64,000 bases of DNA from Streptomyces sp. NBC_01788 (GTDB taxonomy: Bacteria; Actinomycetota; Actinomycetes; Streptomycetales; Streptomycetaceae). A program made the translations under genes and the position numbers. The notes beneath the pieces were generated by a model. It was given only the letters and a program-made list of their open reading frames with translations, was not told the origin of the DNA and did not search any database. This document shows positions 1-64,000 of this stretch, piece by piece (within the stretch, counting starts at the first letter, position 1; every line of letters begins with the position of its first letter). The stretch is from assembly GCF_035917575.1 (NCBI RefSeq), contig NZ_CP109090.1:5828001-5892000 (forward strand). Reading direction: 5' to 3'.

Positions 1-132
1 GCGCCGGAATGTGCGTGAGCGAACGAACGGGCTTTGAAACCGGACCCCGGCCGTCCGCGTCCGGGGCGGGGCGATGCTCAAGGGAAGGCGGGGTGTCGCA
101 GCGGGATCCGCGCAGCGTACGCTAAGGGCGCC

Positions 133-834
133 ATGCCGTACGAACCCCCCACTCACACCGTCGAACGCTCCCTCAGGGCGACGACCGGAGCGAAGGTCAT
201 TGCCGGTGTCGACGAGGTGGGGCGCGGCGCTTGGGCCGGTCCCGTCACCGTCTGCGCGGCGGTCACCGGACTGCGCCGTCCACCCGTGGGACTCACCGAC
301 TCCAAACTGCTGACCGTGAAGCGACGTACCGCACTCGCCGCGGAACTGCAGACGTGGGTGACCGCGTACGCCCTCGGGCACGCCTCTCCGGAGGAGATCG
401 ACAGCCTGGGGATGACGGCGGCGCTGCGGCTCGCGGCGGTGCGCGCCCTGGAGGGTCTGCCCGTCCCTCCGGACGCGGTCATCCTCGACGGGAAGCACGA
501 TTACCTGGGGGCCCCCTGGAGGGTCCGTACGGTCATCAAGGGCGACCAGTCGTGCGTGGCCGTCGCGGCGGCTTCGGTGATCGCCAAGGTCTACCGCGAC
601 AAAATGATGGCCGAACTGGGTATCGAGCATGCAGACTTCGGCTTTGCGGCCAATGCCGGATATCCGTCGCCCGTGCACAAGGCCGCGCTGGAGGAGCGGG
701 GACCCACCCCGTACCACCGGCTGTCGTGGGCGTATCTTGATGCGCTGCCCAGGTGGCGGCACCTCAAGAAGGTCCGCGTCTGGGCAGACGGAGGCGTTCC
801 GGAGGTCGAAGGTCAGCTCGGCTTCGACTTCTGA
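133..834 (+). CDS. rnhB: Ribonuclease HII
   Basis: RNase HII, 233 aa, cleaves the RNA strand of RNA-DNA hybrids and single misincorporated ribonucleotides in the cytoplasm. The N-terminal motif [13 protein letters not shown] carries the first acidic pair (Asp27, Glu28). ILDGKHDY and [10 protein letters not shown] supply the other two acidic positions of the DEDD site, and the conserved GYPSPVH block is present near the C-terminus. The reading frame is open for 33 codons upstream, but family alignment begins just after the ATG at 133, which I chose as the start. Length is normal for the family. It belongs to the conserved core that flanks the accessory island. Confidence in function is very high; the start is slightly less certain. 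Confidence 0.95.
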
Positions 835-902
835 TCCTTCCGCTCGGCCTGAAGTGGCACCCGCCCACGCGAGCCGCACCAACGTTTGATAAATATCAGC
901 CC

Positions 903-1538
903 ATGCCTCTCATTCCCGAGGAGCCTCAGATTCACGAGAGTGCCCAGGGTCCCCGCGTCACGCCGTCTTCCGGCCGCACCGCGCCGACCCCCCGCCCTGT
1001 TCCCGGCCCCCGTCCCGCGGCTCCGCCGCGCCCCGGTCGTCCCGGTCCCGGTGCCGCACGGCCCGCGCCGCCGGCGCAGCGCGCGTCGCAAGAGTCGGCC
1101 CCGGCCAAGCCCGGGCCGTCGCGGCCGACCACCCCCGCCGCCTCGGCGGCCCCGCAGATCCAACTGGTTCCGGCTTCCGCCGACGGCGCGCTCGACGCCG
1201 CCGAGGAAGCGGTCGACATGCTCCTGGAGTCGGGCCGTGCCCCCGGTGACGTACTGGTGATCACCACCGGTGAGTCGCATCCGTGGGTCGCGCACGAACT
1301 GTCCTTCGGTGAGGCGTCCTACTGGGCGCAGCACGACGCGCGCGACGACGTGTTCTACGCGGACGCCGCCGTGGCCTCGCGTGCCGCGTCCCGGCCCGTG
1401 GTCGTGGTCGCGATCAACGGCGGCCCCCAGGCCGCTGGTGCCGCGGCCCTGTCCCTGGCGCACACCAAGGCCGGTGCGCTGCTGGTCGTCTGCGGCGACC
1501 CGCAGCAGATCAACTCGGTGCTGGGCGCGGCTGTCTGA
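903..1538 (+). CDS. Conserved hypothetical protein with Pro/Ala-rich N-terminus
   Basis: Protein of 211 aa following rnhB by 68 nt on the same strand. Residues 1-90 are dominated by Pro, Ala and Arg and look disordered. Residues 95-211 are a compact, probably globular part with two hydrophobic strands (DVLVITTGESHPW and RPVVVVAINGG) and an ending GALLVVCGDPQQINSVLGAAV-like segment. That last segment recalls the C-terminal strand region of superfamily I helicases, but no helicase motifs are present. I chose the ATG at 903 because the longer frame upstream overlaps the end of rnhB and reads as low-complexity. I do not recognise a function. The position next to rnhB suggests a conserved Streptomyces core gene. 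Confidence 0.75.
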   Translation: MPLIPEEPQIHESAQGPRVTPSSGRTAPTPRPVPGPRPAAPPRPGRPGPGAARPAPPAQRASQESAPAKPGPSRPTTPAASAAPQIQLVPASADGALDAAEEAVDMLLESGRAPGDVLVITTGESHPWVAHELSFGEASYWAQHDARDDVFYADAAVASRAASRPVVVVAINGGPQAAGAAALSLAHTKAGALLVVCGDPQQINSVLGAAV

Positions 1539-1545
1539 GCCGCGT

Positions 1546-1655
1546 CCGGCCCGTCCGGCGGTCCTGAGTCCGTACGGCCTCGAGTCCATTCGGCCTTGAG
1601 TCCGTCCGGCGGTCCAGGGACCGTCCGGCGGTTCCGAGTTCGTCCGGGGCCGAGG
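1546..1655. repeat. Degenerate short tandem repeats after the 903-1538 gene
   Basis: About six imperfect copies of a 16-20 nt unit resembling GTCCGTCCGGCGGTCCGA run head to tail between the stop codon at 1538 and the hairpin at 1669. The copies differ by substitutions and by one or two bases in length. They are noncoding in both directions as far as I can tell. Function is unknown; slippage-prone intergenic sequence is the simplest view. Confidence 0.6.
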
Positions 1656-1668
1656 GAAGCCGACGTCG

Positions 1669-1702
1669 TGCCCGCCGCGCCGTTCGACCGGCGGCGGGGC
1701 CT
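1669..1702. terminator. GC-rich hairpin between convergent genes
   Basis: An inverted repeat of about 11 bp (CCCGCCGCGCCG pairing with CGGCGGCGGGG, one bulge) encloses the loop TTCGA. It lies between the plus-strand gene ending at 1538 and the minus-strand gene ending at 1764, so it could end transcription from both sides. There is no clear U tract, which is usual in Streptomyces. Confidence 0.55.
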
Positions 1703-1763
1703 TCGTCGTGCGCACACCGGTTGGTCGTCCGGCACGCACGGGTGACGGGGGACGTCCTGTTCG

Positions 1764-2378
1764 TCAGCGGGCCGCCGCGCGGCGCAGCACCGCGGAGGCC
1801 GCGCCGCCGGTGCGCGGCAGCGGGGGTGGAGCCTCGGCGGTGCCGAAGGGCTCGGGTGTCGAGTACGCGTGCGGCCGCCGGCCCCCGCGGCCCTCGCCGA
1901 GGACCTGCCAGCCGTCCCGGGTCAGCGTGATGTACGCCCCGCAGCGCAGCCCGTGCAGTGTGCAGGCGTCACGCAGTCCCCACATCCACGCACCGTCCTC
2001 CTCGGTCCAACGCGCGTCACCGTCACGGCAGTAGAGCAGTACGGCGGTGCGCACCGGGGTGCGGCGCCGCAGATCGTGCGGGATGACCTGGCGCAATTGG
2101 TCCAGCAGTGCGTTGCGGAACATCCAGCCGTCGGCAGGCGCCTGCCGGCGGACGAAGGAGGCACTCGCTCGCAGCCGCTCGTCCGGGTCGAGGACCGCGA
2201 CCACGGCGGTGGCGGGCCTGGGACGGTGGCGGGCGTGCAGTCCGCTGACGACCTCCCGCGGATTGCGCAGCAGAGGAATGCCCGCAGACGCCCACTCCGC
2301 GGGTTCGAGCACCCTGTGGGCGGAGGTGGCGGACGTTGACAACGATGCCGCCGAGGACGGAGCGAATCCGAAGGTCAC
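1764..2378 (-). CDS. Conserved hypothetical protein
   Basis: Protein of 204 aa, convergent with the 903-1538 gene. The GTG at 2378 is preceded by GGGAGG, a strong ribosome binding site, so I prefer it to the ATG further upstream, which adds a basic segment without character. The protein is Arg-rich, with the pattern LLYCRDGDARWTEEDGAW and the segment HGLRCGAYITLTRDGW near the C-terminus. No transmembrane segments or known catalytic motif are visible. This position, after rnhB and before recQ, fits the conserved Streptomyces core order. Function unknown. Confidence 0.7.
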   Translation of the reverse strand: MTFGFAPSSAASLSTSATSAHRVLEPAEWASAGIPLLRNPREVVSGLHARHRPRPATAVVAVLDPDERLRASASFVRRQAPADGWMFRNALLDQLRQVIPHDLRRRTPVRTAVLLYCRDGDARWTEEDGAWMWGLRDACTLHGLRCGAYITLTRDGWQVLGEGRGGRRPHAYSTPEPFGTAEAPPPLPRTGGAASAVLRRAAAR

Positions 2379-2639
2379 GTTCCTCCCTTCGGCTACGCGC
2401 CCACACTGCGGGCGAGATCGGATTCGGGGGAGCGCACACCGCAGGAGAGCCCTACCGGCCAACGGCTGAGCCGTGCGGGGAGCGGACTTCAATTCTTCCT
2501 GTCGAACTGGGATGCGGCAACGAGCAATTGAGGGCACCGGCCGTTATCGGGCGACGCACGGCTTATATCCCTACCCGGCGCTCGCCCCGCGACTCCTGGG
2601 ACCGTCCGCGTCGTTCGTGTGGGCCGCAGACATGTCCCA

Positions 2640-3970
2640 TCAGCCCTGCACCGCCAGGACCAGCGGCATCACCGCCTGTGCGCCGGCCCTTCTGAGCAGG
2701 CGGGCGGCGACCGCGAGGGGCCAGCCGGTCTCGGTGAAGTCGTCCACGAGCGGCAACGGGCCGGGGCTGGCGGCAAGGGCGGAGACCAGGGCGGGCGGTA
2801 CGGTCAGTGCCCCGTCCAGTGTCTTCAGACGCTGGGCGCTGTTGCTCCGCGGCACCCGCCGCGCGTCCGGTGTGTACTCCACGCCGCCCAGCAGCGGCAG
2901 GCGGCCGACCTCCGCGATGTGCGTGCCCAGGGAGTGGATCAGCCGGGGCCGGGTGCGAGGGGGCATGGTGACGACGCCGACCGGGCGCGGCCGCGCGTCC
3001 ATCGCGCCCGGGGCCCAGCCGCCGGGGCCCTTCGCCCAGTCGGCCAGCACGCCCACCACGGCACGCGCCACGTCATCCGGCAGGGGAGCGTCGGAGGTGT
3101 GGGCCGCGAACATCGGCCGCAGTCGGTCGCCCCAGCCGATGTGGGAGAGCCGTCCCAAAGCCCGTCCCTCAGCGGCCTGTTCACCGGCCGGGATCCGTCC
3201 CCTGAGATCGACGCCGACCGCCGGCAGGCCGGTCGGCCACATACGGCGGGGCTGCACCTCCACACCGGCCCGGCCGAGGTCCACGCGCGCGGCGTCCAGG
3301 GCCGCGGTGGTGGTGTCCGCGGTGAAACGGGCCCCCGCGCAGTTGTCGCACCGGCCGCAGGGACTGGCGGTGTCGTCGTCGAGCCGGCGCTGCAGGAACT
3401 CCATGCGGCAGCCCGTCGTCGCCGCGTACTCGCGCATCGCCTGCTGCTCGGCCTCCCGCTGCCGCGCGACCCACTCGTAGCGCTGCGCGTCGTACGTCCA
3501 CGGCCGGCCGGTCGCGATCCAGCCGCCCTTGACCCGCTTGACCGCTCCGTCCACGTCGAGCACCTTGAGCATCGCCTCCAGCCGGGAACGGCGCAGCTCG
3601 ACCAGGGGTTCCAGGGCGGGCAGCGACAGCGTCCCCCCGCGCGGGCGAGTACGTCGAGGGTGCGGCGCACCAGATCCTCGGAGGGGAAGGCGAGCGACGC
3701 GAAGTACTCCCAGATCGCCTCGTCCTCCTTCCCGGGAAGCAGGAGCACCTCGGCCTGCTGCCGGTCGGCGTTCTCCGTCTTGCGCGTGCAGGACGCGACC
3801 GTGTGGCCGCGCTGCCGCAGGAAGGCCGTGACCTCCTCGGCCGCCGCCACCGCGAGGGTGTAGACGATTCCGGAACCCGGCAGGTCGCCGAGGTGGTCGG
3901 CGAGCCAGGCCATCCGGTGGGCGGCGTCCGGCAGCCGCAGCACGCCCAGGCTGAGGCTCTCCCGATCCAC
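2640..3970 (-). pseudogene. Truncated recQ paralog, C-terminal part
   Basis: Read on the minus strand, this stretch follows the intact RecQ at 4160 from about its residue 219 (matching VDRESL) to the last residue, including the zinc site CGRCDNC and a C-terminal phosphoribosyltransferase-like motif LVDDFTETGW. It is not functional. The whole ATPase half is absent. A 168-nt in-frame deletion between two GCGGAG hexamers has removed helicase motifs IV-VI, including the arginine-finger segment. A frameshift near 3637 then splits the rest into two frames (2939-3985 for the front part, 2640 to about 3630 for the back part). The PRTase motif also has Pro where the intact copy has Thr. It lies head to head with the intact gene and marks the left edge of the accessory island. 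Confidence 0.9.
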
Positions 3971-4159
3971 TGGGGTGGCATTCAAATTCAGAACGGAACT
4001 GGGGCCCTGACCTGGGCAAACGTAACCAGCGGACCGGACCGGCCCGGGGCTCGGTTCGGCCCGGTCCGTCCCTCGGGCGGCTGGTGGAGCAGCGGGGCGT
4101 GCCGTCCGTCACGCGGGGTGAAGTGGCCGATTGTCCGTGCCGTCGGGTTGCATGGGGGC

Positions 4160-6319
4160 ATGAACGATCTGGAGCTGCGTGCCGAAGCCGACGCCATCCT
4201 CGCCGAGCTGGTCGGTGATCCGACGGGGTCGGCGCGGCTGCGGGAGGACCAGTGGCAGGCTGTGGCGGCCCTGGTGGTGGAGCGCCGTCGCGCGCTGGTG
4301 GTGCAGCGCACAGGGTGGGGCAAGTCGGCGGTGTACTTCGTGGCCACTGCTCTGCTGCGCCGACGCGGCTCCGGACCTACGGTGATCGTCTCGCCGCTGC
4401 TGGCGTTGATGCGCAACCAAGTCGAGTCGGCGGCGCGGGCCGGTATCCAGGCGCGCACCATCAACTCGGCCAATCCGGAGGAGTGGGAGACGATCCACGA
4501 GGAGGTCGAGCTCGGTGACGTCGATGTTCTCCTGGTAAGTCCGGAACGCCTTAATTCCGTCGATTTCCGCGACCAGATGTTGCCCAAGCTCGCGGCCACG
4601 ACGGGCCTGCTGGTGGTGGACGAGGCGCATTGCATCTCCGACTGGGGCCATGACTTCCGTCCCGACTACCGCAGGCTGCGGGCGATGCTGGCCGACCTTG
4701 CCCCGGGCGTGCCGGTGCTGGCCACCACGGCGACCGCCAACGCCCGGGTCACGGCGGACGTGGCCGAGCAGCTGGGCACCAGTGGCGGCGAGGCGCTGGT
4801 ACTGCGTGGCCCGCTGGACAGGGAGAGCCTGCGGGTGGGCGTGGTGCAGCTGCCGGACGCCGCCCACCGGATGGCGTGGCTGGCGGAGCATCTGGACGAG
4901 CTGCCGGGTTCCGGGATCATCTACACGCTCACGGTGGCGGCGGCCGAGGAGGCCACCGCGTTCCTGCGGCAGGGCGGTCTTGAGGTGGCCTCGTACACGG
5001 GCCGGACGGAGAACGCCGACCGTCAGCAGGCGGAGGACGACCTGCTGCACAACCGGGTCAAGGCACTGGTGGCCACCTCCGCGCTGGGCATGGGCTTCGA
5101 CAAGCCGGACCTGGGCTTCGTGGTCCACCTCGGCTCGCCGTCCTCGCCGATCGCGTACTACCAGCAGGTGGGCCGCGCGGGCCGCGGCGTGGAGCACGCG
5201 GAGGTGCTGCTGCTGCCGGGCAAGGAGGACGAGGCGATCTGGCGCTACTTCGCCGAGACCGCCTTCCCGCCGGAGGAACAGGTGCGCCAGACCCTCGCGG
5301 TCCTCGCCGAGGCAGGACGGCCGCTGTCCGTGCCGGCCTTGGAGGCCTCGGTGGATCTGCGGCGCAGCCGGCTGGAGACGATGTTGAAGGTGCTGGACGT
5401 GGACGGCGCCGTGCGGCGGGTGAAGGGCGGATGGACGGCCACGGGTTCCGGCTGGGTGTACGACGCGGAGCGGTATGCACGTGTGGCGGAACAGCGTGCG
5501 GCCGAGCAGCAGGCCATGCGCTCCTACGTCACCACCACCGGCTGCCGCATGGAGTTCCTGCGTCGCCAACTGGACGACGAGGAGGCTGCGCCGTGCGGCC
5601 GCTGCGACAACTGCGCGGGTGCCTGGGCCGACCCTGCCGTCTCGGCGGAGACCCTGGCGGGGGCGACGAAGGAACTGGGCCGCCCGGGGGTGGAGGTCGA
5701 GCCGCGCCGGATGTGGCCGACGGGCATGCCCGCGCTGGGCGTCGACCTCAAGGGGCGTATCCCGGCCCAGCAACAGTGTTCCCCGGGCCGGGCTCTGGGG
5801 CGGCTCTCCGACATCGGCTGGGGCAACCGGCTGCGCCCGCTGCTGTCCGAGCAGGCGCCTGACGGGCCCGTCCCCGAGGACGTGCTGAAAGCTGTGGTGA
5901 CGGTGCTCGCTGACTGGGCACGCTCTCCGGGCGGCTGGATGGCGGACGGCCCGGATGTCTCTGCCCGGCCGGTAGGGGTCGTCGCCGTACCATCCCTGTC
6001 CCGCCCCCGGCTGGTCGACTCCCTGGCTCAGGGAGTCGCGAACATCGGGCGGCTTCCTTTCCTGGGCGCCCTGGCGTACACCGGGCCGAGCGACGTGCAT
6101 GCGGCGCGACGCAGCAACTCCGCTCAGCGGCTCCGGGCGCTGGCCGGCGCATTCACCCTTCCTGAGGACCTGGCCGGCGCTCTGGCCCGTACGCCAGGGC
6201 CCGTCCTGCTCGTGGACGACTGCACCGACTCCGGCTGGACCCTTGCGGTTGCCGCTCGCCTGCTGAGGCAGGCGGGGGCCGGCCAGGTTCTGCCGCTGGT
6301 GCTTGCTGCGGCGGGCTGA
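4160..6319 (+). CDS. recQ: RecQ-family ATP-dependent DNA helicase with C-terminal phosphoribosyltransferase domain
   Basis: 3'-5' DNA helicase of the RecQ family, 719 aa, for recombination and repair of stalled forks. Walker A is TGWGKS (51-56), Walker B is DEAH (154-157) followed by the RecQ aromatic-rich loop CISDWGHDFRPDYR, and motif VI is QQVGRAGRG. The RecQ zinc-binding region has a Cys in TTGCRMEF plus CGRCDNC. The last ~200 residues are not helicase: they end in VLLVDDCTDSGWT, the PRPP-binding motif of type I phosphoribosyltransferases. The fusion is a known actinobacterial arrangement, but its substrate is not established. The ATG at 4160 follows a GGGGG ribosome binding site; the open frame upstream of it is not conserved. 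A decayed relative lies divergently upstream. Confidence 0.92.
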   Translation: MNDLELRAEADAILAELVGDPTGSARLREDQWQAVAALVVERRRALVVQRTGWGKSAVYFVATALLRRRGSGPTVIVSPLLALMRNQVESAARAGIQARTINSANPEEWETIHEEVELGDVDVLLVSPERLNSVDFRDQMLPKLAATTGLLVVDEAHCISDWGHDFRPDYRRLRAMLADLAPGVPVLATTATANARVTADVAEQLGTSGGEALVLRGPLDRESLRVGVVQLPDAAHRMAWLAEHLDELPGSGIIYTLTVAAAEEATAFLRQGGLEVASYTGRTENADRQQAEDDLLHNRVKALVATSALGMGFDKPDLGFVVHLGSPSSPIAYYQQVGRAGRGVEHAEVLLLPGKEDEAIWRYFAETAFPPEEQVRQTLAVLAEAGRPLSVPALEASVDLRRSRLETMLKVLDVDGAVRRVKGGWTATGSGWVYDAERYARVAEQRAAEQQAMRSYVTTTGCRMEFLRRQLDDEEAAPCGRCDNCAGAWADPAVSAETLAGATKELGRPGVEVEPRRMWPTGMPALGVDLKGRIPAQQQCSPGRALGRLSDIGWGNRLRPLLSEQAPDGPVPEDVLKAVVTVLADWARSPGGWMADGPDVSARPVGVVAVPSLSRPRLVDSLAQGVANIGRLPFLGALAYTGPSDVHAARRSNSAQRLRALAGAFTLPEDLAGALARTPGPVLLVDDCTDSGWTLAVAARLLRQAGAGQVLPLVLAAAG

Positions 6320-6534
6320 CTGCCCTGGTCGACCTGTACCCGGCAGGGACCGCCGCCAGTACGAGAACGACAAGAGCCGGGTTCTGGTTGAAGCAGGTCT
6401 CCTGGACCTGCTCATTCACATGGGGATCAGTGATCTGCCGGAGATGGTGGCCCCCACGCTCTGGTCGTGGCGGTGCCTGAACGGGCCACTGCCTGTCAGC
6501 CGCCGCACGCAGACAGCCTGCTGTCACCTGGCTG

Positions 6535-6949
6535 GTGGACGCCGGGCGCCAGGCGGCGCAGTTCCGCGTCCCGCCGCTGTTCGGCGGGCAGGGCCATGGA
6601 CGCGAACACCCCCTCGGGAAGGGGGAGGTGGTGCGCGGCATCGATGCCGACGCCGCGCACCTCACCGGCGTTTGCCACGGCCGCCGCCCGGTATCCATCG
6701 CAGTGCGTCATGCTCCCGACGACACCGTCCGGCCACGCGGGCGCACCGCCTTCGCCGGTGAGGACGGGGTGCGATGCCCACGTCCGCGAGGGCCCGGCGG
6801 GCGCACCAGCGCACAGTGGCGAACTCCCGCGTGCGTTTCCCGACGGCCCCCGCCGCGCTCCCCGGCTCGGCGCCGCGGAGCGGGGCATGGACGGGATCAC
6901 CGAACGACTCGGCCAGCGCGACCGATGGTGGCTACAGTTTCTCGATCAT
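6535..6949 (-). pseudogene. Sfp-type 4'-phosphopantetheinyl transferase remnant
   Basis: The minus strand from the ATG at 6949 reads MIEKL, then a TAG stop, then PPSVALAESFGDPVHAPL and on through KRTREFATVRWCARRAL, the characteristic N-terminal part of Sfp/EntD-like phosphopantetheinyl transferases. A frameshift near 6770 moves homology to another frame, which continues WPDGVVGSMTHCDGYRAAAV and VGIDAAHHLPLP, the conserved substrate and metal-binding regions. Homology ends at PGVH (about 6535), just before the WDRLLFSAKE block that carries catalytic residues in functional enzymes. So there is an early stop, a frameshift and a C-terminal truncation. Such enzymes activate carrier proteins; this dead copy beside an NRPS-PKS cluster implies that an enzyme encoded elsewhere does the job today. 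Confidence 0.88.
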
Positions 6950-6985
6950 GATCGTCGTCCCCCCGGGCGCTCCACCCCGGGGGAA

Positions 6986-7915
6986 TCAGCCGCCCGCCAC
7001 CGAGGCGATGGACACGACCGCGGAGAAGACGTCCCTGTCCTGCTGCCGGCCGGTGACCAGCACCCTGCGGTTGCCGTTCAGGTCGTCCGGGAGCGAGGCG
7101 GACTCGATCCAGCAGGTGGTGTCGAACTCGGCGTAGCGGGCGAAGACGACGCTCATCCCCACCACCACGGCGGCGTCCGGGTGGACCATGGCCTGGGCCG
7201 CCTGACGCGCGGCTTCGAGCAGCAGCATGCCGGGCGCGTGGTCCACGGGGTGGTCGAAGAGGATCGGGTGAGCCCGGTCGACCCGCAGCTGCCAGCGCGT
7301 GCTGGAGTCGGTGGGCGAGAGGACCACGTCCTCGAAACTGCTCCGCCCCACGCGCTCGGGTGACGCGGGGGAGGGCAGGGGAACCGTATGCAGGCCGGGT
7401 ATGTCGGCGTAACGGCCCCGCAGACGTTCGTAGACGGTCCGGTCCTGGATCGTGAAGCGGGTGCGCGCGACGGCGAGGACCGTGCTGTCCCGCACCAACT
7501 CGAAGCGCAGCGCCAGGGCAGAGGCGCGCGCCTTGCGGCGTTTGACGTCCGTGCACGTGATGCGCAGGTCTATACCGACCGCGCCGCCGACACTGCGCAG
7601 GGCGTCCGCGTCGAGTTCCCAGGCGAAGTCTTGCCAGAGCAGCTGGTGTCCGAGCGGTACCTCGTAGGCACCGTGGGACAGCAGCGGTAACGTCTGGCGC
7701 ACCGTCTCGCAGAGCAGCATCGGGTCGTGCATGCCGAGCCGGGTCTCGTAGAAGACATGCTGCTCGGGCCAGCCGGCCTCCACCGCGTAGGAGTCCGCCC
7801 CCCTGCGGCACCAGTTGCTCAGCAGCACCTCGGACGCGTCGCGCTTGTGCGTGTACGACCGAGGAATGGCAGTAGGCATTTCTGTCACAGGCAGATGAGC
7901 AAGCTGAAGCGACAT
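6986..7915 (-). CDS. AfsA/ScbA-family gamma-butyrolactone biosynthesis protein
   Basis: Protein of 309 aa with two tandem AfsA-type hot-dog domains. The first is about residues 25-150 (LLSNWCRRGADSYAVEAGWP, VPLGHQLLWQDF); the second is about 190-305 (FDHPVDHAPGMLLLEAARQA, and FARYAEFDTTCWIES). The family joins a beta-keto acyl chain to dihydroxyacetone phosphate in making gamma-butyrolactone signals. The ATG at 7915 has the ribosome binding site GGGGAGGA. Codon 76 is TTA (7688-7690), so expression should need the bldA leucyl-tRNA. It is divergent from the TetR receptor at 8039, the usual synthase-receptor arrangement, with an ARE-like site between them. A full-length, undamaged gene. Confidence 0.93.
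   Translation of the reverse strand: MSLQLAHLPVTEMPTAIPRSYTHKRDASEVLLSNWCRRGADSYAVEAGWPEQHVFYETRLGMHDPMLLCETVRQTLPLLSHGAYEVPLGHQLLWQDFAWELDADALRSVGGAVGIDLRITCTDVKRRKARASALALRFELVRDSTVLAVARTRFTIQDRTVYERLRGRYADIPGLHTVPLPSPASPERVGRSSFEDVVLSPTDSSTRWQLRVDRAHPILFDHPVDHAPGMLLLEAARQAAQAMVHPDAAVVVGMSVVFARYAEFDTTCWIESASLPDDLNGNRRVLVTGRQQDRDVFSAVVSIASVAGG
7688..7690 (-). promoter_or_regulatory. TTA leucine codon (bldA-dependent)
   Basis: Codon 76 of the AfsA-type gene is TTA, in frame from the ATG at 7915 (225 nt). It encodes the Leu in RQTLPLL. TTA is very rare in Streptomyces and is read only by the developmentally controlled bldA tRNA. By eye I found no other in-frame TTA in the island's genes. Confidence 0.85.
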
Positions 7916-7990
7916 GGCAGTCCTCCCCTTGGGCTGCTGGCGAATGCCGAAGCGATAACGAGCGGACACGCATGCGTGCCGCCTCGGATA

Positions 7991-8017
7991 ACATAGAGGT
8001 CGTTCTTTTTGTTTGTC
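7991..8017. promoter_or_regulatory. ARE-like operator between synthase and receptor genes
   Basis: The divergent control region contains ACATAGAGGTCGTTCTTTTTG followed by TTTGTC. The right half CGTTCTTTTTGTTTGT is nearly the same as CGTTCTCTTTGTTTTT in front of the 9630-10823 gene. It resembles the AT-rich half-sites of autoregulatory elements bound by butyrolactone receptors. Its place between the synthase and receptor genes fits autoregulation. Binding itself is inferred. Confidence 0.6.
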
Positions 8018-8038
8018 GAGAGGTTGGGGCGGTCAGTG

Positions 8039-8665
8039 ATGGCACGACGCAGGCAGGAACGTGCCGTTCGTACCCGAGAAGTACTGCTCAGGGCGGCGGC
8101 CGAGATCTTCGACGCGGCCGGGTACTCCGGCGCGAGCGTCAACAAGATCCTGGAACGGGCCGGGCTGACGGCCGGGGCCATGTACTTCCACTTCAAGAAC
8201 AAGGAAGCCCTGGCCAGAGCCGTCATCATGGAGCAGGCCGCCGATCTGGAGTTCCCCCCGAGCGAGCCCGGCCTCCAGCAACTGCTCGACATAACCGGGT
8301 ACCTGGCGTGCGAACTGAAGAGCAACACGCTGCTGCGGGCCGGCGTCCGGCTGGCGGTGGAGCAGAACGAATCGGGTCTTCAGGAGTACTCGATCTACGA
8401 GTTCTGGATCGATCACTTCCGGGAGACCCTGGTCGAGGCGCGCACGAGGGGACAGTTGCGCCCCTACGTCGACGAAGCGGACTTCGCGCGAGTGATCGTC
8501 GGTGCCTTCACCGGTACGCAGATCATGTCCGAGATCTCCAGCGAGCGGGCCAACCTGCCCGAGCTGATCGCTGCCATGTGGCGCTGTCTGCTGCCCGCCC
8601 TGGCGCCGGACGAGGTCGTCGCGCAGCTCGTCATCCCCCACGACGGGTCGGCGGCGACCGCGTGA
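8039..8665 (+). CDS. TetR-family gamma-butyrolactone receptor (ArpA/ScbR type)
   Basis: DNA-binding repressor of 208 aa. The N-terminal helix-turn-helix reads TREVLLRAAAEIFDAAGY then INKILERAGLTAGAMYFHFK-like sequence (residues 13-60), with the AMYFHFKNKEAL block typical of butyrolactone receptors. The rest is the all-helical ligand pocket, including LRAGVRLAVEQ and a C-terminal FTGTQIMSEISSERANL segment. I start at the ATG at 8039, which follows GAGGTTGGGG; longer frames are possible. The gene is divergent from the AfsA-type synthase, so ligand maker and ligand receiver share a control region. The next gene overlaps its stop by GTGA, indicating co-translation. Confidence 0.92.
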   Translation: MARRRQERAVRTREVLLRAAAEIFDAAGYSGASVNKILERAGLTAGAMYFHFKNKEALARAVIMEQAADLEFPPSEPGLQQLLDITGYLACELKSNTLLRAGVRLAVEQNESGLQEYSIYEFWIDHFRETLVEARTRGQLRPYVDEADFARVIVGAFTGTQIMSEISSERANLPELIAAMWRCLLPALAPDEVVAQLVIPHDGSAATA

Positions 8666-9624
8666 GGCCGCCCCGCGTGGCGGTCACCGGAGCCACGGGC
8701 TTCGTCGGTTCGGTGGTGCTCCGCGGGCTCCTCGAAGCGCGTGCCGACGGCCGCGTCGACGACGTGCGCGCCCTGGTGCGCACACCTCCCGGGAGACGGC
8801 TCCGGGACGAGGCGGGCCCGTCGTGGTGCCCCGCGGACCTGACCGATCCGTCCTCGCTGTCCGGGGCGCTGGACGGCGTGCACGTCCTGGTGCACCTCGC
8901 GTCCCGGGTGTCCGGCGAGGCGCGCGCGTGCGAGGCCGTCAACGTCCGGGGGACCGCGACGCTCATCGAGGAGGCCCGCCGCAGCGGTGTCCGACGCGTC
9001 GTCCAGCTCTCGACGACCGCGGTGTACGGAGCCGGGCCGCACCGCGGGCTCACCGTGAACGAGATCGCGCCGGCGCCTGTCTCCGCGGCCAGCGCCACCC
9101 GGCTCGAAAGTGAGCGGCACGTGCTGGCGACGGGCGGCACGGTGCTGCGGGCCGGTCTGATCGTGGGCCAGGGCGACCGCTGGGTCGTCCCGGCGCTGGC
9201 CGAACTGCTCGCGCGGGTTCCGGCCCTCTGGGACGGCGGACGCGGCCTGCTGTCCCTCATCGACGTCGAGGACCTCGCACGGCTGATCACGACGACGGCG
9301 CTCATGCCGGACGCGCCGCCCACGGGCATCCATCACGCCGCCCACGCCCGTCCTGTACGCGTTCGCGACCTTTTGACCACACTCGCCTCCCTCGGCGTAC
9401 TGCCGAGTGTGACCGGGTCATGGCCCTGGGACGCCTGCGTACGCCGACTGCGCGAGGTGCCGGGTCCGATGAGCGAGCGCCAGTTCTCCCTCCTCGCCCT
9501 CGACCACTGGTACCGCGGCGAGGAGATCTGGCGCCTCACCGGATGCCCGGAGGGCCCCGGCCCGCTCGCCCGCCTCGCCTCCGCGTCCGCGTGGTACAGG
9601 TCGTTCCTCGCCGAAAGACCCTAG
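8662..9624 (+). CDS. SDR-fold NAD(P)-binding protein of the gamma-butyrolactone locus
   Basis: Extended short-chain dehydrogenase/epimerase fold, 320 aa. The nucleotide-binding motif GATGFVG lies at residues 9-15 and the Rossmann fold continues through VLVHLASRVSG and VVQLSTTAVYG. The usual YxxxK catalytic pair is not visible: the matching stretch PVSAASATRLESERH has Ala and Arg at those positions. I recall similar atypical sequences in other Streptomyces tailoring enzymes, so this may be a family trait and not damage. The GTG start overlaps the receptor's stop (GTGA), so the two are translationally coupled. A role in maturing the butyrolactone is plausible from position, since related loci carry reductases, but is not shown by the sequence. 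Confidence 0.75.
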   Translation: MRPPRVAVTGATGFVGSVVLRGLLEARADGRVDDVRALVRTPPGRRLRDEAGPSWCPADLTDPSSLSGALDGVHVLVHLASRVSGEARACEAVNVRGTATLIEEARRSGVRRVVQLSTTAVYGAGPHRGLTVNEIAPAPVSAASATRLESERHVLATGGTVLRAGLIVGQGDRWVVPALAELLARVPALWDGGRGLLSLIDVEDLARLITTTALMPDAPPTGIHHAAHARPVRVRDLLTTLASLGVLPSVTGSWPWDACVRRLREVPGPMSERQFSLLALDHWYRGEEIWRLTGCPEGPGPLARLASASAWYRSFLAERP

Positions 9625-9629
9625 GGTCC

Positions 9630-10823
9630 TCAGGCGGTGCGGGGCAGTGGGTCGGGGGCCTCGGGCGCGGCGGGGGTGGTGGAGGCCGGGGAGTAGAGAC
9701 GGCTGTAGGTGTAGGCGGCGGAGACCAGGGTCATGTGGTGGTGCCAGCCGGGGTAGGAGCGGCCCTCGAAGTCGAGGAGGCCGCAGTCCTCCTCAAGGCG
9801 GCTCACGGTGGCGGCGGCGCCGGAAGTCAGGTGGGCGAGCGCGGCGATGCGCCCGGCGCGTTCGTCGAGGAGGGTGGAGAGCCATGCGCGCGGGGCGCCC
9901 TGCCGGGCGGGGTCCCACTCGGCGAGGAGGCGGTGGGTCTGCCTGCTGCCGGGCAGCCGGACCCGGGTGGACAGCATCCTCACGTCACCGCTGCCCGGGG
10001 CGTGCACCGTGGCGTATGTCTGGCGGGTGCCGTGCCGGTGCAGGAACTCCTGAACGGACAGGGCGCCTTGGGCGTCCTGGGCGTCGGCAGGGGCGGGGCG
10101 AGGGCCGAGCGGGAGTATCCGCAGACCGGGCGGCACCGCCACGACGAAGTTCTGCCCGCGCCGGCTCAGGCCGTTGACCAGGAGGGTCGCGTCCGGGCAC
10201 TCGCTCATGTCCACCACCGCGGGGACCGCGGTGAGCCCCGCGCGGGACGAGACCATATCGAGCAGATCGAGGATGTGCTCCCAGTACGGGCGATGGCGGG
10301 CTGTACCGGGAATCCTGGCCCGCTCACGCAGGTCCGCGTCGTCGCTCCACCGCTCGGGAAGCATCAGACGCCAGTCCACCGGCAGGTGCATGTCCCCGGA
10401 GGAGAGGAACAGCCCGACTCCCATCTGGCAGTTGATGGTCCGGCCCAGCCGTGGCACGAAACGGCGGTGCACCCCGCACGAGTGCGCGCCGCGCTTGGGC
10501 AGGAACGCCGAGGCGACCGTCAGGGCCAGGGGCGTGGTGCGCCCCTGTACGACCCGGGTCAGTTCCTCACGGGCCGGTTCCCAGTCCCAGGGGCTGGTGT
10601 TGATGAACTGCTGCAGAGACTGCGACGCCGTCGGCGACGCCGAGATCGCGGCGGCAAGGCGGCGTATGGACTTCTTGCCCGGCGTCGCGAGCAGCCCGCG
10701 CAGGTAGCCCAGGGCCCATCGTCGTTGGTCGGCCCGTGGGAGATGTCCGAAGAGTGTGTCGCTGAAGGTGTTCAGCGAGGCCGTACCCCACTGCGGTGAC
10801 AGAACCAGGTGCTGCCCGGCCAT
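9630..10823 (-). CDS. IS701-type transposase relative lacking catalytic acids (candidate regulator)
   Basis: Protein of 397 aa that follows the IS701/DDE_5 transposase fold over its whole length: FINTSPWDWEPARE near residue 73, then FLPKRGAHSCGVHRR, INCQMGVGLFLSS, VDWRLMLPERW, and near the end LDFEGRSYPGWHHHMTL. In active family members the sequence before the PKRG block reads DDTGF; here it is ASAF, so both Asp residues are gone. The YRELK signature with the catalytic Glu is replaced by VSRLE. I see no terminal inverted repeats or target duplication, and its neighbours are intact. The frame is undamaged and a strong ARE-like palindrome lies 32 nt upstream. It looks like a domesticated protein under butyrolactone control; DNA binding is likely, and its exact function is unknown. 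Confidence 0.82.
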   Translation of the reverse strand: MAGQHLVLSPQWGTASLNTFSDTLFGHLPRADQRRWALGYLRGLLATPGKKSIRRLAAAISASPTASQSLQQFINTSPWDWEPAREELTRVVQGRTTPLALTVASAFLPKRGAHSCGVHRRFVPRLGRTINCQMGVGLFLSSGDMHLPVDWRLMLPERWSDDADLRERARIPGTARHRPYWEHILDLLDMVSSRAGLTAVPAVVDMSECPDATLLVNGLSRRGQNFVVAVPPGLRILPLGPRPAPADAQDAQGALSVQEFLHRHGTRQTYATVHAPGSGDVRMLSTRVRLPGSRQTHRLLAEWDPARQGAPRAWLSTLLDERAGRIAALAHLTSGAAATVSRLEEDCGLLDFEGRSYPGWHHHMTLVSAAYTYSRLYSPASTTPAAPEAPDPLPRTA

Positions 10824-10854
10824 GGTGCGCTCCCTCCACGTGCATGCCGACCAG

Positions 10855-10884
10855 AAAACAATAGCGAACGTTCTCTTTGTTTTT
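10855..10884. promoter_or_regulatory. ARE-like palindrome upstream of the transposase relative
   Basis: An imperfect 30-bp palindrome centred on AACGTT: the left arm is AAAACAATAGCGAAC and the right arm GTTCTCTTTGTTTTT. Eleven of 15 arm positions pair, and a one-base shift pairs the outer AAAACAA/TTTGTTTT blocks. It closely resembles the site at 7991-8017 and the ARE boxes of butyrolactone receptors. It lies just upstream of the minus-strand start at 10823. Confidence 0.7.
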
Positions 10885-11141
10885 GAGGGGGTGGGCGCTT
10901 TCGGTGAGACTTCGGCAAGTCACTGAAGTACCCGCAGGCATTTCCGTAAAAAACGGGCACAGATGCAGATGCGGCCACCAAACCCCGTACATCTATCGGA
11001 AGTCGGCGTTGTGACGGAGCTCTCGCCACCAGAAGCTCTGGACAGCAACGCGGCCCATCGCATTGAGAGGAGACCAGCAATGACGCGATCGCGGACGTGC
11101 GCGGAACGCGACGACCGCCTGGCCCGCGGAGGCTGTCCACG

Positions 11142-11813
11142 GTGAAACAGGGAAGAGCGGTCCGGACCCGCGAGTCCCTCATCCGGGCCGCCGCCGACGC
11201 CTTCGACGCCGCGGGCTTCGAGGCCACGTCACTGGGACGGATCTGCGCGGGGGCGGGCACCTCCATGGGCGCGCTGACCTTCCACTTCCGCTCGAAGGCC
11301 GCACTCGCCGACGCGGTGCAGCAGCACGGCATCGCGCTCACCGGCGAAGTGGTGCAACGGATCTTCAGAACACGTCAGCCCCCGCTGGAGACCATCATCG
11401 CCATCACCCTCGCCGTCGTCGGTCTGCTTGAGGAGAGTTCCGTGGTCCGGGCCGCCGCCGGGCTCAGCCGCGAGCGCGTGGCGACCACCTCCCCGTGGCC
11501 CTCCTCGTGGATTCCGGTGATCGAGGATCTGGTGACCCGTGTGCCCGAGGAGACCCTGAGCCCCGGCACCCACCCGCGTGCGCTCCTCTCCCTGGTCACG
11601 CATCTCGTGACCGGCGCCGAGGTGCTCATCCACACCGGCGGCGAGGCCGCGGAGCCGGACCATGTCCGCGCGGTGACCCAGGTCGCCGAGATCTGGGAGC
11701 TCACGCTGCGCGGGGTCTCCCCGACCGTGCGTCTTCCCCAGCAGCGGCGGACCGGGGCCCGCACGCGGAGTGCTCCAGGACGGGCACGGACGGCAGAGGA
11801 CGGTGCTGTTTAG
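11142..11813 (+). CDS. TetR-family regulator, butyrolactone receptor-like (second copy)
   Basis: Protein of 223 aa in the same family as the receptor at 8039. The helix-turn-helix begins AVRTRESLIRAAADAFDAAG and continues through SLGRICAGAGTSMGALTFHF with RSKAALADAV, the family hallmark. The C-terminal region differs more and ends in a basic tail. The GTG at 11142 has GGAGG nine bases upstream. Streptomyces signalling loci often pair a true receptor with a divergent pseudo-receptor that answers to other ligands or to antibiotics, and this gene is a good candidate for the second role, though sequence alone cannot decide. It sits upstream of korA with 107 nt between. Confidence 0.88.
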   Translation: MKQGRAVRTRESLIRAAADAFDAAGFEATSLGRICAGAGTSMGALTFHFRSKAALADAVQQHGIALTGEVVQRIFRTRQPPLETIIAITLAVVGLLEESSVVRAAAGLSRERVATTSPWPSSWIPVIEDLVTRVPEETLSPGTHPRALLSLVTHLVTGAEVLIHTGGEAAEPDHVRAVTQVAEIWELTLRGVSPTVRLPQQRRTGARTRSAPGRARTAEDGAV

Positions 11814-11920
11814 GCGACTTGCCAAGATCGGGAGCGGACTTGGCCGGGGGCTGGGACGCGCCCCCTCTCGCCCCATAGTTTCGGCTGCGGCTTCCATCCG
11901 AGCGCGACGAGAGGAGCACC

Positions 11921-13783
11921 GTGTACATGAAGGAAGTCCGCCGGCTGGACCGGGTGATCATCCGGTTCGCGGGCGACTCGGGTGACGGCATGCAGCTCAC
12001 CGGCGACCGCTTCACCGCGGAGACCGCGTTGTTCGGCAACGACCTCGCCACACTGCCGAACTTCCCCGCCGAGATCCGGGCCCCCGCCGGGACGCTGCCC
12101 GGGGTCTCCTCCTACCAGTTGCACTTCGCCGACCACGACATCCTCACGCCGGGCGACGCCCCGGACGTACTCGTCGCGATGAACCCGGCGGCGCTGCGGG
12201 CGAACATCGGCGATCTGCCGCGCGGCGCCGAAGTGATCCTCAACACCGACGAGTTCACCGGGCGGGCGATCCGGAAGGCGGGCTACGCGACCTCGCCGCT
12301 GGAGGACGGCTCACTCGACGGCTACCGCCTCCACCCGGTGCCGCTGACCACGCTGACGGTGGAGGCGCTGAAGGAGTTCGAACTCTCCCGCAAGGAGGCC
12401 GAGCGCAGCAAGAACATGTTCGCGCTCGGCCTGCTGTCGTGGATGTACCACCGGTCCACCGAGGGCACCGAGAAGTTCCTGAAGTCGAAGTTCGCCAAGA
12501 GGCCCGACATCGCGGCCGCCAACATCGCGGCGCTCCGCGCGGGCTGGAACTTCGGTGAGACGACGGAGGACTTCGCCGTCTCCTACGAGGTCGCCCGGGC
12601 GGCCACCGCGTTCCCGACCGGCACGTACCGCAGCGTCTCCGGCAACCTCGCACTGTCCTACGGCCTGGTCGTCGCGTCCCGGCAGGCGGATCTGCCGCTG
12701 TACCTGGGCTCGTACCCGATCACCCCGGCCTCGGACATCCTGCACGAGCTGAGCAAGCACAAGAACTTCGGTGTACGGACCTTCCAGGCCGAGGACGAGA
12801 TCGCCGGGATCGGTGCCGCCCTCGGGGCCGCCTTCGGCGGGTCGCTGGCGGTGACGACGACGTCCGGCCCGGGTGTGGCCCTGAAGTCGGAGGCCATCGG
12901 GCTCGCGGTTTCGCTGGAGCTGCCGCTGCTGATCGTCGACATCCAGCGCGGCGGGCCCTCGACGGGTCTGCCGACCAAGACCGAGCAGGCCGACCTGCTG
13001 CAGGCGATGTACGGCCGTAACGGCGAGGCCCCGGTTCCCGTGATTGCGGCACGGACGCCGGCGGACTGTTTCGACGCGGCGATCGAGGCGGCCCGGATCG
13101 CGCTGACGTACCGCACGCCGGTGTTCCTCCTGTCGGACGGCTACCTCGCCAACGGCTCCGAGCCCTGGCGCATCCCGGAGCCGGACGAACTCCCGGACCT
13201 GCGCGTGCGGTTCGCGCAGGGACCCAACCACACCCTTCCGGACGGCACCGAGGTGTTCTGGCCCTACAAGCGCGACCCGCACACCCTTGCCCGGCCGTGG
13301 GCGATCCCCGGCACGCCCGGCCTGGAGCACCGCATCGGCGGCATCGAGAAGCAGGACGGCACCGGCAACATCTCCTACGACCCCGCCAACCACGACTTCA
13401 TGGTCCGCACCCGGCAGGCCAAGATCGACGGCATCGACGTACCGGACCTGGAGGTCGACGGCCCGGACGAGGCGAAGACGCTGGTCCTGGGCTGGGGCTC
13501 GACGTACGGGCCGATCACGGCTGCGGTACGGCGGCTGCGCCGGGCCGGGCAGCCGGTCGCGCAGGCGCACCTGCGCCACCTCAACCCCTTCCCGCGTGAC
13601 CTCGGCATCGTCCTGCGCCGGTACGAGCGGGTCGTCGTGCCGGAGATGAACCTCGGCCAGCTCGCCACCCTGGTCCGGGCGAAGTACCTGGTCGACGTGC
13701 GGTCCGTCACCCAGGTGAACGGCATGCCGTTCAAGGAAGAGCAGCTCGCCCACACACTGGAGGCGATCATCCATGACCACTGA
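11921..13783 (+). CDS. korA: 2-oxoacid:ferredoxin oxidoreductase, alpha subunit
   Basis: Fused gamma-alpha subunit of 2-oxoglutarate/2-oxoacid ferredoxin oxidoreductase, 620 aa. Residues 10-190 are the gamma domain (RFAGDSGDGMQLTGDRF). The PFOR pyrimidine-binding domain follows (YPITPASDILHEL, TFQAEDEIAGIGAALGA, TTSGPGVALKSEAIGLA), and domain II ends near the C-terminus. The enzyme decarboxylates a 2-oxoacid to the acyl-CoA and reduces ferredoxin. The GTG at 11921 has GAGGAG eight bases upstream; an ATG two codons later is possible. It overlaps korB by 11 nt. Placed inside a biosynthetic island that also encodes a 7Fe ferredoxin and two P450s, it may supply reducing power there. This may be an extra copy, since many Streptomyces have a second pair. 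Confidence 0.93.
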   Translation: MYMKEVRRLDRVIIRFAGDSGDGMQLTGDRFTAETALFGNDLATLPNFPAEIRAPAGTLPGVSSYQLHFADHDILTPGDAPDVLVAMNPAALRANIGDLPRGAEVILNTDEFTGRAIRKAGYATSPLEDGSLDGYRLHPVPLTTLTVEALKEFELSRKEAERSKNMFALGLLSWMYHRSTEGTEKFLKSKFAKRPDIAAANIAALRAGWNFGETTEDFAVSYEVARAATAFPTGTYRSVSGNLALSYGLVVASRQADLPLYLGSYPITPASDILHELSKHKNFGVRTFQAEDEIAGIGAALGAAFGGSLAVTTTSGPGVALKSEAIGLAVSLELPLLIVDIQRGGPSTGLPTKTEQADLLQAMYGRNGEAPVPVIAARTPADCFDAAIEAARIALTYRTPVFLLSDGYLANGSEPWRIPEPDELPDLRVRFAQGPNHTLPDGTEVFWPYKRDPHTLARPWAIPGTPGLEHRIGGIEKQDGTGNISYDPANHDFMVRTRQAKIDGIDVPDLEVDGPDEAKTLVLGWGSTYGPITAAVRRLRRAGQPVAQAHLRHLNPFPRDLGIVLRRYERVVVPEMNLGQLATLVRAKYLVDVRSVTQVNGMPFKEEQLAHTLEAIIHDH

Positions 13784-14816
13784 ACTCCGCCTCCTGCCCA
13801 AGCACTTCAAGTCCGATCAGGAAGTGCGCTGGTGCCCGGGCTGCGGTGACTACGCGATCCTCGCCGCCGTGCAGGGTTTCATGCCGGAGCTGTGCGTGGC
13901 CCGCGAGAACATCGTGTTCGTCTCGGGCATCGGCTGCTCCTCGCGCTTCCCGTACTACATGAACACCTACGGGATGCACTCCATCCACGGCCGCGCCCCC
14001 GCCATCGCCACCGGACTTGCCACCAGCAGACGGGACCTGAGCGTGTGGGTGGTGACGGGTGACGGTGACGCGCTCTCGATCGGCGGCAACCACCTGATCC
14101 ACGCCCTGCGCCGCAACGTCAACCTCAAGATCCTGCTGTTCAACAACCGGATCTACGGCCTGACCAAGGGGCAGTATTCGCCGACCTCGGAAGTCGGCAA
14201 GATCACCAAGTCGACGCCGATGGGCTCGCTGGACGCGCCCTTCAACCCGGTGTCGCTGGCGATCGGCGCGGAGGCGTCCTTCGTGGCCCGCACGATCGAC
14301 TCCGACCGCAAGCACCTCACCGAGGTGCTGCGTCAGGCCGCCGCCCACCCGGGCACCGCGCTGGTGGAGATCTACCAGAACTGCAACATCTTCAACGACG
14401 GCGCCTTCGACGCCCTCAAGACTGCATCCAATTCAAAACCGGGGCAGCGGGCCGAGGAGGCAGTGATCCGACTGGAGCACGGCAAGCCGATCCGCTTCGG
14501 CGGGGACCTGTCGCAGGGGGTGGTACGGGACCAGCTCACCGGCGACCTGAGAGTGGTCACGGTGACCCCGGAGAACGAGGCACAGGTCCTGGTCCACGAC
14601 GCCCACACCCCGTCCCCCACCGCCGCCTTCGCGCTGTCGCGGCTGGCGGACCCGGACACGCTGCACCGCACCCCGATCGGTGTGTTCCGCTCGGTGGAAC
14701 GGGCCGTCTACGACACAGAGATGGCCGACCAGCTCGACACCGCGATCGAGCGATACGGCAAGGGGGATCTGGCGGCGCTGCTCGCCGGTGGCGACACCTG
14801 GACCGTCGTCGGCTGA
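13773..14816 (+). CDS. korB: 2-oxoacid:ferredoxin oxidoreductase, beta subunit
   Basis: TPP-binding beta subunit, 347 aa, partner of the overlapping upstream korA. The iron-sulfur cysteines are in WCPGCGDYAIL, GIGCSSR and YQNCNIFND. The TPP/Mg motif is GDGDALSIGGNHLIHALRRN, and the following NNRIYGLTKGQYSP loop is typical of KorB. Length is normal and no residue is missing. A 16-bp perfect hairpin just after the stop closes the two-gene transcript. Substrate preference (2-oxoglutarate or another 2-oxoacid) cannot be read from the sequence. Confidence 0.94.
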   Translation: MTTELRLLPKHFKSDQEVRWCPGCGDYAILAAVQGFMPELCVARENIVFVSGIGCSSRFPYYMNTYGMHSIHGRAPAIATGLATSRRDLSVWVVTGDGDALSIGGNHLIHALRRNVNLKILLFNNRIYGLTKGQYSPTSEVGKITKSTPMGSLDAPFNPVSLAIGAEASFVARTIDSDRKHLTEVLRQAAAHPGTALVEIYQNCNIFNDGAFDALKTASNSKPGQRAEEAVIRLEHGKPIRFGGDLSQGVVRDQLTGDLRVVTVTPENEAQVLVHDAHTPSPTAAFALSRLADPDTLHRTPIGVFRSVERAVYDTEMADQLDTAIERYGKGDLAALLAGGDTWTVVG

Positions 14817-14826
14817 TCCTGAGCGG

Positions 14827-14863
14827 AAGGCGGCACCACCGGTTCGACCGGTGGTGCCGCCTT
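14827..14863 (+). terminator. Strong terminator after korB
   Basis: Perfect 16-bp stem (AAGGCGGCACCACCGG and its complement) around the loop TTCGA, starting 11 nt after the korB stop and followed by CTGTTTG. One of the clearest terminators in the window. Confidence 0.85.
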
Positions 14864-14872
14864 CTGTTTGCC

Positions 14873-15430
14873 TCAGCCGGCCCCGAGTTCCTCCCCGATG
14901 GCGACCGCGAACGTGTCCCCGTCCTCCTCGGTGGTGTCGAAGGCGGTCACCCAACGGACCTCACTGGTGCGCTCGTTCCAGACGCGGAACGGGAAGCGTT
15001 TCAGCAGTCGCCGCGTGACGTCCGGTGGCAGGACGGCGAAGACGTGGTTGGCCCCGGGCGCCGTCCATGTGTACCAGCAGGCCCAGGCCGTGGGCCTGCT
15101 CGCAGAGGGCGTGGATCTCGTCGACGGTGTAGCGGAGCCCGGTCGCGGTGCACTGGGTGAGGGAGACGACCTTGGGCTGTGTCCGGTGCAGATGACGGCC
15201 TGGCAGACGTCGAGCATGGCCTGCAGCGCCGCCACGTTGGCCCCGGTGCTGTTCAGGACCGGGTGAACGTCCGCTGCGGACCGAAGTGGCCCCGGACGGT
15301 CCGCCCCAGTCGTTCGGTGTGGACGTCACCGCCGTAGCTCGGCTGGTGGCCGCCGTCGGCGCGGGCGATCGCCACCAGCGCCTCGGGGTGGACCCCGGCG
15401 TGGTTGTCGCTGGCGAAACCACGCCGGGTG
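14873..15430 (-). pseudogene. Threonine aldolase-type beta-eliminating lyase remnant
   Basis: Minus-strand fragments match a PLP-dependent low-specificity threonine aldolase in order: RRGFASDNHAGVHPEALVAI and YGGDVHTERLGR (about 15300-15430); then, in another frame, ANVAALQAMLDVCQAVIC; then, after a deletion, PKVVSLTQCTATGLRYTVDE with LLVHMDGAR; then NHVFAVLPPDVTRRL and a C-terminal VRWVTAFDTTEED block ending at 14873. At least two frame changes and two internal gaps are present, and the segment that carries the PLP lysine in the family is missing. It cannot make an enzyme. It lies between the korB terminator and the homoserine dehydrogenase. Confidence 0.85.
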
Positions 15431-15498
15431 GGATCGTGGAGGGGGCGTGCGGCCCTTCCGTCCGGGAGCGTACGGGTGGCGGTCGAAGGCCCCCGCGG

Positions 15499-16779
15499 TC
15501 AGAGGGCCTCGGCGCGGATGATGCGCGGTACGCCCCGCACCTGTATCAGGTCGCGCAGTGCCGCCACGGCCGCGGAGAGCGCCCTGTCCATGGAGCGCTG
15601 GGTGGACAGGAACAGCCGGGCGCCGCCGTCGGCACGCGTCTGCCGGAAGTCCTCGACGGACACCCCGTGGCGTTCGAGTACGGCGATCACGGCGCCGACG
15701 ACGCCCTGCTGGTCCGTCACGTCCAGGGTGATGTGGTAACGGGTGACCACGTCCCCGATCGGCCGGACCCGGCGTCGTTCGTACGCCGTGTCGTCGGACG
15801 CTGTGACACCGGCGAGCCGGTTGCGGCAGGCGGCGACGAGGTCGCCGAGCACGGAGGCGGCCGTGGGCGCCCCGCCGGCGCCGGGGCCGTAGAACATCAG
15901 CTGCCCCGAGGCGTCGGCCTCCACGAACACCGCGTTGAACGCGTCACGCACCGAGGCCAGCGGATGGCCGGCAGGCAGCATCGCCGGGTGTACCCGGACG
16001 GTGATGTCGCCGTCCGGGGCGCGGTCGCAGACGGCGAGGAGTTTGACCACCCGGCCCACGGACCGGGCGGCGGCCATGTCCGCTGCGGTGATGTCAGTGA
16101 TGCCCTCGCGGTGCACCTGGTCGAGGCGGACCCGGGTGTTGAACGCGAGCCCGGCGAGGATGGCCGCCTTGGCGGCCGCGTCGTGGCCCTCTACGTCAGC
16201 GGTCGGATCGGCCTCCGCGTAGCCGAGGGCCATGGCTTCCTTCAGTGCCCTCGGGTACTCCCAGCCGGCGGTGTCCATGCGGTCGAGGATGAAGTTGGTG
16301 GTGCCGTTGACGATGCCGAGCACCCGGGTGACCCGGTCGCCGGCCAGGGACTCGCGCAACGGCCGCAGCAGGGGTACGGCACCGGCCACCGCGGCCTCGT
16401 AGAACAGGTCGACGCCGCTGTCGCGGGCGGCGGCGTGCAGTGCGGCGCCCTCGGTGGCGATCAGGGCCTTGTTGGCGCTGACGACGGAGGCGCCGTGGGC
16501 GAACACCTTCGTGATCAGGTCGTACGGGCGGTCGACGCCGCCGATGACCTCGATCACGACGTCGATGTCGCCCCGGGTCACCAGGGCGTCCGCGTCGGTG
16601 GTGACGAGGTGGGAGGGGATGCCGGGGCGAGGCAGGTCCGCGCGGCGCACCGCCACCCCGGCGAGCTCCACCCGGGCGCCGATGCGTGCGGTGAGGTCGG
16701 CTTCGTGAGCCGCCAGATACCGTGCGACATCGCTGCCGACGACGCCGCAACCCAGCAGAGCTACCTTCAGAGTGCGCAT
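15499..16779 (-). CDS. hom: Homoserine dehydrogenase
   Basis: NAD(P)-dependent reduction of aspartate semialdehyde to homoserine, 426 aa. The nucleotide-binding motif is LLGCGVVGSDVARYL (residues 8-22). ANKALIA, the loop YEAAVAGAVPLLRPL and the substrate segment NGTTNFILDRM with LGYAEADPTADVEGHDAAAK are intact. A C-terminal ACT domain (about 345-420, YHITLDVTDQQGVVGAV) should bind a feedback effector such as threonine. The ATG at 16779 is supported by GGAG upstream and by family alignment; longer frames are not conserved. It is the last gene of the biosynthetic operon, 174 nt after the A-PCP gene. A pathway copy of this primary enzyme suggests that homoserine or a product of it is a building block. 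Confidence 0.93.
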   Translation of the reverse strand: MRTLKVALLGCGVVGSDVARYLAAHEADLTARIGARVELAGVAVRRADLPRPGIPSHLVTTDADALVTRGDIDVVIEVIGGVDRPYDLITKVFAHGASVVSANKALIATEGAALHAAARDSGVDLFYEAAVAGAVPLLRPLRESLAGDRVTRVLGIVNGTTNFILDRMDTAGWEYPRALKEAMALGYAEADPTADVEGHDAAAKAAILAGLAFNTRVRLDQVHREGITDITAADMAAARSVGRVVKLLAVCDRAPDGDITVRVHPAMLPAGHPLASVRDAFNAVFVEADASGQLMFYGPGAGGAPTAASVLGDLVAACRNRLAGVTASDDTAYERRRVRPIGDVVTRYHITLDVTDQQGVVGAVIAVLERHGVSVEDFRQTRADGGARLFLSTQRSMDRALSAAVAALRDLIQVRGVPRIIRAEAL

Positions 16780-16953
16780 GTCGGACTGCTCCGTTTCCGA
16801 GACCGAAGTGAGAGGGCCGTGGTCGGCCGGGAGGGGAAAGGGCGTGTGGACGCCCGGCGGGCGGTCCCGCGTCCACGGTGGCGACCCCGGGCGGTGCCGG
16901 CAGGGGTGTGCCGGCACCGCCGCGGGCGCGGCCCACGGGCTGATGTGGGCGGT

Positions 16954-19284
16954 CTACGGGGTGATGAGGCCGGCGATCGCGCCGACGGTCGGATCCTGGA
17001 AGAGCTGCCTGATCCGCAGGCGCACACCCGAGCGCTCGTGGATGTCGTTGATCAGCCGGCTGGCCAGAAGGGAGTTGCCGCCGGAGGTGAAGAAGTGCTG
17101 CTCGACGCCGACGTCCCGGATGCCGAGAAGCTCGGTGAACAGCTCGGCCACCAGGATCTCCCCCGCCGTGGCCGGTTCACGTCCCGCGCGGGCCACCTGG
17201 GACTCGGGCCGGGGCAGGGCCCCCCGGTCCAGCTTCTCGTTGGCGGTGAGCGGCAGCCGCTCCAGGACGACGAACGCGCTCGGCACCATGTAGTCGGGCA
17301 GCGCCGACTCGGCCTGCGCGCGCAGCCTGTCCAGGTCGGGGGCCGCGTCGTTCGCGGAGACCACGTACGCCACCAGCCTCTGGTCGCCCGGAGTGTCCTC
17401 GCGGACGAGGCAGACCGCCTGGCTGAGCTGCCCGTCGCGCAGCAGGACGGACTCGATCTCCCCCAGCTCGACCCGGAACCCTCGGATCTTGACCTGGTGG
17501 TCGAGCCGGCCGAAGAACTCGATGACGCCGTCGGCCCGCCAGCACGCCGCGTCCCCGGACCGGTACATGCGGGCGCCGGGCCCGCCGTACGGGTCGTCGA
17601 CGAAGCGCTCAGCGGTCAGGTCGGGCCGGCCCAGGTATCCCTCGGCCAGCTGGACACCGGCGAGGTACAGCTCGCCGGTCACCCCGGGCGGCAGCTGGCG
17701 GCGCTGCTCGTCGAGCACGTAGAGGCGGGTGTTCCATACCGGCCGGCCGATCAGCACCGGGCCGGGCTCGGGCTTCTTCGGGCACAGCATCGAGGTCACG
17801 TCCACGGCCGCCTCGGTGGGGCCGTAGACGTTGAACAGGTCGGCGTCCAGGACCGAGGAGAACCACGCCTGCAGTTCGGCGGGCAGGGCCTCGCCGCCGC
17901 ACACCACACGGCGCAGGCTCGTACAGGCGGCGGCGCCCGGCTCCCGCAGGAACACCTTCAGGCCGGAGGGCACGAAGTGCGTGATGGTGATGTTCTCGGT
18001 GGCGATCGTCTCGGCCAGGTACGCGGGGTCGCGGTGCCCGTCTGGGTCGGCGACCACGATCGACGCCCCGGCGAGCAGCGGCCAGAACACCTCGCGCACG
18101 GTCACGTCGAACCCGGCAGGCGTCTTCTGCAGCAGCCGGTCGTTCGGGCCCAGCGGAATCTGGTGCTGCATGTGGTGCAGCCGGTTGGTGATGGCACGGT
18201 GGGCGACCACCACGCCCTTGGGGCGTCCCGTCGAACCCGAGGTGTAGAGCACGTAGGCCGGGGAGTCGGGGGTGAGCGGTGCGCGCCGGTCGGCGTCCGT
18301 GGGCGGGGCCGGGGTGGCCGCCGCGAGCCGGGCCACGGCGTCCGGGTCGTCCAGGACCAACTGCCGCGCGGGCACCAGGACCGAGTCCGTCAGCTCCCGC
18401 ACGGTCACCACATGGGTGACCCCGGCGTCGGCGAGGACCTGGTTGATGCGTTCCACCGGGTAGCTCGTGTCCACCGGCAGATAGGCGGCGCCCGTCTTGA
18501 CGATGGCGAGGGCCGTGACGACGTAGTCGACCGACCGCGGCAGCACCATGGCGACGATGTCCCCGTGGCCGGCGCCGTCGGCGATCAGCAGCCGGGCGAT
18601 CCGGCTGGCGCGCCCGTCCAGCTCGGCGTAGCTGAGCCGCTGGTCACGGTGGCTGAGGGCGGTCCGCTCCGGGTGCGCCGCGGTGTTCGCCTCGACCAGC
18701 TCGGGAAGCGTCAGGGTCGGCACCGGGTGCGCGGTGTCGTTCCACACGTGCATGATCTGGTGGTGCTCGGCAGGCGTGAGCAGCTCGACGCCGCCCACCT
18801 CGGCTGTCGGTCCGGCCTCCAGGAGGCGCCGGGTGAAGTGGCTGAGACGGTCGGTGTGCGCCGCCAACTCCTCGTCGCTGTGGCGCTCCGGGTTGCCCCG
18901 CGCCCGGGCGTCAAGGCGGCCGTCCGCGTCGAGGGTGAGGACGAGGGCGAGGTCGTCTACCGTCACCGGGCCCGCGTCGAGGAGCACCTGTGTGCTGCCG
19001 GGCGCGGCGACGGCCTCGGCCGCGACCGGCGAGGTGCGGGCCGCGCGGACCCGCTCCACCAGCTCGGCCAGGGTCGTCGTGGGCTCGACGCGGAGCCTGA
19101 GCGGCCCGGGCAGGCCGGCCACCCTGAGCTCCACGTCCCCCTCCGAGGTCAGCCGGTAGCGGTAGGCCGCAGCACAGGCGAGGACGTGGTCGGCCCAGTC
19201 GGCGGCCGGCGACGCGGTGACGTCGTCGAGGAGGATCCCTCCCGCGGACGCGGTCCGCGGTGCTTGTGTGTCGTGCACGGTCAT
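16954..19284 (-). CDS. NRPS protein: vestigial C-like region, adenylation, PCP
   Basis: Protein of 776 aa. The first ~160 residues resemble the back half of a condensation domain but have no HHxxxDG motif, so condensation is not expected. The A domain (about 170-690) has YVLYTSGSTGRPKG, NVYGPTEAAVDVT, YRSGD and NEKLDRG-type core motifs. It is close to EntF-like serine-activating domains. Reading the specificity positions by hand against EntF gives D-V-R-H-V-G-V-V-D-K, serine-like but with Arg where serine codes have Trp. The PCP (about 705-775) has GGNSL with the phosphopantetheine Ser at 738. The start overlaps the upstream gene by ATGA. It lies with a P450, an SDR and a hydrolase, as in cassettes that modify a carrier-bound amino acid. 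Confidence 0.9.
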   Translation of the reverse strand: MTVHDTQAPRTASAGGILLDDVTASPAADWADHVLACAAAYRYRLTSEGDVELRVAGLPGPLRLRVEPTTTLAELVERVRAARTSPVAAEAVAAPGSTQVLLDAGPVTVDDLALVLTLDADGRLDARARGNPERHSDEELAAHTDRLSHFTRRLLEAGPTAEVGGVELLTPAEHHQIMHVWNDTAHPVPTLTLPELVEANTAAHPERTALSHRDQRLSYAELDGRASRIARLLIADGAGHGDIVAMVLPRSVDYVVTALAIVKTGAAYLPVDTSYPVERINQVLADAGVTHVVTVRELTDSVLVPARQLVLDDPDAVARLAAATPAPPTDADRRAPLTPDSPAYVLYTSGSTGRPKGVVVAHRAITNRLHHMQHQIPLGPNDRLLQKTPAGFDVTVREVFWPLLAGASIVVADPDGHRDPAYLAETIATENITITHFVPSGLKVFLREPGAAACTSLRRVVCGGEALPAELQAWFSSVLDADLFNVYGPTEAAVDVTSMLCPKKPEPGPVLIGRPVWNTRLYVLDEQRRQLPPGVTGELYLAGVQLAEGYLGRPDLTAERFVDDPYGGPGARMYRSGDAACWRADGVIEFFGRLDHQVKIRGFRVELGEIESVLLRDGQLSQAVCLVREDTPGDQRLVAYVVSANDAAPDLDRLRAQAESALPDYMVPSAFVVLERLPLTANEKLDRGALPRPESQVARAGREPATAGEILVAELFTELLGIRDVGVEQHFFTSGGNSLLASRLINDIHERSGVRLRIRQLFQDPTVGAIAGLITP

Positions 19285-20075
19285 GCGCCACGCTCCAACA
19301 GGAATCGGTGTACGGCCTCGGCCACGTCCGGGGTGTCGAGCAGAGTCGCGGTGTCCACGGGGAAACGCCGTACGGCGCGTGCGTGCACGGCACCCGGACC
19401 GCCGTGCGCCGAGGTCAGGGCGAGCGCCGCGGCCCAGCCCTCCTCCGGGTGCAGTTGCCGGGCCGCGTGCAGGTAGGAGACGTAGGACCGGAACAGGCCG
19501 AGCAGGTCCTCGCTGGTCTCCTCGTCGAACCCGAGCAGGTCGAACGCGGTGCCGGCGACGGTCTCGTAGACCTTGACGACCTGGGCCGCGGTGGCGGTGA
19601 AGTCCTCCTCGCCGGCCGCCTCGCAGACCGCCAGGACCTCGGCGACCGCGTCGGACCGCTCCTGTTCCGGCACCACCGTGAGGGTGTCGACGGTCTTGCG
19701 GAAGTCGCGGTACAGGCTCAGCCGGGCCACCGGCTCGGGGTCGAGCAGCAGCAGCGCCGGCCGCTCCCCCTGCTCCGAGGCGATCTCGTCGGCGAGCGCG
19801 GCGGCGAACACACCGCCAACGCAGTAGCCCATGACGGTGTCGATGTGCCGGGGGCCCTCCGGGAGCCGGCGCCACAGGCGCAGATAGTCCTGCGCCGACA
19901 GCAGCTCGTTCTCGGCCTCGGCGGGCTGGGCGGTCTGCCAGATCTCCCGTGGCGTCAGACGCGCGGCGAGGCGGCGGAAGTCGGCCTCCGGCCTGCCGGT
20001 GGAGTCGAAGTCGACCGCCAGGACCGTACGGGCCGGGTCGCCCTCGCCGATCCTGCGCCAGCTGTTCGCGCTCAT
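19281..20075 (-). CDS. Alpha/beta-hydrolase, thioesterase-like, with Cys in the nucleophile elbow
   Basis: Protein of 264 aa with a thioesterase-like layout. The nucleophile elbow reads MGYCVGGVFAAALADEI (about residues 92-108), so the usual GxSxG serine is cysteine. It is followed by LLLLDPEPVARLSLY at the next strand and a C-terminal VHRFLLERGA. There is no signal peptide. Start (ATGA with the SDR upstream) and stop (ATGA with the A-PCP gene downstream) both overlap neighbours, so its product should be made in step with them. It may release or transfer an amino acid from the A-PCP protein. A cysteine nucleophile favours acyl transfer over hydrolysis in some characterised thioesterases; that role here is inference. 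Confidence 0.75.
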   Translation of the reverse strand: MSANSWRRIGEGDPARTVLAVDFDSTGRPEADFRRLAARLTPREIWQTAQPAEAENELLSAQDYLRLWRRLPEGPRHIDTVMGYCVGGVFAAALADEIASEQGERPALLLLDPEPVARLSLYRDFRKTVDTLTVVPEQERSDAVAEVLAVCEAAGEEDFTATAAQVVKVYETVAGTAFDLLGFDEETSEDLLGLFRSYVSYLHAARQLHPEEGWAAALALTSAHGGPGAVHARAVRRFPVDTATLLDTPDVAEAVHRFLLERGA

Positions 20076-21085
20076 CGTGGTTCTCCCCCCGGCTTCCGCA
20101 GCAGCTCGGCCTCCTCGGCCGGGGTGAGCCCCGCCTCGCGCTCGCGGTCGAGACCGAGGCGACGCTCGTGGGCGAGGACATCGCGGACGACGTCCTCGAT
20201 CGGGCGGTGGGTGAGACCGGCGGCGACGGCCCGGGTGTGGTCGTGGGCCATGAATCCGCGGTCCTCCCGGGGCACCCACAGCGGCAGCGACTTCGGTCCC
20301 CGCCACACCTGCACCCCGGCCCGGTCCAGGTGCTCCTCGGAGACCGGGACGAGGTCGGTGTCCGGTGCGCCGACCGTCTTGACGATCAGGTCGAGCAGCT
20401 CGCCGAAGGGCAGGCTCGGGCCGACCCCGTTGTAGGTGCCTGCGATGCCCTGTTCGCCCGCGCCGACGATCCACGCCGCGAGGTCACGTACGTCGAGCAC
20501 CTGCGTGGGCTGCTCGGGGACGTCCGGTACGGCGACGCGGCCGCCGCGGGAGATCCGCGCGGGCCAGTAGCCGAAGCGGTCGGAGACGTCGCCGGGGCCC
20601 ACGATGAGCCCGGAGCGCACGATCAGCGCCCGCTCGTCCAGGGCCGCGCGCACCGCGTTCTCGCAGGCGACCTTGATGGCGCCGTAGAGATGCGGATGCT
20701 CGATCCGTTCGAGTGCCAACGCGCCCGACTCGGCGGGCTCGTGGAGGGCCGCGTCCTCGTTCTGCCCGGCGGTGACGGCGTCGGCGTACACGTTGATGGA
20801 TGATACGAACGTCCAGTGCCGGGCGCGCGTGCCGAGCACCCGCAGCGCCTCCCGGACCCACGGGTACGACATGGTGGCCACGTCCACCACCGCGTCGAAG
20901 TCGATGCCCGCCAGCGGGGCGAGGCCGTCGGGGGCGTCCCGGTCGACCTTGACGAGCGTGGCACCCTCCGGGACGTTCCCGGAGGTGCCGCGCGCCGCGC
21001 AAACGACCTCGTGCCCTCGGCGTACGGCATCGGCGGCGACGGCGTGCGACAGGAAGGCCGTACCGCCCAATACGAGGATCCGCAT
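20072..21085 (-). CDS. NAD(P)-dependent SDR (epimerase/reductase family)
   Basis: Extended SDR, 337 aa. The nucleotide-binding start is MRILVLGGTAFLSHAVAADA, with GGTAFLS in place of the canonical GxxGxxG. The catalytic residues are present: Ser in TFVSSINVYAD and the YGAIK pair (Tyr and Lys). A substrate-binding region follows (VRSGLIVGPGDVSDRFGYW). It is likely to oxidise or reduce a hydroxyl or keto group on the pathway intermediate, such as the position oxidised by the adjacent P450; the substrate is not evident. The start is two bases after the P450 stop, and the end overlaps the hydrolase gene by ATGA. Confidence 0.85.
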   Translation of the reverse strand: MRILVLGGTAFLSHAVAADAVRRGHEVVCAARGTSGNVPEGATLVKVDRDAPDGLAPLAGIDFDAVVDVATMSYPWVREALRVLGTRARHWTFVSSINVYADAVTAGQNEDAALHEPAESGALALERIEHPHLYGAIKVACENAVRAALDERALIVRSGLIVGPGDVSDRFGYWPARISRGGRVAVPDVPEQPTQVLDVRDLAAWIVGAGEQGIAGTYNGVGPSLPFGELLDLIVKTVGAPDTDLVPVSEEHLDRAGVQVWRGPKSLPLWVPREDRGFMAHDHTRAVAAGLTHRPIEDVVRDVLAHERRLGLDREREAGLTPAEEAELLRKPGGEPR

Positions 21086-21087
21086 GG

Positions 21088-22428
21088 TCAGGAACCCCCG
21101 TGGGCGACGGGGCAGCCGGTCATGGCCGACTCCTCGGAGGTGTCGGCGGCGCGGGGCCGCAGACGCTCGTACGACACCGGCAGCTTCGCCAGACCGCGGC
21201 TGACCGAGTTGTCGTACACCCACTCGGTGTCCGCCGGGTCGATGGCCAGGGTCAGGCCCTCAAGCCGGCGCAGCAGCGTGGGGAAGACGACATGGCCCTC
21301 CAGCCGGGACAGCGGGGCCCCCGGGCAGAAGTGCGGGCCGTGGCCGAAGGTGAGATGGCGGTTGTTGGTGCGGGTGATGTCCAGACGGTCGGGGTCGTCG
21401 AAGATGTTCGGGTCGCGGTTGGCGGCGGCGATCAGCAGGTGGACGAACGCCTCCTTGCCGATGAGGACGTCGCCGATCTCCATGTCCTGCGCGGCGACGC
21501 GCAGGGTGCCGCGGTAGCTCGGCGACTCGTAGCGCAGGAACTCCTCGACTGCCGAGACCACCAGATCGGGCTGGGAGCGCAGCAGGTCGAACTGGTCGCG
21601 GTGGGTGAGCAGGGCGTGAACGCCGTTGCCGATGAGGTTCGTGGTGGTGCGCTGGCCCGCGATGATCACCAGGGACATCGTCGAGGCGATCTCGTCGATG
21701 GTGAACGTGCCCTCCTCGTCGGCCGCGCGGAGGAGCTGGCTCACCAGGTCGTCGCCCAGGTCGGAGCGGCGCGCCTCGAGGAGATCGAGGATGTACTGCT
21801 CGAAGGCGGAACTCACCTGCTTGAGGCGGTTGTTGGCCTCCTCGTCCGCGTACGGGGCACCGCCGAGGATCTTGGACCAGTCGTAGAGCATCTCGCGGTC
21901 CGAGACATCCACGCGCAGGTACTCGAAGATGACCATGACGGGCAGGACGCGGGCGAACTCCATCAGGTCGATCTCGCCCGACTCCGGGAACGCGTCGATG
22001 AGGTCGTCGGCGATCTCCTGGATGCGCGGGCGCAGCTTCTCCATGCGGCGCGGAACGAAGGACTTGCTGACCAGCTTGCGCAGCCGCGAGTGTTCCGGGG
22101 CGTCCGCGATGAGCATGTTGCGGGCCTGGACGGGGCTGTTGTCGAAGAGCTGGTCGCGGAACCACTTCGGCGCGTTGTCCAGGGACTTGGAGATACGGCC
22201 GTCGCCGAACGCCTTCAGCGCCATGTCGTAGTCCGACACGATGTACGCCTCGGCACCGGGCGGATGGTTGATGGCACGCACGGGGCAGGACGACCGCAGC
22301 TGCGCGTAGGTCGCGTTCCGGTCGTCGATCGAGTGGGTGAAGAACTCCGGGGGCAGCGCCTGCGCCTGCCCCCCCGGCAGCTCCGCGCCGGCCTCGACAG
22401 GGCCGGCCTCGGTGATCTCCTGTGTCAT
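21088..22428 (-). CDS. Cytochrome P450 with atypical I-helix (AGQRTT)
   Basis: P450 monooxygenase of 446 aa. The heme-binding loop is FGHGPHFCPGAPLSRLEG with the ligand Cys, the ExxR motif is EEFLR, and the N-terminal region is typical of bacterial class I enzymes. The oxygen-activation segment of the I-helix is IIAGQRTTTN: the threonine pair is kept, but the acidic residue normally before it is arginine. This can change proton delivery and hence the chemistry. It probably needs a ferredoxin, and one is encoded at 36152. Being next to the A-PCP, SDR and hydrolase genes suggests oxidation of a carrier-bound amino acid. It ends with the short tail TGCPVAHGGS. Confidence 0.92.
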   Translation of the reverse strand: MTQEITEAGPVEAGAELPGGQAQALPPEFFTHSIDDRNATYAQLRSSCPVRAINHPPGAEAYIVSDYDMALKAFGDGRISKSLDNAPKWFRDQLFDNSPVQARNMLIADAPEHSRLRKLVSKSFVPRRMEKLRPRIQEIADDLIDAFPESGEIDLMEFARVLPVMVIFEYLRVDVSDREMLYDWSKILGGAPYADEEANNRLKQVSSAFEQYILDLLEARRSDLGDDLVSQLLRAADEEGTFTIDEIASTMSLVIIAGQRTTTNLIGNGVHALLTHRDQFDLLRSQPDLVVSAVEEFLRYESPSYRGTLRVAAQDMEIGDVLIGKEAFVHLLIAAANRDPNIFDDPDRLDITRTNNRHLTFGHGPHFCPGAPLSRLEGHVVFPTLLRRLEGLTLAIDPADTEWVYDNSVSRGLAKLPVSYERLRPRAADTSEESAMTGCPVAHGGS

Positions 22429-22453
22429 GGCAACTCCTTGGTGTTGGCTCGAA

Positions 22454-23725
22454 TCACGTCAGGTCCCCGGCGGAGGCCAGGGTTCGGATGCCCTTGGTCA
22501 GGGTGGGCAGGGCGCCCAGGGTGGCGACAGCGCCGATCGTGGCGAAAACCCAGGCCGGGCCCGCGGCCTCGAAGACGACACCGATGCCGAGGACGCCGAG
22601 GGGCGAGACGATCGTGGAGCTGAAGATGATCGCTCCGAGGACCCGGCCCTGGAGCCTGTCGGGCACGACCTTGGCCGTGTAGGTGAGAAACAGCGCGTTG
22701 ATGATCGGTCCGCGGATGTAGACGCAGGCGACGACGATGCCGAGCGGTATGACCCCGGGCACGGTCGCAAGCAGCACGGCGGCGACCGGACCGATCCAGT
22801 AACCCGCGATGAACACCGCCGACGGACGGGCCCGCCTGATGATGAACTCAGCTACCAGCGCCCCGGCCAGCCCGCCCATGCCGGCGATCGCGAGGGTCAG
22901 CCCGATGAACGACTCGGACGCTCCGCGTTCGGTCCCCGTGGCGATGACGGCCAGGGAGATCCCGGTCGTGTTGAACGCCAGGTTGGACAGCGTAACGCTG
23001 ACGATCAGCGGGCCGAGCACCGGATGCTTCGCCAAGTAGCGGAATCCGCCGAGGAGTTCCTTTTTGGCACCGGGCACCGCCTGCGGCTGCGGTGTTCTGG
23101 GGACGAAGAGCATCAGCACGGACGAGACCGCGAAGGAGATGCTCGCGCCGATGAACGGCAGCACCCGCGTCACCCCGTGCAGGGCACCGCCGATGGACGG
23201 TCCTGCGGTGATGGCTCCGAACCAGCGGATCTGGTTCTGCGCGGTCGCCTGCGCGAGCTGGTCGGGCCGCACCAGCTGCTTGATCATCGCCATGCCGGCG
23301 GGCATCGACAGACCGAAGCACGCCGCCGACACGATGGCGATGCCGAGCGTCACGGCCACGTTCACCGCGTCCGCGAGGACCAGCAGGGTGAACACACCGA
23401 GCAGGGCCGCCCGCAGCATGCTGCAGCCGATCAGCAGCTGCTTGCGGTCCATCCGGTCGGCGAGAATGCCGCCCCAGAAGGACATCAGACCCTGCGCGAG
23501 CAACTGGGCCGAGCCGACGAGCCCGGCGGAGACCGCCGAACCCGTCGTGGTCAGGATGAGCATCGGATAGGCGACACCCGCGGCGTTCTCGCCGACACCG
23601 GCGAATGCCTCGCTGCTCCACAGTGCCTGGAAGGGCCGGTTGCGCAGCAGCGTCGGCCCGGCGGACGGCTCGGGCGCCGACTCGGGCAGGTCGGCCGTGG
23701 TGGCCGCCGGCTGGTCACTCGCCAT
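22454..23725 (-). CDS. MFS transporter, probable product exporter
   Basis: Integral membrane protein of 423 aa with about 12 hydrophobic segments spread from residue 30 to 410 (for example GVAYPMLILTTTGSAVSAGL and AVTLGIAIVSAACFGLSMPA). The loop after TM2 reads GGILADRMDRKQLLIG, the cytoplasmic MFS signature. It resembles the drug-efflux and EntS-like MFS group. The ATG at 23725 overlaps the 3' end of the PKS gene by 11 nt, so it is translated with the pathway. Likely role: export of the product and self-protection. No other obvious resistance gene is present in the island. Confidence 0.9.
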   Translation of the reverse strand: MASDQPAATTADLPESAPEPSAGPTLLRNRPFQALWSSEAFAGVGENAAGVAYPMLILTTTGSAVSAGLVGSAQLLAQGLMSFWGGILADRMDRKQLLIGCSMLRAALLGVFTLLVLADAVNVAVTLGIAIVSAACFGLSMPAGMAMIKQLVRPDQLAQATAQNQIRWFGAITAGPSIGGALHGVTRVLPFIGASISFAVSSVLMLFVPRTPQPQAVPGAKKELLGGFRYLAKHPVLGPLIVSVTLSNLAFNTTGISLAVIATGTERGASESFIGLTLAIAGMGGLAGALVAEFIIRRARPSAVFIAGYWIGPVAAVLLATVPGVIPLGIVVACVYIRGPIINALFLTYTAKVVPDRLQGRVLGAIIFSSTIVSPLGVLGIGVVFEAAGPAWVFATIGAVATLGALPTLTKGIRTLASAGDLT

Positions 23726-26700
23726 CGTGCCGCTCCTCGATCGAATTGTCGGCCAGCAGGCCGCTGAGCTTCGCGGCGAGATCACCCACGTGGGGCTCTC
23801 GCAGCAGCGACCAGTGCTCACCGGCCACCGGCACCACGGTGACGTCGGGCCCGTACAGTCCCTCAAGGCCGAGCCGCAACTGCCGGGCCTCCCCGGCGCC
23901 GACGCCCACCTTGAACACCGCGGTCGGGCAGCTGACCGGGCGGGGCCGGTAGCGCGTCAAGGTACGGAACTTGTCCAGCAGCAGCCCGCGCAGCGCCGGG
24001 TTGCGCCGGGCCTGAGCCCCCGCCTCACCCACTCCGAGTGCGGCGCAGGCCATGAGCCGCAGGTGCCCCAGCACGAACGTGGGGTCGGCGCCGATGCGGC
24101 GGCCCGCCTGGCCGGGCATGTACGCGTCCAGGCAGACGAGCAGGTCGACCCGTGCCCCGCGCCGCGCCAGTTGGCTCGCCATCTCATGGCCCACGACGGC
24201 GCCGAAGGACCAGCCACCGATGGTGTACGGGCCCTCGGCCTGGAGCCCGGTCAGCGTCTGTACGTGGAACGCGGCGATCTCCTCGATCCGCGCTCCGTCG
24301 ACGTCCCTGGGCTCCAGCCCCAGCACCGGGCGCGTCGTGTCCAGGCCGTCGGCCAGGGCGAGGTAGCTCAGCGTGGAGTCGGCCGCGTCCGCCACCAGGA
24401 ACACGGGCCTGCCCGAGCCCTCGCGCAGCCGTGTGAAGCGCGGCTCGGGCGGGGCGGCCGCCTCGGTGACGGCGGCCTCGGGCACGGTCTCCCCGAAAGG
24501 CCCGTCGCCCAGCTGCTCCTCCGCGACCCGGCGCAGGTGGCCGAAGGTCGGCTCACGCATGAACTCGGCGACGGGGACGACGACGTGAGCCTTCTCCCGT
24601 AGCTGAGTCATCAGGTTCAGCACCACCAGCGATTCACCGCCGAGGTCGAAGAAGTTGTCCGGGTCGGAGGCCGACGTCACGCCCAGCGACTGGCACCACA
24701 GCTCCTCGACCCGGCGCCGGGCTGCGGACCCCCGGTTGGCGCTGTCGGCACGCGCGGTGTCCGGGCGCGGTGCCTCGGTCCCGGGGTCCCGCTCGGCGAA
24801 GGGGTGGCCCGGCAGCGAGCACCGGCGGGCGGTGTCCGGCGCGCCGTCGAGGGCCGCCCCGGCCGCGGCCAGGGTGGGGCCGGCGACGTCCAGGCCGCGC
24901 TCCCACAGCGCCCCGAGGCCGCGCAGCAGCCCGCGCTCCTCGTCCTGCTCCCTGCCCAGCAGCGGCACCGCGGCGAGGGCCGGGTCCCACTGGGGGGCGA
25001 GGCGCAGCGCGCCCAGCATCGTGCTGCCCGGGCCGAGTTCGACGAACGTGTCGCAGTCGGAGCCGAGCAACGTCGCCATACCGGCGTCCAGCTGGACGGG
25101 CCTGCGCACATGCGCACCCCAGTAGTCGGGGCCCGACACGGCGTCGGGGTCGGCCCACTCGCCGGTGACGTTGGAGACCATGCGCAGCTCGGGCAGCCGG
25201 GTGGGCATGGCCGAGATCAGCTGCGCGAGACGGTCGGCCACGGGGGCCTGCAGTTCGCAGTGAGCGGCCCGGTCGACGTTGAGCGGCTTCAGGTCCAGGC
25301 CGGCCAACGCGTCGCCGTCGATCAGCTCCGTCATGGCCTGCGCGGGTCCGGAGAGCACCACGCCGCCCCGGCTGAACATGGAGACGGTCACCTCGTCGCC
25401 CAGCCGCACCCTGCGGGTCACTTCCTCCACGGGGGCGTTGACCGCGAGCATCCGGCCGGGTGCCGTGGCCCGCAGTCCTTCGGCGCGTTCGTGGACCAGG
25501 ACGGCCGCGTCGGTCGGCGACCACACTCCGGCGAGCGCGGCGGCGGCGTACTCGCCGACGCTGTTGCCGAAGAGCGCCGCCGGCTTCACCCCCCACTCCT
25601 GCAGCTGCCGGGCGAGTGCGTAGCCGAGCGTGTAGAGCCCCAGTTGCTGGTGCGCCCAGTCCTCGAACCACTCCGGCGCCACGGGGGTGCCGGAGACCAC
25701 CGGGGACAGGTCGATCCCGAAGCGGGCCCTGGCGAAGCCGGCGATCTCGTCGAAGTGCTCACGGAACGCCGGCAGCAGCCGGTACGGGGCCGCACCCGTC
25801 GGATGCCGCAGCACTCCGTGCCCGGGGAAGAGGAACGCCACCTGTGACAGCGACCGCCGCTGCGGTGCGCGCACACCGCGCAGTAGCCGGGCTGCCTCGG
25901 CGTGGTCGCGCGCGACGACACAGGCCCGGTGCGGATGCTGCCTGCGGTCCGCCAGCGTCCGTGCCACCGCGTCGAGCGCCGGCGCGGGTTCGGCTTCGAG
26001 CCGCTCGGCGAGCTGATGGCCGTACCGTCCGAGGGCTTCGGGCGTGGCGGCGGAGAGCAGCAGTGTCCGGGCCGACGAGCCCTCGGCGGGTGCCGGGATC
26101 AGGGGCGCGGCGGCGAGGACGACATGGGCGTTGGTGCCGCCCACGCCGAAGGCGCTGACCGCGGCGACGGGGGTCCGGCCCGCGGGCCACGGGCGGCCGT
26201 CGACGCACACCTCGAAGGGCGACGTGTCCAGGTCGAGCAGCGGGTTCGGCTTGGTGTAGTGCAGTGTCGGCACCAGTTCCCGGTGTTCGATCATCAGCAC
26301 CGTCTTGATGAACCCGGCCACCCCGGCCGCCGCGCTGGTGTGGCCGATGTTGCTCTTGACGGAGCCCAGCCAGGTCGGGTGGTCCTGCTGTGCGGTGCCG
26401 AACACATCGGTCAGGGCTGCCACTTCGACCGGGTCGCCCATGGGGGTGGCCGTGCCGTGGCACTCAATGTGGTCGATGTCGCCCGGCTCGACCTCGGCGA
26501 CCCGCTGGGCGTGCCGGATCACCTCGCTCTGGCCGGGAATGGAGGGCGCGGTGAAACCCAGCTTGTCCGAGCCGTCGTTGTTGAGGGCCGAGCCCCGGAT
26601 CACCGCGGCGATCCGGTCGCCGTCCCGCAGCGCGTCCTCCAGACGCTTGAGGACGACCACCCCCACGCCCTCGCTGGGCACCGTGCCGGCGGCCTTCTCG

Positions 26701-27389
26701 TCGAAGGGGCGGCAGTGGCCGTCGGGCGAGAGGATGCTGCCCTGCTCGTGCAGATAGCCCCACTCGCCGGGCGGCGACACGGTGACACCGCCGGCCAGCG
26801 CCGCGTCGCACTCGCCGGTCAGCAGCGCCTGGCGCGCCATGTGGATCGCCGTGAGCGACGTGGAGCACGCCGTCTGCACGGTGATCGCGGGTCCGCGCAG
26901 TCCGAGTTTGTACGCCACGCGGGTCGCCACGAAGTCCTTCTCATGGCTCACCATGCGGACCAGGGGGCTGAGTTCGCCGGAGCTGTCGAGCAGGGTCCGG
27001 TCGGACCCGGCGTACACCCCGACGCGTCCCTCGAACCGGCCGACGTCGAGTGCAGCGTCGTCGAGGGCGGTCGCGGCGCATTCGAGGAACACCCGCTGCT
27101 GCGGGTCGATGTGCGCCGCCTCGGCCCGGTTGTAGCGGAAGTACGTCCAGTCGAAGTTGCGTGAGCCGTCGAGCACGCCCTTGGCCGGTACGAACTCCGG
27201 GCGCCGCACGAGTGAGGGGTCCGCGCCCTTGGCGAGCAGGGCGTCGATGTCGAACCGCGTGATGCCTTCACGCCCGTCGCGCAGCAGTTGCCAGAACTCG
27301 CGTATGTCGGCGGCGCCCGGGTAGCGGCACGCCATTCCGACGACGGCTATCGCTTCGGTGGGCCTGGCCACCGCCATCGTCCCGCTCAC
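23715..27389 (-). CDS. Modular polyketide synthase: KS-AT-ACP-TE
   Basis: Single-module type I PKS, 1224 aa from a GTG that overlaps the upstream stop (GTGA); the ATG at 27377 is the alternative. KS (about 12-435) has its three active residues in TACSTSL, HGTAT and NIGHT. AT (about 530-830) has FPGHG and FGNSVGEY, that is, Asn where GHSxGE is usual. At the specificity position it reads RAAH, not HAFH (malonyl) or YASH (methylmalonyl), so the extender is unclear. ACP (about 895-960) has GGESL. The C-terminal thioesterase has GGWSFG and a late GEHW histidine. There are no KR, DH or ER domains, so the beta-keto group made here is not reduced on the line. As the only module with a thioesterase it is probably the last. 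Confidence 0.93.
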   Translation of the reverse strand: MSGTMAVARPTEAIAVVGMACRYPGAADIREFWQLLRDGREGITRFDIDALLAKGADPSLVRRPEFVPAKGVLDGSRNFDWTYFRYNRAEAAHIDPQQRVFLECAATALDDAALDVGRFEGRVGVYAGSDRTLLDSSGELSPLVRMVSHEKDFVATRVAYKLGLRGPAITVQTACSTSLTAIHMARQALLTGECDAALAGGVTVSPPGEWGYLHEQGSILSPDGHCRPFDEKAAGTVPSEGVGVVVLKRLEDALRDGDRIAAVIRGSALNNDGSDKLGFTAPSIPGQSEVIRHAQRVAEVEPGDIDHIECHGTATPMGDPVEVAALTDVFGTAQQDHPTWLGSVKSNIGHTSAAAGVAGFIKTVLMIEHRELVPTLHYTKPNPLLDLDTSPFEVCVDGRPWPAGRTPVAAVSAFGVGGTNAHVVLAAAPLIPAPAEGSSARTLLLSAATPEALGRYGHQLAERLEAEPAPALDAVARTLADRRQHPHRACVVARDHAEAARLLRGVRAPQRRSLSQVAFLFPGHGVLRHPTGAAPYRLLPAFREHFDEIAGFARARFGIDLSPVVSGTPVAPEWFEDWAHQQLGLYTLGYALARQLQEWGVKPAALFGNSVGEYAAAALAGVWSPTDAAVLVHERAEGLRATAPGRMLAVNAPVEEVTRRVRLGDEVTVSMFSRGGVVLSGPAQAMTELIDGDALAGLDLKPLNVDRAAHCELQAPVADRLAQLISAMPTRLPELRMVSNVTGEWADPDAVSGPDYWGAHVRRPVQLDAGMATLLGSDCDTFVELGPGSTMLGALRLAPQWDPALAAVPLLGREQDEERGLLRGLGALWERGLDVAGPTLAAAGAALDGAPDTARRCSLPGHPFAERDPGTEAPRPDTARADSANRGSAARRRVEELWCQSLGVTSASDPDNFFDLGGESLVVLNLMTQLREKAHVVVPVAEFMREPTFGHLRRVAEEQLGDGPFGETVPEAAVTEAAAPPEPRFTRLREGSGRPVFLVADAADSTLSYLALADGLDTTRPVLGLEPRDVDGARIEEIAAFHVQTLTGLQAEGPYTIGGWSFGAVVGHEMASQLARRGARVDLLVCLDAYMPGQAGRRIGADPTFVLGHLRLMACAALGVGEAGAQARRNPALRGLLLDKFRTLTRYRPRPVSCPTAVFKVGVGAGEARQLRLGLEGLYGPDVTVVPVAGEHWSLLREPHVGDLAAKLSGLLADNSIEERHDGE

Positions 27390-30300
27390 TGGTCGTCCGC
27401 CCTTCCGAGTTCCTCCACGAGGCGGCGCACATGGGCAGCGGTGGGGGTGAGCAGGAAGTCGCGCAGCCGCAGCGTCAGACCGAACTCCTGCTTGACCAGG
27501 CGGATCAGCTGGACCGCGCCCAGCGACGTGCCGCCCATCGCGAAGAAGTCGGTGTCGGCGTCGACCGGCCCGGCGGCCTTCCCGGAGCGGTTGCCCGTGC
27601 GCTCGATGGCCGTGGTGAACAGCTCGGCGATCCGCGTCGCCACGTCGTCGGCGGGCGGCTGCGCGGCGGGCGCCGCCGGGGCGGGAGCCCGCCCCGCGGC
27701 CGTGGCCACGGCGGCCAGCGCCTTGCGGTCGACCTTGCCGTTCGCGGTCACGGGAATGCGGTCGACGAGCGCCCACAGCGTGGGCACCATGTAGTCCGGG
27801 AGCGAGGCGGCCAGATACCTGCGCAGCTCGTCCGTGCCCGGGGTGGCACCGGGATCCGGCACCACGGCCGCCACGAGCCGCTTCTCGGCGCTGTCGGCCC
27901 CGGTGACGACCACCACGCAGTCCTTGACCTGCGGGTGTCCCGTCAGCACATCGCTGATGGCGCTCAGTTCGATGCGGTAGCCGCGCAGCTTGACCTGGTC
28001 GTCGGCGCGGCCGAGGAAGGCGAGCCGGCCCCGGGTGTCGAGGCGTACGACATCGCCAGTGCGGTAGAGCCGCTCCGGCACGTCGGGCGAGAACCGTCCG
28101 AAACGCCGCCGGGTCTCGGCCTCGTCGCCGATGTATCCGTCGGCCAGTCCCTCGCCGCCGGTGTACAGCTCGCCCACGGCGCCGGGCGGAACGAGCCTGG
28201 CCCGCTCGTCGAGGACATGGACGTGGGTGCCGGGCATCGGGGTGCCTATGGGGAGCGGTCCCGACACGTCCTCGGGGCGGGTGACCGTGTGCGTGGTGGT
28301 GAACGTAGTGTTCTCGGTGGGCCCGTAGCCGTTGGTGACCACCAGGTGGGGGTGGCGGGTCAGGGCACTGGCGACATGGTCGTGCGGTACGACGTCACCG
28401 CCGGTCAGCAGCTGCTTCAGCGCGCCGAACGAGTCCGGCGCGAACTCCTCGACCAGCCGGAACAGGCCCGCCGTCAGCCAGGCGACGGTCACTTCCCGCT
28501 CGACGAGGAAGGCGCCCAGCTCGCTCGGGGAGGGCAGCGAGTCGGCGGGATAGATCTCGAGCGTGGCGCCGGTGAGGAGCGCGCCCCACAGTTCGAGCGT
28601 GGAGGCGTCGAAGGGCAGCGGCGACAGCCGCAGCATCCGCTCGCCGGGGCCGGTGCGCACGTAGTCGGCCTGGTGGACCAGTCTGATGACGGCGCGGTGG
28701 GGGACGCTGACGCCCTTGGGCTGCCCTGTGGAGCCGGAGGTGAAGGCGACGTAGGCCCGGCGTCCCTTGTCGGCGGCGGGACGCTCGGTGCTGTCCGCCG
28801 CGTCGGCGGAGCCGGCCCAGGCCGCCTCCCAGGGCGCGACGGCCGCCACGTCCTGCAGTGCGGCGTGGTCCGCCTTGTCCGCCGGGACGATCACGGCCGC
28901 CGGCGCGGCCTTGCCCACGATCAGTTCGGTGTGCGCGAGGGGCAGACCGAGGTCCACCCCGACATAGGCGGCGCCGGCGAAGAGCACGCCGAGGACGGCC
29001 ACGGCCTCGGCGACGGAGCGCTCCACCCCGACGATGACGGTGTCACCGTCGCGGACACCCGCCTGCCGCAGCAGCCGGGCCTGCCGGTCGGCCGCCCGGG
29101 TCAGCTCCGCGTAGGTCAGTTCGACGTCTCCCTCGCGGACCGCGACCGCGTCGGGCGAGCGCCGCGCCACCTGGCGGAACAGCTCGTCCATGGAGGTGGC
29201 CGGGAACTCCTCGCGTACGTCGTTGACCGCGGCCAGCTGCGCACGGCGCTCGGCGGACAGACAGCGCACGTCCTCCAGTGCCGCGTCCGGGGCGGTCGCC
29301 AGCGCCTCGGTGGCGGCGCGGAAGTCGGCGATGAACCCGTCGGCCTCGGTCTGTGTCCATACGGCGGTGGCGTACTCGACATGGCCGGCGAGCGTCGGTT
29401 CGGCCTGTCCCACCAGCAGGGTGAGGTCGAACTGGGCGCCGCCGCCGTGCCCTTCCTCGATCCGGACGTCGAGCTCGGAGGTGCTCAGACGCTGGGGAAC
29501 CAGCTGGTCGTGCATGCCGAAGCACACCTGGACCAGCGGGTGGCAGCCCACGCTGCGCTCGACGCCGAGACGGGCGACCAGCTCCTCGAACGGCACCTGT
29601 CCCGCGTCGATGCTGAGCGTCAGCGAGTGCTGCACGGAACGCAGGTAGCCGGCGACCGACGCCGAGTCGTCGATGTCGATCCGCACCGGAACGAGGTTGC
29701 CCGCCACTCCGACGAGACCCTCGAGCTCGGAGGTGTCCCGGCCGAGCAGCGGTACACCGACCAGCAGACTGCGCACCCCCGTGGTGCGGCCGAGCGTCAG
29801 CGCGAACGCGCCGAGCAGCAGGGCGAACGGGGTGATGCCCAGGGCGCGGGCCGTCTCGGTGACGGCGGCGCTGGCCGGGCCGCCCAGGTCGAGGGGCCGG
29901 CGGTCGCCCGCCGCGTCCTGCACCGCGGGGCGCTGCCGGTCGGCGGGCAGCTCCAGGACGGTTGGCACGGAGTCCAGGTGCCGGGTCCAGATGCCGGTCT
30001 GCCGGTCCCACAGGCCGCCCGCCCGCTGCTCCTCCTGACGCCGGATGAGGGTGCCGAGGGGGACGCCCCGGCCGAAGTCCGCGGGCGTGCCGCCCGACAG
30101 TTCCTCGTAGTGGGCGAGCAGTTCCCTGAAGACCAGGCCCACGGCCCAGCCGTCGAGCACCATGTGATGCGCCGTCAGGACGACGGCCTGGCGGCCCGAC
30201 GCGTGGGTGAAGTACAGGAAGCGCACGGCCGGCTCGGCCTTGAGGTCGAAGGGGCGCCGCGTGTGTGCCTGGGAGGTACGGCGTACCTCGTCCTCGAAGC

Positions 30301-30829
30301 CGGCGGCCTCCCCGGCGCAGACGATGCTGGTGAACTCCGCGGTGTGCTCGTCCAGCGCCGTGCGTACCACGGCGCCCGTGGCCTCGTCCTCGGTGAAGAC
30401 GGTGCGCAGCCCCTCGTTGCGGGCGACCGTACGGGCGATGGCCTCCTTGAGGACCTCACCGTCCAGGTCTCCCTTCTCGACGAAGGCGGTGAACACCAGG
30501 TTGTAGGGGGAGCCGCCGGTGATGCTCTCGATGAGCCACATGCCCCGCTGGGTGCGGGACAGCCCGCTCTCGTGAGCCGCCGTGTCGGCGGCGGCTACGG
30601 CCTCCCGCGGCGCGGCCTCCACCTCGGCACCGGCCAGGACGGCGGCCAACGGCTCGCCGCCGAGCAGGGCCTTCATCGGGATTCTCACGCCCAGCTGTTC
30701 CCGGGCCAGGGCGGCGAGCCGCATGGCGCGCAGCGAGTCGCCGCCGAGTTCGATGAAGGAGTACGCACCAGAACTCGCGCTGTCCGCGTCCGTGTCCAGG
30801 ACCGCGGCAGCAAGGTCGTCAAGCGTCAT
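27386..30829 (-). CDS. NRPS protein: PCP-C-A-PCP
   Basis: Protein of 1147 aa. An N-terminal PCP (about 5-75, GGDSL) comes before the C domain, an uncommon order. The condensation domain (about 90-510) has an intact HHMVLDG. The A domain (about 535-1010) has FTSGSTGQPKG, NGYGPTENTTF, YRTGD and TANGKVDRK. Reading the pocket by hand gives D-A-L-W-L-G-G-T-F-K, very close to published valine codes, so valine or another branched residue is expected. The C-terminal PCP has GGTSL. The ATG at 30829 starts 65 nt after the C-PCP gene. Its last codon overlaps the PKS start, which suggests that its aminoacyl chain passes to the KS-AT-ACP-TE protein. Confidence 0.92.
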   Translation of the reverse strand: MTLDDLAAAVLDTDADSASSGAYSFIELGGDSLRAMRLAALAREQLGVRIPMKALLGGEPLAAVLAGAEVEAAPREAVAAADTAAHESGLSRTQRGMWLIESITGGSPYNLVFTAFVEKGDLDGEVLKEAIARTVARNEGLRTVFTEDEATGAVVRTALDEHTAEFTSIVCAGEAAGFEDEVRRTSQAHTRRPFDLKAEPAVRFLYFTHASGRQAVVLTAHHMVLDGWAVGLVFRELLAHYEELSGGTPADFGRGVPLGTLIRRQEEQRAGGLWDRQTGIWTRHLDSVPTVLELPADRQRPAVQDAAGDRRPLDLGGPASAAVTETARALGITPFALLLGAFALTLGRTTGVRSLLVGVPLLGRDTSELEGLVGVAGNLVPVRIDIDDSASVAGYLRSVQHSLTLSIDAGQVPFEELVARLGVERSVGCHPLVQVCFGMHDQLVPQRLSTSELDVRIEEGHGGGAQFDLTLLVGQAEPTLAGHVEYATAVWTQTEADGFIADFRAATEALATAPDAALEDVRCLSAERRAQLAAVNDVREEFPATSMDELFRQVARRSPDAVAVREGDVELTYAELTRAADRQARLLRQAGVRDGDTVIVGVERSVAEAVAVLGVLFAGAAYVGVDLGLPLAHTELIVGKAAPAAVIVPADKADHAALQDVAAVAPWEAAWAGSADAADSTERPAADKGRRAYVAFTSGSTGQPKGVSVPHRAVIRLVHQADYVRTGPGERMLRLSPLPFDASTLELWGALLTGATLEIYPADSLPSPSELGAFLVEREVTVAWLTAGLFRLVEEFAPDSFGALKQLLTGGDVVPHDHVASALTRHPHLVVTNGYGPTENTTFTTTHTVTRPEDVSGPLPIGTPMPGTHVHVLDERARLVPPGAVGELYTGGEGLADGYIGDEAETRRRFGRFSPDVPERLYRTGDVVRLDTRGRLAFLGRADDQVKLRGYRIELSAISDVLTGHPQVKDCVVVVTGADSAEKRLVAAVVPDPGATPGTDELRRYLAASLPDYMVPTLWALVDRIPVTANGKVDRKALAAVATAAGRAPAPAAPAAQPPADDVATRIAELFTTAIERTGNRSGKAAGPVDADTDFFAMGGTSLGAVQLIRLVKQEFGLTLRLRDFLLTPTAAHVRRLVEELGRADDQ

Positions 30830-30894
30830 TGATCAGTCTCTTCCCACGGGTACGAGGAGTGGTCGCGGTTGGCGCGAGATGCGGAAGCCCTGGG

Positions 30895-32556
30895 TCAGCC
30901 GCGGGCGGCGCCGAGGATGCGGTCGCGGGAACCGGACCCGGCGGCGGACGCGCCGGGCCCGGCCGGAGCGGCGAGGAGTTCGGCGTGGCCGCGTACGGTT
31001 CCCGCGCGGAAGAGGTCCATGGTCCTCAGGGCCTGGCCGGAGGCCTGGCTGAGCCGCTCGACGAGCATGATGAGCAGCAGCGAGTCGCCGCCGGCGTCGA
31101 AGAAGCTGACGTCGTCGCCCACCTGGTCGTCGGTCTTGAGGACCTCCTGCCACAGGGAGCGGACGAGCTCGACGCGGGCCTCGGGCGTGGACAGGTCTAC
31201 GGCAGCGGACTGGTCGGTCACGGTTTCCTCCGGAGAGTCGACGAGTTGGATGGCACAGCGCTGAAGGTCTGCGAGGAGGGCGGCGACGTCGCCCCGGTCG
31301 TAGAGGGCCTCGATGAAGTCGGCGGACAGCTCCAGCTGCCGGGAGCCGGATTCCTCGGTCACGGTGACGAACAGGCCCAGGTCGTACTTCATGTGCAGGG
31401 ACGGCAGGGGCTGGATGCGGCCCACCACGTCCTCGGCCAGGTGCAGGTCCGCGGGCATCTCCGCCATGTTCACCAGCACCGCGGACAGCGGCGGCCAGAT
31501 GACCTCCCGCTCGGGCCGCAGGCCGGCGGCGACGGCCTCGAGCGGCACGTCGGCGTCGACGAAGGCCTCCATGGCGGCGAACCGGGTGGTGCGAAGGAGC
31601 TCACGCCAGGTGGTCGCCTCGTCGAGGGGCACCCGGATCATGGCGGTGTTCATGAACATGCCGATGGCGTCGGCGTGGGCCGGATCGTCACGGCCGGGCC
31701 ACCCGAAGGCGAAGAGGAAGTCCCGCTGGTCGCCCGTGCGCGCCAGGGAGGCGGCGAACAGGGCCGTGGCGACCATGAACGGGGTGCAGCCCTCGGCCTC
31801 GGCCACCGCCAGCAGGTCCTCGGTGAGGCCGGCGTCGAGCCGGAGGGCGGCGCTCGCCCCGGACAGCGAAGGGTCGTCGGTCTGCCGGCGGAAGGGGATC
31901 CGCACGTCGACGGGGACACCCATGAGCCGTTCGAGGACCGCGGGCAGCCGTTCCTCCGTCTCCTCGGGTCCCGCCATGGTGACCACTTCGCTGGGGTGCG
32001 GGGGGGTGCTCAGGCGGGGTTCGGCACCGGCGAAGCCCGCCCGGTACACCTCGGCGATCTCCGCCATGAGCAGCGTGCGCGACCAGCCGTCGCAGACGAT
32101 GTGGTGCACGGTGAACACCAGCAGCGTGGTCCCTGCGTCGACGCGGATCACCTCGGCACGGGCGGGCGCCTCGTCGGCGAGGTCGAAGGGCGTGTAGCAC
32201 AGGAGGTCCACGAGCCGGTCCAGCTCCTGTGCGGACCAGCCCTCAGCGGCGGCGTCGAGGAAGCCGGCCTCGGCGGGCGGGGCGTCTGTGCGGTACTCGA
32301 TCCGCTTGTTCCAGGCGTCGAGCCGGAAGCGGGAGCGCAGCGCGGGATGCCGGCCCAGGACCCGTCGTACGGAGGCCACGAGCAGGTCGTGGTCCACCGG
32401 TCCTGAGAACCGCACGACGGTGGGGATCAGGCTCGTGGGACGCAGGTGCTCCACCCGGTCCAGGACCCACAGCCCCTTCTGCGCCGCGTTGGCTTCGTAC
32501 CACTGGGGCTCCGTGGTCGGCCGGTTGGGCGGGAGTATGTCTTTCGCCGTTTCCAT
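30895..32556 (-). CDS. NRPS protein: condensation-PCP didomain
   Basis: Protein of 553 aa with a C domain (about 20-440) whose catalytic motif is HHIVCDG, followed by a PCP (about 470-535) with GGDSL. There is no adenylation domain, so its PCP must be loaded in trans or receive a chain. The separated C-PCP and the PCP-first protein downstream imply protein-protein handover and not a simple linear order. The ATG at 32556 has the ribosome binding site GAGGGGG. The last residues before the stop are basic and glycine-rich. It follows the P450 gene by 10 nt. Confidence 0.9.
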   Translation of the reverse strand: METAKDILPPNRPTTEPQWYEANAAQKGLWVLDRVEHLRPTSLIPTVVRFSGPVDHDLLVASVRRVLGRHPALRSRFRLDAWNKRIEYRTDAPPAEAGFLDAAAEGWSAQELDRLVDLLCYTPFDLADEAPARAEVIRVDAGTTLLVFTVHHIVCDGWSRTLLMAEIAEVYRAGFAGAEPRLSTPPHPSEVVTMAGPEETEERLPAVLERLMGVPVDVRIPFRRQTDDPSLSGASAALRLDAGLTEDLLAVAEAEGCTPFMVATALFAASLARTGDQRDFLFAFGWPGRDDPAHADAIGMFMNTAMIRVPLDEATTWRELLRTTRFAAMEAFVDADVPLEAVAAGLRPEREVIWPPLSAVLVNMAEMPADLHLAEDVVGRIQPLPSLHMKYDLGLFVTVTEESGSRQLELSADFIEALYDRGDVAALLADLQRCAIQLVDSPEETVTDQSAAVDLSTPEARVELVRSLWQEVLKTDDQVGDDVSFFDAGGDSLLLIMLVERLSQASGQALRTMDLFRAGTVRGHAELLAAPAGPGASAAGSGSRDRILGAARG

Positions 32557-32566
32557 CGGATCCCCC

Positions 32567-33808
32567 TCAGGAGCGCCGGCGCGCGGTGATGGGCACGTGC
32601 TTGTAGCCGGACGCGAAGTTGGAGATGAGCCGCTCGGGCTTGCCGGCCGGCTCGAAGTCCTCGTAGCGGGCGAAGAGTTCCTCGAACAGAACGCTGACGG
32701 TGATGCGGGCGACGCTGTGCCCGACGCAGTAGTGCGGGCCGATGCCGAATGCGAGGTGTTTGTTGGGCTTGCGCCGGATGTCGAAGGTCTCGCTGTTCTC
32801 GAACACCTCCTCGTCGCGGTTGGCGGAGCCGAGCCAGGCGACGACGGCGTCACCGGCGGCGATGCGCGTACCGCGCACGACCGTGTCCCGGGTGGCGTAG
32901 CGCAGGACGTGATTGACCGGTGAGGCCCAGCGCAGTGCCTCCTCGTAGGCCGTCCCGTTGACCTCGGGGTGGGCCGCCCAGTCCGCCAGCACGTCGGTGC
33001 CGGTGAACTCGGCGAGGAAGAAGGTGGGGGCGTGCGGGGTGGTGACATTGGCGCCCAGCAGCAGGCTGTAGCAGTTCGCGACGATCTCGCTCGCGGACAT
33101 GTGCCGGCCCTCAAAACGGGTGGAGATCAGCACACTGAGCAGGTCGTCACCGAGGTTGTCGCGCCGGTGGCGCATGAGGTCCTGGAAGTAGCCGAACAGC
33201 TCGCGGTGCGCCGCCTGCAGCGTCGCCTCCTTGCCGCCCGGGTCCTGGAACTCCGGGTCGTCGGCGGCGATGCACACAGTGGTCAACCTGCTCAGCCAGG
33301 CCCAGTCCGCCTCCGGCAGCCCCATCATCGTGCCGGTGACCGACATCGGCAGCGCCAGCATGGCCGTGCCGAAGTCGAACGCCTGGCCCGAGCCGAGCGG
33401 TTCGAGAAGGTCGACGACCTTCCCCCGGATCGTCTCCCGCTGGCGGTCCACCGCCTTCACGGCGAGGGCCTTCTTCAGCCGGGCCTGCCGTTCGGTGTGG
33501 CGGGGCGGGTCCGTGACGGCCAACTGCTGTCCGCCGGCGGGGTCGTCGGTGCCGAGCAGGTCGAGCAGGGTGCCCCGCTCGGAGGTGAACGTGGTGGAGT
33601 CGCGCAGCACCAGATCGGTGTCGGCGTACTTCACCACGGACCAGAAGCCGCGCTCGTCGTCCACCTGGTGCCAGCTGAGACCGTCTTCCTGACGCAACCG
33701 GCGCCAGATCTCGTAGGCGTCTCCGCTGCTGTAGAGGGTGGGGTCGATGAGGTCGGCTGATGCCGCATCGACTGGGCAGCCGGAGGAACGAGTTTCGTGC
33801 CTGGAGAT
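32567..33808 (-). CDS. Cytochrome P450, apparent ATC start codon
   Basis: P450 of about 413 aa, first gene of the large operon. The heme loop is FGIGPHYCVGHSVAR, ExxR is EEALR, and the N-terminal P450 region (DPTLYSSGDAYEIWRRLR) is complete. The I-helix reads LLLGANVTTPH: the threonines are kept, but the usual acidic residue is Val. No ATG, GTG or TTG lies in frame where the protein should begin. The codon at the expected place is ATC (33808-33806), seven bases after a perfect AGGAG at 33816-33820. The next in-frame GTG or TTG is inside the conserved fold, and the ATGs upstream (33961, 33991) would add an unrelated 50-60 residue leader. So either ATC is used, or the start codon has mutated. 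Confidence 0.85.
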   Translation of the reverse strand: MSRHETRSSGCPVDAASADLIDPTLYSSGDAYEIWRRLRQEDGLSWHQVDDERGFWSVVKYADTDLVLRDSTTFTSERGTLLDLLGTDDPAGGQQLAVTDPPRHTERQARLKKALAVKAVDRQRETIRGKVVDLLEPLGSGQAFDFGTAMLALPMSVTGTMMGLPEADWAWLSRLTTVCIAADDPEFQDPGGKEATLQAAHRELFGYFQDLMRHRRDNLGDDLLSVLISTRFEGRHMSASEIVANCYSLLLGANVTTPHAPTFFLAEFTGTDVLADWAAHPEVNGTAYEEALRWASPVNHVLRYATRDTVVRGTRIAAGDAVVAWLGSANRDEEVFENSETFDIRRKPNKHLAFGIGPHYCVGHSVARITVSVLFEELFARYEDFEPAGKPERLISNFASGYKHVPITARRRS

Positions 33809-33815
33809 GGCCCGA

Positions 33816-33820
33816 CTCCT
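33816..33820 (-). promoter_or_regulatory. Ribosome binding site deciding the P450 start
   Basis: AGGAG on the minus strand, seven bases before the ATC at 33808. It is the only good site near the expected N-terminus and is the main reason for placing the start at a non-canonical codon. Confidence 0.65.
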
Positions 33821-34204
33821 TTCACGGAAGCATCGCGGTACGGAGGGCGGACGGCACAGGCCGACCCGGGCGTCGGACGGAGAAAGCGCGCCGCCCGCGA
33901 ATTCGAAAAGGAGCGGGGGCGAGTCGCGAGAATCGAGCGGTTTGCCGCCCGCGACCGACATAGCTGGACCGTATCCCCTGGCCGCCCGCACCGGGCAAGC
34001 GGCGGCGAGCCATGCCTCGACTACTTACGCAACTTGCCATTCTGGTTCCGGGGCACCGGCCATGTGCTGAACCCGGTCGCGTACCCACGTAAGCTCCCGA
34101 TCCAGCTCGCACACCCCACTTCCCCGGATGCCGCCGCACAACCCGCGGGCTGCACGTTCGTATCCAGAGAAACCCCGAACCATTTCGGCAAGTCGACCTT
34201 GCAA
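33821..34204. promoter_or_regulatory. Divergent control region of the two biosynthetic operons
   Basis: About 380 nt separate the minus-strand operon (first gene P450) and the plus-strand operon (first gene aldo/keto reductase). It must hold both promoters. I see no convincing -35/-10 pair and no copy of the ARE-like motif found at 7991 and 10855. It is locally less GC-rich around 33895-33965 and 34025-34090. No gene fits here: open frames across it are unlike Streptomyces coding sequence. Confidence 0.6.
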
Positions 34205-34215
34205 GGAGCATGCCC

Positions 34216-35265
34216 ATGCGTTACCGCACGCTCGGCGGGACCGGCATGGAAGTGAGCGCGTACTGCCTCGGCACCATGAATTTCGGCTACGTCGCGAATT
34301 CCGACCACGAATCCTGTATTCGCATCGTCCACACGGCCCTCGACCAGGGAATCAACTTCGTCGACACCGCGGACATGTACGCGGCGGGCGAATCAGAAAT
34401 CATCGTGGGAAAGGCACTCAAGGGGCGCCGCGACGACGTGGTGCTCGCCACGAAGGTGCATTTCCAGATGGGTGAGGGCCGCAATCGCAGCGGCAATTCA
34501 CGACGCTGGATCACCCAGGCGGTGGAGGACAGCCTCCGTCGGCTGCAGACCGACTGGATCGACCTCTACCAGGTACACCGCCCCGACTACTCCACCGATG
34601 TGGAGGAGACCCTCGGGGTCCTCACCGACCTCGTCCACCAGGGAAAGATCCGCGCCTTCGGGTGTTCGTCCTTCCCCGTGGCGGACATCGTCGACTCACA
34701 CCATGTGGCCGAGCGTCGTGGCCTGATGCGCTTCCGCACCGAGCAGCCTCCGTACTCGCTGCTCGCCCGTGGCATCGAGGCCGATGTACTGCCCGCCTGT
34801 CAGCGCCACCGGATGGGCGTGCTGACCTGGAGCCCGCTCGCCTTCGGGTTCCTGTCCGGCAAGTACCGCAAGGGCGACGCCATCGACCTCACCCAGGGCC
34901 GCCCCGCGGTCGTGCCCGCGCGTTTCGACCCGGCGCTGGCCCAGAACACGGCGAAGTTCGACGCCTTGGAACAGTTGATCGACCTCGCCGGCGACATCGG
35001 TTGCACGCTGCCCGAACTCGCCCTGGCCTTCGTCACCGCGCACCCCGCCGTCACCTCCGCAATCACCGGCCCGCGCACCATGGACCACCTCGACAGCGCC
35101 CTCAAGGGTGCTTCGCTCACCCTCGACGACGCGGCCCTCGACCGGATCGACGAGATCGTCCCGCCGGGAACCGACCTCTACGCCCCGCTCGCCTCCTGGC
35201 CGCCGCCAGCCCTCGCGAACCCCGCGTTGCGCCGCAGGCCGCTCCGGGACCGGGCCGCGGCCTGA
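34216..35265 (+). CDS. Aldo/keto reductase
   Basis: NADPH-dependent oxidoreductase of 349 aa with the AKR barrel. The catalytic tetrad is visible: Asp in FVDTADMY with its Tyr, Lys in LATKVHF, and His in YQVHRPDY. The C-terminal nucleotide-binding part contains SAITGPRTMDHLDSAL. The ATG at 34216 is seven bases after GGAG; an ATG at 34210 is too close to it. First gene of the plus-strand operon. With no KR domain in the PKS, it could reduce a keto group on the released or bound product; that is inference from context. Confidence 0.92.
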   Translation: MRYRTLGGTGMEVSAYCLGTMNFGYVANSDHESCIRIVHTALDQGINFVDTADMYAAGESEIIVGKALKGRRDDVVLATKVHFQMGEGRNRSGNSRRWITQAVEDSLRRLQTDWIDLYQVHRPDYSTDVEETLGVLTDLVHQGKIRAFGCSSFPVADIVDSHHVAERRGLMRFRTEQPPYSLLARGIEADVLPACQRHRMGVLTWSPLAFGFLSGKYRKGDAIDLTQGRPAVVPARFDPALAQNTAKFDALEQLIDLAGDIGCTLPELALAFVTAHPAVTSAITGPRTMDHLDSALKGASLTLDDAALDRIDEIVPPGTDLYAPLASWPPPALANPALRRRPLRDRAAA

Positions 35266-35381
35266 CGCGCCACCGCCGGGCCGCATTCCGGCCGCCGGCG
35301 CGGTACGCCGACGCCGTCACATCTCATGCGCCCATGGGGCGATCATCCCACCACACCGACTGGAAGCCGAGGTTATCCGAG

Positions 35382-35564
35382 ATGAGTCAGGACGAGCAGC
35401 CGTCCGGCGACTACGCCGCCACGCCCGCGCGTACTCCCATGGCCCCCATGGAAATCTTCGAGCGCTCCGAGGGACGCTCGATGCCGTGCCGCCACCACAC
35501 CTGGGACCACAGCCCGGGCGGAGAGAGTTGCCCCTTCACCGACCCCATCTCGCTCGGACTGTGA
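35382..35564 (+). CDS. Small protein of 60 aa, Cys/His-containing
   Basis: Short open frame with GAGG about 12 bases before the ATG at 35382. The N-terminal half is acidic and polar (MSQDEQPSGDYAATP). The second half contains CRHHTWDH and, after a GG pair at residues 46-47, ESCPFTDPISLGL. Two Cys and three His in 20 residues could bind a metal. It starts with the same five residues, MSQDE, as the next gene, 50 nt downstream. It is small, but codon usage and operon position favour a real gene. Function unknown; a precursor peptide cut after the GG is possible but unsupported, since no RiPP enzyme is nearby. Confidence 0.6.
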   Translation: MSQDEQPSGDYAATPARTPMAPMEIFERSEGRSMPCRHHTWDHSPGGESCPFTDPISLGL

Positions 35565-35614
35565 CACGCAGCGGACCCACACCACGCTGAACCTCACACC
35601 AAGGAGATTCCATC

Positions 35615-36094
35615 GTGAGCCAGGACGAACTCTTGGCGCGCTTGGAGACCGCCGTGGTCGACGCGTACTCCCTGTACCGCATCGCCCTGGGACACACCCC
35701 ACGCGGATCCGTCCTGCGAGACGCGGCTCTGACCGGTGACATCCGCCTGGTCGTGCCCGCGTTCAGCTTCGGCGTCGCCTGCGCCATGCGTACCTGCTGG
35801 GACGAGGAGTGCGACGAACGGCACCCGCCTGGCGCGGGGGCGACGATCCGCCGGTTCCTCGGCGGCCCCGGCGTCGAGGCCGCCGAACCCACGCCGGAGG
35901 CGACGGTGGCGGCCGGGCAGTTGTACGCGGACTGCGCCCAGCACCGTGTCACGGGCGCCGAGGTCCTCGCCGCCTGCCACACGGTGGTGCTGGCCGGCGA
36001 TCGCGGGACGCCCCTGGTCTCGGCGGCCCGGGCGTCGTACTGCTATATGCCGCTGGCCGACCGGCGACCGAGCCTCCGTATCGACTACGTCTGA
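35615..36094 (+). CDS. Hypothetical protein, 159 aa
   Basis: Begins at GTG 35615 after a strong AAGGAG (nine bases upstream), with MSQDELLARLETAVVDAYSL. Probably soluble and mostly helical. It has several cysteines (VACAMRTCWDEECDERHPP) and a C-terminal half of alternating helices (TVAAGQLYADCAQHRV). It lies between the 60-aa protein and the ferredoxin in the plus-strand operon. I do not recognise a domain. The Cys-rich middle might bind a metal or be structural. Confidence 0.75.
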   Translation: MSQDELLARLETAVVDAYSLYRIALGHTPRGSVLRDAALTGDIRLVVPAFSFGVACAMRTCWDEECDERHPPGAGATIRRFLGGPGVEAAEPTPEATVAAGQLYADCAQHRVTGAEVLAACHTVVLAGDRGTPLVSAARASYCYMPLADRRPSLRIDYV

Positions 36095-36151
36095 CACCGT
36101 CACCCGACCCGGTCCGACTCGCCACCACTGAACGGGAGAAGCAACCCCTCC

Positions 36152-36475
36152 ATGTCGTATGTGATTGCGCAGCCCTGCGTCGACGTCAAGGACAAGGCCT
36201 GTCTCGAAGAGTGCCCCGTCGACTGCATCTACGAGGGCGAGCGCGCCCTCTACGTCCAGCCCGACGAATGCGTCGACTGCGGCGCCTGCGAGCCGGTGTG
36301 CCCCGTGGAGGCCATCTTCTACGAGGACGACGTCCCCGCGAAGTGGCAGGTCTACATCCAGGCCAACGCGGAGTTCTTCACCGAGCTCGGATCGCCCGGC
36401 GGCGCCTCGAAGCTGGGTCTGATCGAGCACGACCACGCCCTGGTCGCCGCGCAGCCCCAGCAGACCCTGGCCTGA
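36152..36475 (+). CDS. 7Fe ferredoxin ([3Fe-4S][4Fe-4S])
   Basis: Small electron carrier of 107 aa. The cluster ligands are Cys9, Cys17, Cys21 and Cys25 in the first half (CLEECPVDC) and Cys39, Cys42, Cys45 and Cys49 in CVDCGACEPVCP, matching the FdxA-type 7Fe family. The acidic Asp/Glu-rich tail is usual. The ATG follows a GGGAGAAG site. No ferredoxin reductase is encoded in the island. This protein could be reduced by KorAB (11921-14816) and could feed the two P450s. Confidence 0.93.
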   Translation: MSYVIAQPCVDVKDKACLEECPVDCIYEGERALYVQPDECVDCGACEPVCPVEAIFYEDDVPAKWQVYIQANAEFFTELGSPGGASKLGLIEHDHALVAAQPQQTLA

Positions 36476-36484
36476 GAGGGAATC

Positions 36485-37267
36485 GTGAGCATGACTGTCC
36501 CGTCCCCCTGGCTCAAGCGCATCGGGGGGCCTGCCCAGGCCGAGGGCGGCACGCCCGAGTTGGTGTGCTTCCCGCACTCCGGTGGCGCCGCGAGCTGGTA
36601 CCGGCCCCTCGCCGCCGAGCTCGGCGACGACATCCTGACCGTCGCGGTGCAGTACCCGGGCCGACAGGAACGGCACGACGAGCCGGCCATCACCGATCTG
36701 CACGAGCTGGCCAACCGCACCGCCGAGGCGCTCGGCAACGCCGATGCCGGCGTGCCGCGGATCTTCTTCGGCCACAGTATGGGCGCCATCCTCGCCTACG
36801 AGGTCGCTCAGCGGCTCGGCGAGCGGGGTCCGGCGGCGCTGCTCGCCTCGGGCCGCCCCGCCCCCGACCGCGTCCGGCTGACCACTTCGTACCTCCTCGA
36901 CGACGCGGCGCTGGCCGAGCAGATCTCCTGGCTCGGCGGCACCACGAAGGAACTGCTCGACGACCCCGAGATGCGCTCGCTCCTGCTGCCGGTGATCCGC
37001 AGCGACTACCGGGCGAGCGAGACCTACCGCCCTCGGCCGGGCTGTGGTCCGCTGGGCTGTTCCCTGATCGCGCTGGGAGGCGATGGGGACCCCGTCGCGC
37101 CGCTCGACGACGTCCGGGCCTGGTCTCGCCATACAACCGGCCCGTTCCGCCTGGAGCTTCTGCCGGGTGGCCACTTTTACCTCCTGGACCACTGGGCGGC
37201 CATCGCCGGCCTCGTACGGACCTGCGTTCGACCGCTGACGTCGGTGCCTGGAATCATGCCCGGATGA
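36485..37267 (+). CDS. Type II thioesterase
   Basis: Discrete alpha/beta-hydrolase thioesterase, 260 aa, of the kind that removes wrong or stalled acyl groups from carrier proteins. Nucleophile elbow FFGHSMGAILAYEVA (Ser), oxyanion-side CFPHSGGAASWYRPL, and a C-terminal LLPGGHFYLLD carrying the histidine. Asp is in ALGGDGDPVAP. The GTG at 36485 has GAGAGGG upstream. The end overlaps the epoxide hydrolase gene by ATGA. Typical partner of NRPS-PKS clusters. Confidence 0.93.
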   Translation: MSMTVPSPWLKRIGGPAQAEGGTPELVCFPHSGGAASWYRPLAAELGDDILTVAVQYPGRQERHDEPAITDLHELANRTAEALGNADAGVPRIFFGHSMGAILAYEVAQRLGERGPAALLASGRPAPDRVRLTTSYLLDDAALAEQISWLGGTTKELLDDPEMRSLLLPVIRSDYRASETYRPRPGCGPLGCSLIALGGDGDPVAPLDDVRAWSRHTTGPFRLELLPGGHFYLLDHWAAIAGLVRTCVRPLTSVPGIMPG

Positions 37268-38448
37268 GCGACATGCCTCCCCCGAGTCAGCGCGTCGAGC
37301 CGTTCCGCCTGGACATCGCGGAAGCCGATCTGGACGACCTGCGCCGACGCCTGGACCACACCCGCTGGCCCGACGAACTGCCGGGCGCGGGCTGGGATTA
37401 CGGGGTGCCACTCGCGCATCTCCAAGAGCTCGCCCGGTACTGGCGGCACGACTACGACTGGCGTGCCGCCGAGGCCCGGCTCAACGAGTGGCCGCAGTAC
37501 ACCACCCGGATCGACGGCGCCCGCGTCCACTTCGCGTACATCCGCTCTCCCGAACCCGATGCCACGCCCCTGTTGATGACCCACGGCTGGCCCGGCTCCC
37601 TGGTCGAATTCACCCACGTCGCCGGACCCCTCACAGATCCGGCGCGATACGGCGGGGATCCCGCCGACGCCTTCCACCTGGTGCTGCCGAGCATTCCGGG
37701 CTTCGGCCTGTCGGGTCCCACGAGCGAGCGCGGCTGGGAACCGCGCAGGGTGACCGCGGCCTTCGCCGAACTCATGCGCCGGCTCGGCCACGAGCGCTAC
37801 GGGGTGCAGGGCGGGGACTGGGGCGCCGCGATCTCCCGCGAACTCGGCCGTACGCGCCCCGAGGTGATCGGCGTCCACCTGAACCTTCTGCCCAACGGCT
37901 ACATGGCGCACGACCCCGGCGACCTCTCCGGACTCTCACCGCAGGAGGCCGAGAACACCCGCCGGTCCTGGGCCCGCTTCCAGGAGTGGGTACGCGACCG
38001 GCAGGGCTACGCGGACATCCAGTCCACCCGTCCGCAGACCCTGGCGTACGGCCTGACCGACTCGCCGGTCGGCCAACTCGCCTGGGTCGCGGAAAAGTTC
38101 CACGAGTGGGCCGAACACACTGTGAACCGTGACCTCCTGCTCACCAACGTCATGCTCTATTGGCTGACCGCCACCGCTGGCTCCTCCGCGCGCATCTACT
38201 ACGAGCGCGCGCACGCGGACTACTGGGGCACCCCGCCCGAACCCTCCACGGCACCGACCGCCGTCGCCCACTTCCCCCACGACAACTTCGTCCTCCTCAA
38301 GCACATCGCGCAGGAGACGAACAACATCGTCCAGTGGACGGACCACGAACGCGGCGGCCATTTCCCCGCCCTGGAAGAGCCGGATCTGCTCGTCGACGAC
38401 ATCCGGAGGTTTTTCCGCATCCTGCGTCTCGGAGCGGATCATAACTGA
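37264..38448 (+). CDS. Epoxide hydrolase (EHN family)
   Basis: Alpha/beta-hydrolase of 394 aa with the N-terminal epoxide hydrolase domain (RVEPFRLDIAEADLDDLRRR). The catalytic Asp is in GVQGGDWGAAISREL, the oxyanion motif is MTHGWPGSLVEF, and the late His is in ERGGHFPALEEP. The tyrosine-bearing cap region is present. It hydrolyses an epoxide to a vicinal diol. In this island an epoxide could come from one of the P450s. Similar enzymes act in enediyne pathways, though nothing else here is enediyne-like. Last gene of the plus-strand operon. Confidence 0.92.
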   Translation: MSDMPPPSQRVEPFRLDIAEADLDDLRRRLDHTRWPDELPGAGWDYGVPLAHLQELARYWRHDYDWRAAEARLNEWPQYTTRIDGARVHFAYIRSPEPDATPLLMTHGWPGSLVEFTHVAGPLTDPARYGGDPADAFHLVLPSIPGFGLSGPTSERGWEPRRVTAAFAELMRRLGHERYGVQGGDWGAAISRELGRTRPEVIGVHLNLLPNGYMAHDPGDLSGLSPQEAENTRRSWARFQEWVRDRQGYADIQSTRPQTLAYGLTDSPVGQLAWVAEKFHEWAEHTVNRDLLLTNVMLYWLTATAGSSARIYYERAHADYWGTPPEPSTAPTAVAHFPHDNFVLLKHIAQETNNIVQWTDHERGGHFPALEEPDLLVDDIRRFFRILRLGADHN

Positions 38449-38777
38449 GCGTCAGCTCCAATAACTGGGTACACCTCGCCGTGCGTGAATGGGGTGCTCT
38501 GGGCATATCGGTCCAGCGCACCCGATTCGCGGAAGGTGGGCGATGAGCAGTGCTGAGACGCGCATCAAGGCGTGAAGCGGGACCGCGACGGAGACCCGGT
38601 CAATGGCGAGCCCGTCGTCATCGATCTTCCTCCCATCTTCACGCCCGCCGAGATCAAGGAGTTGAAAGCCGCCGCCAAGCGCCCGGCGCGACGATCGCCC
38701 CAGAGGCGGATCCATACACTCTCCGGGCGCGTCGTGAGCCCCTGTGGCCAGCGACAGGACGTCGACCGCCCCTTCGC
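38449..38777. other. Right island edge without an intact gene
   Basis: No supported gene. A plus-strand frame from 38572 (start VKRDRDGDPVNGEP) reads protein-like for about 40 codons (IDLPPIFTPAEIKELKAAAK) and then runs antisense over the recQ scrap, so it is at best a fragment of an unrecognised gene. The rest shows nothing identifiable. Confidence 0.5.
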
Positions 38778-38945
38778 CTCGGTGTTCGCCGAGTTGATCG
38801 TCCGGGCGTGGATGCCGGCCCGGGCCGCGGCCTCGACCTGGTTGCGCATGAGGGCGAGCAGCGGGGAGCCGATCACGGTGGGGCCGTTGCCGCGTGCCCG
38901 GAGCAGGGAGGTAGCCACGAAGTGGACCGCGGACCTGCCCAGGCC
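38778..38945 (-). pseudogene. recQ N-terminal fragment
   Basis: Fifty-six codons on the minus strand match residues 52-107 of the intact RecQ: GLGRSAVHFVATSLLRARGN, then PTVIGSPLLALMRNQVE and ARTINSANTE. The Walker A lysine position is arginine. No start, and the frame runs into unrelated sequence on both sides. Together with the C-terminal piece at 2640-3970, on the same strand, it looks like the other half of one broken gene, with residues about 108-218 missing. Confidence 0.85.
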
Positions 38946-39055
38946 TGCGTTGCTCGAGTGCTCCAAGCGGGCACGCGGGCTGTGACTGACGTGTCCTCGT
39001 CCAGAGTTGTCCACAGGCCCAAGCGGACTTTTGCATTCCGCGAGATCGTCGGCAC

Positions 39056-40696
39056 ATGACGAATCACAGCGAAACGGCCGGACCCTTCGAAAACGGGGAC
39101 ATCGCGTACGACGGATCCGACGCCGTGCACCAGGTCACCCTCCGCACCCCCGCCGAGCTCGCGGACGCCCTGCCCTATCTGCTCGGGTACCGGCCCGAGG
39201 ACAGCGTCGTCCTGGTCGCGCTGAACGACCGGGGCGGGCGCGGCCGGTTCGGCGGCCGCGCCCGGGTCGGCATTCCGGCCAGCAGTGACGACTGGCCCTT
39301 CGCGGCCCGCCAGCTGGCCCACGGTTTGATCACGGGCAGCGAGCGCAGAGGCGCCAAGCCCGGGCAGATGGTGGCCTTCCTCTGCCAGGAGCCGGCGGCG
39401 GGCGAGTCGGGCCGGGACGTCGTACGGCGGCTGGAGCCGCTGGCCCAGAAGCTGCGTACGGAATGCGGTCACCTCGACGTTCCCGTGATCGAGGCACTGT
39501 GCATCTCCGGCGGGCGCTTCTGGTCGTACTGCTGCCCGACCGACGGATGCTGCCCCGACGACGGACTGCCCATGGGGCTGCCCGGAACCTCCGTGCTGGC
39601 CGCCGCGGCGGCGTACGCGGGCGTTCAGGTCAGGGGCAGCCTGAGGGAACTGCGGGCCAGGCTGCTGCCCTGGGAGACCGCCGCGGCCCTGGAACAGGAG
39701 ATCGCCCTGGACACTGCGGGACTGTCCCTGGTGCCCAGGATTCTCGACGAGGCGGAGCGTGTGGCGGTGGCCGAGGAGACCCTGCGGCTCGCCGAGCGCG
39801 TCATGACCCGGTTCGCCGAGGCGCCCTTCGTGCCCGGTGCCGCCCGCGCGGACCTCCACGACGACCAACTGCTCGATCACGAGGAAGCGGCGTCGCTGAT
39901 CCTGGGCCTCCAGGACCGTACGACACGGGACCGCGCGGCGGAGTGGATGGAGGGGGACGAGGCCGGCCCGGCGCTGCGGTTGTGGCGGTCGCTCGCCCGA
40001 CGTTGTGTCGGTCCGTACGGAGAGCACGCGGCGGCTCCCCTGACCCTCGCGGGCTGGGTGGCCTGGTCGGCCGGGGACCAGTTGGAGGCCCGCGAGGCAC
40101 TGGCCATGGCGCTGGGCGCGGACCCCGACTACCTCTTCGCCCGTCTGCTGCACCAGGCCTGCAACGAGGGCCTGGACCCTGAGTCGGTCCGGCGCTGCCT
40201 GCGGGCGGAGCGCCGGGGACGGGCGGGGTCGACAGCGGCGGACGCCGGCGCCGTCGCGGAAGTGGCCGGGGCGGCAGCGGCCGGGGTCGAGGCCCACCAG
40301 GGCGAACCGGCCGCCAGGGCCGACACGGTAACTGCGATCACCACGGTCACCGCGCCCTCTGGGGACGCCGAGGACACCATGGCCACCGGGGACGCTGTGG
40401 CCACCGCGGTCAGCGGGGATGCCGTGGGGCCGCAGGGGGCGAGCGGAACCGGGGGCGGCGCTGCCTCGGGGGCACCGGGCCCCGCGTCCGGCCGTGGTCG
40501 TCCGACGCGCGTGGAGGGACCCGTCCCGGCCGGGTCGCGCCCCGCGACCTCACGGACGGACCGAGCGTGCCCGGGTCCCGCCAGGTCGCCGGGCCGTCCG
40601 GGTACGCGCACTTCAGGACGGGGTGGTCCGCGTCGCCGAGGTGCCGGCAGGCCGGGTGCCGACCGGGGGAGCGGTGCCTCCGAGAAGCGCCCGTGA
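39056..40696 (+). CDS. DUF4192 family protein
   Basis: Protein of 546 aa. The DUF4192 region covers about residues 24-375, starting TLRTPAELADALPYLLGYRP and including the family blocks SVVLVALNDR, FWSYCCPTDGCCP and WVAWSAGDQLEAREAL. Residues 380-546 are a low-complexity Ala/Thr/Gly/Pro tail that probably has no fold. Function of the family is unknown; it is common in actinobacteria and is part of the conserved segment upstream of whiH and hrdB. It lies 110 nt beyond the recQ scrap, so it marks the return to core DNA. Confidence 0.85.
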   Translation: MTNHSETAGPFENGDIAYDGSDAVHQVTLRTPAELADALPYLLGYRPEDSVVLVALNDRGGRGRFGGRARVGIPASSDDWPFAARQLAHGLITGSERRGAKPGQMVAFLCQEPAAGESGRDVVRRLEPLAQKLRTECGHLDVPVIEALCISGGRFWSYCCPTDGCCPDDGLPMGLPGTSVLAAAAAYAGVQVRGSLRELRARLLPWETAAALEQEIALDTAGLSLVPRILDEAERVAVAEETLRLAERVMTRFAEAPFVPGAARADLHDDQLLDHEEAASLILGLQDRTTRDRAAEWMEGDEAGPALRLWRSLARRCVGPYGEHAAAPLTLAGWVAWSAGDQLEAREALAMALGADPDYLFARLLHQACNEGLDPESVRRCLRAERRGRAGSTAADAGAVAEVAGAAAAGVEAHQGEPAARADTVTAITTVTAPSGDAEDTMATGDAVATAVSGDAVGPQGASGTGGGAASGAPGPASGRGRPTRVEGPVPAGSRPATSRTDRACPGPARSPGRPGTRTSGRGGPRRRGAGRPGADRGSGASEKRP

Positions 40697-40774
40697 AGGA
40701 ACGCGCAGAGGGTCGCGAGGTGGGGAGGACCGATGCGGATCAGCCATTGACGGGACCGGCGAAAGGAGTGTTTA

Positions 40775-40789
40775 TCGTCAGGCAGACGA
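40775..40789. promoter_or_regulatory. Palindromic operator candidate before the NUDIX gene
   Basis: The inverted repeat TCGTC-AGGCA-GACGA, just before TATGAT (40791-40796), which looks like a -10 hexamer. With transcription starting about seven bases later the mRNA would be leaderless at the ATG at 40803. A site in this place suits autoregulation by an NrtR-like protein. Confidence 0.45.
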
Positions 40790-40802
40790 CTATGATCGCG
40801 AC

Positions 40803-41561
40803 ATGCCCTACGACCCGTCAGCCTTTCCGCCTTTCGCCGTCACCGTTGACCTGGTCGTGCTGACCGTGCGCCGCCATTCCCTGTGCGCGCTGGCGGTGCG
40901 CAGGGGTGAGCCGCCGTTCCAGGGCCGGTGGGCGCTTCCTGGAGGGTTCGTACGGGAAGACGAGGATCTGGCGCAGGCGGCGGCGCGGGAGCTGGCCGAG
41001 GAGACCGGACTGCGCGTACACGACCCGTTCGCCCCGGTCCAGGACGACGGCGCGCACCTGGAGCAGCTCGCGACCTACGGCGACCCGAAGCGTGACCCGC
41101 GGATGAGGGTCGTCAGCGTCGCTCATCTCGCCCTGGCTCCGGATCTGCCGGCGCCCCGGGCGGGTGGCGATGCCGACCACGCCCGTTGGGCGCCCGTGGA
41201 GGAGTTGCTGCGCCAGGGCGGCTACGGCCGTGACGGAGAGCCGGTGGCGCCGCTGGCCTTCGATCACGCCCAGATCCTCGCGGACGGAGTGGAGCGGGCC
41301 CGCTCGAAGATCGAGTACTCGTCGCTGGCGACCGCGTTCTGTCCGCCGGAGTTCACCGTCGGTGAACTGCGCCGTGTCTACGAGGGGGTGTGGGGCGTGG
41401 CGCTGGATCCGCGCAACTTCCACCGCAAGGTGACGGGCACCCCCGGCTTCCTCGTGCCGACCGGAGGGACGACCACCCGCCAGGGCGGCCGGCCGGCCCA
41501 GCTCTTCCGGGCCGGGGGAGCCACGCTGCTCAACCCGCCGATGCTGCGCCCGGAGGTCTGA
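40803..41561 (+). CDS. NUDIX protein, NrtR-like (NUDIX plus winged helix)
   Basis: Protein of 252 aa. Residues 10-140 form a NUDIX domain, with the box GGFVREDEDLAQAAARELAE continuing EETGL, which has the REUXEE core. The C-terminal part (about 170-250) contains FTVGELRRVYEGVWGVALDP then RNFHRKV, the winged-helix region of NrtR-type regulators, which sense ADP-ribose and control NAD genes. It may therefore be a regulator, an ADP-ribose hydrolase, or both. The NUDIX box is complete, so catalysis is possible. No ribosome binding site precedes the ATG, consistent with a leaderless message. Core gene upstream of whiH. Confidence 0.85.
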   Translation: MPYDPSAFPPFAVTVDLVVLTVRRHSLCALAVRRGEPPFQGRWALPGGFVREDEDLAQAAARELAEETGLRVHDPFAPVQDDGAHLEQLATYGDPKRDPRMRVVSVAHLALAPDLPAPRAGGDADHARWAPVEELLRQGGYGRDGEPVAPLAFDHAQILADGVERARSKIEYSSLATAFCPPEFTVGELRRVYEGVWGVALDPRNFHRKVTGTPGFLVPTGGTTTRQGGRPAQLFRAGGATLLNPPMLRPEV

Positions 41562-41713
41562 CCCTCGTCCGCCCGTCGCCGTCGGGAGCCGGTGTGTTCG
41601 CCAAGCCGGACGCCGGGCACGGAGAACCGATCCAGTTGACCATGCGGGAGGAAGGAGGCGAGTAACGCCGAACGGTTGCCGAAAGCGAGGCGCGATACCC
41701 GGAAAAAGCGGAC

Positions 41714-44386
41714 ATGACGCGCTATCTTGCTGCGGTGATCCAGGCCTTCGGACTGACCAGCGACTCCCGTAAGGACCTTCCGCCCTCCGTCGACGACGTC
41801 TCCTTCGCAGCGCACGCGGGCCGTGTCACCGCGCTCCTCGGAACGGCGGGCTCGGGCAAGACGACGACGCTCAGACTCATGCTCGAGCTTCAACAGGGCT
41901 GCGGCATCACCTACTTCAAGGGTCGCCCCCTGCACCGCATCGCTCATCCCTCGCGTGAGGTCGGCGTTCTTCTGGGCGACGTTCCGGGACACCCCGCGCG
42001 CACGGTCCGTGGCCATCTGCGCATGCTGTGCGCCGCGGCGGGGCTTCCGGTACGGCGCGCCGAAGAAGTCCTCGAGGCCGTCGGGCTCGTCAGCTTCCGG
42101 GACGAGCGACTTGGCACTCTGTCCCGGGGGATGGACCGCCGGCTGGGGCTGGCCTGCGTCATGCTGGCCGACCCGCACACGCTGGTGCTCGACGCCCCCG
42201 CCGGCGGACTGTCCGTGCGGGAAGGCCGTTGGCTGCACGGTGTGCTGCGGGCCCATGCGAACCAGGGCGGTACGGTCCTGTTCACCACGGCGGACCCCAA
42301 GGAGGCGGCCCGCACCGCCGACCGCGTCGTGACGCTCGAACGCGGCAGACTCGTCGCCGATCAGGAGGCCGCGGACTTCGCCCGCCACCGGCTGCGTCCC
42401 CGCGTCAGCGTGCGCAGCCCGCACGCCGCGCGACTCGGTGCTCTCCTGACCAAGGAGGCCCGTACCGCCCGCCGCTCCGTCGAAGTCGTACGCGAGACCG
42501 GCAACCGTCTGTCCGTCTACGGCAGTACGTGTGCCGATGTCGGCGAGGCCGCGTTTCGCCACGGCATCCTCATCCATCAACTCGCCCACGAGATGGGGGA
42601 CATGGGCGCAGGTGCCGGTTCAACGCCTTCGGTGGCGGACGCGGGGGCGCGGCTCGCGGACAGCGAAGAGGGTGGTGCGAAAGAGGGCGGCGCGCTCGCC
42701 TCTTCGCCCACAGACGGCGGTTCCGCCGACCAGCACTCGGAGGAGCCGCGCCCGGGGGAGCCGCCTGTCATCAGGCGCCCGAAGAGCGCGTCCGGCACGG
42801 TGCAAGGCCTCGGCTCTGCCCTGGAGCTGCGGGCGATGGTGGCTTCTCCCGCAGCTCACAAGGGAAGCCTGCTCCCGGCGGCCGGCTCCGGTGAAGGGAG
42901 GCCCGCCACTCGTACCACCGGCGGCGCGGATCTCACGACCGGTTCCGGGGGTCCGGGCGCCAACGCCGACCCTGGCGGCCCGGTTGCCCTCACCGGCGTC
43001 GGCGCCTCGGGGCCCACCATCGGCCACGGCGGTCCGGACCGCGCCCACGATTCCCAGGCGCCGGCAACGGCCACCGGCTCCGAGGGCAGCACCGTTGCCC
43101 ACGCTTCTCTGCCCCTCGTCCCGACCAACGGTTCCGAAGCCGCCGGCACCACCGGCGGTTTCGAAGCCTGCGACTCGACCACCGCCCCGGAAGTCCGTGA
43201 CTCGGCCATGGCCCCCGAAGTCCGTGACTCGGCCACGGCCCCCGAAGCCCGCGACTCGACCATCGCCCCCGAAGTCTGCGGCCCGACCACCGGTTCCGAG
43301 CCGAAGGCCGCCACCGCCACCACCCCTGACGTGGCCGGCGCCGCCCCCTGCGCCGCCGGCGTTTCCTCGCTCTCCGAAGAACCGTCTGCGTGTGCTGAAA
43401 CCCCGGACGAAGCGGCCTCGGCGACCACGCGCCCCGACCAACCCCCGGCCACCCGGCGGACGACCGCGCACCCCGCCCCCGCACACCACCCCGCCCCCGT
43501 ACCTCCAACGACCGACCACCCCGCACACCCCCACCCGTCCATCCCAACCCCCCGCCCCGCCGAGGCCTCCGGCATCGACGGTTCCTCCCCCTTGCCACCC
43601 CCCATCTCCGTCCGGCCCGGTGCCGGCCCCCTGCGGCCCCTGCGGTACGAGCTGCGCCGGGCCACCGGGGTCGGCACCGGCTTCTTCGTCAGTGCCGTCG
43701 TCCTCGTCTGTTCCGTCCTCACGGCTCTGGTCATGGGGCGGATGGGACATGCTCCGCAGCCTCGGCTGCTGGCGGCGTGGCCGCGGCAACTGCCTCTGCC
43801 GCCGGCGGCGCTCGGCGCCGGGTTGCTCGGGGCGTTCGCCTTCGGGGACGAGTTCCGTCACCCCGCGCTGGCGGCGGACCGTGGCACCGTCCCCCGTCGG
43901 CTGGGGCTGCTCGCCGCGAAGCTGACCGTGGCCACCGCGACCGCGCTGGTGCTTGCCTTCCTCACGGTCGGGTGCGACGCCGAGGTGCTCTACGCCATGT
44001 ACGGGCAGGAACTCGCCCAGGTTCCCGGCGACTGGCTCTCGCTGAGCGCGAGTTGGCTGTGCCTCGTGGCGGGCTGCGCCTGGGCCGGGGTGCTGGCGGC
44101 GGGGGTGTTCCGGTCCACCACGGCAGGGCTCGCGGCCGTGCTCTCCGTACCGGTGCTCGTCGTGCCCCTGGTGGAGAAGGCGTTGGGAGGCAGGGAGTGG
44201 GACGCCGCCGGTCTTACCGCCCGGCTGCGTCGGGTCCACCTGCTCCAGTGGCCCTTCGGCGGTGACCGTTACGTGGCCGCCGCGGCGCGGCTGATCGCCC
44301 AACCCCTGGGCGGGGCTCTGGCGTTGACGCTCGGAGGGCTGCTGTGCGCGTACCTGCTGACGGTGCTGCGGAGCCGAACCCGATGA
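41714..44386 (+). CDS. ABC transporter: ATPase, long disordered linker and membrane domain in one protein
   Basis: Protein of 890 aa. Residues 8-235 are an ABC ATPase: Walker A LLGTAGSGKTT, signature LGTLSRGMDRRLG (altered, not LSGGQ), Walker B LVLDAPAG in which the usual catalytic Glu is Ala. Residues about 300-630 are a Pro/Thr/Ala-rich disordered linker with a 27-nt tandem repeat. Residues 650-890 hold about six membrane segments (FFVSAVVLVCSVLTALVMG and others). The GTG at 41735 (VIQAFGL) matches how such proteins usually begin and is a good alternative start. Substrate unknown. Conserved in Streptomyces just upstream of whiH; the linker is probably the part that differs most. Confidence 0.82.
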   Translation: MTRYLAAVIQAFGLTSDSRKDLPPSVDDVSFAAHAGRVTALLGTAGSGKTTTLRLMLELQQGCGITYFKGRPLHRIAHPSREVGVLLGDVPGHPARTVRGHLRMLCAAAGLPVRRAEEVLEAVGLVSFRDERLGTLSRGMDRRLGLACVMLADPHTLVLDAPAGGLSVREGRWLHGVLRAHANQGGTVLFTTADPKEAARTADRVVTLERGRLVADQEAADFARHRLRPRVSVRSPHAARLGALLTKEARTARRSVEVVRETGNRLSVYGSTCADVGEAAFRHGILIHQLAHEMGDMGAGAGSTPSVADAGARLADSEEGGAKEGGALASSPTDGGSADQHSEEPRPGEPPVIRRPKSASGTVQGLGSALELRAMVASPAAHKGSLLPAAGSGEGRPATRTTGGADLTTGSGGPGANADPGGPVALTGVGASGPTIGHGGPDRAHDSQAPATATGSEGSTVAHASLPLVPTNGSEAAGTTGGFEACDSTTAPEVRDSAMAPEVRDSATAPEARDSTIAPEVCGPTTGSEPKAATATTPDVAGAAPCAAGVSSLSEEPSACAETPDEAASATTRPDQPPATRRTTAHPAPAHHPAPVPPTTDHPAHPHPSIPTPRPAEASGIDGSSPLPPPISVRPGAGPLRPLRYELRRATGVGTGFFVSAVVLVCSVLTALVMGRMGHAPQPRLLAAWPRQLPLPPAALGAGLLGAFAFGDEFRHPALAADRGTVPRRLGLLAAKLTVATATALVLAFLTVGCDAEVLYAMYGQELAQVPGDWLSLSASWLCLVAGCAWAGVLAAGVFRSTTAGLAAVLSVPVLVVPLVEKALGGREWDAAGLTARLRRVHLLQWPFGGDRYVAAAARLIAQPLGGALALTLGGLLCAYLLTVLRSRTR
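43172..43279. repeat. Four tandem 27-bp repeats in the ABC linker
   Basis: Units begin at 43172, 43199, 43226 and 43253 and encode DSTTAPEVR, DSAMAPEVR, DSATAPEAR and DSTIAPEVC. In-frame repeats like these expand and contract readily, so linker length may differ between strains. Confidence 0.85.
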
Positions 44387-44448
44387 CAGGGGTTCGCTCC
44401 CTTTCGGTCGGGCTCCGTAAGCAACTTCCCAGGGAGAGCCCATTTCTT

Positions 44449-44456
44449 TCCGATAA
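44449..44456 (+). promoter_or_regulatory. WhiG-like -10 element upstream of whiH
   Basis: TCCGATAA about 92 nt before the whiH start differs by one base from the GCCGATAA -10 used by the sporulation sigma factor WhiG, which is known to transcribe whiH in S. coelicolor. I see no clear TAAA-type -35 at the right spacing, so the assignment is tentative. Confidence 0.4.
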
Positions 44457-44548
44457 GGCGTCAATTGAGGCGAAGTGAGCGATCACCCTTTCGTGTGCTT
44501 TTCACCAAAGACCTCAAGGGAGTTGGAGACGACGCCGACAAAAGATCC

Positions 44549-45436
44549 GTGAGTACCCTTGCGCACACCATGATGACCGCCGCCCGCTCCACAGACTCCG
44601 GTCTCGTCGGCCCGGGCGAACTCGACCGTTACCCCTACGCCGAAACGCCCGTCCCCGACCGCATCGCGAGCCCCGCCTGGGAGGGCGCCGACCCGGAACT
44701 GGGGCGCGTGAGCCGGCGTGCCGCGGGCAGCCGCGGACGCGGACTGCACGGCCAACTCGTCCAGCAGCTGGGTCAGATGATCGTCTCCGGGGACCTGGGC
44801 GCCGACCGTCCACTGGTGCCCGAGGAGATCGGCCAGCGCTTCGAGGTCTCCCGCACCGTCGTCCGCGAGTCGCTCCGCGTGCTGGAGGCCAAGGGCCTGG
44901 TCAGCGCCCGCCCGAACGTCGGGACGCGGGTGCGCCCGGTCAGCGACTGGAATCTCCTGGACCCGGACATCATCGAGTGGCGGGCGTTCGGTCCGCAGCG
45001 CGACGACCAGCGCCGCGAGCTCAGCGAACTGCGCTGGACGATCGAGCCGCTCGCCGCGCGTCTCGCCGCCGGGCACGGCCGCGAGGACATCCACCAGCGC
45101 CTGTCCGACATGGTCGAGATCATGGGACACGCCCTGGGACAGGGCGACGCGCTCACCTTCTCCCGCGCGGATGCCGAGTTCCACTCGCTGCTCATCCAGA
45201 TCGCGGGCAACCGGATGCTGGACCACCTCTCCGGGATCGTCTCGGCCGCCCTCCAGGTGTCCGGCGGGCCCGTCACGGGCTGCGACCGCCCGAACGAGGC
45301 CTCCGTCGCGCAGCACGCCCGCATCGTCGACGGGGTCGTGGCCGGCGACGGCACCGCGGCGGAAGGCGCCATGCGTCAATTGCTCACGGTGCACCCCGAG
45401 GTCGAACGGGTGGTTCCCGCGCCGCGCGAGCACTGA
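44549..45436 (+). CDS. whiH: Sporulation regulator WhiH (GntR/FadR family)
   Basis: Transcription factor of 295 aa needed for normal sporulation septation in aerial hyphae. The GntR winged helix is at about residues 65-130 (LHGQLVQQLGQMIVSGDLGA, SRTVVRESLRVLEAKGLVSA). The FadR-type ligand domain follows (LSELRWTIEPLAARLAAGH, FHSLLIQIAGNRMLDHL, with the metal-site histidine in SVAQHARIVDGV). Start GTG at 44549, as in the S. coelicolor protein as I recall it (STLAHTMMTAARS). The neighbouring genes on both sides, including hrdB downstream, are in the known Streptomyces order. Confidence 0.93.
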   Translation: MSTLAHTMMTAARSTDSGLVGPGELDRYPYAETPVPDRIASPAWEGADPELGRVSRRAAGSRGRGLHGQLVQQLGQMIVSGDLGADRPLVPEEIGQRFEVSRTVVRESLRVLEAKGLVSARPNVGTRVRPVSDWNLLDPDIIEWRAFGPQRDDQRRELSELRWTIEPLAARLAAGHGREDIHQRLSDMVEIMGHALGQGDALTFSRADAEFHSLLIQIAGNRMLDHLSGIVSAALQVSGGPVTGCDRPNEASVAQHARIVDGVVAGDGTAAEGAMRQLLTVHPEVERVVPAPREH

Positions 45437-46109
45437 ACCGCGCGAGCACCGGTCCCTGCGTGGGCGGCACGGCCCGGGCCCTGCCGTCCTCCGGCGGGCT
45501 TCCGCGAGAGGCGGGTCGCCGGGCCGGCCGTGGGTGTCACACCCGACACACACCGGCTGACTGCGGGCACGGCTCGCGCCGCAGGCCGGCTGACGGCGGG
45601 AAGCGCCCCGTCGCCCACCGGCCGACCGCAGGCACCGCCTCCGTCGCACACCGGCCGACCGCGCGCAGCACCGTCGCACCCCGGCCGATCGTGTGACCCG
45701 CTCCCGTCGCCGTACGGCCGACCGAGGGCGCCGACCCGCCGCAGACCGGCCGACCGGTACGCCGCGCCCGCCGCGAACCCGTGAATCCGCGGAGCCGTAC
45801 GTGACCGGGGCGAGCCGCTTGTGGGTTCGTCACCGTGGCGGGTACTCGACTCCATCTGCCCATCTCTGACCCTTTTTACGCACTTACGGGGTGTGACTGG
45901 GGCCACGCAGATTGGGCGTAACACTCCTGGGTACAACGCGATGACCTAAGAGGTGACAGCCGAGGAGGGAATACGGACGCCGATGTACGGCGCTGTGCAA
46001 CTTCCCGGCCCCCGCCCGCGCCGTCGGCCCAATCCCCAGGCCGGTGGTCGGCTCCTGTCCATGACGGACGGGGCCGGAAGCCGTTTTCCAACGTTCCGAG
46101 AGGTTGTTC
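45437..46109. other. Long intergenic region upstream of hrdB with degenerate repeats
   Basis: About 670 nt without a supported gene. From 45540 to 45780 a degenerate unit containing CACCGGCCGACCGC recurs about every 40 nt, at least six times. The segment 45850-46109 is less repetitive and must carry the hrdB promoters and a long untranslated leader. Open frames here are strand shadows. Confidence 0.65.
45918..45944 (+). promoter_or_regulatory. Candidate ECF-type promoter for hrdB
   Basis: GTAACA, 15 bases, CGATGA, about 165 nt before the hrdB start. A GTAAC-type -35 is unlike a housekeeping promoter. In S. griseus hrdB is driven by the ECF sigma factor ShbA, so this element is a candidate for the same control; I cannot recall that consensus well enough to be sure. 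Confidence 0.4.
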
Positions 46110-47651
46110 GTGTCGGCCAGCACATCCCGTACGCTCCCGCCGGAGATCGCCGAGTCCGTCTCTGTCATGGCGCTCATTGAGCGGGGAAAGGCTGAGGGGC
46201 AGATCGCCGGCGACGATGTGCGTCGGGCCTTCGAAGCTGACCAGATTCCGGCCACTCAGTGGAAGAACGTACTGCGCAGCCTCAACCAGATCCTCGAGGA
46301 AGAGGGTGTGACGCTGATGGTCAGTGCCGCGGAGCCCAACAAGCGCACCCGCAAGAGCGTCGCAGCGAAGAGCCCGGCCAAGCGCACCGCCACCAAGACG
46401 GTCGCGGCGAAGACGGTGACCACCAGGAAGGCCACCGCCACCGCTGCCCCGGCGGCGCCCACCGTCGGCGCGTCCGTCGAGGAAGAGACCCCCGCCAAGA
46501 AGGCCGCTGCCAAGAAGACGACGGCCGCCAAGAAGGCGGTGGCCAAGAAGACGACGGCCGCCAAGAAGGCGGTTGCCAAGAAGACCACCGCCGCCAAGAA
46601 GGACGACGCCGAGCTTCTCGAGGAAGAGGTGCTCGAGGAGGCCAAGGGCGCCGAGGAGCCCGAGGGCACCGAGAGCGCCGGCTTCGTGCTGTCCGACGAG
46701 GACGAGGACGACGCGCCCGCCCAGCAGGTCGCCGCGGCCGGCGCCACCGCCGACCCGGTGAAGGACTACCTCAAGCAGATCGGCAAGGTTCCCCTGCTCA
46801 ACGCCGAGCAGGAAGTGGAGCTGGCCAAGCGCATCGAGGCGGGCCTCTTCGCCGAGGACAAGCTGGCCAACTCCGACAAGCTCGCCCCCAAGCTCAAGCG
46901 CGAGCTGGAGATCATCGCCGAGGACGGCCGCCGCGCCAAGAACCACCTCCTGGAGGCCAACCTCCGTCTGGTGGTCTCCCTGGCCAAGCGCTACACCGGC
47001 CGCGGCATGCTCTTCCTGGACCTCATCCAGGAGGGCAACCTCGGTCTGATCCGCGCGGTGGAGAAGTTCGACTACACCAAGGGCTACAAGTTCTCCACGT
47101 ACGCCACCTGGTGGATCCGTCAGGCGATCACCCGGGCGATGGCCGACCAGGCCCGCACCATCCGTATCCCGGTGCACATGGTCGAGGTCATCAACAAGCT
47201 CGCGCGCGTGCAGCGCCAGATGCTCCAGGACCTGGGCCGTGAGCCCACCCCGGAGGAGCTGGCCAAGGAGCTCGACATGACCCCGGAGAAGGTCATCGAG
47301 GTCCAGAAGTACGGCCGCGAGCCCATCTCGCTGCACACCCCGCTGGGCGAGGACGGCGACAGCGAGTTCGGTGACCTCATCGAGGACTCCGAGGCGGTCG
47401 TCCCGGCCGACGCGGTCAGCTTCACGCTGCTCCAGGAGCAGCTGCACTCGGTCCTGGACACCCTGTCCGAGCGCGAGGCCGGCGTCGTCTCCATGCGCTT
47501 CGGTCTCACCGACGGCCAGCCGAAGACCCTCGACGAGATCGGCAAGGTCTACGGCGTCACGCGTGAGCGGATCCGCCAGATCGAGTCCAAGACCATGTCG
47601 AAGCTGCGCCACCCGTCGCGCTCGCAGGTGCTGCGCGACTACCTCGACTAG
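46110..47651 (+). CDS. hrdB: Principal sigma factor HrdB (sigma-70 group 1)
   Basis: Housekeeping sigma factor, 513 aa. The long N-terminal extension (about residues 70-170) is rich in Lys/Ala with [11 protein letters not shown] repeats, then an acidic stretch. Regions 1.2-2 follow ([40 protein letters not shown], and the -10-binding [17 protein letters not shown]), then region 3 ([20 protein letters not shown]) and region 4 with the -35-binding helix [20 protein letters not shown]. The GTG at 46110 matches the accepted HrdB start ([15 protein letters not shown]). Flanked by whiH and the secreted protease as in other Streptomyces. Confidence 0.98.
46509..46601. repeat. 33-bp repeats in the hrdB N-terminal region
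   Basis: Near-identical units start at 46509, 46542 and 46575 (the third incomplete), each beginning GCCAAGAAGACGACGGCCGC or a close variant, encoding [11 protein letters not shown]. Repeat number varies between HrdB orthologues. Confidence 0.85.
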
Positions 47652-47687
47652 TCCGGTACTTCGACTGGTCCGGTCGTATGACACCGA

Positions 47688-47717
47688 GGGCCCGGTTCCC
47701 CCAGGGGGCCGGGTCCT
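47688..47717 (+). terminator. Terminator after hrdB
   Basis: GC-rich hairpin GGGCCCGGTTCCCCC / GGGGGCCGGGTCC with a very short loop, followed by TTGTG, 36 nt after the hrdB stop. Confidence 0.6.
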
Positions 47718-47786
47718 TGTGCTGCGCGTTGCGTCACTGTGCATGACTCTGGGTGTTCCGTGATCGTCCGAGAGTGAGGAGCACCC

Positions 47787-48644
47787 ATGCGACGCCGTTC
47801 TGCCCGTGCCCTGATCGGGCCGCTGGTCCTGGCGGCCGCGGGAGCCGCGATACCGCTGTCAGCGGCCGCACCTGTAGCCGCTGACAGCGTTGTCATCGGC
47901 GGTTTCCCCGTCGACGTCTCGCAGAGTCCGTGGACCGTGGCGCTCTCCAGCCGTGACCGGTTCGGAGGCACCCGCGCGGGGCAGTTCTGCGGGGGCGTGG
48001 CCATCGGTCGTACCGAGGTGCTCACCGCGGCCCACTGTCTGGCCAAAGAGGCCGTGGGCGCGCCGCAGGCACCGGATCTGAAGGTGATCACGGGCCGTAC
48101 GGATCTGCTCTCCGATCAGGGCAAGGAGGTCCCCGTGCGGTCCACCTGGGTCAATCCGCACTACGACCCCACCACCAATGCCGGTGACTTCGCCGTGCTC
48201 ACTCTTGCCGAGCCCATGCCGGAGAACGCCGTCGTCCCCATGGCTGCCGCGGGTGACCCGGCGTACACGCCGGGTACGAGCGCCACGGTCTACGGGTGGG
48301 GGGACACCACGGGTACCGCCGCCTATGTCCACAGCCTGCATGGGGCGCCTGTGCACGTCCTGCGGGACGAGGAGTGCCGGCAGGCCTATCCGGGCGGCGG
48401 TGAGGGCACGTACCAGCCCGAGAGCATGCTCTGTGCGGGAGAGACCGCTGGGGGCCGGGACGCGTGCCAGGGGGACAGTGGGGGCCCGCTGGTCGCCCAG
48501 GGGCGCCTGATCGGGCTTGTGTCGTGGGGCAGCGGCTGCGGGCGCGCCGGGAGCCCCGGTGTCTACACGCGTGTCTCCGAGGTGGTCCGGGCGCTGGGCC
48601 GGGTCGGCAAGAAGGCGCAGCGCCCGCCGTCCGGCGAGTCCTGA
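47787..48644 (+). CDS. Secreted trypsin-like serine protease (S1A)
   Basis: Extracellular protease, 285 aa. Residues 1-32 form a signal peptide: a basic start MRRRSAR, a hydrophobic core, and a likely cut after Ala-Ala-Asp near residue 33. The catalytic triad is complete: His in TAAHC, Asp in [10 protein letters not shown], and Ser in [10 protein letters not shown]. An Asp six residues before that Ser ([10 protein letters not shown]) predicts trypsin-like preference for Lys/Arg. Six cysteines fit the usual disulfides. The ATG has GAGGAGC upstream. The gene sits between hrdB and parE in the Streptomyces core. Confidence 0.93.
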
Positions 48645-48665
48645 CCGGCGTCGCCGGTCACGAGG

Positions 48666-48704
48666 ACGGGCGGTCGCTCCTGGGTGCCAGGGGCGACCGC
48701 CCGT
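48666..48704. terminator. Hairpin terminator between convergent genes
   Basis: Perfect 12-bp stem ACGGGCGGTCGC / GCGACCGCCCGT around 15 bases that can pair further (TCCTGGGTGCCAGGG). It lies between the protease (ending 48644) and the minus-strand DUF7455 gene (ending 48744), so it may act both ways. Confidence 0.8.
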
Positions 48705-48743
48705 TCGCCGGTCTGTGCCGAGCTCGCTCGTCGGGCGGGAGGG

Positions 48744-48974
48744 TCAGTGCTCTTCCTCGGAGGCGTTCGCCGGAACGGAGGTCAGGCGCTCGGTCTCGTC
48801 CTGTATCTCAGCGGCGATCTTCTTGAGTTCTGGCTCGAACTTGCGACCGTGGTGGGCGCAGAAGAGCAGTTCTCCGCCGCTCAGCAGGACGACGCGCAGG
48901 TATGCCTGGGCGCCGCAGCGGTCGCAGCGATCAGCGGCCGTCAGTGGGCTCGCGGGGGTCAGAACAGTAGTCAC
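48744..48974 (-). CDS. DUF7455-type small zinc-ribbon-like protein
   Basis: Protein of 76 aa. CDRCGAQAYLRVV and LFCAHHGRKFEP carry the CxxC and CxHH residues of a small zinc-binding fold, followed by an acidic helix (IAAEIQDETERLT). Starts MTTVLTPASPLTAADR. Conserved in Streptomyces beside parE; function unknown. Divergent from parE across a 440-nt gap. Confidence 0.85.
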   Translation of the reverse strand: MTTVLTPASPLTAADRCDRCGAQAYLRVVLLSGGELLFCAHHGRKFEPELKKIAAEIQDETERLTSVPANASEEEH

Positions 48975-49416
48975 GTCGCCTCTTCTCTAGCTCGACGAGC
49001 TGTCGTACCAGGGTCAACATCCAACCAGCCCCAAACGTTCCCGATCGTGGCTTTTCCTCGAAAAATCTTCTTCGGGGCGGCAGGCTGCTGCCGGTTTGGC
49101 GGCGAATGTGCCGTATTGCGTTTCTATGTGTCGTACGGGTTCGCGCTCTCGGTCATGGTCGGTCCTCCCCGGCCGGGTTGCCGGTTGCTCATGAGGACGT
49201 GCCCGGAGCCTAAATGGTTCATGCCTCGAAGGGAACGTGATATGTGCTTCACTCGGATGAAGGATCGAACGTGTATGCGACCCTCTACTAGTCTGTGTTC
49301 CTGCCGAGGGTTGCGTTACAAGGGCTCTACCAGGCCTCGGTACCCTCTGAGCGGCTACCCAAGCCGCGCCCTTACCCAACAGGGCCACATCTGAAATTCA
49401 GCGAGGAGCGAACCGC
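48975..49416. other. Divergent control region before parE
   Basis: About 440 nt between the DUF7455 gene and parE. It is less GC-rich than the flanks, as expected for promoters. I see no convincing gene, no operator with clear symmetry and no defined -35/-10 pair that I would trust. The segment 49290-49320 (CTCTACTAGTCTG) is a weak -10 candidate for parE. Confidence 0.5.
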
Positions 49417-51540
<2,124 letters not shown>

Positions 51541-51643
51541 GGCGCGTCGGACGCGTAACGCACAGCCGGGACGCGTCACCTGATGGGGTGAAGACCGGAG
51601 GGAAGAGAAGTCAGGGAACTTCCGGTTCTGTCCATCCTTGGGC

Positions 51644-52198
51644 ATGCAGTCAAGCAACGACCGCCTCCGCGCCGGCGGGGGCGGTCCCGGGAACGTGCCC
51701 GGGACCGACGAAGGCCCGGACCCGGAGTCCGGGGACATCAGATACCGCGACCCCTGGTACGACGCGCTGGCCTCCGGCTGGGGTGACGGCAACGGCACGG
51801 CGGCCCCCGCCGCACCGGTACCGGCGGCCCGCCGCGAGGACCGGACCGGACCGGGGGACGGCGCGGCGGCCGCCGCGTACCTCGAGGTGCAGCGCAGCCC
51901 TGCGTTCCAGGAGGTGCGCAGCCGCTACCGGAGGTTCGTGACGCCGGCGGTGGCCCTCTTCCTCGCCTGGTACGTGGGCTACGTCGTGACCGCGACGACC
52001 GCGCCGGGGTTCATGGCCCGGCCGGTGGCGGGCGTGGTGAACGTGGGGATGCTGGCGGGCCTCGGGCAGTTCCTCAGCACCTTCCTCCTCGCCTGGGCCT
52101 ACGCCCGGCACGCCCGGCTGCGCAGGGACCGTGCGGCGCTCGAACTGCGCTGGGACACCCAGGAGCTGACCCGCGGTGTGGGCGGTGGTGCCTCGTGA
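51644..52198 (+). CDS. DUF485 membrane protein, partner of acetate symporter
   Basis: Protein of 184 aa. Residues 1-75 are hydrophilic and Gly/Pro-rich. Residues 82-180 are the DUF485 domain with two membrane segments (VTPAVALFLAWYVGYVV and VVNVGMLAGLGQFLSTFLLA) preceded by the family's YLEVQRSPAFQEVRSRYRRF. DUF485 proteins are made with ActP-type acetate permeases, and here the gene overlaps the symporter gene by GTGA. I chose the ATG at 51644; a TTG two codons earlier is possible. Confidence 0.88.
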   Translation: MQSSNDRLRAGGGGPGNVPGTDEGPDPESGDIRYRDPWYDALASGWGDGNGTAAPAAPVPAARREDRTGPGDGAAAAAYLEVQRSPAFQEVRSRYRRFVTPAVALFLAWYVGYVVTATTAPGFMARPVAGVVNVGMLAGLGQFLSTFLLAWAYARHARLRRDRAALELRWDTQELTRGVGGGAS

Positions 52199-53787
52199 CC
52201 GGCAACCACCAGACCCTGGCGCTGGTGCTGTTCAGCGTGTTCGTGGCGGTCACCCTGGGGATCACCACCTGGGTGAGCCGCAACCGGCACGGATCGGCGG
52301 AGGAGTTCTACGCGGGCGGGAGGCTGTTCTCGCCGATGGAGAACGGTTTCGCCGTCGCGGGCGACTACGCGTCGGCCGCCTCCTTCCTGGGCGTCCCCGG
52401 TCTGATCGCCCTGTTCGGCTACGACGGTGTGCTGTACGTGGTGGGCTTCTTCGTGGCCTGGCTGGTCGTGCTCTTCCTCGTTGCCGAACTGGTCCGCAAC
52501 TGCGGGCGCTTCACGCTCGCCGACGTGGTCGCGGCGCGGATGAGTGCGCGGCCGGCGCGGATCGCGGCGGGAACCTCCTCGGTCACCGTGTCCGTTCTGT
52601 ATCTGGTGGCGCAGATGGTGGGCGCGGGCAGCCTGGTGGCGCTGCTCCTGGGCCGGACCGGCGCGGGGGTGCAGGCCTGGACCGTCATCGGCGTCGGCGC
52701 GCTGATGGTGATCTACGTGTCGTTGGGAGGGATGCGGGCCACCACCTGGATCCAGATCGTCAAGGCGGTCCTGATGCTGGGCGGCACCGTCGTGCTGACC
52801 GTGCTCGTCCTGGTCAGGTTCCACGGCGACATCGACCGGCTGCTGCTCACCGCGGCCGAGCGCAGCGGTCACGGGGGCGCCTTCCTGGTGCCCGGACTGA
52901 AGTACGGCGGGGACCTGACCTCGCGCCTGGACTTCATCAGTCTCGGACTGGCGCTGGTGCTCGGCACGGCGGGGCTGCCGCACATCCTGTCCCGCTTCTA
53001 CACCGTGCCGACCGCGCGGGCCGCCCGGCGCTCGGTGATCTGGTCCATCGGGCTGATCGGCGGCTTCTACCTGATGGCGATCGTCCTCGGCTTCGGCGCG
53101 GCCGCGATCGTCGGTCCCGACGCCCTGCGCGGGTCCAACGCGGCCGGGAACACGGCGGTCCCGCTGCTGGCCCTCGACCTCGGCGGTGGCGCCGACTCCA
53201 CGGCGGGGACGGTGCTGTTCGCGGTGGTGGCCGCGGTCGCTTTCGCCACGATCCTCGCGGTGGTCGCCGGGATCACCCTCGCCTCCTCCGCGTCGGTGGC
53301 CCACGACCTGTACGCGTCGCTGCGGCGCCGCGGTGCCAGGCAGCGCAGCGAGGTGGCCGTGGCGCGCGTCGCCGCGGTCGGCATCGGCCTGGTCGCGATC
53401 GCCCTCGGCCTGCTCGCCCGCAACCTCAACGTGGCCTTCCTGGTGGGTCTCGCGTTCGCCGTCGCCGCCTCGGCGAACCTGCCGGTGCTGCTGTACTCCC
53501 TGTTCTGGCGCGGCTTCACGACCCGCGGCGCGGTGTGGGCCGTGTACGGCGGTCTGATTCCCGCGCTCGGGCTCGTCGTGCTCTCCCCGGTGGTCTCCGG
53601 CAGTCCCGACGCGTTGTTCCCGGGCGTCGACTTCCAGCTCTTCCCGCTGGAGAACCCCGGCATCGTCTCCGTCCCGCTGGGATTCCTCGCCGGCTGGCTG
53701 GGCACCGTCACCTCCCCCGAGGCCCCGGACGAGGCCAGGTACGCCGAGACGGAGGTGCGGTCGCTGACGGGGGCGGGGGCCGTGTAG
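52195..53787 (+). CDS. actP: Cation/acetate symporter, SSS family
   Basis: Sodium:solute symporter of 530 aa with about 13 membrane segments. Landmarks are AEEFYAGGRLFSPMENGFAV, GDYASAASFLGVPGLIALFG, a central GTAGLPHILSRFYTVP, and ITLASSASVAHDLYA, all typical of ActP-like carriers of acetate and other short monocarboxylates. The GTG start overlaps the DUF485 stop, so the two are co-translated. Full length. Confidence 0.9.
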   Translation: MTGNHQTLALVLFSVFVAVTLGITTWVSRNRHGSAEEFYAGGRLFSPMENGFAVAGDYASAASFLGVPGLIALFGYDGVLYVVGFFVAWLVVLFLVAELVRNCGRFTLADVVAARMSARPARIAAGTSSVTVSVLYLVAQMVGAGSLVALLLGRTGAGVQAWTVIGVGALMVIYVSLGGMRATTWIQIVKAVLMLGGTVVLTVLVLVRFHGDIDRLLLTAAERSGHGGAFLVPGLKYGGDLTSRLDFISLGLALVLGTAGLPHILSRFYTVPTARAARRSVIWSIGLIGGFYLMAIVLGFGAAAIVGPDALRGSNAAGNTAVPLLALDLGGGADSTAGTVLFAVVAAVAFATILAVVAGITLASSASVAHDLYASLRRRGARQRSEVAVARVAAVGIGLVAIALGLLARNLNVAFLVGLAFAVAASANLPVLLYSLFWRGFTTRGAVWAVYGGLIPALGLVVLSPVVSGSPDALFPGVDFQLFPLENPGIVSVPLGFLAGWLGTVTSPEAPDEARYAETEVRSLTGAGAV

Positions 53788-53822
53788 AGACACCGGGGCC
53801 CGTAAACCCCGTACGTGCCGGC

Positions 53823-54014
53823 TAGGGTCTTTCGTTTGGATCAGGCCGGATCAGGGAGCGGGGTCTGGTGCCGTGGATCGCAAGGCGGAGGAGGGCGGCA
53901 GGGCGGAGCCCTGCCAACCGACGACAACGCGGCTGGGCGTGCCCCCTGCTCGAAGAGCTTGGGGGAGCGGTGCCAGGGCCCGCGAGCCCGGCATGATCCA
54001 AACGAGAGGCCCTA
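53823..54014. mobile_element. MITE-like element with 21-bp inverted ends
   Basis: A 192-bp noncoding element. The left end is TAGGGTCTTTCGTTTGGATC plus A (53823-53843), and the right end is its complement with three mismatches (53994-54014). TA at each outer edge fits a TA target duplication as in IS630/Tc1-type elements. The inside has an imperfect hairpin (GCCCCCTGCTCGAAGAGC with GCTTGGGGGAGC). It carries no gene. I recall related sequences as widespread in Streptomyces intergenic regions. The last three bases, CTA, supply the stop codon of the minus-strand response regulator gene. Confidence 0.75.
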
Positions 54015-54701
54015 GGGCGCCACCCACGCGTAGCGGTGCTCCGGCCGTCCCGTGTCGCCGTACTTCAGGGACAGGCGCAGGCGTCCTGCCTGTTCCAGGT
54101 GGCGCAGGTAGCGCTGGGCGGTGGAGCGGCTCAGGCCGGTGCGGGCGGCCACCTCGTGGGCGGACAGGGGCTGGTCGGCGTGGTGCAGGACACCGCAGAT
54201 GAGGTCCGTCGTCGGTTCCGACTGGCCGCTGGGCAGCCCCGGGGACGTGGGAGCGGGCGTGGTGCGCAGGGCGCCGAAGATCCGGTCCACCTGCTCCTGC
54301 CCGGTGACGCCGCGCCCGACCCGGTCGACGGTGCGGCGCAGGGCGGCGTAGGACTCCAGGCGGGTGCGCAGCGCGGCGAAGGTGAACGGTTTGACCAGGT
54401 AGTGCAGCGCGCCCAGGCGCATGGCCTGCTGGACGGTCGCCACGTCGCCGGCCGCCGTGATCATGATGACGTCGGTGCCGATGCCCTGTTCCCGCATGCG
54501 GTTGACGAGTTCCAGACCCGTGCGGTCGGGCAGGTAGTGGTCGAGCAGGACCAGGTCGATGCCGTCGCGCTCCACGGTGGACAGGGCCTGCGCGGCACTG
54601 TGCGCGCGGGCGGCCACCCGGAAACCTGGAACCTTTCCCACGTACTTGGCGTTTATTTCGGCGACACGGAAGTCGTCGTCGACCACCAGGACGTCAATCA
54701 T
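54012..54701 (-). CDS. Response regulator, CitB/DcuR type (orphan)
   Basis: Two-component regulator of 229 aa. The receiver (1-120) has the acidic pocket in LVVDDDFRVAEINAKYVGKV, the phospho-Asp in LVLLDHYLPDRTGLELV, and Lys in LVKPFTFAALRTRLESY. The output domain (155-229) is a winged helix (PLSAHEVAARTGLSRSTAQR). This type works with CitA/DcuS-like kinases that sense organic acids. No kinase gene adjoins it; the nearest is at 58392. It is a paralogue of the regulator at 57715. Its stop codon lies in the terminal repeat of the MITE-like element, so the last residues may differ from the ancestral protein. Confidence 0.9.
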   Translation of the reverse strand: MIDVLVVDDDFRVAEINAKYVGKVPGFRVAARAHSAAQALSTVERDGIDLVLLDHYLPDRTGLELVNRMREQGIGTDVIMITAAGDVATVQQAMRLGALHYLVKPFTFAALRTRLESYAALRRTVDRVGRGVTGQEQVDRIFGALRTTPAPTSPGLPSGQSEPTTDLICGVLHHADQPLSAHEVAARTGLSRSTAQRYLRHLEQAGRLRLSLKYGDTGRPEHRYAWVAP

Positions 54702-54763
54702 CGGGCCTCTTTCCCTCAAGGCCAGGCGGGCGTTGAGCTGTTGTCGGGCTCCGTTGTTGTAGC

Positions 54764-54801
54764 GCGAGCAAAACGAGCACAACAGGTCCTTGCGAGCAAA
54801 A
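54764..54801. promoter_or_regulatory. Direct repeats between regulator and ABC operon
   Basis: GCGAGCAAAA occurs at 54764 and again at 54792, 28 nt apart, with ACGAGCACAACA between them. They lie in the divergent region of the response regulator and the ABC importer and could be regulator binding sites on the same face of the helix about three turns apart. Confidence 0.4.
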
Positions 54802-54861
54802 GAACGGCTTGCGCTCAGAAGACTGATGCTGTGGCCGGGGACACATCTACCGTCCCGGGCC

Positions 54862-55677
54862 ATGAGCGCAGACACCAGCCCCGTCATCGAACTACGGGGC
54901 GCGAGCAAAACGTTCAGGACCCCGTCAGGGGGCCTGCACACGGCCGTCAGGGACCTCGACCTCACCGTGCGGCGCGGCGAGTTCGTGGCCGTGGTCGGCC
55001 CCACCGGCTGCGGTAAGTCGACCACTCTCACCCTCGTCAGCGGGCTGGAGGAGCCCACCGAGGGCGATGTGCTGGTGGCCGGCGAGCCGGTGCAGGGCGT
55101 CGGCGGGAAGGTCGGCTTCGTCTTCCAGCAGGACGCCACCTTCCCCTGGCGCTCTGTGCTGTCCAACGTGATGGCCGGGCCGCGATTCCGCGGCATGCCG
55201 AAGGCCGAGGCGAAGGAGAAGGCCCGCGCCTGGCTGGCCAGGGTCGGACTCGCCGCCTTCGAGGACCGTTACCCGCACCAGCTCTCCGGCGGCCAGCGCA
55301 AGCGCGTCGCCCTCGCCGCCACCTTCGTCAACGACCCCGAGATCCTGCTGATGGACGAGCCGTTCTCGGCGCTCGACGTGCAGACGCGGGCGCTGATGTC
55401 GGACGAGCTCCTCGAACTGTGGGAGGGCACGGGCGCCTCGGTCGTCTTCGTCACCCACGACCTGGAGGAGGCCATCGCCCTGGCCGACAAGGTCGTCGTC
55501 ATGACCGCCGGCCCCGCGACCGTGAAGCAGGTCTTCGACATCGGCCTGCCGAGGCCGCGCAAGGTCGAGCAGGTGCGCCTCCAGCCGGAGTTCATCGACA
55601 TCTACCGCGAGATCTGGGAGTCGCTCGGCGAAGAGGTCCGCATCACCCGTGAAAGAGGTGCCGCCCATGTCGCCTGA
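54862..55677 (+). CDS. ABC importer ATP-binding protein (nitrate/sulfonate/taurine type)
   Basis: ATPase of 271 aa. Walker A GPTGCGKSTT, Q-loop FVFQQDATFPWRSV (the Pro-Trp after the Q-loop is typical of SsuB/TauB/NrtD transporters), signature LSGGQRKR, Walker B ILLMDEPFSALD and the switch VTHDLEEAI are complete. ATG at 54862. The downstream permease start lies 11 bases inside its 3' end. Substrate cannot be read from the ATPase; a two-component system of the organic-acid type around it hints at a carboxylate or a nitrogen/sulfur source. Confidence 0.92.
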   Translation: MSADTSPVIELRGASKTFRTPSGGLHTAVRDLDLTVRRGEFVAVVGPTGCGKSTTLTLVSGLEEPTEGDVLVAGEPVQGVGGKVGFVFQQDATFPWRSVLSNVMAGPRFRGMPKAEAKEKARAWLARVGLAAFEDRYPHQLSGGQRKRVALAATFVNDPEILLMDEPFSALDVQTRALMSDELLELWEGTGASVVFVTHDLEEAIALADKVVVMTAGPATVKQVFDIGLPRPRKVEQVRLQPEFIDIYREIWESLGEEVRITRERGAAHVA

Positions 55678-56530
55678 GGTTCTCAGCACTCCGGTCGTCG
55701 ACACGGCCAAGACGACCGACCGCGCCCACTCCCGGGCCCGCGCCGCCCGCAAGCGCAGGACGATGGTCCTCTCCGGCCGCATCCTGCTCCTGGTGGCCGT
55801 GCTCGGCCTGTGGGAGGCGCTCTCCCGGGCCAAGGCCATCGACCCGTTCAACTTCTCCATGCCCTCCCAGATCTGGGACCAGATCTGGACCTGGATCACG
55901 CACGGCACCGCGCAGGGCTCACTGGGTGAGCAGATCTGGTACACGCTCTACGAGGCCCTGGTCGGCTGGGTGTTCGGCGTGGTGGTCGGTGTGGTCCTCG
56001 GTATCGCGCTCGGCCGCATCACCTTCCTCGCCGATGTCCTCGGCCCCTACATCAAGGTGCTCAACTCCCTCCCGAGGATCGTCCTGGCCCCGATCTTCGT
56101 GATCTGGTTCGGGCTCGGACCGCTCTCCAAGATCGCCTCGGCCGTGGTCCTCGTGTTCTTCCCGGTGTTCTTCAACGCCTTCCAGGGCGCCCGGGAGGTC
56201 GACCGCAACCTGGTGGCCAACGCGCGGATCCTCGGCGCGAGCGACCGCAGGGTCACCTTCCAGGTGGTCATCCCGTCCGCGACCACGTGGATCTTCACCA
56301 GCCTGCACGTCAGCTTCGGCTTCGCTCTCATCGGCGCCATCGTCGGCGAGTACATCGGCGCCACCAAGGGCATCGGCCTGCTCGTCGCGACGTCCCAGGG
56401 CACCTTCAACGCGGCCGGTGTGTACGCCGCGATGGTCATCCTCGCCGCGGTCGCGCTCGTCGCCGAGGGACTGCTTACCTTCGCCGAGCGCCGCATCTTC
56501 CGCTGGAAGCCGGCGGGCTCCGGGGACTGA
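55667..56530 (+). CDS. ABC importer permease
   Basis: Integral membrane protein of 287 aa with about six segments (ILLLVAVLGLWEALSRA, VFGVVVGVVLGIALG, and others). The cytoplasmic EAA-type loop is ANARILGASDRRVTFQVVIP. Belongs to the SsuC/TauC group. The ATG at 55667 has AGAGGTG upstream; a GTG at 55649 is an alternative. Overlaps the ATPase gene, and the binding-protein gene follows after 83 nt. Confidence 0.92.
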   Translation: MSPEVLSTPVVDTAKTTDRAHSRARAARKRRTMVLSGRILLLVAVLGLWEALSRAKAIDPFNFSMPSQIWDQIWTWITHGTAQGSLGEQIWYTLYEALVGWVFGVVVGVVLGIALGRITFLADVLGPYIKVLNSLPRIVLAPIFVIWFGLGPLSKIASAVVLVFFPVFFNAFQGAREVDRNLVANARILGASDRRVTFQVVIPSATTWIFTSLHVSFGFALIGAIVGEYIGATKGIGLLVATSQGTFNAAGVYAAMVILAAVALVAEGLLTFAERRIFRWKPAGSGD

Positions 56531-56613
56531 CGTCCGCCGCCGCACCGGCTTCCCTCCCACCCCCCCCGCACCTCGCTTCCCGTATCGCCTTTTCTCACAA
56601 GGACGTGACCCTC

Positions 56614-57663
56614 ATGCGCAAGAGCACCAGATTCGCCGCCTCGGCCGCCGCCGGCCTGCTCGCCCTGTCCTCCCTCACCGCCTGCGCCAACGAGGCGGCG
56701 AGCTCCACCGGCAGCGGCGGGGGAGGCAAGGGGGAGAAGGTCAAGATCATGGTGGGTGGCCTGGACAAGGTCATCTACCTGCCCGCGATGCTCACCCAGC
56801 GCCTCGGCTACTTCACCGAGGAGGGCCTGAACGTCGAGTTGCTGAGCGAGCCCGCCGGAGTCCAGGCCGAGACCGCGCTCGTCTCCGGCCAGGTCCAGGG
56901 CGCCGTCGGCTTCTACGACCACACCCTGGATCTCCAGACCCACGACAAGTACGTCGAGTCCGTGGTGCAGTTCTCGCACGCGCCCGGTGAGGTGGAGGTC
57001 GTCTCCACCAAGGCGGCGGACAAGATCACTTCGCCGAAGGACTTCAAGGGCAAGAAGCTCGGCGTCACCGGCCTCGGCTCCTCGACCGACTTCCTCACCA
57101 AGTACCTGGCGGTCAAGAACGGTGTGCAGGTCAGTGAGTTCAGCCCGGTCGCCGTCGGGGCGGGACCGACCTTCATCTCCGCGCTCGAGAAGGGCGCCAT
57201 CGACGGCGGCATGACGACCGACCCGACCGTCGCGACGATCCTGGACAAGAAGGTGGGCAAGGTCCTCATCGACATGCGGACGCCCGAGGGTTCGCGGGAG
57301 GCGCTCGGCGGCCCGTACCCGTCGTCCAGCCTGTACATGCAGACGGACTGGGTCAACAGCCACAAGGAGACCGTCCAGAAGCTGGCCAACGCGTTCGTGA
57401 AGACGCTCAAGTGGATGTCCACCCACAGCGCCGACGAGATCGCCGCCAAGATGCCCGCCGACTACTCCCAGGGCAACAAGACGCTGTACGCGGAGGCGAT
57501 CAAGAGCACACTGCCGATGTTCACCAACGACGGCGTGATGCCTCAGAACGGCCCCGAGACCGTCGAGAAGGTGCTCAAGGCGTTCAATCCCAACATCCAG
57601 AAGCACGACGTGGACCTGAGCAAGACCTACACCACCGAGTTCGTTGAGAAGGCCAAGGGCTGA
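56614..57663 (+). CDS. ABC importer substrate-binding lipoprotein (NMT1/SsuA type)
   Basis: Extracellular binding protein of 349 aa anchored by lipid. The signal peptide ends in the lipobox SLTACANEA (Cys at about residue 25), then a Gly-rich spacer. The mature part has VKIMVGGLDKVIYLPAMLTQ and LGYFTEEGLNVELLSEPAGV, the hallmark of NMT1/THI5-like binding proteins, and GVTGLGSSTDFLTKYLAVKN. It should deliver its ligand to the permease just upstream. The ligand is unknown. Confidence 0.92.
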   Translation: MRKSTRFAASAAAGLLALSSLTACANEAASSTGSGGGGKGEKVKIMVGGLDKVIYLPAMLTQRLGYFTEEGLNVELLSEPAGVQAETALVSGQVQGAVGFYDHTLDLQTHDKYVESVVQFSHAPGEVEVVSTKAADKITSPKDFKGKKLGVTGLGSSTDFLTKYLAVKNGVQVSEFSPVAVGAGPTFISALEKGAIDGGMTTDPTVATILDKKVGKVLIDMRTPEGSREALGGPYPSSSLYMQTDWVNSHKETVQKLANAFVKTLKWMSTHSADEIAAKMPADYSQGNKTLYAEAIKSTLPMFTNDGVMPQNGPETVEKVLKAFNPNIQKHDVDLSKTYTTEFVEKAKG

Positions 57664-57679
57664 GATCCGTATGCAAGGG

Positions 57680-57714
57680 GGCCACGGCCTTCCCCTCCCC
57701 CCGGAGCCGTGGCC
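57680..57714. terminator. Hairpin between convergent ABC and regulator genes
   Basis: Perfect nine-bp stem GGCCACGGC / GCCGTGGCC with a 17-base pyrimidine-rich loop, lying between stops at 57663 (plus) and 57715 (minus). Likely bidirectional. Confidence 0.75.
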
Positions 57715-58395
57715 TCAGGCGCGGGCCGCCCACACATAACGGTGTTCAGGGCGGCCCGCGCCGCCGTACTTCAGCGTCAGCCGGACCCGTCCGGTGCGCT
57801 CCAGGAACTTCAGGCAGCGCTGGGCGGTCTGCCGGCTCACCCCGGTCCGCTCGGCGACCTCGTGGGCCGACAGGGGCCCGGCGGCCCCCATCAGGGTCCG
57901 GCGGACGAGTTCGACGGTCGCGGGGGAGTGGCCCTTGGGCAGGATGGGCTCCGGCGGCGCCGACAGCGCCCCGAAGAGCCGGTCGACCTCGGCCTGTTCG
58001 GCCTCCCCGCCACTGTCCAGGGTGCGGCGCAGCTCCGCGTACGCCTCCAGTCTGGAGCGCAGCCCGGCGAAGGTGAACGGCTTGATCAGGTACTGCAGCG
58101 CACCGTGCCGCATCGCCGCCTGCACGGTCGACACGTCACGGGCCGCCGTCACCATGATCACGTCGGTCCCGATGCCGCGGCTGCGCATCTCCCGCACGAC
58201 CGACAGGCCCGTGTCGTCGGGCAGGCAGTGGTCCATGAGGGCCAGGTCGAGCTGAGGCAGCGTCTCCAGCCGGTGCAGGGCGTCGGCGGCGGTGTGCGCC
58301 GCGGCGGCGACGCGGAAGCCCGGCACCTTCTCCACATAGGCGGCGTTGATCTGCGCCACCCGGACGTCGTCGTCCACGACCAGGACGTCGATCAC
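57715..58395 (-). CDS. Response regulator, CitB/DcuR type
   Basis: Regulator of 226 aa. The receiver has LVVDDDVRVAQINAAYVEKV, the phospho-Asp in LALMDHCLPDDTGLSVV and Lys in YLIKPFTFAGLRSRLEAYAE; the winged helix reads PLSAHEVAERTGVSRQTAQR. Its GTG start overlaps the sensor kinase stop (GTGA), so the pair is made together and is probably a working two-component system. Paralogous to the regulator at 54012, on the other side of the ABC importer, which is the obvious target. Confidence 0.92.
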   Translation of the reverse strand: MIDVLVVDDDVRVAQINAAYVEKVPGFRVAAAAHTAADALHRLETLPQLDLALMDHCLPDDTGLSVVREMRSRGIGTDVIMVTAARDVSTVQAAMRHGALQYLIKPFTFAGLRSRLEAYAELRRTLDSGGEAEQAEVDRLFGALSAPPEPILPKGHSPATVELVRRTLMGAAGPLSAHEVAERTGVSRQTAQRCLKFLERTGRVRLTLKYGGAGRPEHRYVWAARA

Positions 58396-60062
58396 TGCTC
58401 CTCCTCGCCGGTCCCGGCGCCGAGGGCGGCCACCGGCGCGGGCTCCGCCTCGGCTAGCGCCTCGGGCAGTACGACCGTGAACTCCGCTCCGCCGCCGGGC
58501 GCCTCGCCCACCGTGACGGTTCCGCCCTGCCGCTCGGCGAGCCTGCGCACCAGGGACAGACCTATACCGCGCCTGCCGTGCGCCGGCGGCTGCTTGGTGG
58601 ACCACCCCTCCGTGAAGATCAGGTCGCGCCGCCCCGCCGGGATTCCGGGCCCGGTGTCGCGCACCCGGAGCACGGCGGTACGTCCCGCCGCGCGCAGTTC
58701 GCCCTCCACACGCGCGTGTGGGGTCCCGGCGACCGCGTCCAGCGCGTTGTCGACCAGGTTGCCGACGATCGTCACGAGCCCCCTGGGGTCGACGAGCCGG
58801 TCCGGCAGGTGCGTGCGGTCCGACAGCCACAGCGCGACCCCGCGCTCGGCCGCGACGGTCGCCTTGCCGACCAGCAGGGCGGCGAGCAGCGGGTCCTGGA
58901 TCTTCTCGGTGACCTGCTCGGTGGTGGCCCGGTGGTCGCCGACCACCTCGCCGACGAACTCCACGGCGTCGTCGTACATCTCCAGCTCGAGCAGGCCCAG
59001 CAGGGTGTGCATGCGGTTGGCGTGCTCGTGGTCCTGGGCGCGGAGGGCGTCGATCAGGCCGCGCGTCGAGTCCAGCTCCCGGCCCAGCTCCTCCAGCTCG
59101 GTGCGGTCGCGCAGGGTCGCGACGGCGCCCCCGTCGTCGGTCGGCATCCGGTTGGCGACCAGGACGCGCTGCCCGCGCACCGTGAGCAGGTCCGTGCCTG
59201 TCACCCGCCCGGCCAGGACGTCGGTCGTACGGCCCGCCCCGAGCGCCTCGTCGAGCGACCGGCCCACCGCCTCGTCGCCGATGCCGAGCAGCCGCTGCGC
59301 CTCGTCGTTGAGCAGCCGGATCCGTCCGCCGCGGTCCAGGGCCACGACCCCCTCCCGGATGCCGTGCAGCATGGCCTCGCGTTCGGCGAGCAGGGCCGCG
59401 ATGTCCGAGAAGGCGAGGTCCCTCGTCTGCCGCTGGACCCGCCGGGAGACCAGCCACGCCGCCAGCGCGCCCACGGCCAGGGCGCCACCCGCGTAGGCGA
59501 ACAGGCCCGGAATGGCGTCGATCAGCTTGCCGCGCACGCTGTCGTAGGCGATGCCGACCGAGACCGCGCCCACGATGTGGTGGCCGGCGTCGTACAGGGG
59601 CACCTTGCCGCGTGCCGAGCGGCCCAGCGTGCCGGTGTCGATCTCCATGACCTTCCGGCCGGCCAGGACCGACTCCGCACTCGTCGACACGTGCCGGCCG
59701 ACCTGCTTCGGATCCGTGTGCGACCAGCGCATGCCCCGTCTGTCCATCACGACGATGTACTCGGCGCCGGTCGCCTTCCGGATCCGCTCCGCCTCCTGCT
59801 GCACGGGGCCGTCGACGGACGGGACGGTGTGCTGGAGGTCCTGTGCGATCTGCCGGTTCTCGGCGGTGGTCTCGGCGATGGCGAGGGCGCGGCGCATTGC
59901 CTGCTCGTCCAGCTGGTGGCTCAGCGGCGCGAGGAACAGGCCGGTCGCGAGCACGGCGACTCCCGCGGCGATCGCCAGCTGCATCAGCAGCACCTGCGAG
60001 AAGACACGTCGCGGCAGACCCAGCCGCCGGCGGCGGGCGGGAGGAGTGGCGCTCATGGCCAT
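58392..60062 (-). CDS. Sensor histidine kinase, CitA/DcuS family
   Basis: Membrane kinase of about 556 aa (an ATG two codons later also fits). TM1 at about residues 20-45, then an extracytoplasmic sensor domain with IVVMDRRGMRWSHTDPKQVG as in citrate/C4-dicarboxylate sensors. TM2 is near 195-220, with a cytoplasmic PAS domain next (MLHGIREGVVALDRGGRIRL). The phospho-acceptor His is in AQDHEHANRMHTLLGLLELE, and the ATPase domain has GNLVDNALDAV, VRDTGPGIP and RGIGLSLVRRLAERQGG. Partner of the overlapping response regulator. Ligand probably a small carboxylate by family. Confidence 0.92.
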   Translation of the reverse strand: MAMSATPPARRRRLGLPRRVFSQVLLMQLAIAAGVAVLATGLFLAPLSHQLDEQAMRRALAIAETTAENRQIAQDLQHTVPSVDGPVQQEAERIRKATGAEYIVVMDRRGMRWSHTDPKQVGRHVSTSAESVLAGRKVMEIDTGTLGRSARGKVPLYDAGHHIVGAVSVGIAYDSVRGKLIDAIPGLFAYAGGALAVGALAAWLVSRRVQRQTRDLAFSDIAALLAEREAMLHGIREGVVALDRGGRIRLLNDEAQRLLGIGDEAVGRSLDEALGAGRTTDVLAGRVTGTDLLTVRGQRVLVANRMPTDDGGAVATLRDRTELEELGRELDSTRGLIDALRAQDHEHANRMHTLLGLLELEMYDDAVEFVGEVVGDHRATTEQVTEKIQDPLLAALLVGKATVAAERGVALWLSDRTHLPDRLVDPRGLVTIVGNLVDNALDAVAGTPHARVEGELRAAGRTAVLRVRDTGPGIPAGRRDLIFTEGWSTKQPPAHGRRGIGLSLVRRLAERQGGTVTVGEAPGGGAEFTVVLPEALAEAEPAPVAALGAGTGEEEQ

Positions 60063-60546
60063 GACAGTACGTCGGGACACGGGGCCGTTCCCGGGCTGTT
60101 CCCGCTGTGTGGCGCGGATCATCTCTCACACCACCGCCGCACGGCCGCCCCGCCTCGGCCCGTCGCCTTGCCGCTGCCGTTCCGTCGCCCCGGTGCGTCG
60201 CCGTGCCGTCGCGCGGTCGCGGTGTCGCCGCCGTTCCGCCGTTGCCCCGGCTTGCCGCCTTTCCGTCGTGCCGCCGAGCGGCCGCTGTTCCGCCGTGCGG
60301 TCGCGGTGTCGCGTCGAGTCGTCGCGCTGCTCTGCTGCCCTGCCGTCGTGCGGCTGTCTCGCGGCGGCGCCGTCCCGCCGTGTTGGCTGTCCCGCGCCGC
60401 TGCCGTGCCGTGCTGTCGCCCCGCTGTGCCGCCGGTCCGCCGGTCCGCCGGTCCGTCGTGCCGCCGCCGTCCCGCGCCGCCTCCGTACCGTCGCCCCGGT
60501 CCGTGGGCCGTCAGTGGGCAGCTCGTGGGCGGTGGGCGGTGGGCCG
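60063..60546. other. Adenine-poor, low-complexity intergenic region
   Basis: Nearly 480 nt with no believable gene. From about 60130 to 60520 the plus strand is built from degenerate CCGTC, GCCGT and CCGCCG units and contains very few adenines. Open frames across it are compositional artefacts full of Arg, Ala and Pro. It separates the kinase promoter side from the sucrase/ferredoxin-like gene. Confidence 0.7.
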
Positions 60547-61488
60547 TCAGGCCGTCAGTGGTGCGGTCGCCAGTTCGCGGACGGCGGTCACGTCCATGCG
60601 CGTGGGCCCGCCCAGCACCGAGGTGCCGCAGCTCTCCGGGCGCGGCGGCAGGGCGGCCCCCTGGGTCACGGTCACGTGCCACCGGCGTCCGTCGGCGTGG
60701 GCGACGGTGACCTCCCAGCGCGGCGCCGATCCGTCGGTGCGTACGACGCTCAGCGCGTCCGCGCGGTACTCGCGCGCCGTCTCCCGCACCGCCAGTTCCG
60801 CGGCCTGCCCGGGCCGTTCCCAGGCCGTGCGGCCCCGGCAGCCCTCGAGGACCATCCGGCCCTCGCCCACACGGTGCAGGATCTCCTTGACGGCGTGGGC
60901 CTCGGCCCGGCCGTAGGCGTATCCGAACGGCAGCACGAGCAGGGTCGGCGAGAAACGGTGGCCGCCCAGGTGCGTGACCTCCCAGACGTCCTGGACCCCG
61001 GAGGCGGCGAGTTCGGCCGCGAGGGGACGGCCGAGCAGGGCGCAGCACTGGTCACGCTTACCGTTGGTGCACACCAGCGCGAGCGGATCACCTGTGTGCG
61101 GCCCGCCCTGGAGGGCGGCGTCGAAGGTGTCGTGGTCGCCCATGCCCAGCGCGGCGAAGTCGAGGGCCAGCAGGCGTTCCGGGTCGGCGGTCACGGCGCT
61201 GCGCAGCCATACGTTCCCCGGGACCGTATGGGCCGCGTACACATGCCGTACGGACTGGGTGCGGCGGTCGGCGTGCCGCCCCGGACGGCGGATGAGCGCG
61301 ATCCGGACGCCGGTGCCCCGCGCCGCGCGATCCAGCGCACGTCCGAGGGCGGGGTCCAGGTGGCTCGAAGTGAGTGCCTTGGCACCCCAGGGGCCGGGCT
61401 GTTCCAGCAGCAGCCATGTCGTCGCCGTGGCCGCGGTGGCGGCCATCGGCTCGTCTAGGTGCCGGGAGGCGGTCGAGCACGTACTCAC
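60547..61488 (-). CDS. Sucrase/ferredoxin-like protein
   Basis: Protein of 313 aa of the sucrase/ferredoxin-like family, related to thioredoxin-fold [2Fe-2S] proteins. Features: WLLLEQPGPWGAKALTSSHL at the start; LVCTNGKRDQCCALLGRPLA, which carries cysteines of the likely cluster; and THLGGHRFSPTLLVLPFGYA after it. An N-terminal Cys lies in STCSTASRHLDEP. Function is not established; iron-sulfur redox is likely. The GTG at 61488 directly abuts a near-consensus iron box, so expression should rise in iron shortage, and the mRNA may be leaderless. Confidence 0.85.
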   Translation of the reverse strand: MSTCSTASRHLDEPMAATAATATTWLLLEQPGPWGAKALTSSHLDPALGRALDRAARGTGVRIALIRRPGRHADRRTQSVRHVYAAHTVPGNVWLRSAVTADPERLLALDFAALGMGDHDTFDAALQGGPHTGDPLALVCTNGKRDQCCALLGRPLAAELAASGVQDVWEVTHLGGHRFSPTLLVLPFGYAYGRAEAHAVKEILHRVGEGRMVLEGCRGRTAWERPGQAAELAVRETAREYRADALSVVRTDGSAPRWEVTVAHADGRRWHVTVTQGAALPPRPESCGTSVLGGPTRMDVTAVRELATAPLTA

Positions 61489-61507
61489 GCAGGTGAGCCT
61501 AACCTGA
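61489..61507 (-). promoter_or_regulatory. Iron box (DmdR1/IdeR-type operator)
   Basis: TCAGGTTAGGCTCACCTGC on the minus strand matches 16 of 19 positions of the actinobacterial iron box TTAGGTTAGGCTCACCTAA. It ends one base before the GTG at 61488. Iron-loaded DmdR-type repressor bound here would block transcription. Confidence 0.8.
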
Positions 61508-61662
61508 CTCGGCCCGGATCCACGCCAGCCGTAGGGGTGATCTTCGCCGGGCGCTCGCGCAGCGCCCCGACGTGCGCACGGCCCGTATCCTTGGTCGGCA
61601 TTCCATCCTCGTACGTGCGCAGGGCCGTGAGCCGGTGCACGCGTCGGCATGAGAGAGGTCGC

Positions 61663-62820
61663 GTGGTGAGTCAGCCGAGCCGCTACCCGAGTCCGAGCCG
61701 CAGCGCGGCGCAGATCCCGGTCGTGGTGCTCGCCGGTTTTCTGGGCTCGGGCAAGACCACGCTCCTCAACCACCTGCTGCACCGCAGCGGCGGCAGCCGC
61801 ATCGGCGCGATCGTCAACGACTTCGGCGCGATCGAGATCGACGCCATGGCGGTCGCGGGAGCCCTCGGGGACTCCACCGTCTCCCTGGGCAACGGGTGCC
61901 TGTGCTGTGCGGTGGACGCCAGTGAACTCGACGTCTACCTCGACCGGTTGACGAGCCCGGCCGCCGGTATCGACGTCGTCGTCATCGAGGCCAGCGGGCT
62001 CGCCGAACCCCAGGAACTCGTCCGCATGGTGCTGGCCTCCGAGAACCCCCGGGTCGTCTACGGCGGGCTCGTCGAGGTCGTGGACGCCGCCGAGTTCGGC
62101 GACACCCGTGCGCGGCATCCCGAGATCGACCGGCATCTCGCGCTCGCCGACCTCGTCGTCGTCAACAAGACCGACCGGGCGGCCGATGGCGAGAAGGTGC
62201 TCGCACTCGTACGGTCCCTGGTCGACGGGGCCGCCGTGGTTCCGGCCTCATACGGCAGGGTGGACCCGGAGTTCCTCTTCGACTGCCGGCCGAGCGAGGA
62301 GCGGATCGGGCAGCTCTCCTTCGACGACCTGCACGCGTCCGGCGCGGACGAGGACGACGACCACCACGCCGCGCATCTGCACGCCGGCTACGACAGTCTC
62401 TCCTTCGTCTCCGACGTGCCGCTCGATCCTCGCCGGCTGATGCGGTTCCTGGACAGCCGCCCCGACGGGCTCTACCGGATCAAGGGGTACGTCGGCTTCG
62501 GCCGCCACGACGTGCGCAACCGCTACGCCGTGCACGCCGTCGGGCGTTTCCTGCGCTTTTACCCCGAGCCCTGGCCGGACGGCGACGACCCCTGTCCCAC
62601 CCAGCTCGTGCTCATCGGCTCCGGCATCGACGCGGGCGCCCTCGGCAAGGAGCTGGAGGTGTGCAAGCAGGACACCCCGCACGCCGACGAGCACGGCATG
62701 TGGGGCGTCCTGCGCTACGTACGGGACCCCGGGGGACACGACCCCGAGGCCCCGGGTCAAACGGACCCGGACCTGTCCTATTCGGACCCGGCCCCGGACC
62801 CGGGGGACCCCCCGGCCTAG
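61663..62820 (+). CDS. CobW/COG0523-family GTP-binding protein
   Basis: GTPase of 385 aa (the GTG next in frame at 61666 is equally possible). P-loop GFLGSGKTTLLNHLL, the metal-binding GNGCLCCAVD with the CxCC motif, IEASGLAEPQELV, and the base-recognition NKTD are present. A His/Asp-rich stretch EDDDHHAAHLHAG is a likely metal reservoir. The CobW C-terminal domain follows (LYRIKGYVGFGRHDVRNRYA). Such proteins deliver metals, often zinc, to client enzymes. GAGAGAGG precedes the start. Its stop overlaps the parC stop on the other strand. Confidence 0.9.
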   Translation: MVSQPSRYPSPSRSAAQIPVVVLAGFLGSGKTTLLNHLLHRSGGSRIGAIVNDFGAIEIDAMAVAGALGDSTVSLGNGCLCCAVDASELDVYLDRLTSPAAGIDVVVIEASGLAEPQELVRMVLASENPRVVYGGLVEVVDAAEFGDTRARHPEIDRHLALADLVVVNKTDRAADGEKVLALVRSLVDGAAVVPASYGRVDPEFLFDCRPSEERIGQLSFDDLHASGADEDDDHHAAHLHAGYDSLSFVSDVPLDPRRLMRFLDSRPDGLYRIKGYVGFGRHDVRNRYAVHAVGRFLRFYPEPWPDGDDPCPTQLVLIGSGIDAGALGKELEVCKQDTPHADEHGMWGVLRYVRDPGGHDPEAPGQTDPDLSYSDPAPDPGDPPA

Positions 62821-64000
62821 ACGGGCCCCGCGACCACCGCCACCGTCTTCGGCAGCGACACGCCCGAGCCGTCGCGGCGCGGGTCGAGCTGCGGGAGTTC
62901 GGCCGGGCTGCCGTTCTTCTGCGTGGCCAGGGCCGGGGTGGGCCCTGCCCAGGCGAAGGCCAGGCAGTCCTCGCCCTTCAGGAACCGCTGGCAGCGCACA
63001 CCGCCGGTGGCGCGGCCCTTGCGCGGGTACTGGTCGAACGGTGTGACCTTGCCCGTCGTCTGCACGGAGTCGTCCAGCGAGCCGCGCGAGCCTGCGATGG
63101 TGAGGACGATCGCGTTTGCGGCCGGGTCGACGGCCGTGAACGAGATGACCTTGGCGCCCTCGGTGAGCTTGATGCCGGCCATGCCGCCGGCCGGGCGGCC
63201 CTGCGGGCGGACCTGGGAGGCCTGGTAGCGCAGGAGCTGGGCGTCGTCCGTGATGAAGACCAGGTCCTCCTCACCGGTGCGCAGCTCGACCGCGCCGACG
63301 ATCCGGTCACCCTCCTTGAGCGTGATGACCTCCAACTCCTCCTTGCTGGAGGGGTAGTCGGGCACGACCCGCTTGACGACGCCCTGCTCGGTACCGAGCG
63401 CCAGGCCCGGAGACGACTCGTCCAGCGTGGTCAGGCAGACCACGGTCTCGTCGTCCTCCAGGGAGACGAACTCCGCCAGTGGCGCTCCGCCGGCGAGATT
63501 CGGAGCCGACGTCTGCTCCGGCAGATGGGGCAGGTCGACGACGTTCACGCGGAGCAGACGGCCCGCCGACGTCACCACGCCCACCTCGCCCCGGCCGGTC
63601 GCCGGGACCGCCGAGACGATCACGTCGTGCTTCTGCCGCTTGCCGTCCGTGCCCTGCGCGAACGGTTCGCCGTTCGTCGTGCGGGCCATCAGACCCGTCG
63701 AGGACAGCAGGACGCGGCACGGGTCGTCCGCCACCTGCAACGGCACCACGGCGGCCGGGACGTTGCTCGCCTCCAGCAGCATCGTGCGCCGGGGAGTGCC
63801 GAACTTCTTGGCGACCGCGGCCAGTTCGGCCGAGACCAGCTTGCGCAGCTCCGCGTCGGACTCAAGGATCCGGGTCAGTTCCTCGATCTCCGCGATGAGC
63901 TTGTCCTTCTCCGCCTCCAGCTCGATGCGGTCGTACTTGGTCAGCCGGCGCAGCGGGGTGTCGAGGATGTACTGGGTCTGGACCTCGCTCAGCGAGAAGC
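62817..64000 (-). CDS. parC: DNA topoisomerase IV subunit A (ParC), 3' part
   Basis: The gene runs off the right edge; about 393 C-terminal residues are visible. The visible start (LSEVQTQYILDTPLRRLTKY and EAEKDKLIAEIEELTRILES) is the coiled-coil tower after the breakage-reunion core. The beta-pinwheel C-terminal domain follows (GRGEVGVVTSAGRLLRVNVV, VSLEDDETVVCLTTLDES, and a repeated blade pattern). The active-site tyrosine lies outside the window. There is no GyrA box (QRRGGKG), which favours ParC over GyrA; in blade 1 the matching loop is GTDGKRQKHDV. Pairs with parE at 49417. Confidence 0.92.
   Translation of the reverse strand, partial: FSLSEVQTQYILDTPLRRLTKYDRIELEAEKDKLIAEIEELTRILESDAELRKLVSAELAAVAKKFGTPRRTMLLEASNVPAAVVPLQVADDPCRVLLSSTGLMARTTNGEPFAQGTDGKRQKHDVIVSAVPATGRGEVGVVTSAGRLLRVNVVDLPHLPEQTSAPNLAGGAPLAEFVSLEDDETVVCLTTLDESSPGLALGTEQGVVKRVVPDYPSSKEELEVITLKEGDRIVGAVELRTGEEDLVFITDDAQLLRYQASQVRPQGRPAGGMAGIKLTEGAKVISFTAVDPAANAIVLTIAGSRGSLDDSVQTTGKVTPFDQYPRKGRATGGVRCQRFLKGEDCLAFAWAGPTPALATQKNGSPAELPQLDPRRDGSGVSLPKTVAVVAGPV

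Follow-up and report, generated by a model that had tools for sequence, protein, structure and literature searches.

Analysis of the 64-kb window (the whole stretch of DNA that was analysed, in a genome of 8.27 Mb on a single contig) indicated that the gene here called TNP is probably (roughly 0.6) the descendant of an IS701 transposase that would now act as a receptor-controlled, autoregulated DNA-binding regulator. The place of TNP in a butyrolactone circuit was well supported by the sequence comparisons, and we infer that the protein binds DNA and activates both itself and the cluster. In many Streptomyces, TNP has become a permanent component of the hormone circuit that turns on antibiotic gene clusters, most likely in the form of a DNA-binding switch. 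The observation made in the initial annotation was confirmed in the sequences compared here, and its interpretation of TNP as a transposase fold kept for regulation was supported. The features of the window are shown in Table 1.

Table 1. Coordinates of TNP and associated features in the window
Feature	Position	Strand	Evidence or remark
afsA homologue (ScbA/BarX family)	6986..7969	(-)	325 bits, cut-off 200
ARE-like site between afsA and the receptor gene	7989..8014	.	33.3 bits; site type outside the motif training set
ScbR-family receptor gene	8009..8665	(+)	208 bits, cut-off 150
NAD-epimerase/reductase-like gene, same module	8677..9624	(+)	named by sight
TNP, IS701-derived pseudo-transposase, catalytic residues lost	9630..10823	(-)	ORF, profiles, alignment, fold match
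ARE-like palindrome over the TNP promoter	10857..10882	.	40.4 bits by the family motif
-10-like hexamer TATTGT within ARE	10858..10863	(-)	aligned TNP promoters
Motif 2 (second palindrome, core ACTTCGGCAAGT), candidate TNP operator	10905..10924	.	17.2 bits
Second ScbR-like TetR gene, divergent from TNP	11097..11813	(+)	129.7 bits, family cut-off 150
NRPS/PKS operon	16954-33664	(-)	right of the TNP module
Weak motif 2 copy, control region, tentative	34019..34038	.	12.1 bits
Weaker motif 2 copy, tentative	34178..34197	.	15.6 bits; 23 bp before aldo/keto reductase ORF 34210(+)

The TNP frame was intact, as the initial annotation had stated, and coded for 397 amino acids. Its further statement that the whole IS701 fold is kept was borne out by the NCBIfam IS701 transposase profile NF033540 (312 bits, cut-off 150, residues 18-376 of 397), by Pfam DDE_5 (199.5 bits) and by a predicted fold whose match to the Tn5 transposase spanned residues 13-389 and so took in the N-terminal domain. 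Tn5 Inh (1b7e) was also among the fold matches. The predicted Tn5-like fold comprised an N-terminal DNA-binding part and an RNase H core. Searches of Pfam and NCBIfam (E 0.001) gave DDE_5 and IS701 only, with no SARP/BTAD, HTH or other regulator domain. The best conserved part of TNP was residues 14-95 (0.743), and many invariant N-terminal and core residues were common to the TNP family and active IS701.

The genome of the window contained two nearly identical active-type IS701 copies. At the catalytic blocks, L002, an active IS701 from this genome, carried IDDVSFPK, VADAGYG and YREMK, while TNP carried VASAFLPK, VVDMSE and VSRLE. The alignment of the two places A104-S105 at the DD pair and V340-S341-R342-L343-E344 at YREMK, with D205 kept, in agreement with the replacements of DD by AS and of YRELK by VSRLE that had been noticed before. 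Among 109 family rows, only one (L122) had the second D of DD, 21 had the E of YREK and none had its Y; among 40 active-type rows the corresponding numbers were 39, 37 and 37. A 200-row alignment was made up of the query, 120 listed matches, 75 loci and 4 extra copies, and left out L087 as well as both active elements of the genome. In it, no row had the second D of DD, 184 rows had the triad's second aspartate, and 5 rows combined the first D, D and E; the second aspartate was counted in this alignment, its column being shifted by one in the alignment of 109 and 40 rows. The counts in both alignments thus place the catalytic loss across the family, though some rows keep some residues.

The family dN/dS, a check proposed with the initial annotation, had a median of 0.293 (133 pairs that share branches and so are not independent; range 0.12-0.59, Nei-Gojobori), which is far from one and similar to the values of the neighbouring ScbR receptors (0.278, 174 pairs) and AfsA proteins (0.271, 57 pairs). 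The value for active IS elements was equally low (0.253, 146 pairs), so that a low dN/dS alone does not separate TNP from them. Catalytic loss combined with full-length selection does tell TNP apart from active elements, and the loss of catalysis with selection acting on the rest of the protein fits a transposase-derived regulator. For TNP of the window against that of L012 (98% identical), dN/dS was 0.515, resting on very few changes. A frame matching almost the full length of the query was present in 75 of the 76 other loci, the exception being the remote L087. In the tree, the 109 TNP rows lay on one side of a branch with an SH-aLRT of 99 and the 40 active-type rows on the other, with long branches meeting at this separating branch and an outgroup made up only of the IS701 types found around these searches. 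The first-branching group (3 rows) had neither afsA/ScbR neighbours nor ARE, and therefore the circuit may have been acquired later. Two or three divergent TNP genes, adjoining or sharing a locus, were present in L061, L069, L076 and L114, a pattern that would fit duplication of the regulator.

Among 77 loci (the window and 76 others), gene calling and BLAST clusters showed ScbR-type genes in 53 and afsA in 43, with no TNP gene called in L062 and L087. A recurrent gene order was afsA, receptor, reductase and a second receptor divergent from TNP; the BLAST cluster of the reductase-like gene of the window was present in 21 of the 77 loci. The second ScbR-like gene of the window, for which the gene caller placed the start at 11142 and not at 11097, falls below the family cut-off and appears pseudo-receptor-like. 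Because the 77 loci had been drawn by likeness to the query, the count was repeated on an even sample of 150 evenly drawn Streptomyces genomes (matches at E 1e-60). Of 45 fetched 20-kb regions, L106, L117 and L128 were dropped as no TNP gene was called, leaving 42; the regions common to both samples were L094/L075, L107/L052 and L119/L085, judged partly by identical values. ScbR was found in 27 of these 42 loci, afsA in 24 and either gene in 29, while 40 active-IS701 loci processed in the same way had ScbR in 1 and afsA in 0 (p 5e-11). Homologues that have lost the catalytic residues do cluster near AfsA/receptor genes, and the suggested placement in a signalling circuit recurred beyond one locus (29/42 against 1/40 active loci). 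Neither afsA nor ScbR was nearby in 13 of the 42 members.

An enediyne-type cassette lay downstream of TNP in many loci, among them L021, L025, L028-L031, L034, L043 and L077. Its genes, named by sight, were HxlR-like, two DUF1702-like, ASPIC/UnbV-like, RnfD-like and an enediyne-type PKS. This cassette would tie the butyrolactone module to enediyne-type clusters. Small conserved membrane-like genes were also found beside TNP in L016, L019, L023, L075, L084 and L086 (clusters mb15 and mb16) and in L035, L044 and L079 (cluster c24).

A palindromic EM search upstream of TNP genes that adjoin ScbR-type genes gave the motif AAaAAaAGaGAaCGtTCtCTtTTtTT, and the palindrome of TNP and afsA promoters is presumably the element known as ARE. 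In cross-validation on two halves, which contained related loci, 21 of the 23 regions held out in one test and 22 of the 23 in the other scored above the 95th percentile of the controls (221 intergenic regions). The EM search thus set TNP regions apart from controls, which a generic search for palindromes in these GC-rich promoters, scored against shuffled sequence, failed to do. The motif was found above 14 bits before 37 of 43 afsA genes, a set outside its training, and because these upstream regions carry the same motif it was tied to the receptor. At 14 bits or more, the 77 loci contained 102 sites, with 56 before TNP, 40 by afsA or its receptor gene and 6 elsewhere. The strong ARE-like palindrome that the initial annotation had seen in the TNP promoter was recovered. 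Apart from it and the site between afsA and the receptor gene, nothing in the window scored more than 6 bits, so that one operator type is common to the TNP and afsA/receptor promoters. In the even sample, where some regions had been in the motif training set, ARE was present before 28 of 42 TNP genes and 0 of 40 active controls (p 9e-12) and absent in 14 TNP members. About a third of the TNP family lies outside the circuit (13 and 14 of 42 even-sample members by neighbours and by ARE, respectively). The phylogenetic pair test of ScbR versus ARE was not significant (median p 0.375). Of 71 aligned TNP promoters, 68 had a TANNNT -10-like box in the right half of ARE on the TNP strand, and 15 had one on the opposite strand; 21 of 27 afsA promoters also had such a box in ARE. 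With the box inside ARE, a bound receptor would cover the -10 box.

When ARE was masked, a further motif, cgACTTgGCcAAGTcg, emerged upstream in the ARE-bearing promoters. This palindrome (motif 2), ACTTSSSSAAGT, lay about 45 bp upstream of ARE and was also found before some cluster genes; in the window the two centres were 45 bp apart. In cross-validation, 30 of 42 and 25 of 42 held-out regions exceeded the control 95th percentile. Motif 2 was upstream of ARE in all promoters with both sites (67/67), with centres 43-49 bp apart in 41 of the 67. Given the placement of the -10 box, motif 2 would lie near -64 from the expected start, and class I activators bind near -64. Helical phasing of the motif 2-ARE spacing was strong on raw counts and failed after collapse to nine classes (1763/20000). 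The distance from motif 2 to the -10 box was 36-38 in cluster promoters (eight) versus about 52 in TNP promoters, with no common distance.

Motif 2 sites were counted at 16 bits or more, with identical contexts counted once. In the 122 TNP loci, 47 sites preceded TNP and 27 preceded other genes; 45 and 23 of these, respectively, were in the 85 loci with ScbR, and 2 and 4 were in the 37 loci without ScbR. No such site was found in 35 afsA loci without TNP, where 9.5 before genes were expected at the TNP-locus rate; 40 afsA loci had been fetched, and five that held a TNP gene were moved to the TNP groups. At a threshold of 11 bits, these 35 loci had 7 sites before genes, all of 14 bits or less. 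In the 40 active-IS loci there was no motif 2 of 16 bits or more between genes, the 2 sites found being both inside genes.

Among 12 ARE-bearing TNP promoters for which no ScbR was seen in the locus, motif 2 was found in 8, at 44-47 bp from ARE in L033, L037, L042, L055, L100, L101 and L105 and at 35 bp in L057; it was absent in L047, L054, L056 and L082. In L050, no ScbR was seen and ARE scored 2.5 bits, yet motif 2 scored 23.9 bits. These cases imply that a neighbouring ScbR gene is unnecessary for motif 2. Motif 2, which was discovered on ARE-bearing promoters, was rare in TNP promoters without ARE (7 of 36 in one count and 6 of 37 in another) and hence follows ARE-type TNP genes and not the whole family. 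TNP would be its simplest reader, though others are possible.

Elsewhere, motif 2 was found before an HxlR-like gene heading the enediyne-type cassette (four loci), before ScbR-type genes and before a SARP-like gene (names by sight). A 22-bit motif 2 lay before an NRPS-like gene in each of L033, L037, L047 (Kribbella) and L082 (Streptomyces record). These four loci had TNP and an ARE-like site, with no ScbR or afsA seen in the locus. At L095:6212, a response-regulator-like gene instead of TNP was preceded by a motif 2 of 24.2 bits and then by an ARE-like sequence, which makes it a second gene carrying this double operator. The motif 2 half-site was compared with the core GRCTTSG of the active terminal repeat, and 70 and 123 of 5000 column shuffles were equally good; the likeness is weak and suggestive only.

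In the window, the two tentative copies near 34 kb were within the region divergent from the NRPS/PKS operon and inside the control region that the initial annotation had named. Both copies are weak, and the link of motif 2 to the cluster of the window is therefore tentative. In the genome of the window, ACTTSSSSAAGT was not enriched, occurring in 12 places against 23 for a reversed control pattern. The aldo/keto reductase gene at 34210 was widespread (134 of 392 genomes), and only three other TNP relatives passed the threshold for close ones (392 genomes, E 1e-120; 56-57% identity), too few for footprinting of the 34-kb control region.

The following circuit is proposed. Without signal, the ScbR-type receptor would sit on ARE and block RNA polymerase; the butyrolactone made by AfsA would release the receptor, and TNP would be made. 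TNP would then bind ACTTSSSSAAGT about 45 bp upstream of ARE through its retained Tn5-like N-terminal domain, probably as a dimer, and from this position near -64 would activate its own gene. By binding copies of the palindrome before cluster genes it would switch these on, and so may occupy the place that a SARP activator holds in other clusters. A wider proposal, put forward tentatively and at slightly less than even odds, is that TNP may represent a new class of DDE-transposase-derived activators in Streptomyces and some relatives, including Kribbella, which would be released by the receptor, bind a palindrome with terminal-repeat-like half-sites, activate themselves from about -64 and drive enediyne-type, NRPS and other antibiotic clusters.

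Public records annotate TNP relatives as transposase or IS701 family transposase (20 plasmid rows listed), as would suit an ordinary IS701 insertion, decayed or still mobile, whose place in the cluster is accidental. Such a reading could also draw on the dN/dS of active elements, which is as low, and on the presence of relatives in 43 plasmid records, all from Streptomyces (e.g. NZ_CP016083.1 and NZ_CP107925.1), of which 41 were predicted to be non-mobilizable. However, the flanks of TNP in the window (250 bp each) gave a best local inverted match of 9 against a shuffle maximum of 10, in keeping with the earlier remark that no terminal repeats are visible, while the flanks of an active IS gave 18 against 12. 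None of the 6 TNP loci tested (the window and L012 being nearly alike) had terminal inverted repeats beyond the shuffle maximum, and 35 active IS701 elements had a terminal repeat around ctAGTAGkrCTtcGTTAGGT. In the even sample, the TNP family had 47 matches in 42 of 150 genomes (37 genomes with one, 5 with two), of which 46 were near full length, one covered residues 11-240 only, and 6 had one stop listed in the matched stretch. The active type had at least 103 matches in 43 genomes, up to 12 per genome and many partial or stopped, these counts being lower bounds because at most 12 candidates were scored per genome. Scattered multicopy elements with terminal repeats and decayed copies are a picture that fits the active IS701s and not the TNP family, in which the frame is near whole, the catalytic residues are lost family-wide and the neighbours recur. 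A chance insertion is thus highly improbable and, for the family, refuted as far as sequence allows. It is also improbable that TNP is an inhibitor of transposition or recombination that silences active IS701 copies or protects the cluster, in the way that Inh inhibits Tn5. The fold match to Inh agrees with such a role, and inactive transposase variants can poison active ones, but this reading leaves unexplained why TNP lies beside afsA/receptor genes, why its promoter has ARE and why motif 2 precedes cluster genes. TNP and the active type occurred together in 12 of 150 genomes, which is the number expected by chance.

TNP could instead be a receptor-controlled member of the circuit that does not itself recognise motif 2. 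The best candidates for the reader would then be the pseudo-receptor encoded by the divergent second ScbR-like gene and some regulator from another part of the genome, and TNP would act in a different way, for example by binding a partner. This reading is considered unlikely. Motif 2 does sit between TNP and the second receptor gene, lies before an ScbR-type gene in L044, L060, L079, L081, L085 and L119, and is rare before TNP genes without ARE (7/36), all as another reader would allow. Against this, the 35 afsA loci without TNP had no 16-bit motif 2 although 24 of them carry at least two ScbR-type genes, and the motif persists before TNP where no ScbR was seen in the locus, in the 8 of 12 ARE promoters (three of which, L042, L101 and L105, have afsA in the locus, so that a receptor may lie just outside) and in L050. 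Reading of motif 2 by TNP itself is the preferred interpretation.

Compared with known systems, TNP belongs to the same Pfam and NCBIfam families as the IS701 DDE transposase of the L002 type. Active IS701 elements keep DD, D, YREK and terminal repeats, whereas TNP has lost these features, is mostly single copy and is often beside afsA/ScbR genes. It differs from the Tn5/Inh pair in that it retains the N-terminal domain, is found with antibiotic clusters and lacks an adjacent active partner. In the FarR, TylS and CcaR circuits, cluster activators of the SARP type stand under gamma-butyrolactone receptors; like them, TNP is encoded within a cluster and has a receptor operator in the promoter of its gene, but unlike them it has only DDE_5 and no SARP, HTH or other regulator domain. 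TldR proteins derive from TnpB, which is an RNA-guided nuclease and no DDE transposase, while TNP would recognise DNA by protein. TldR proteins are reported to be RNA-guided repressors (PMC13418256), and to that extent resemble TNP as bacterial transposon proteins that have lost nuclease activity and regulate transcription, which for TNP we infer. A full-text literature search, taken at the level of titles and abstract openings and with subscription journals mostly outside it, returned no description of the TNP family or its circuit, and an earlier one is possible.

TNP genes are easily ignored because they are annotated as transposases. As a transposase-derived DNA-binding switch, TNP would be a new type of bacterial regulator, and ARE together with motif 2 makes this idea directly testable. 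If TNP proteins are output regulators of butyrolactone circuits, they would offer handles to wake silent clusters, many of them with enediyne-type PKS cassettes, and would be a clear example from bacteria of a DDE transposase that has become a DNA-binding regulator and whose operator, control site and still-mobile relatives are all in view.
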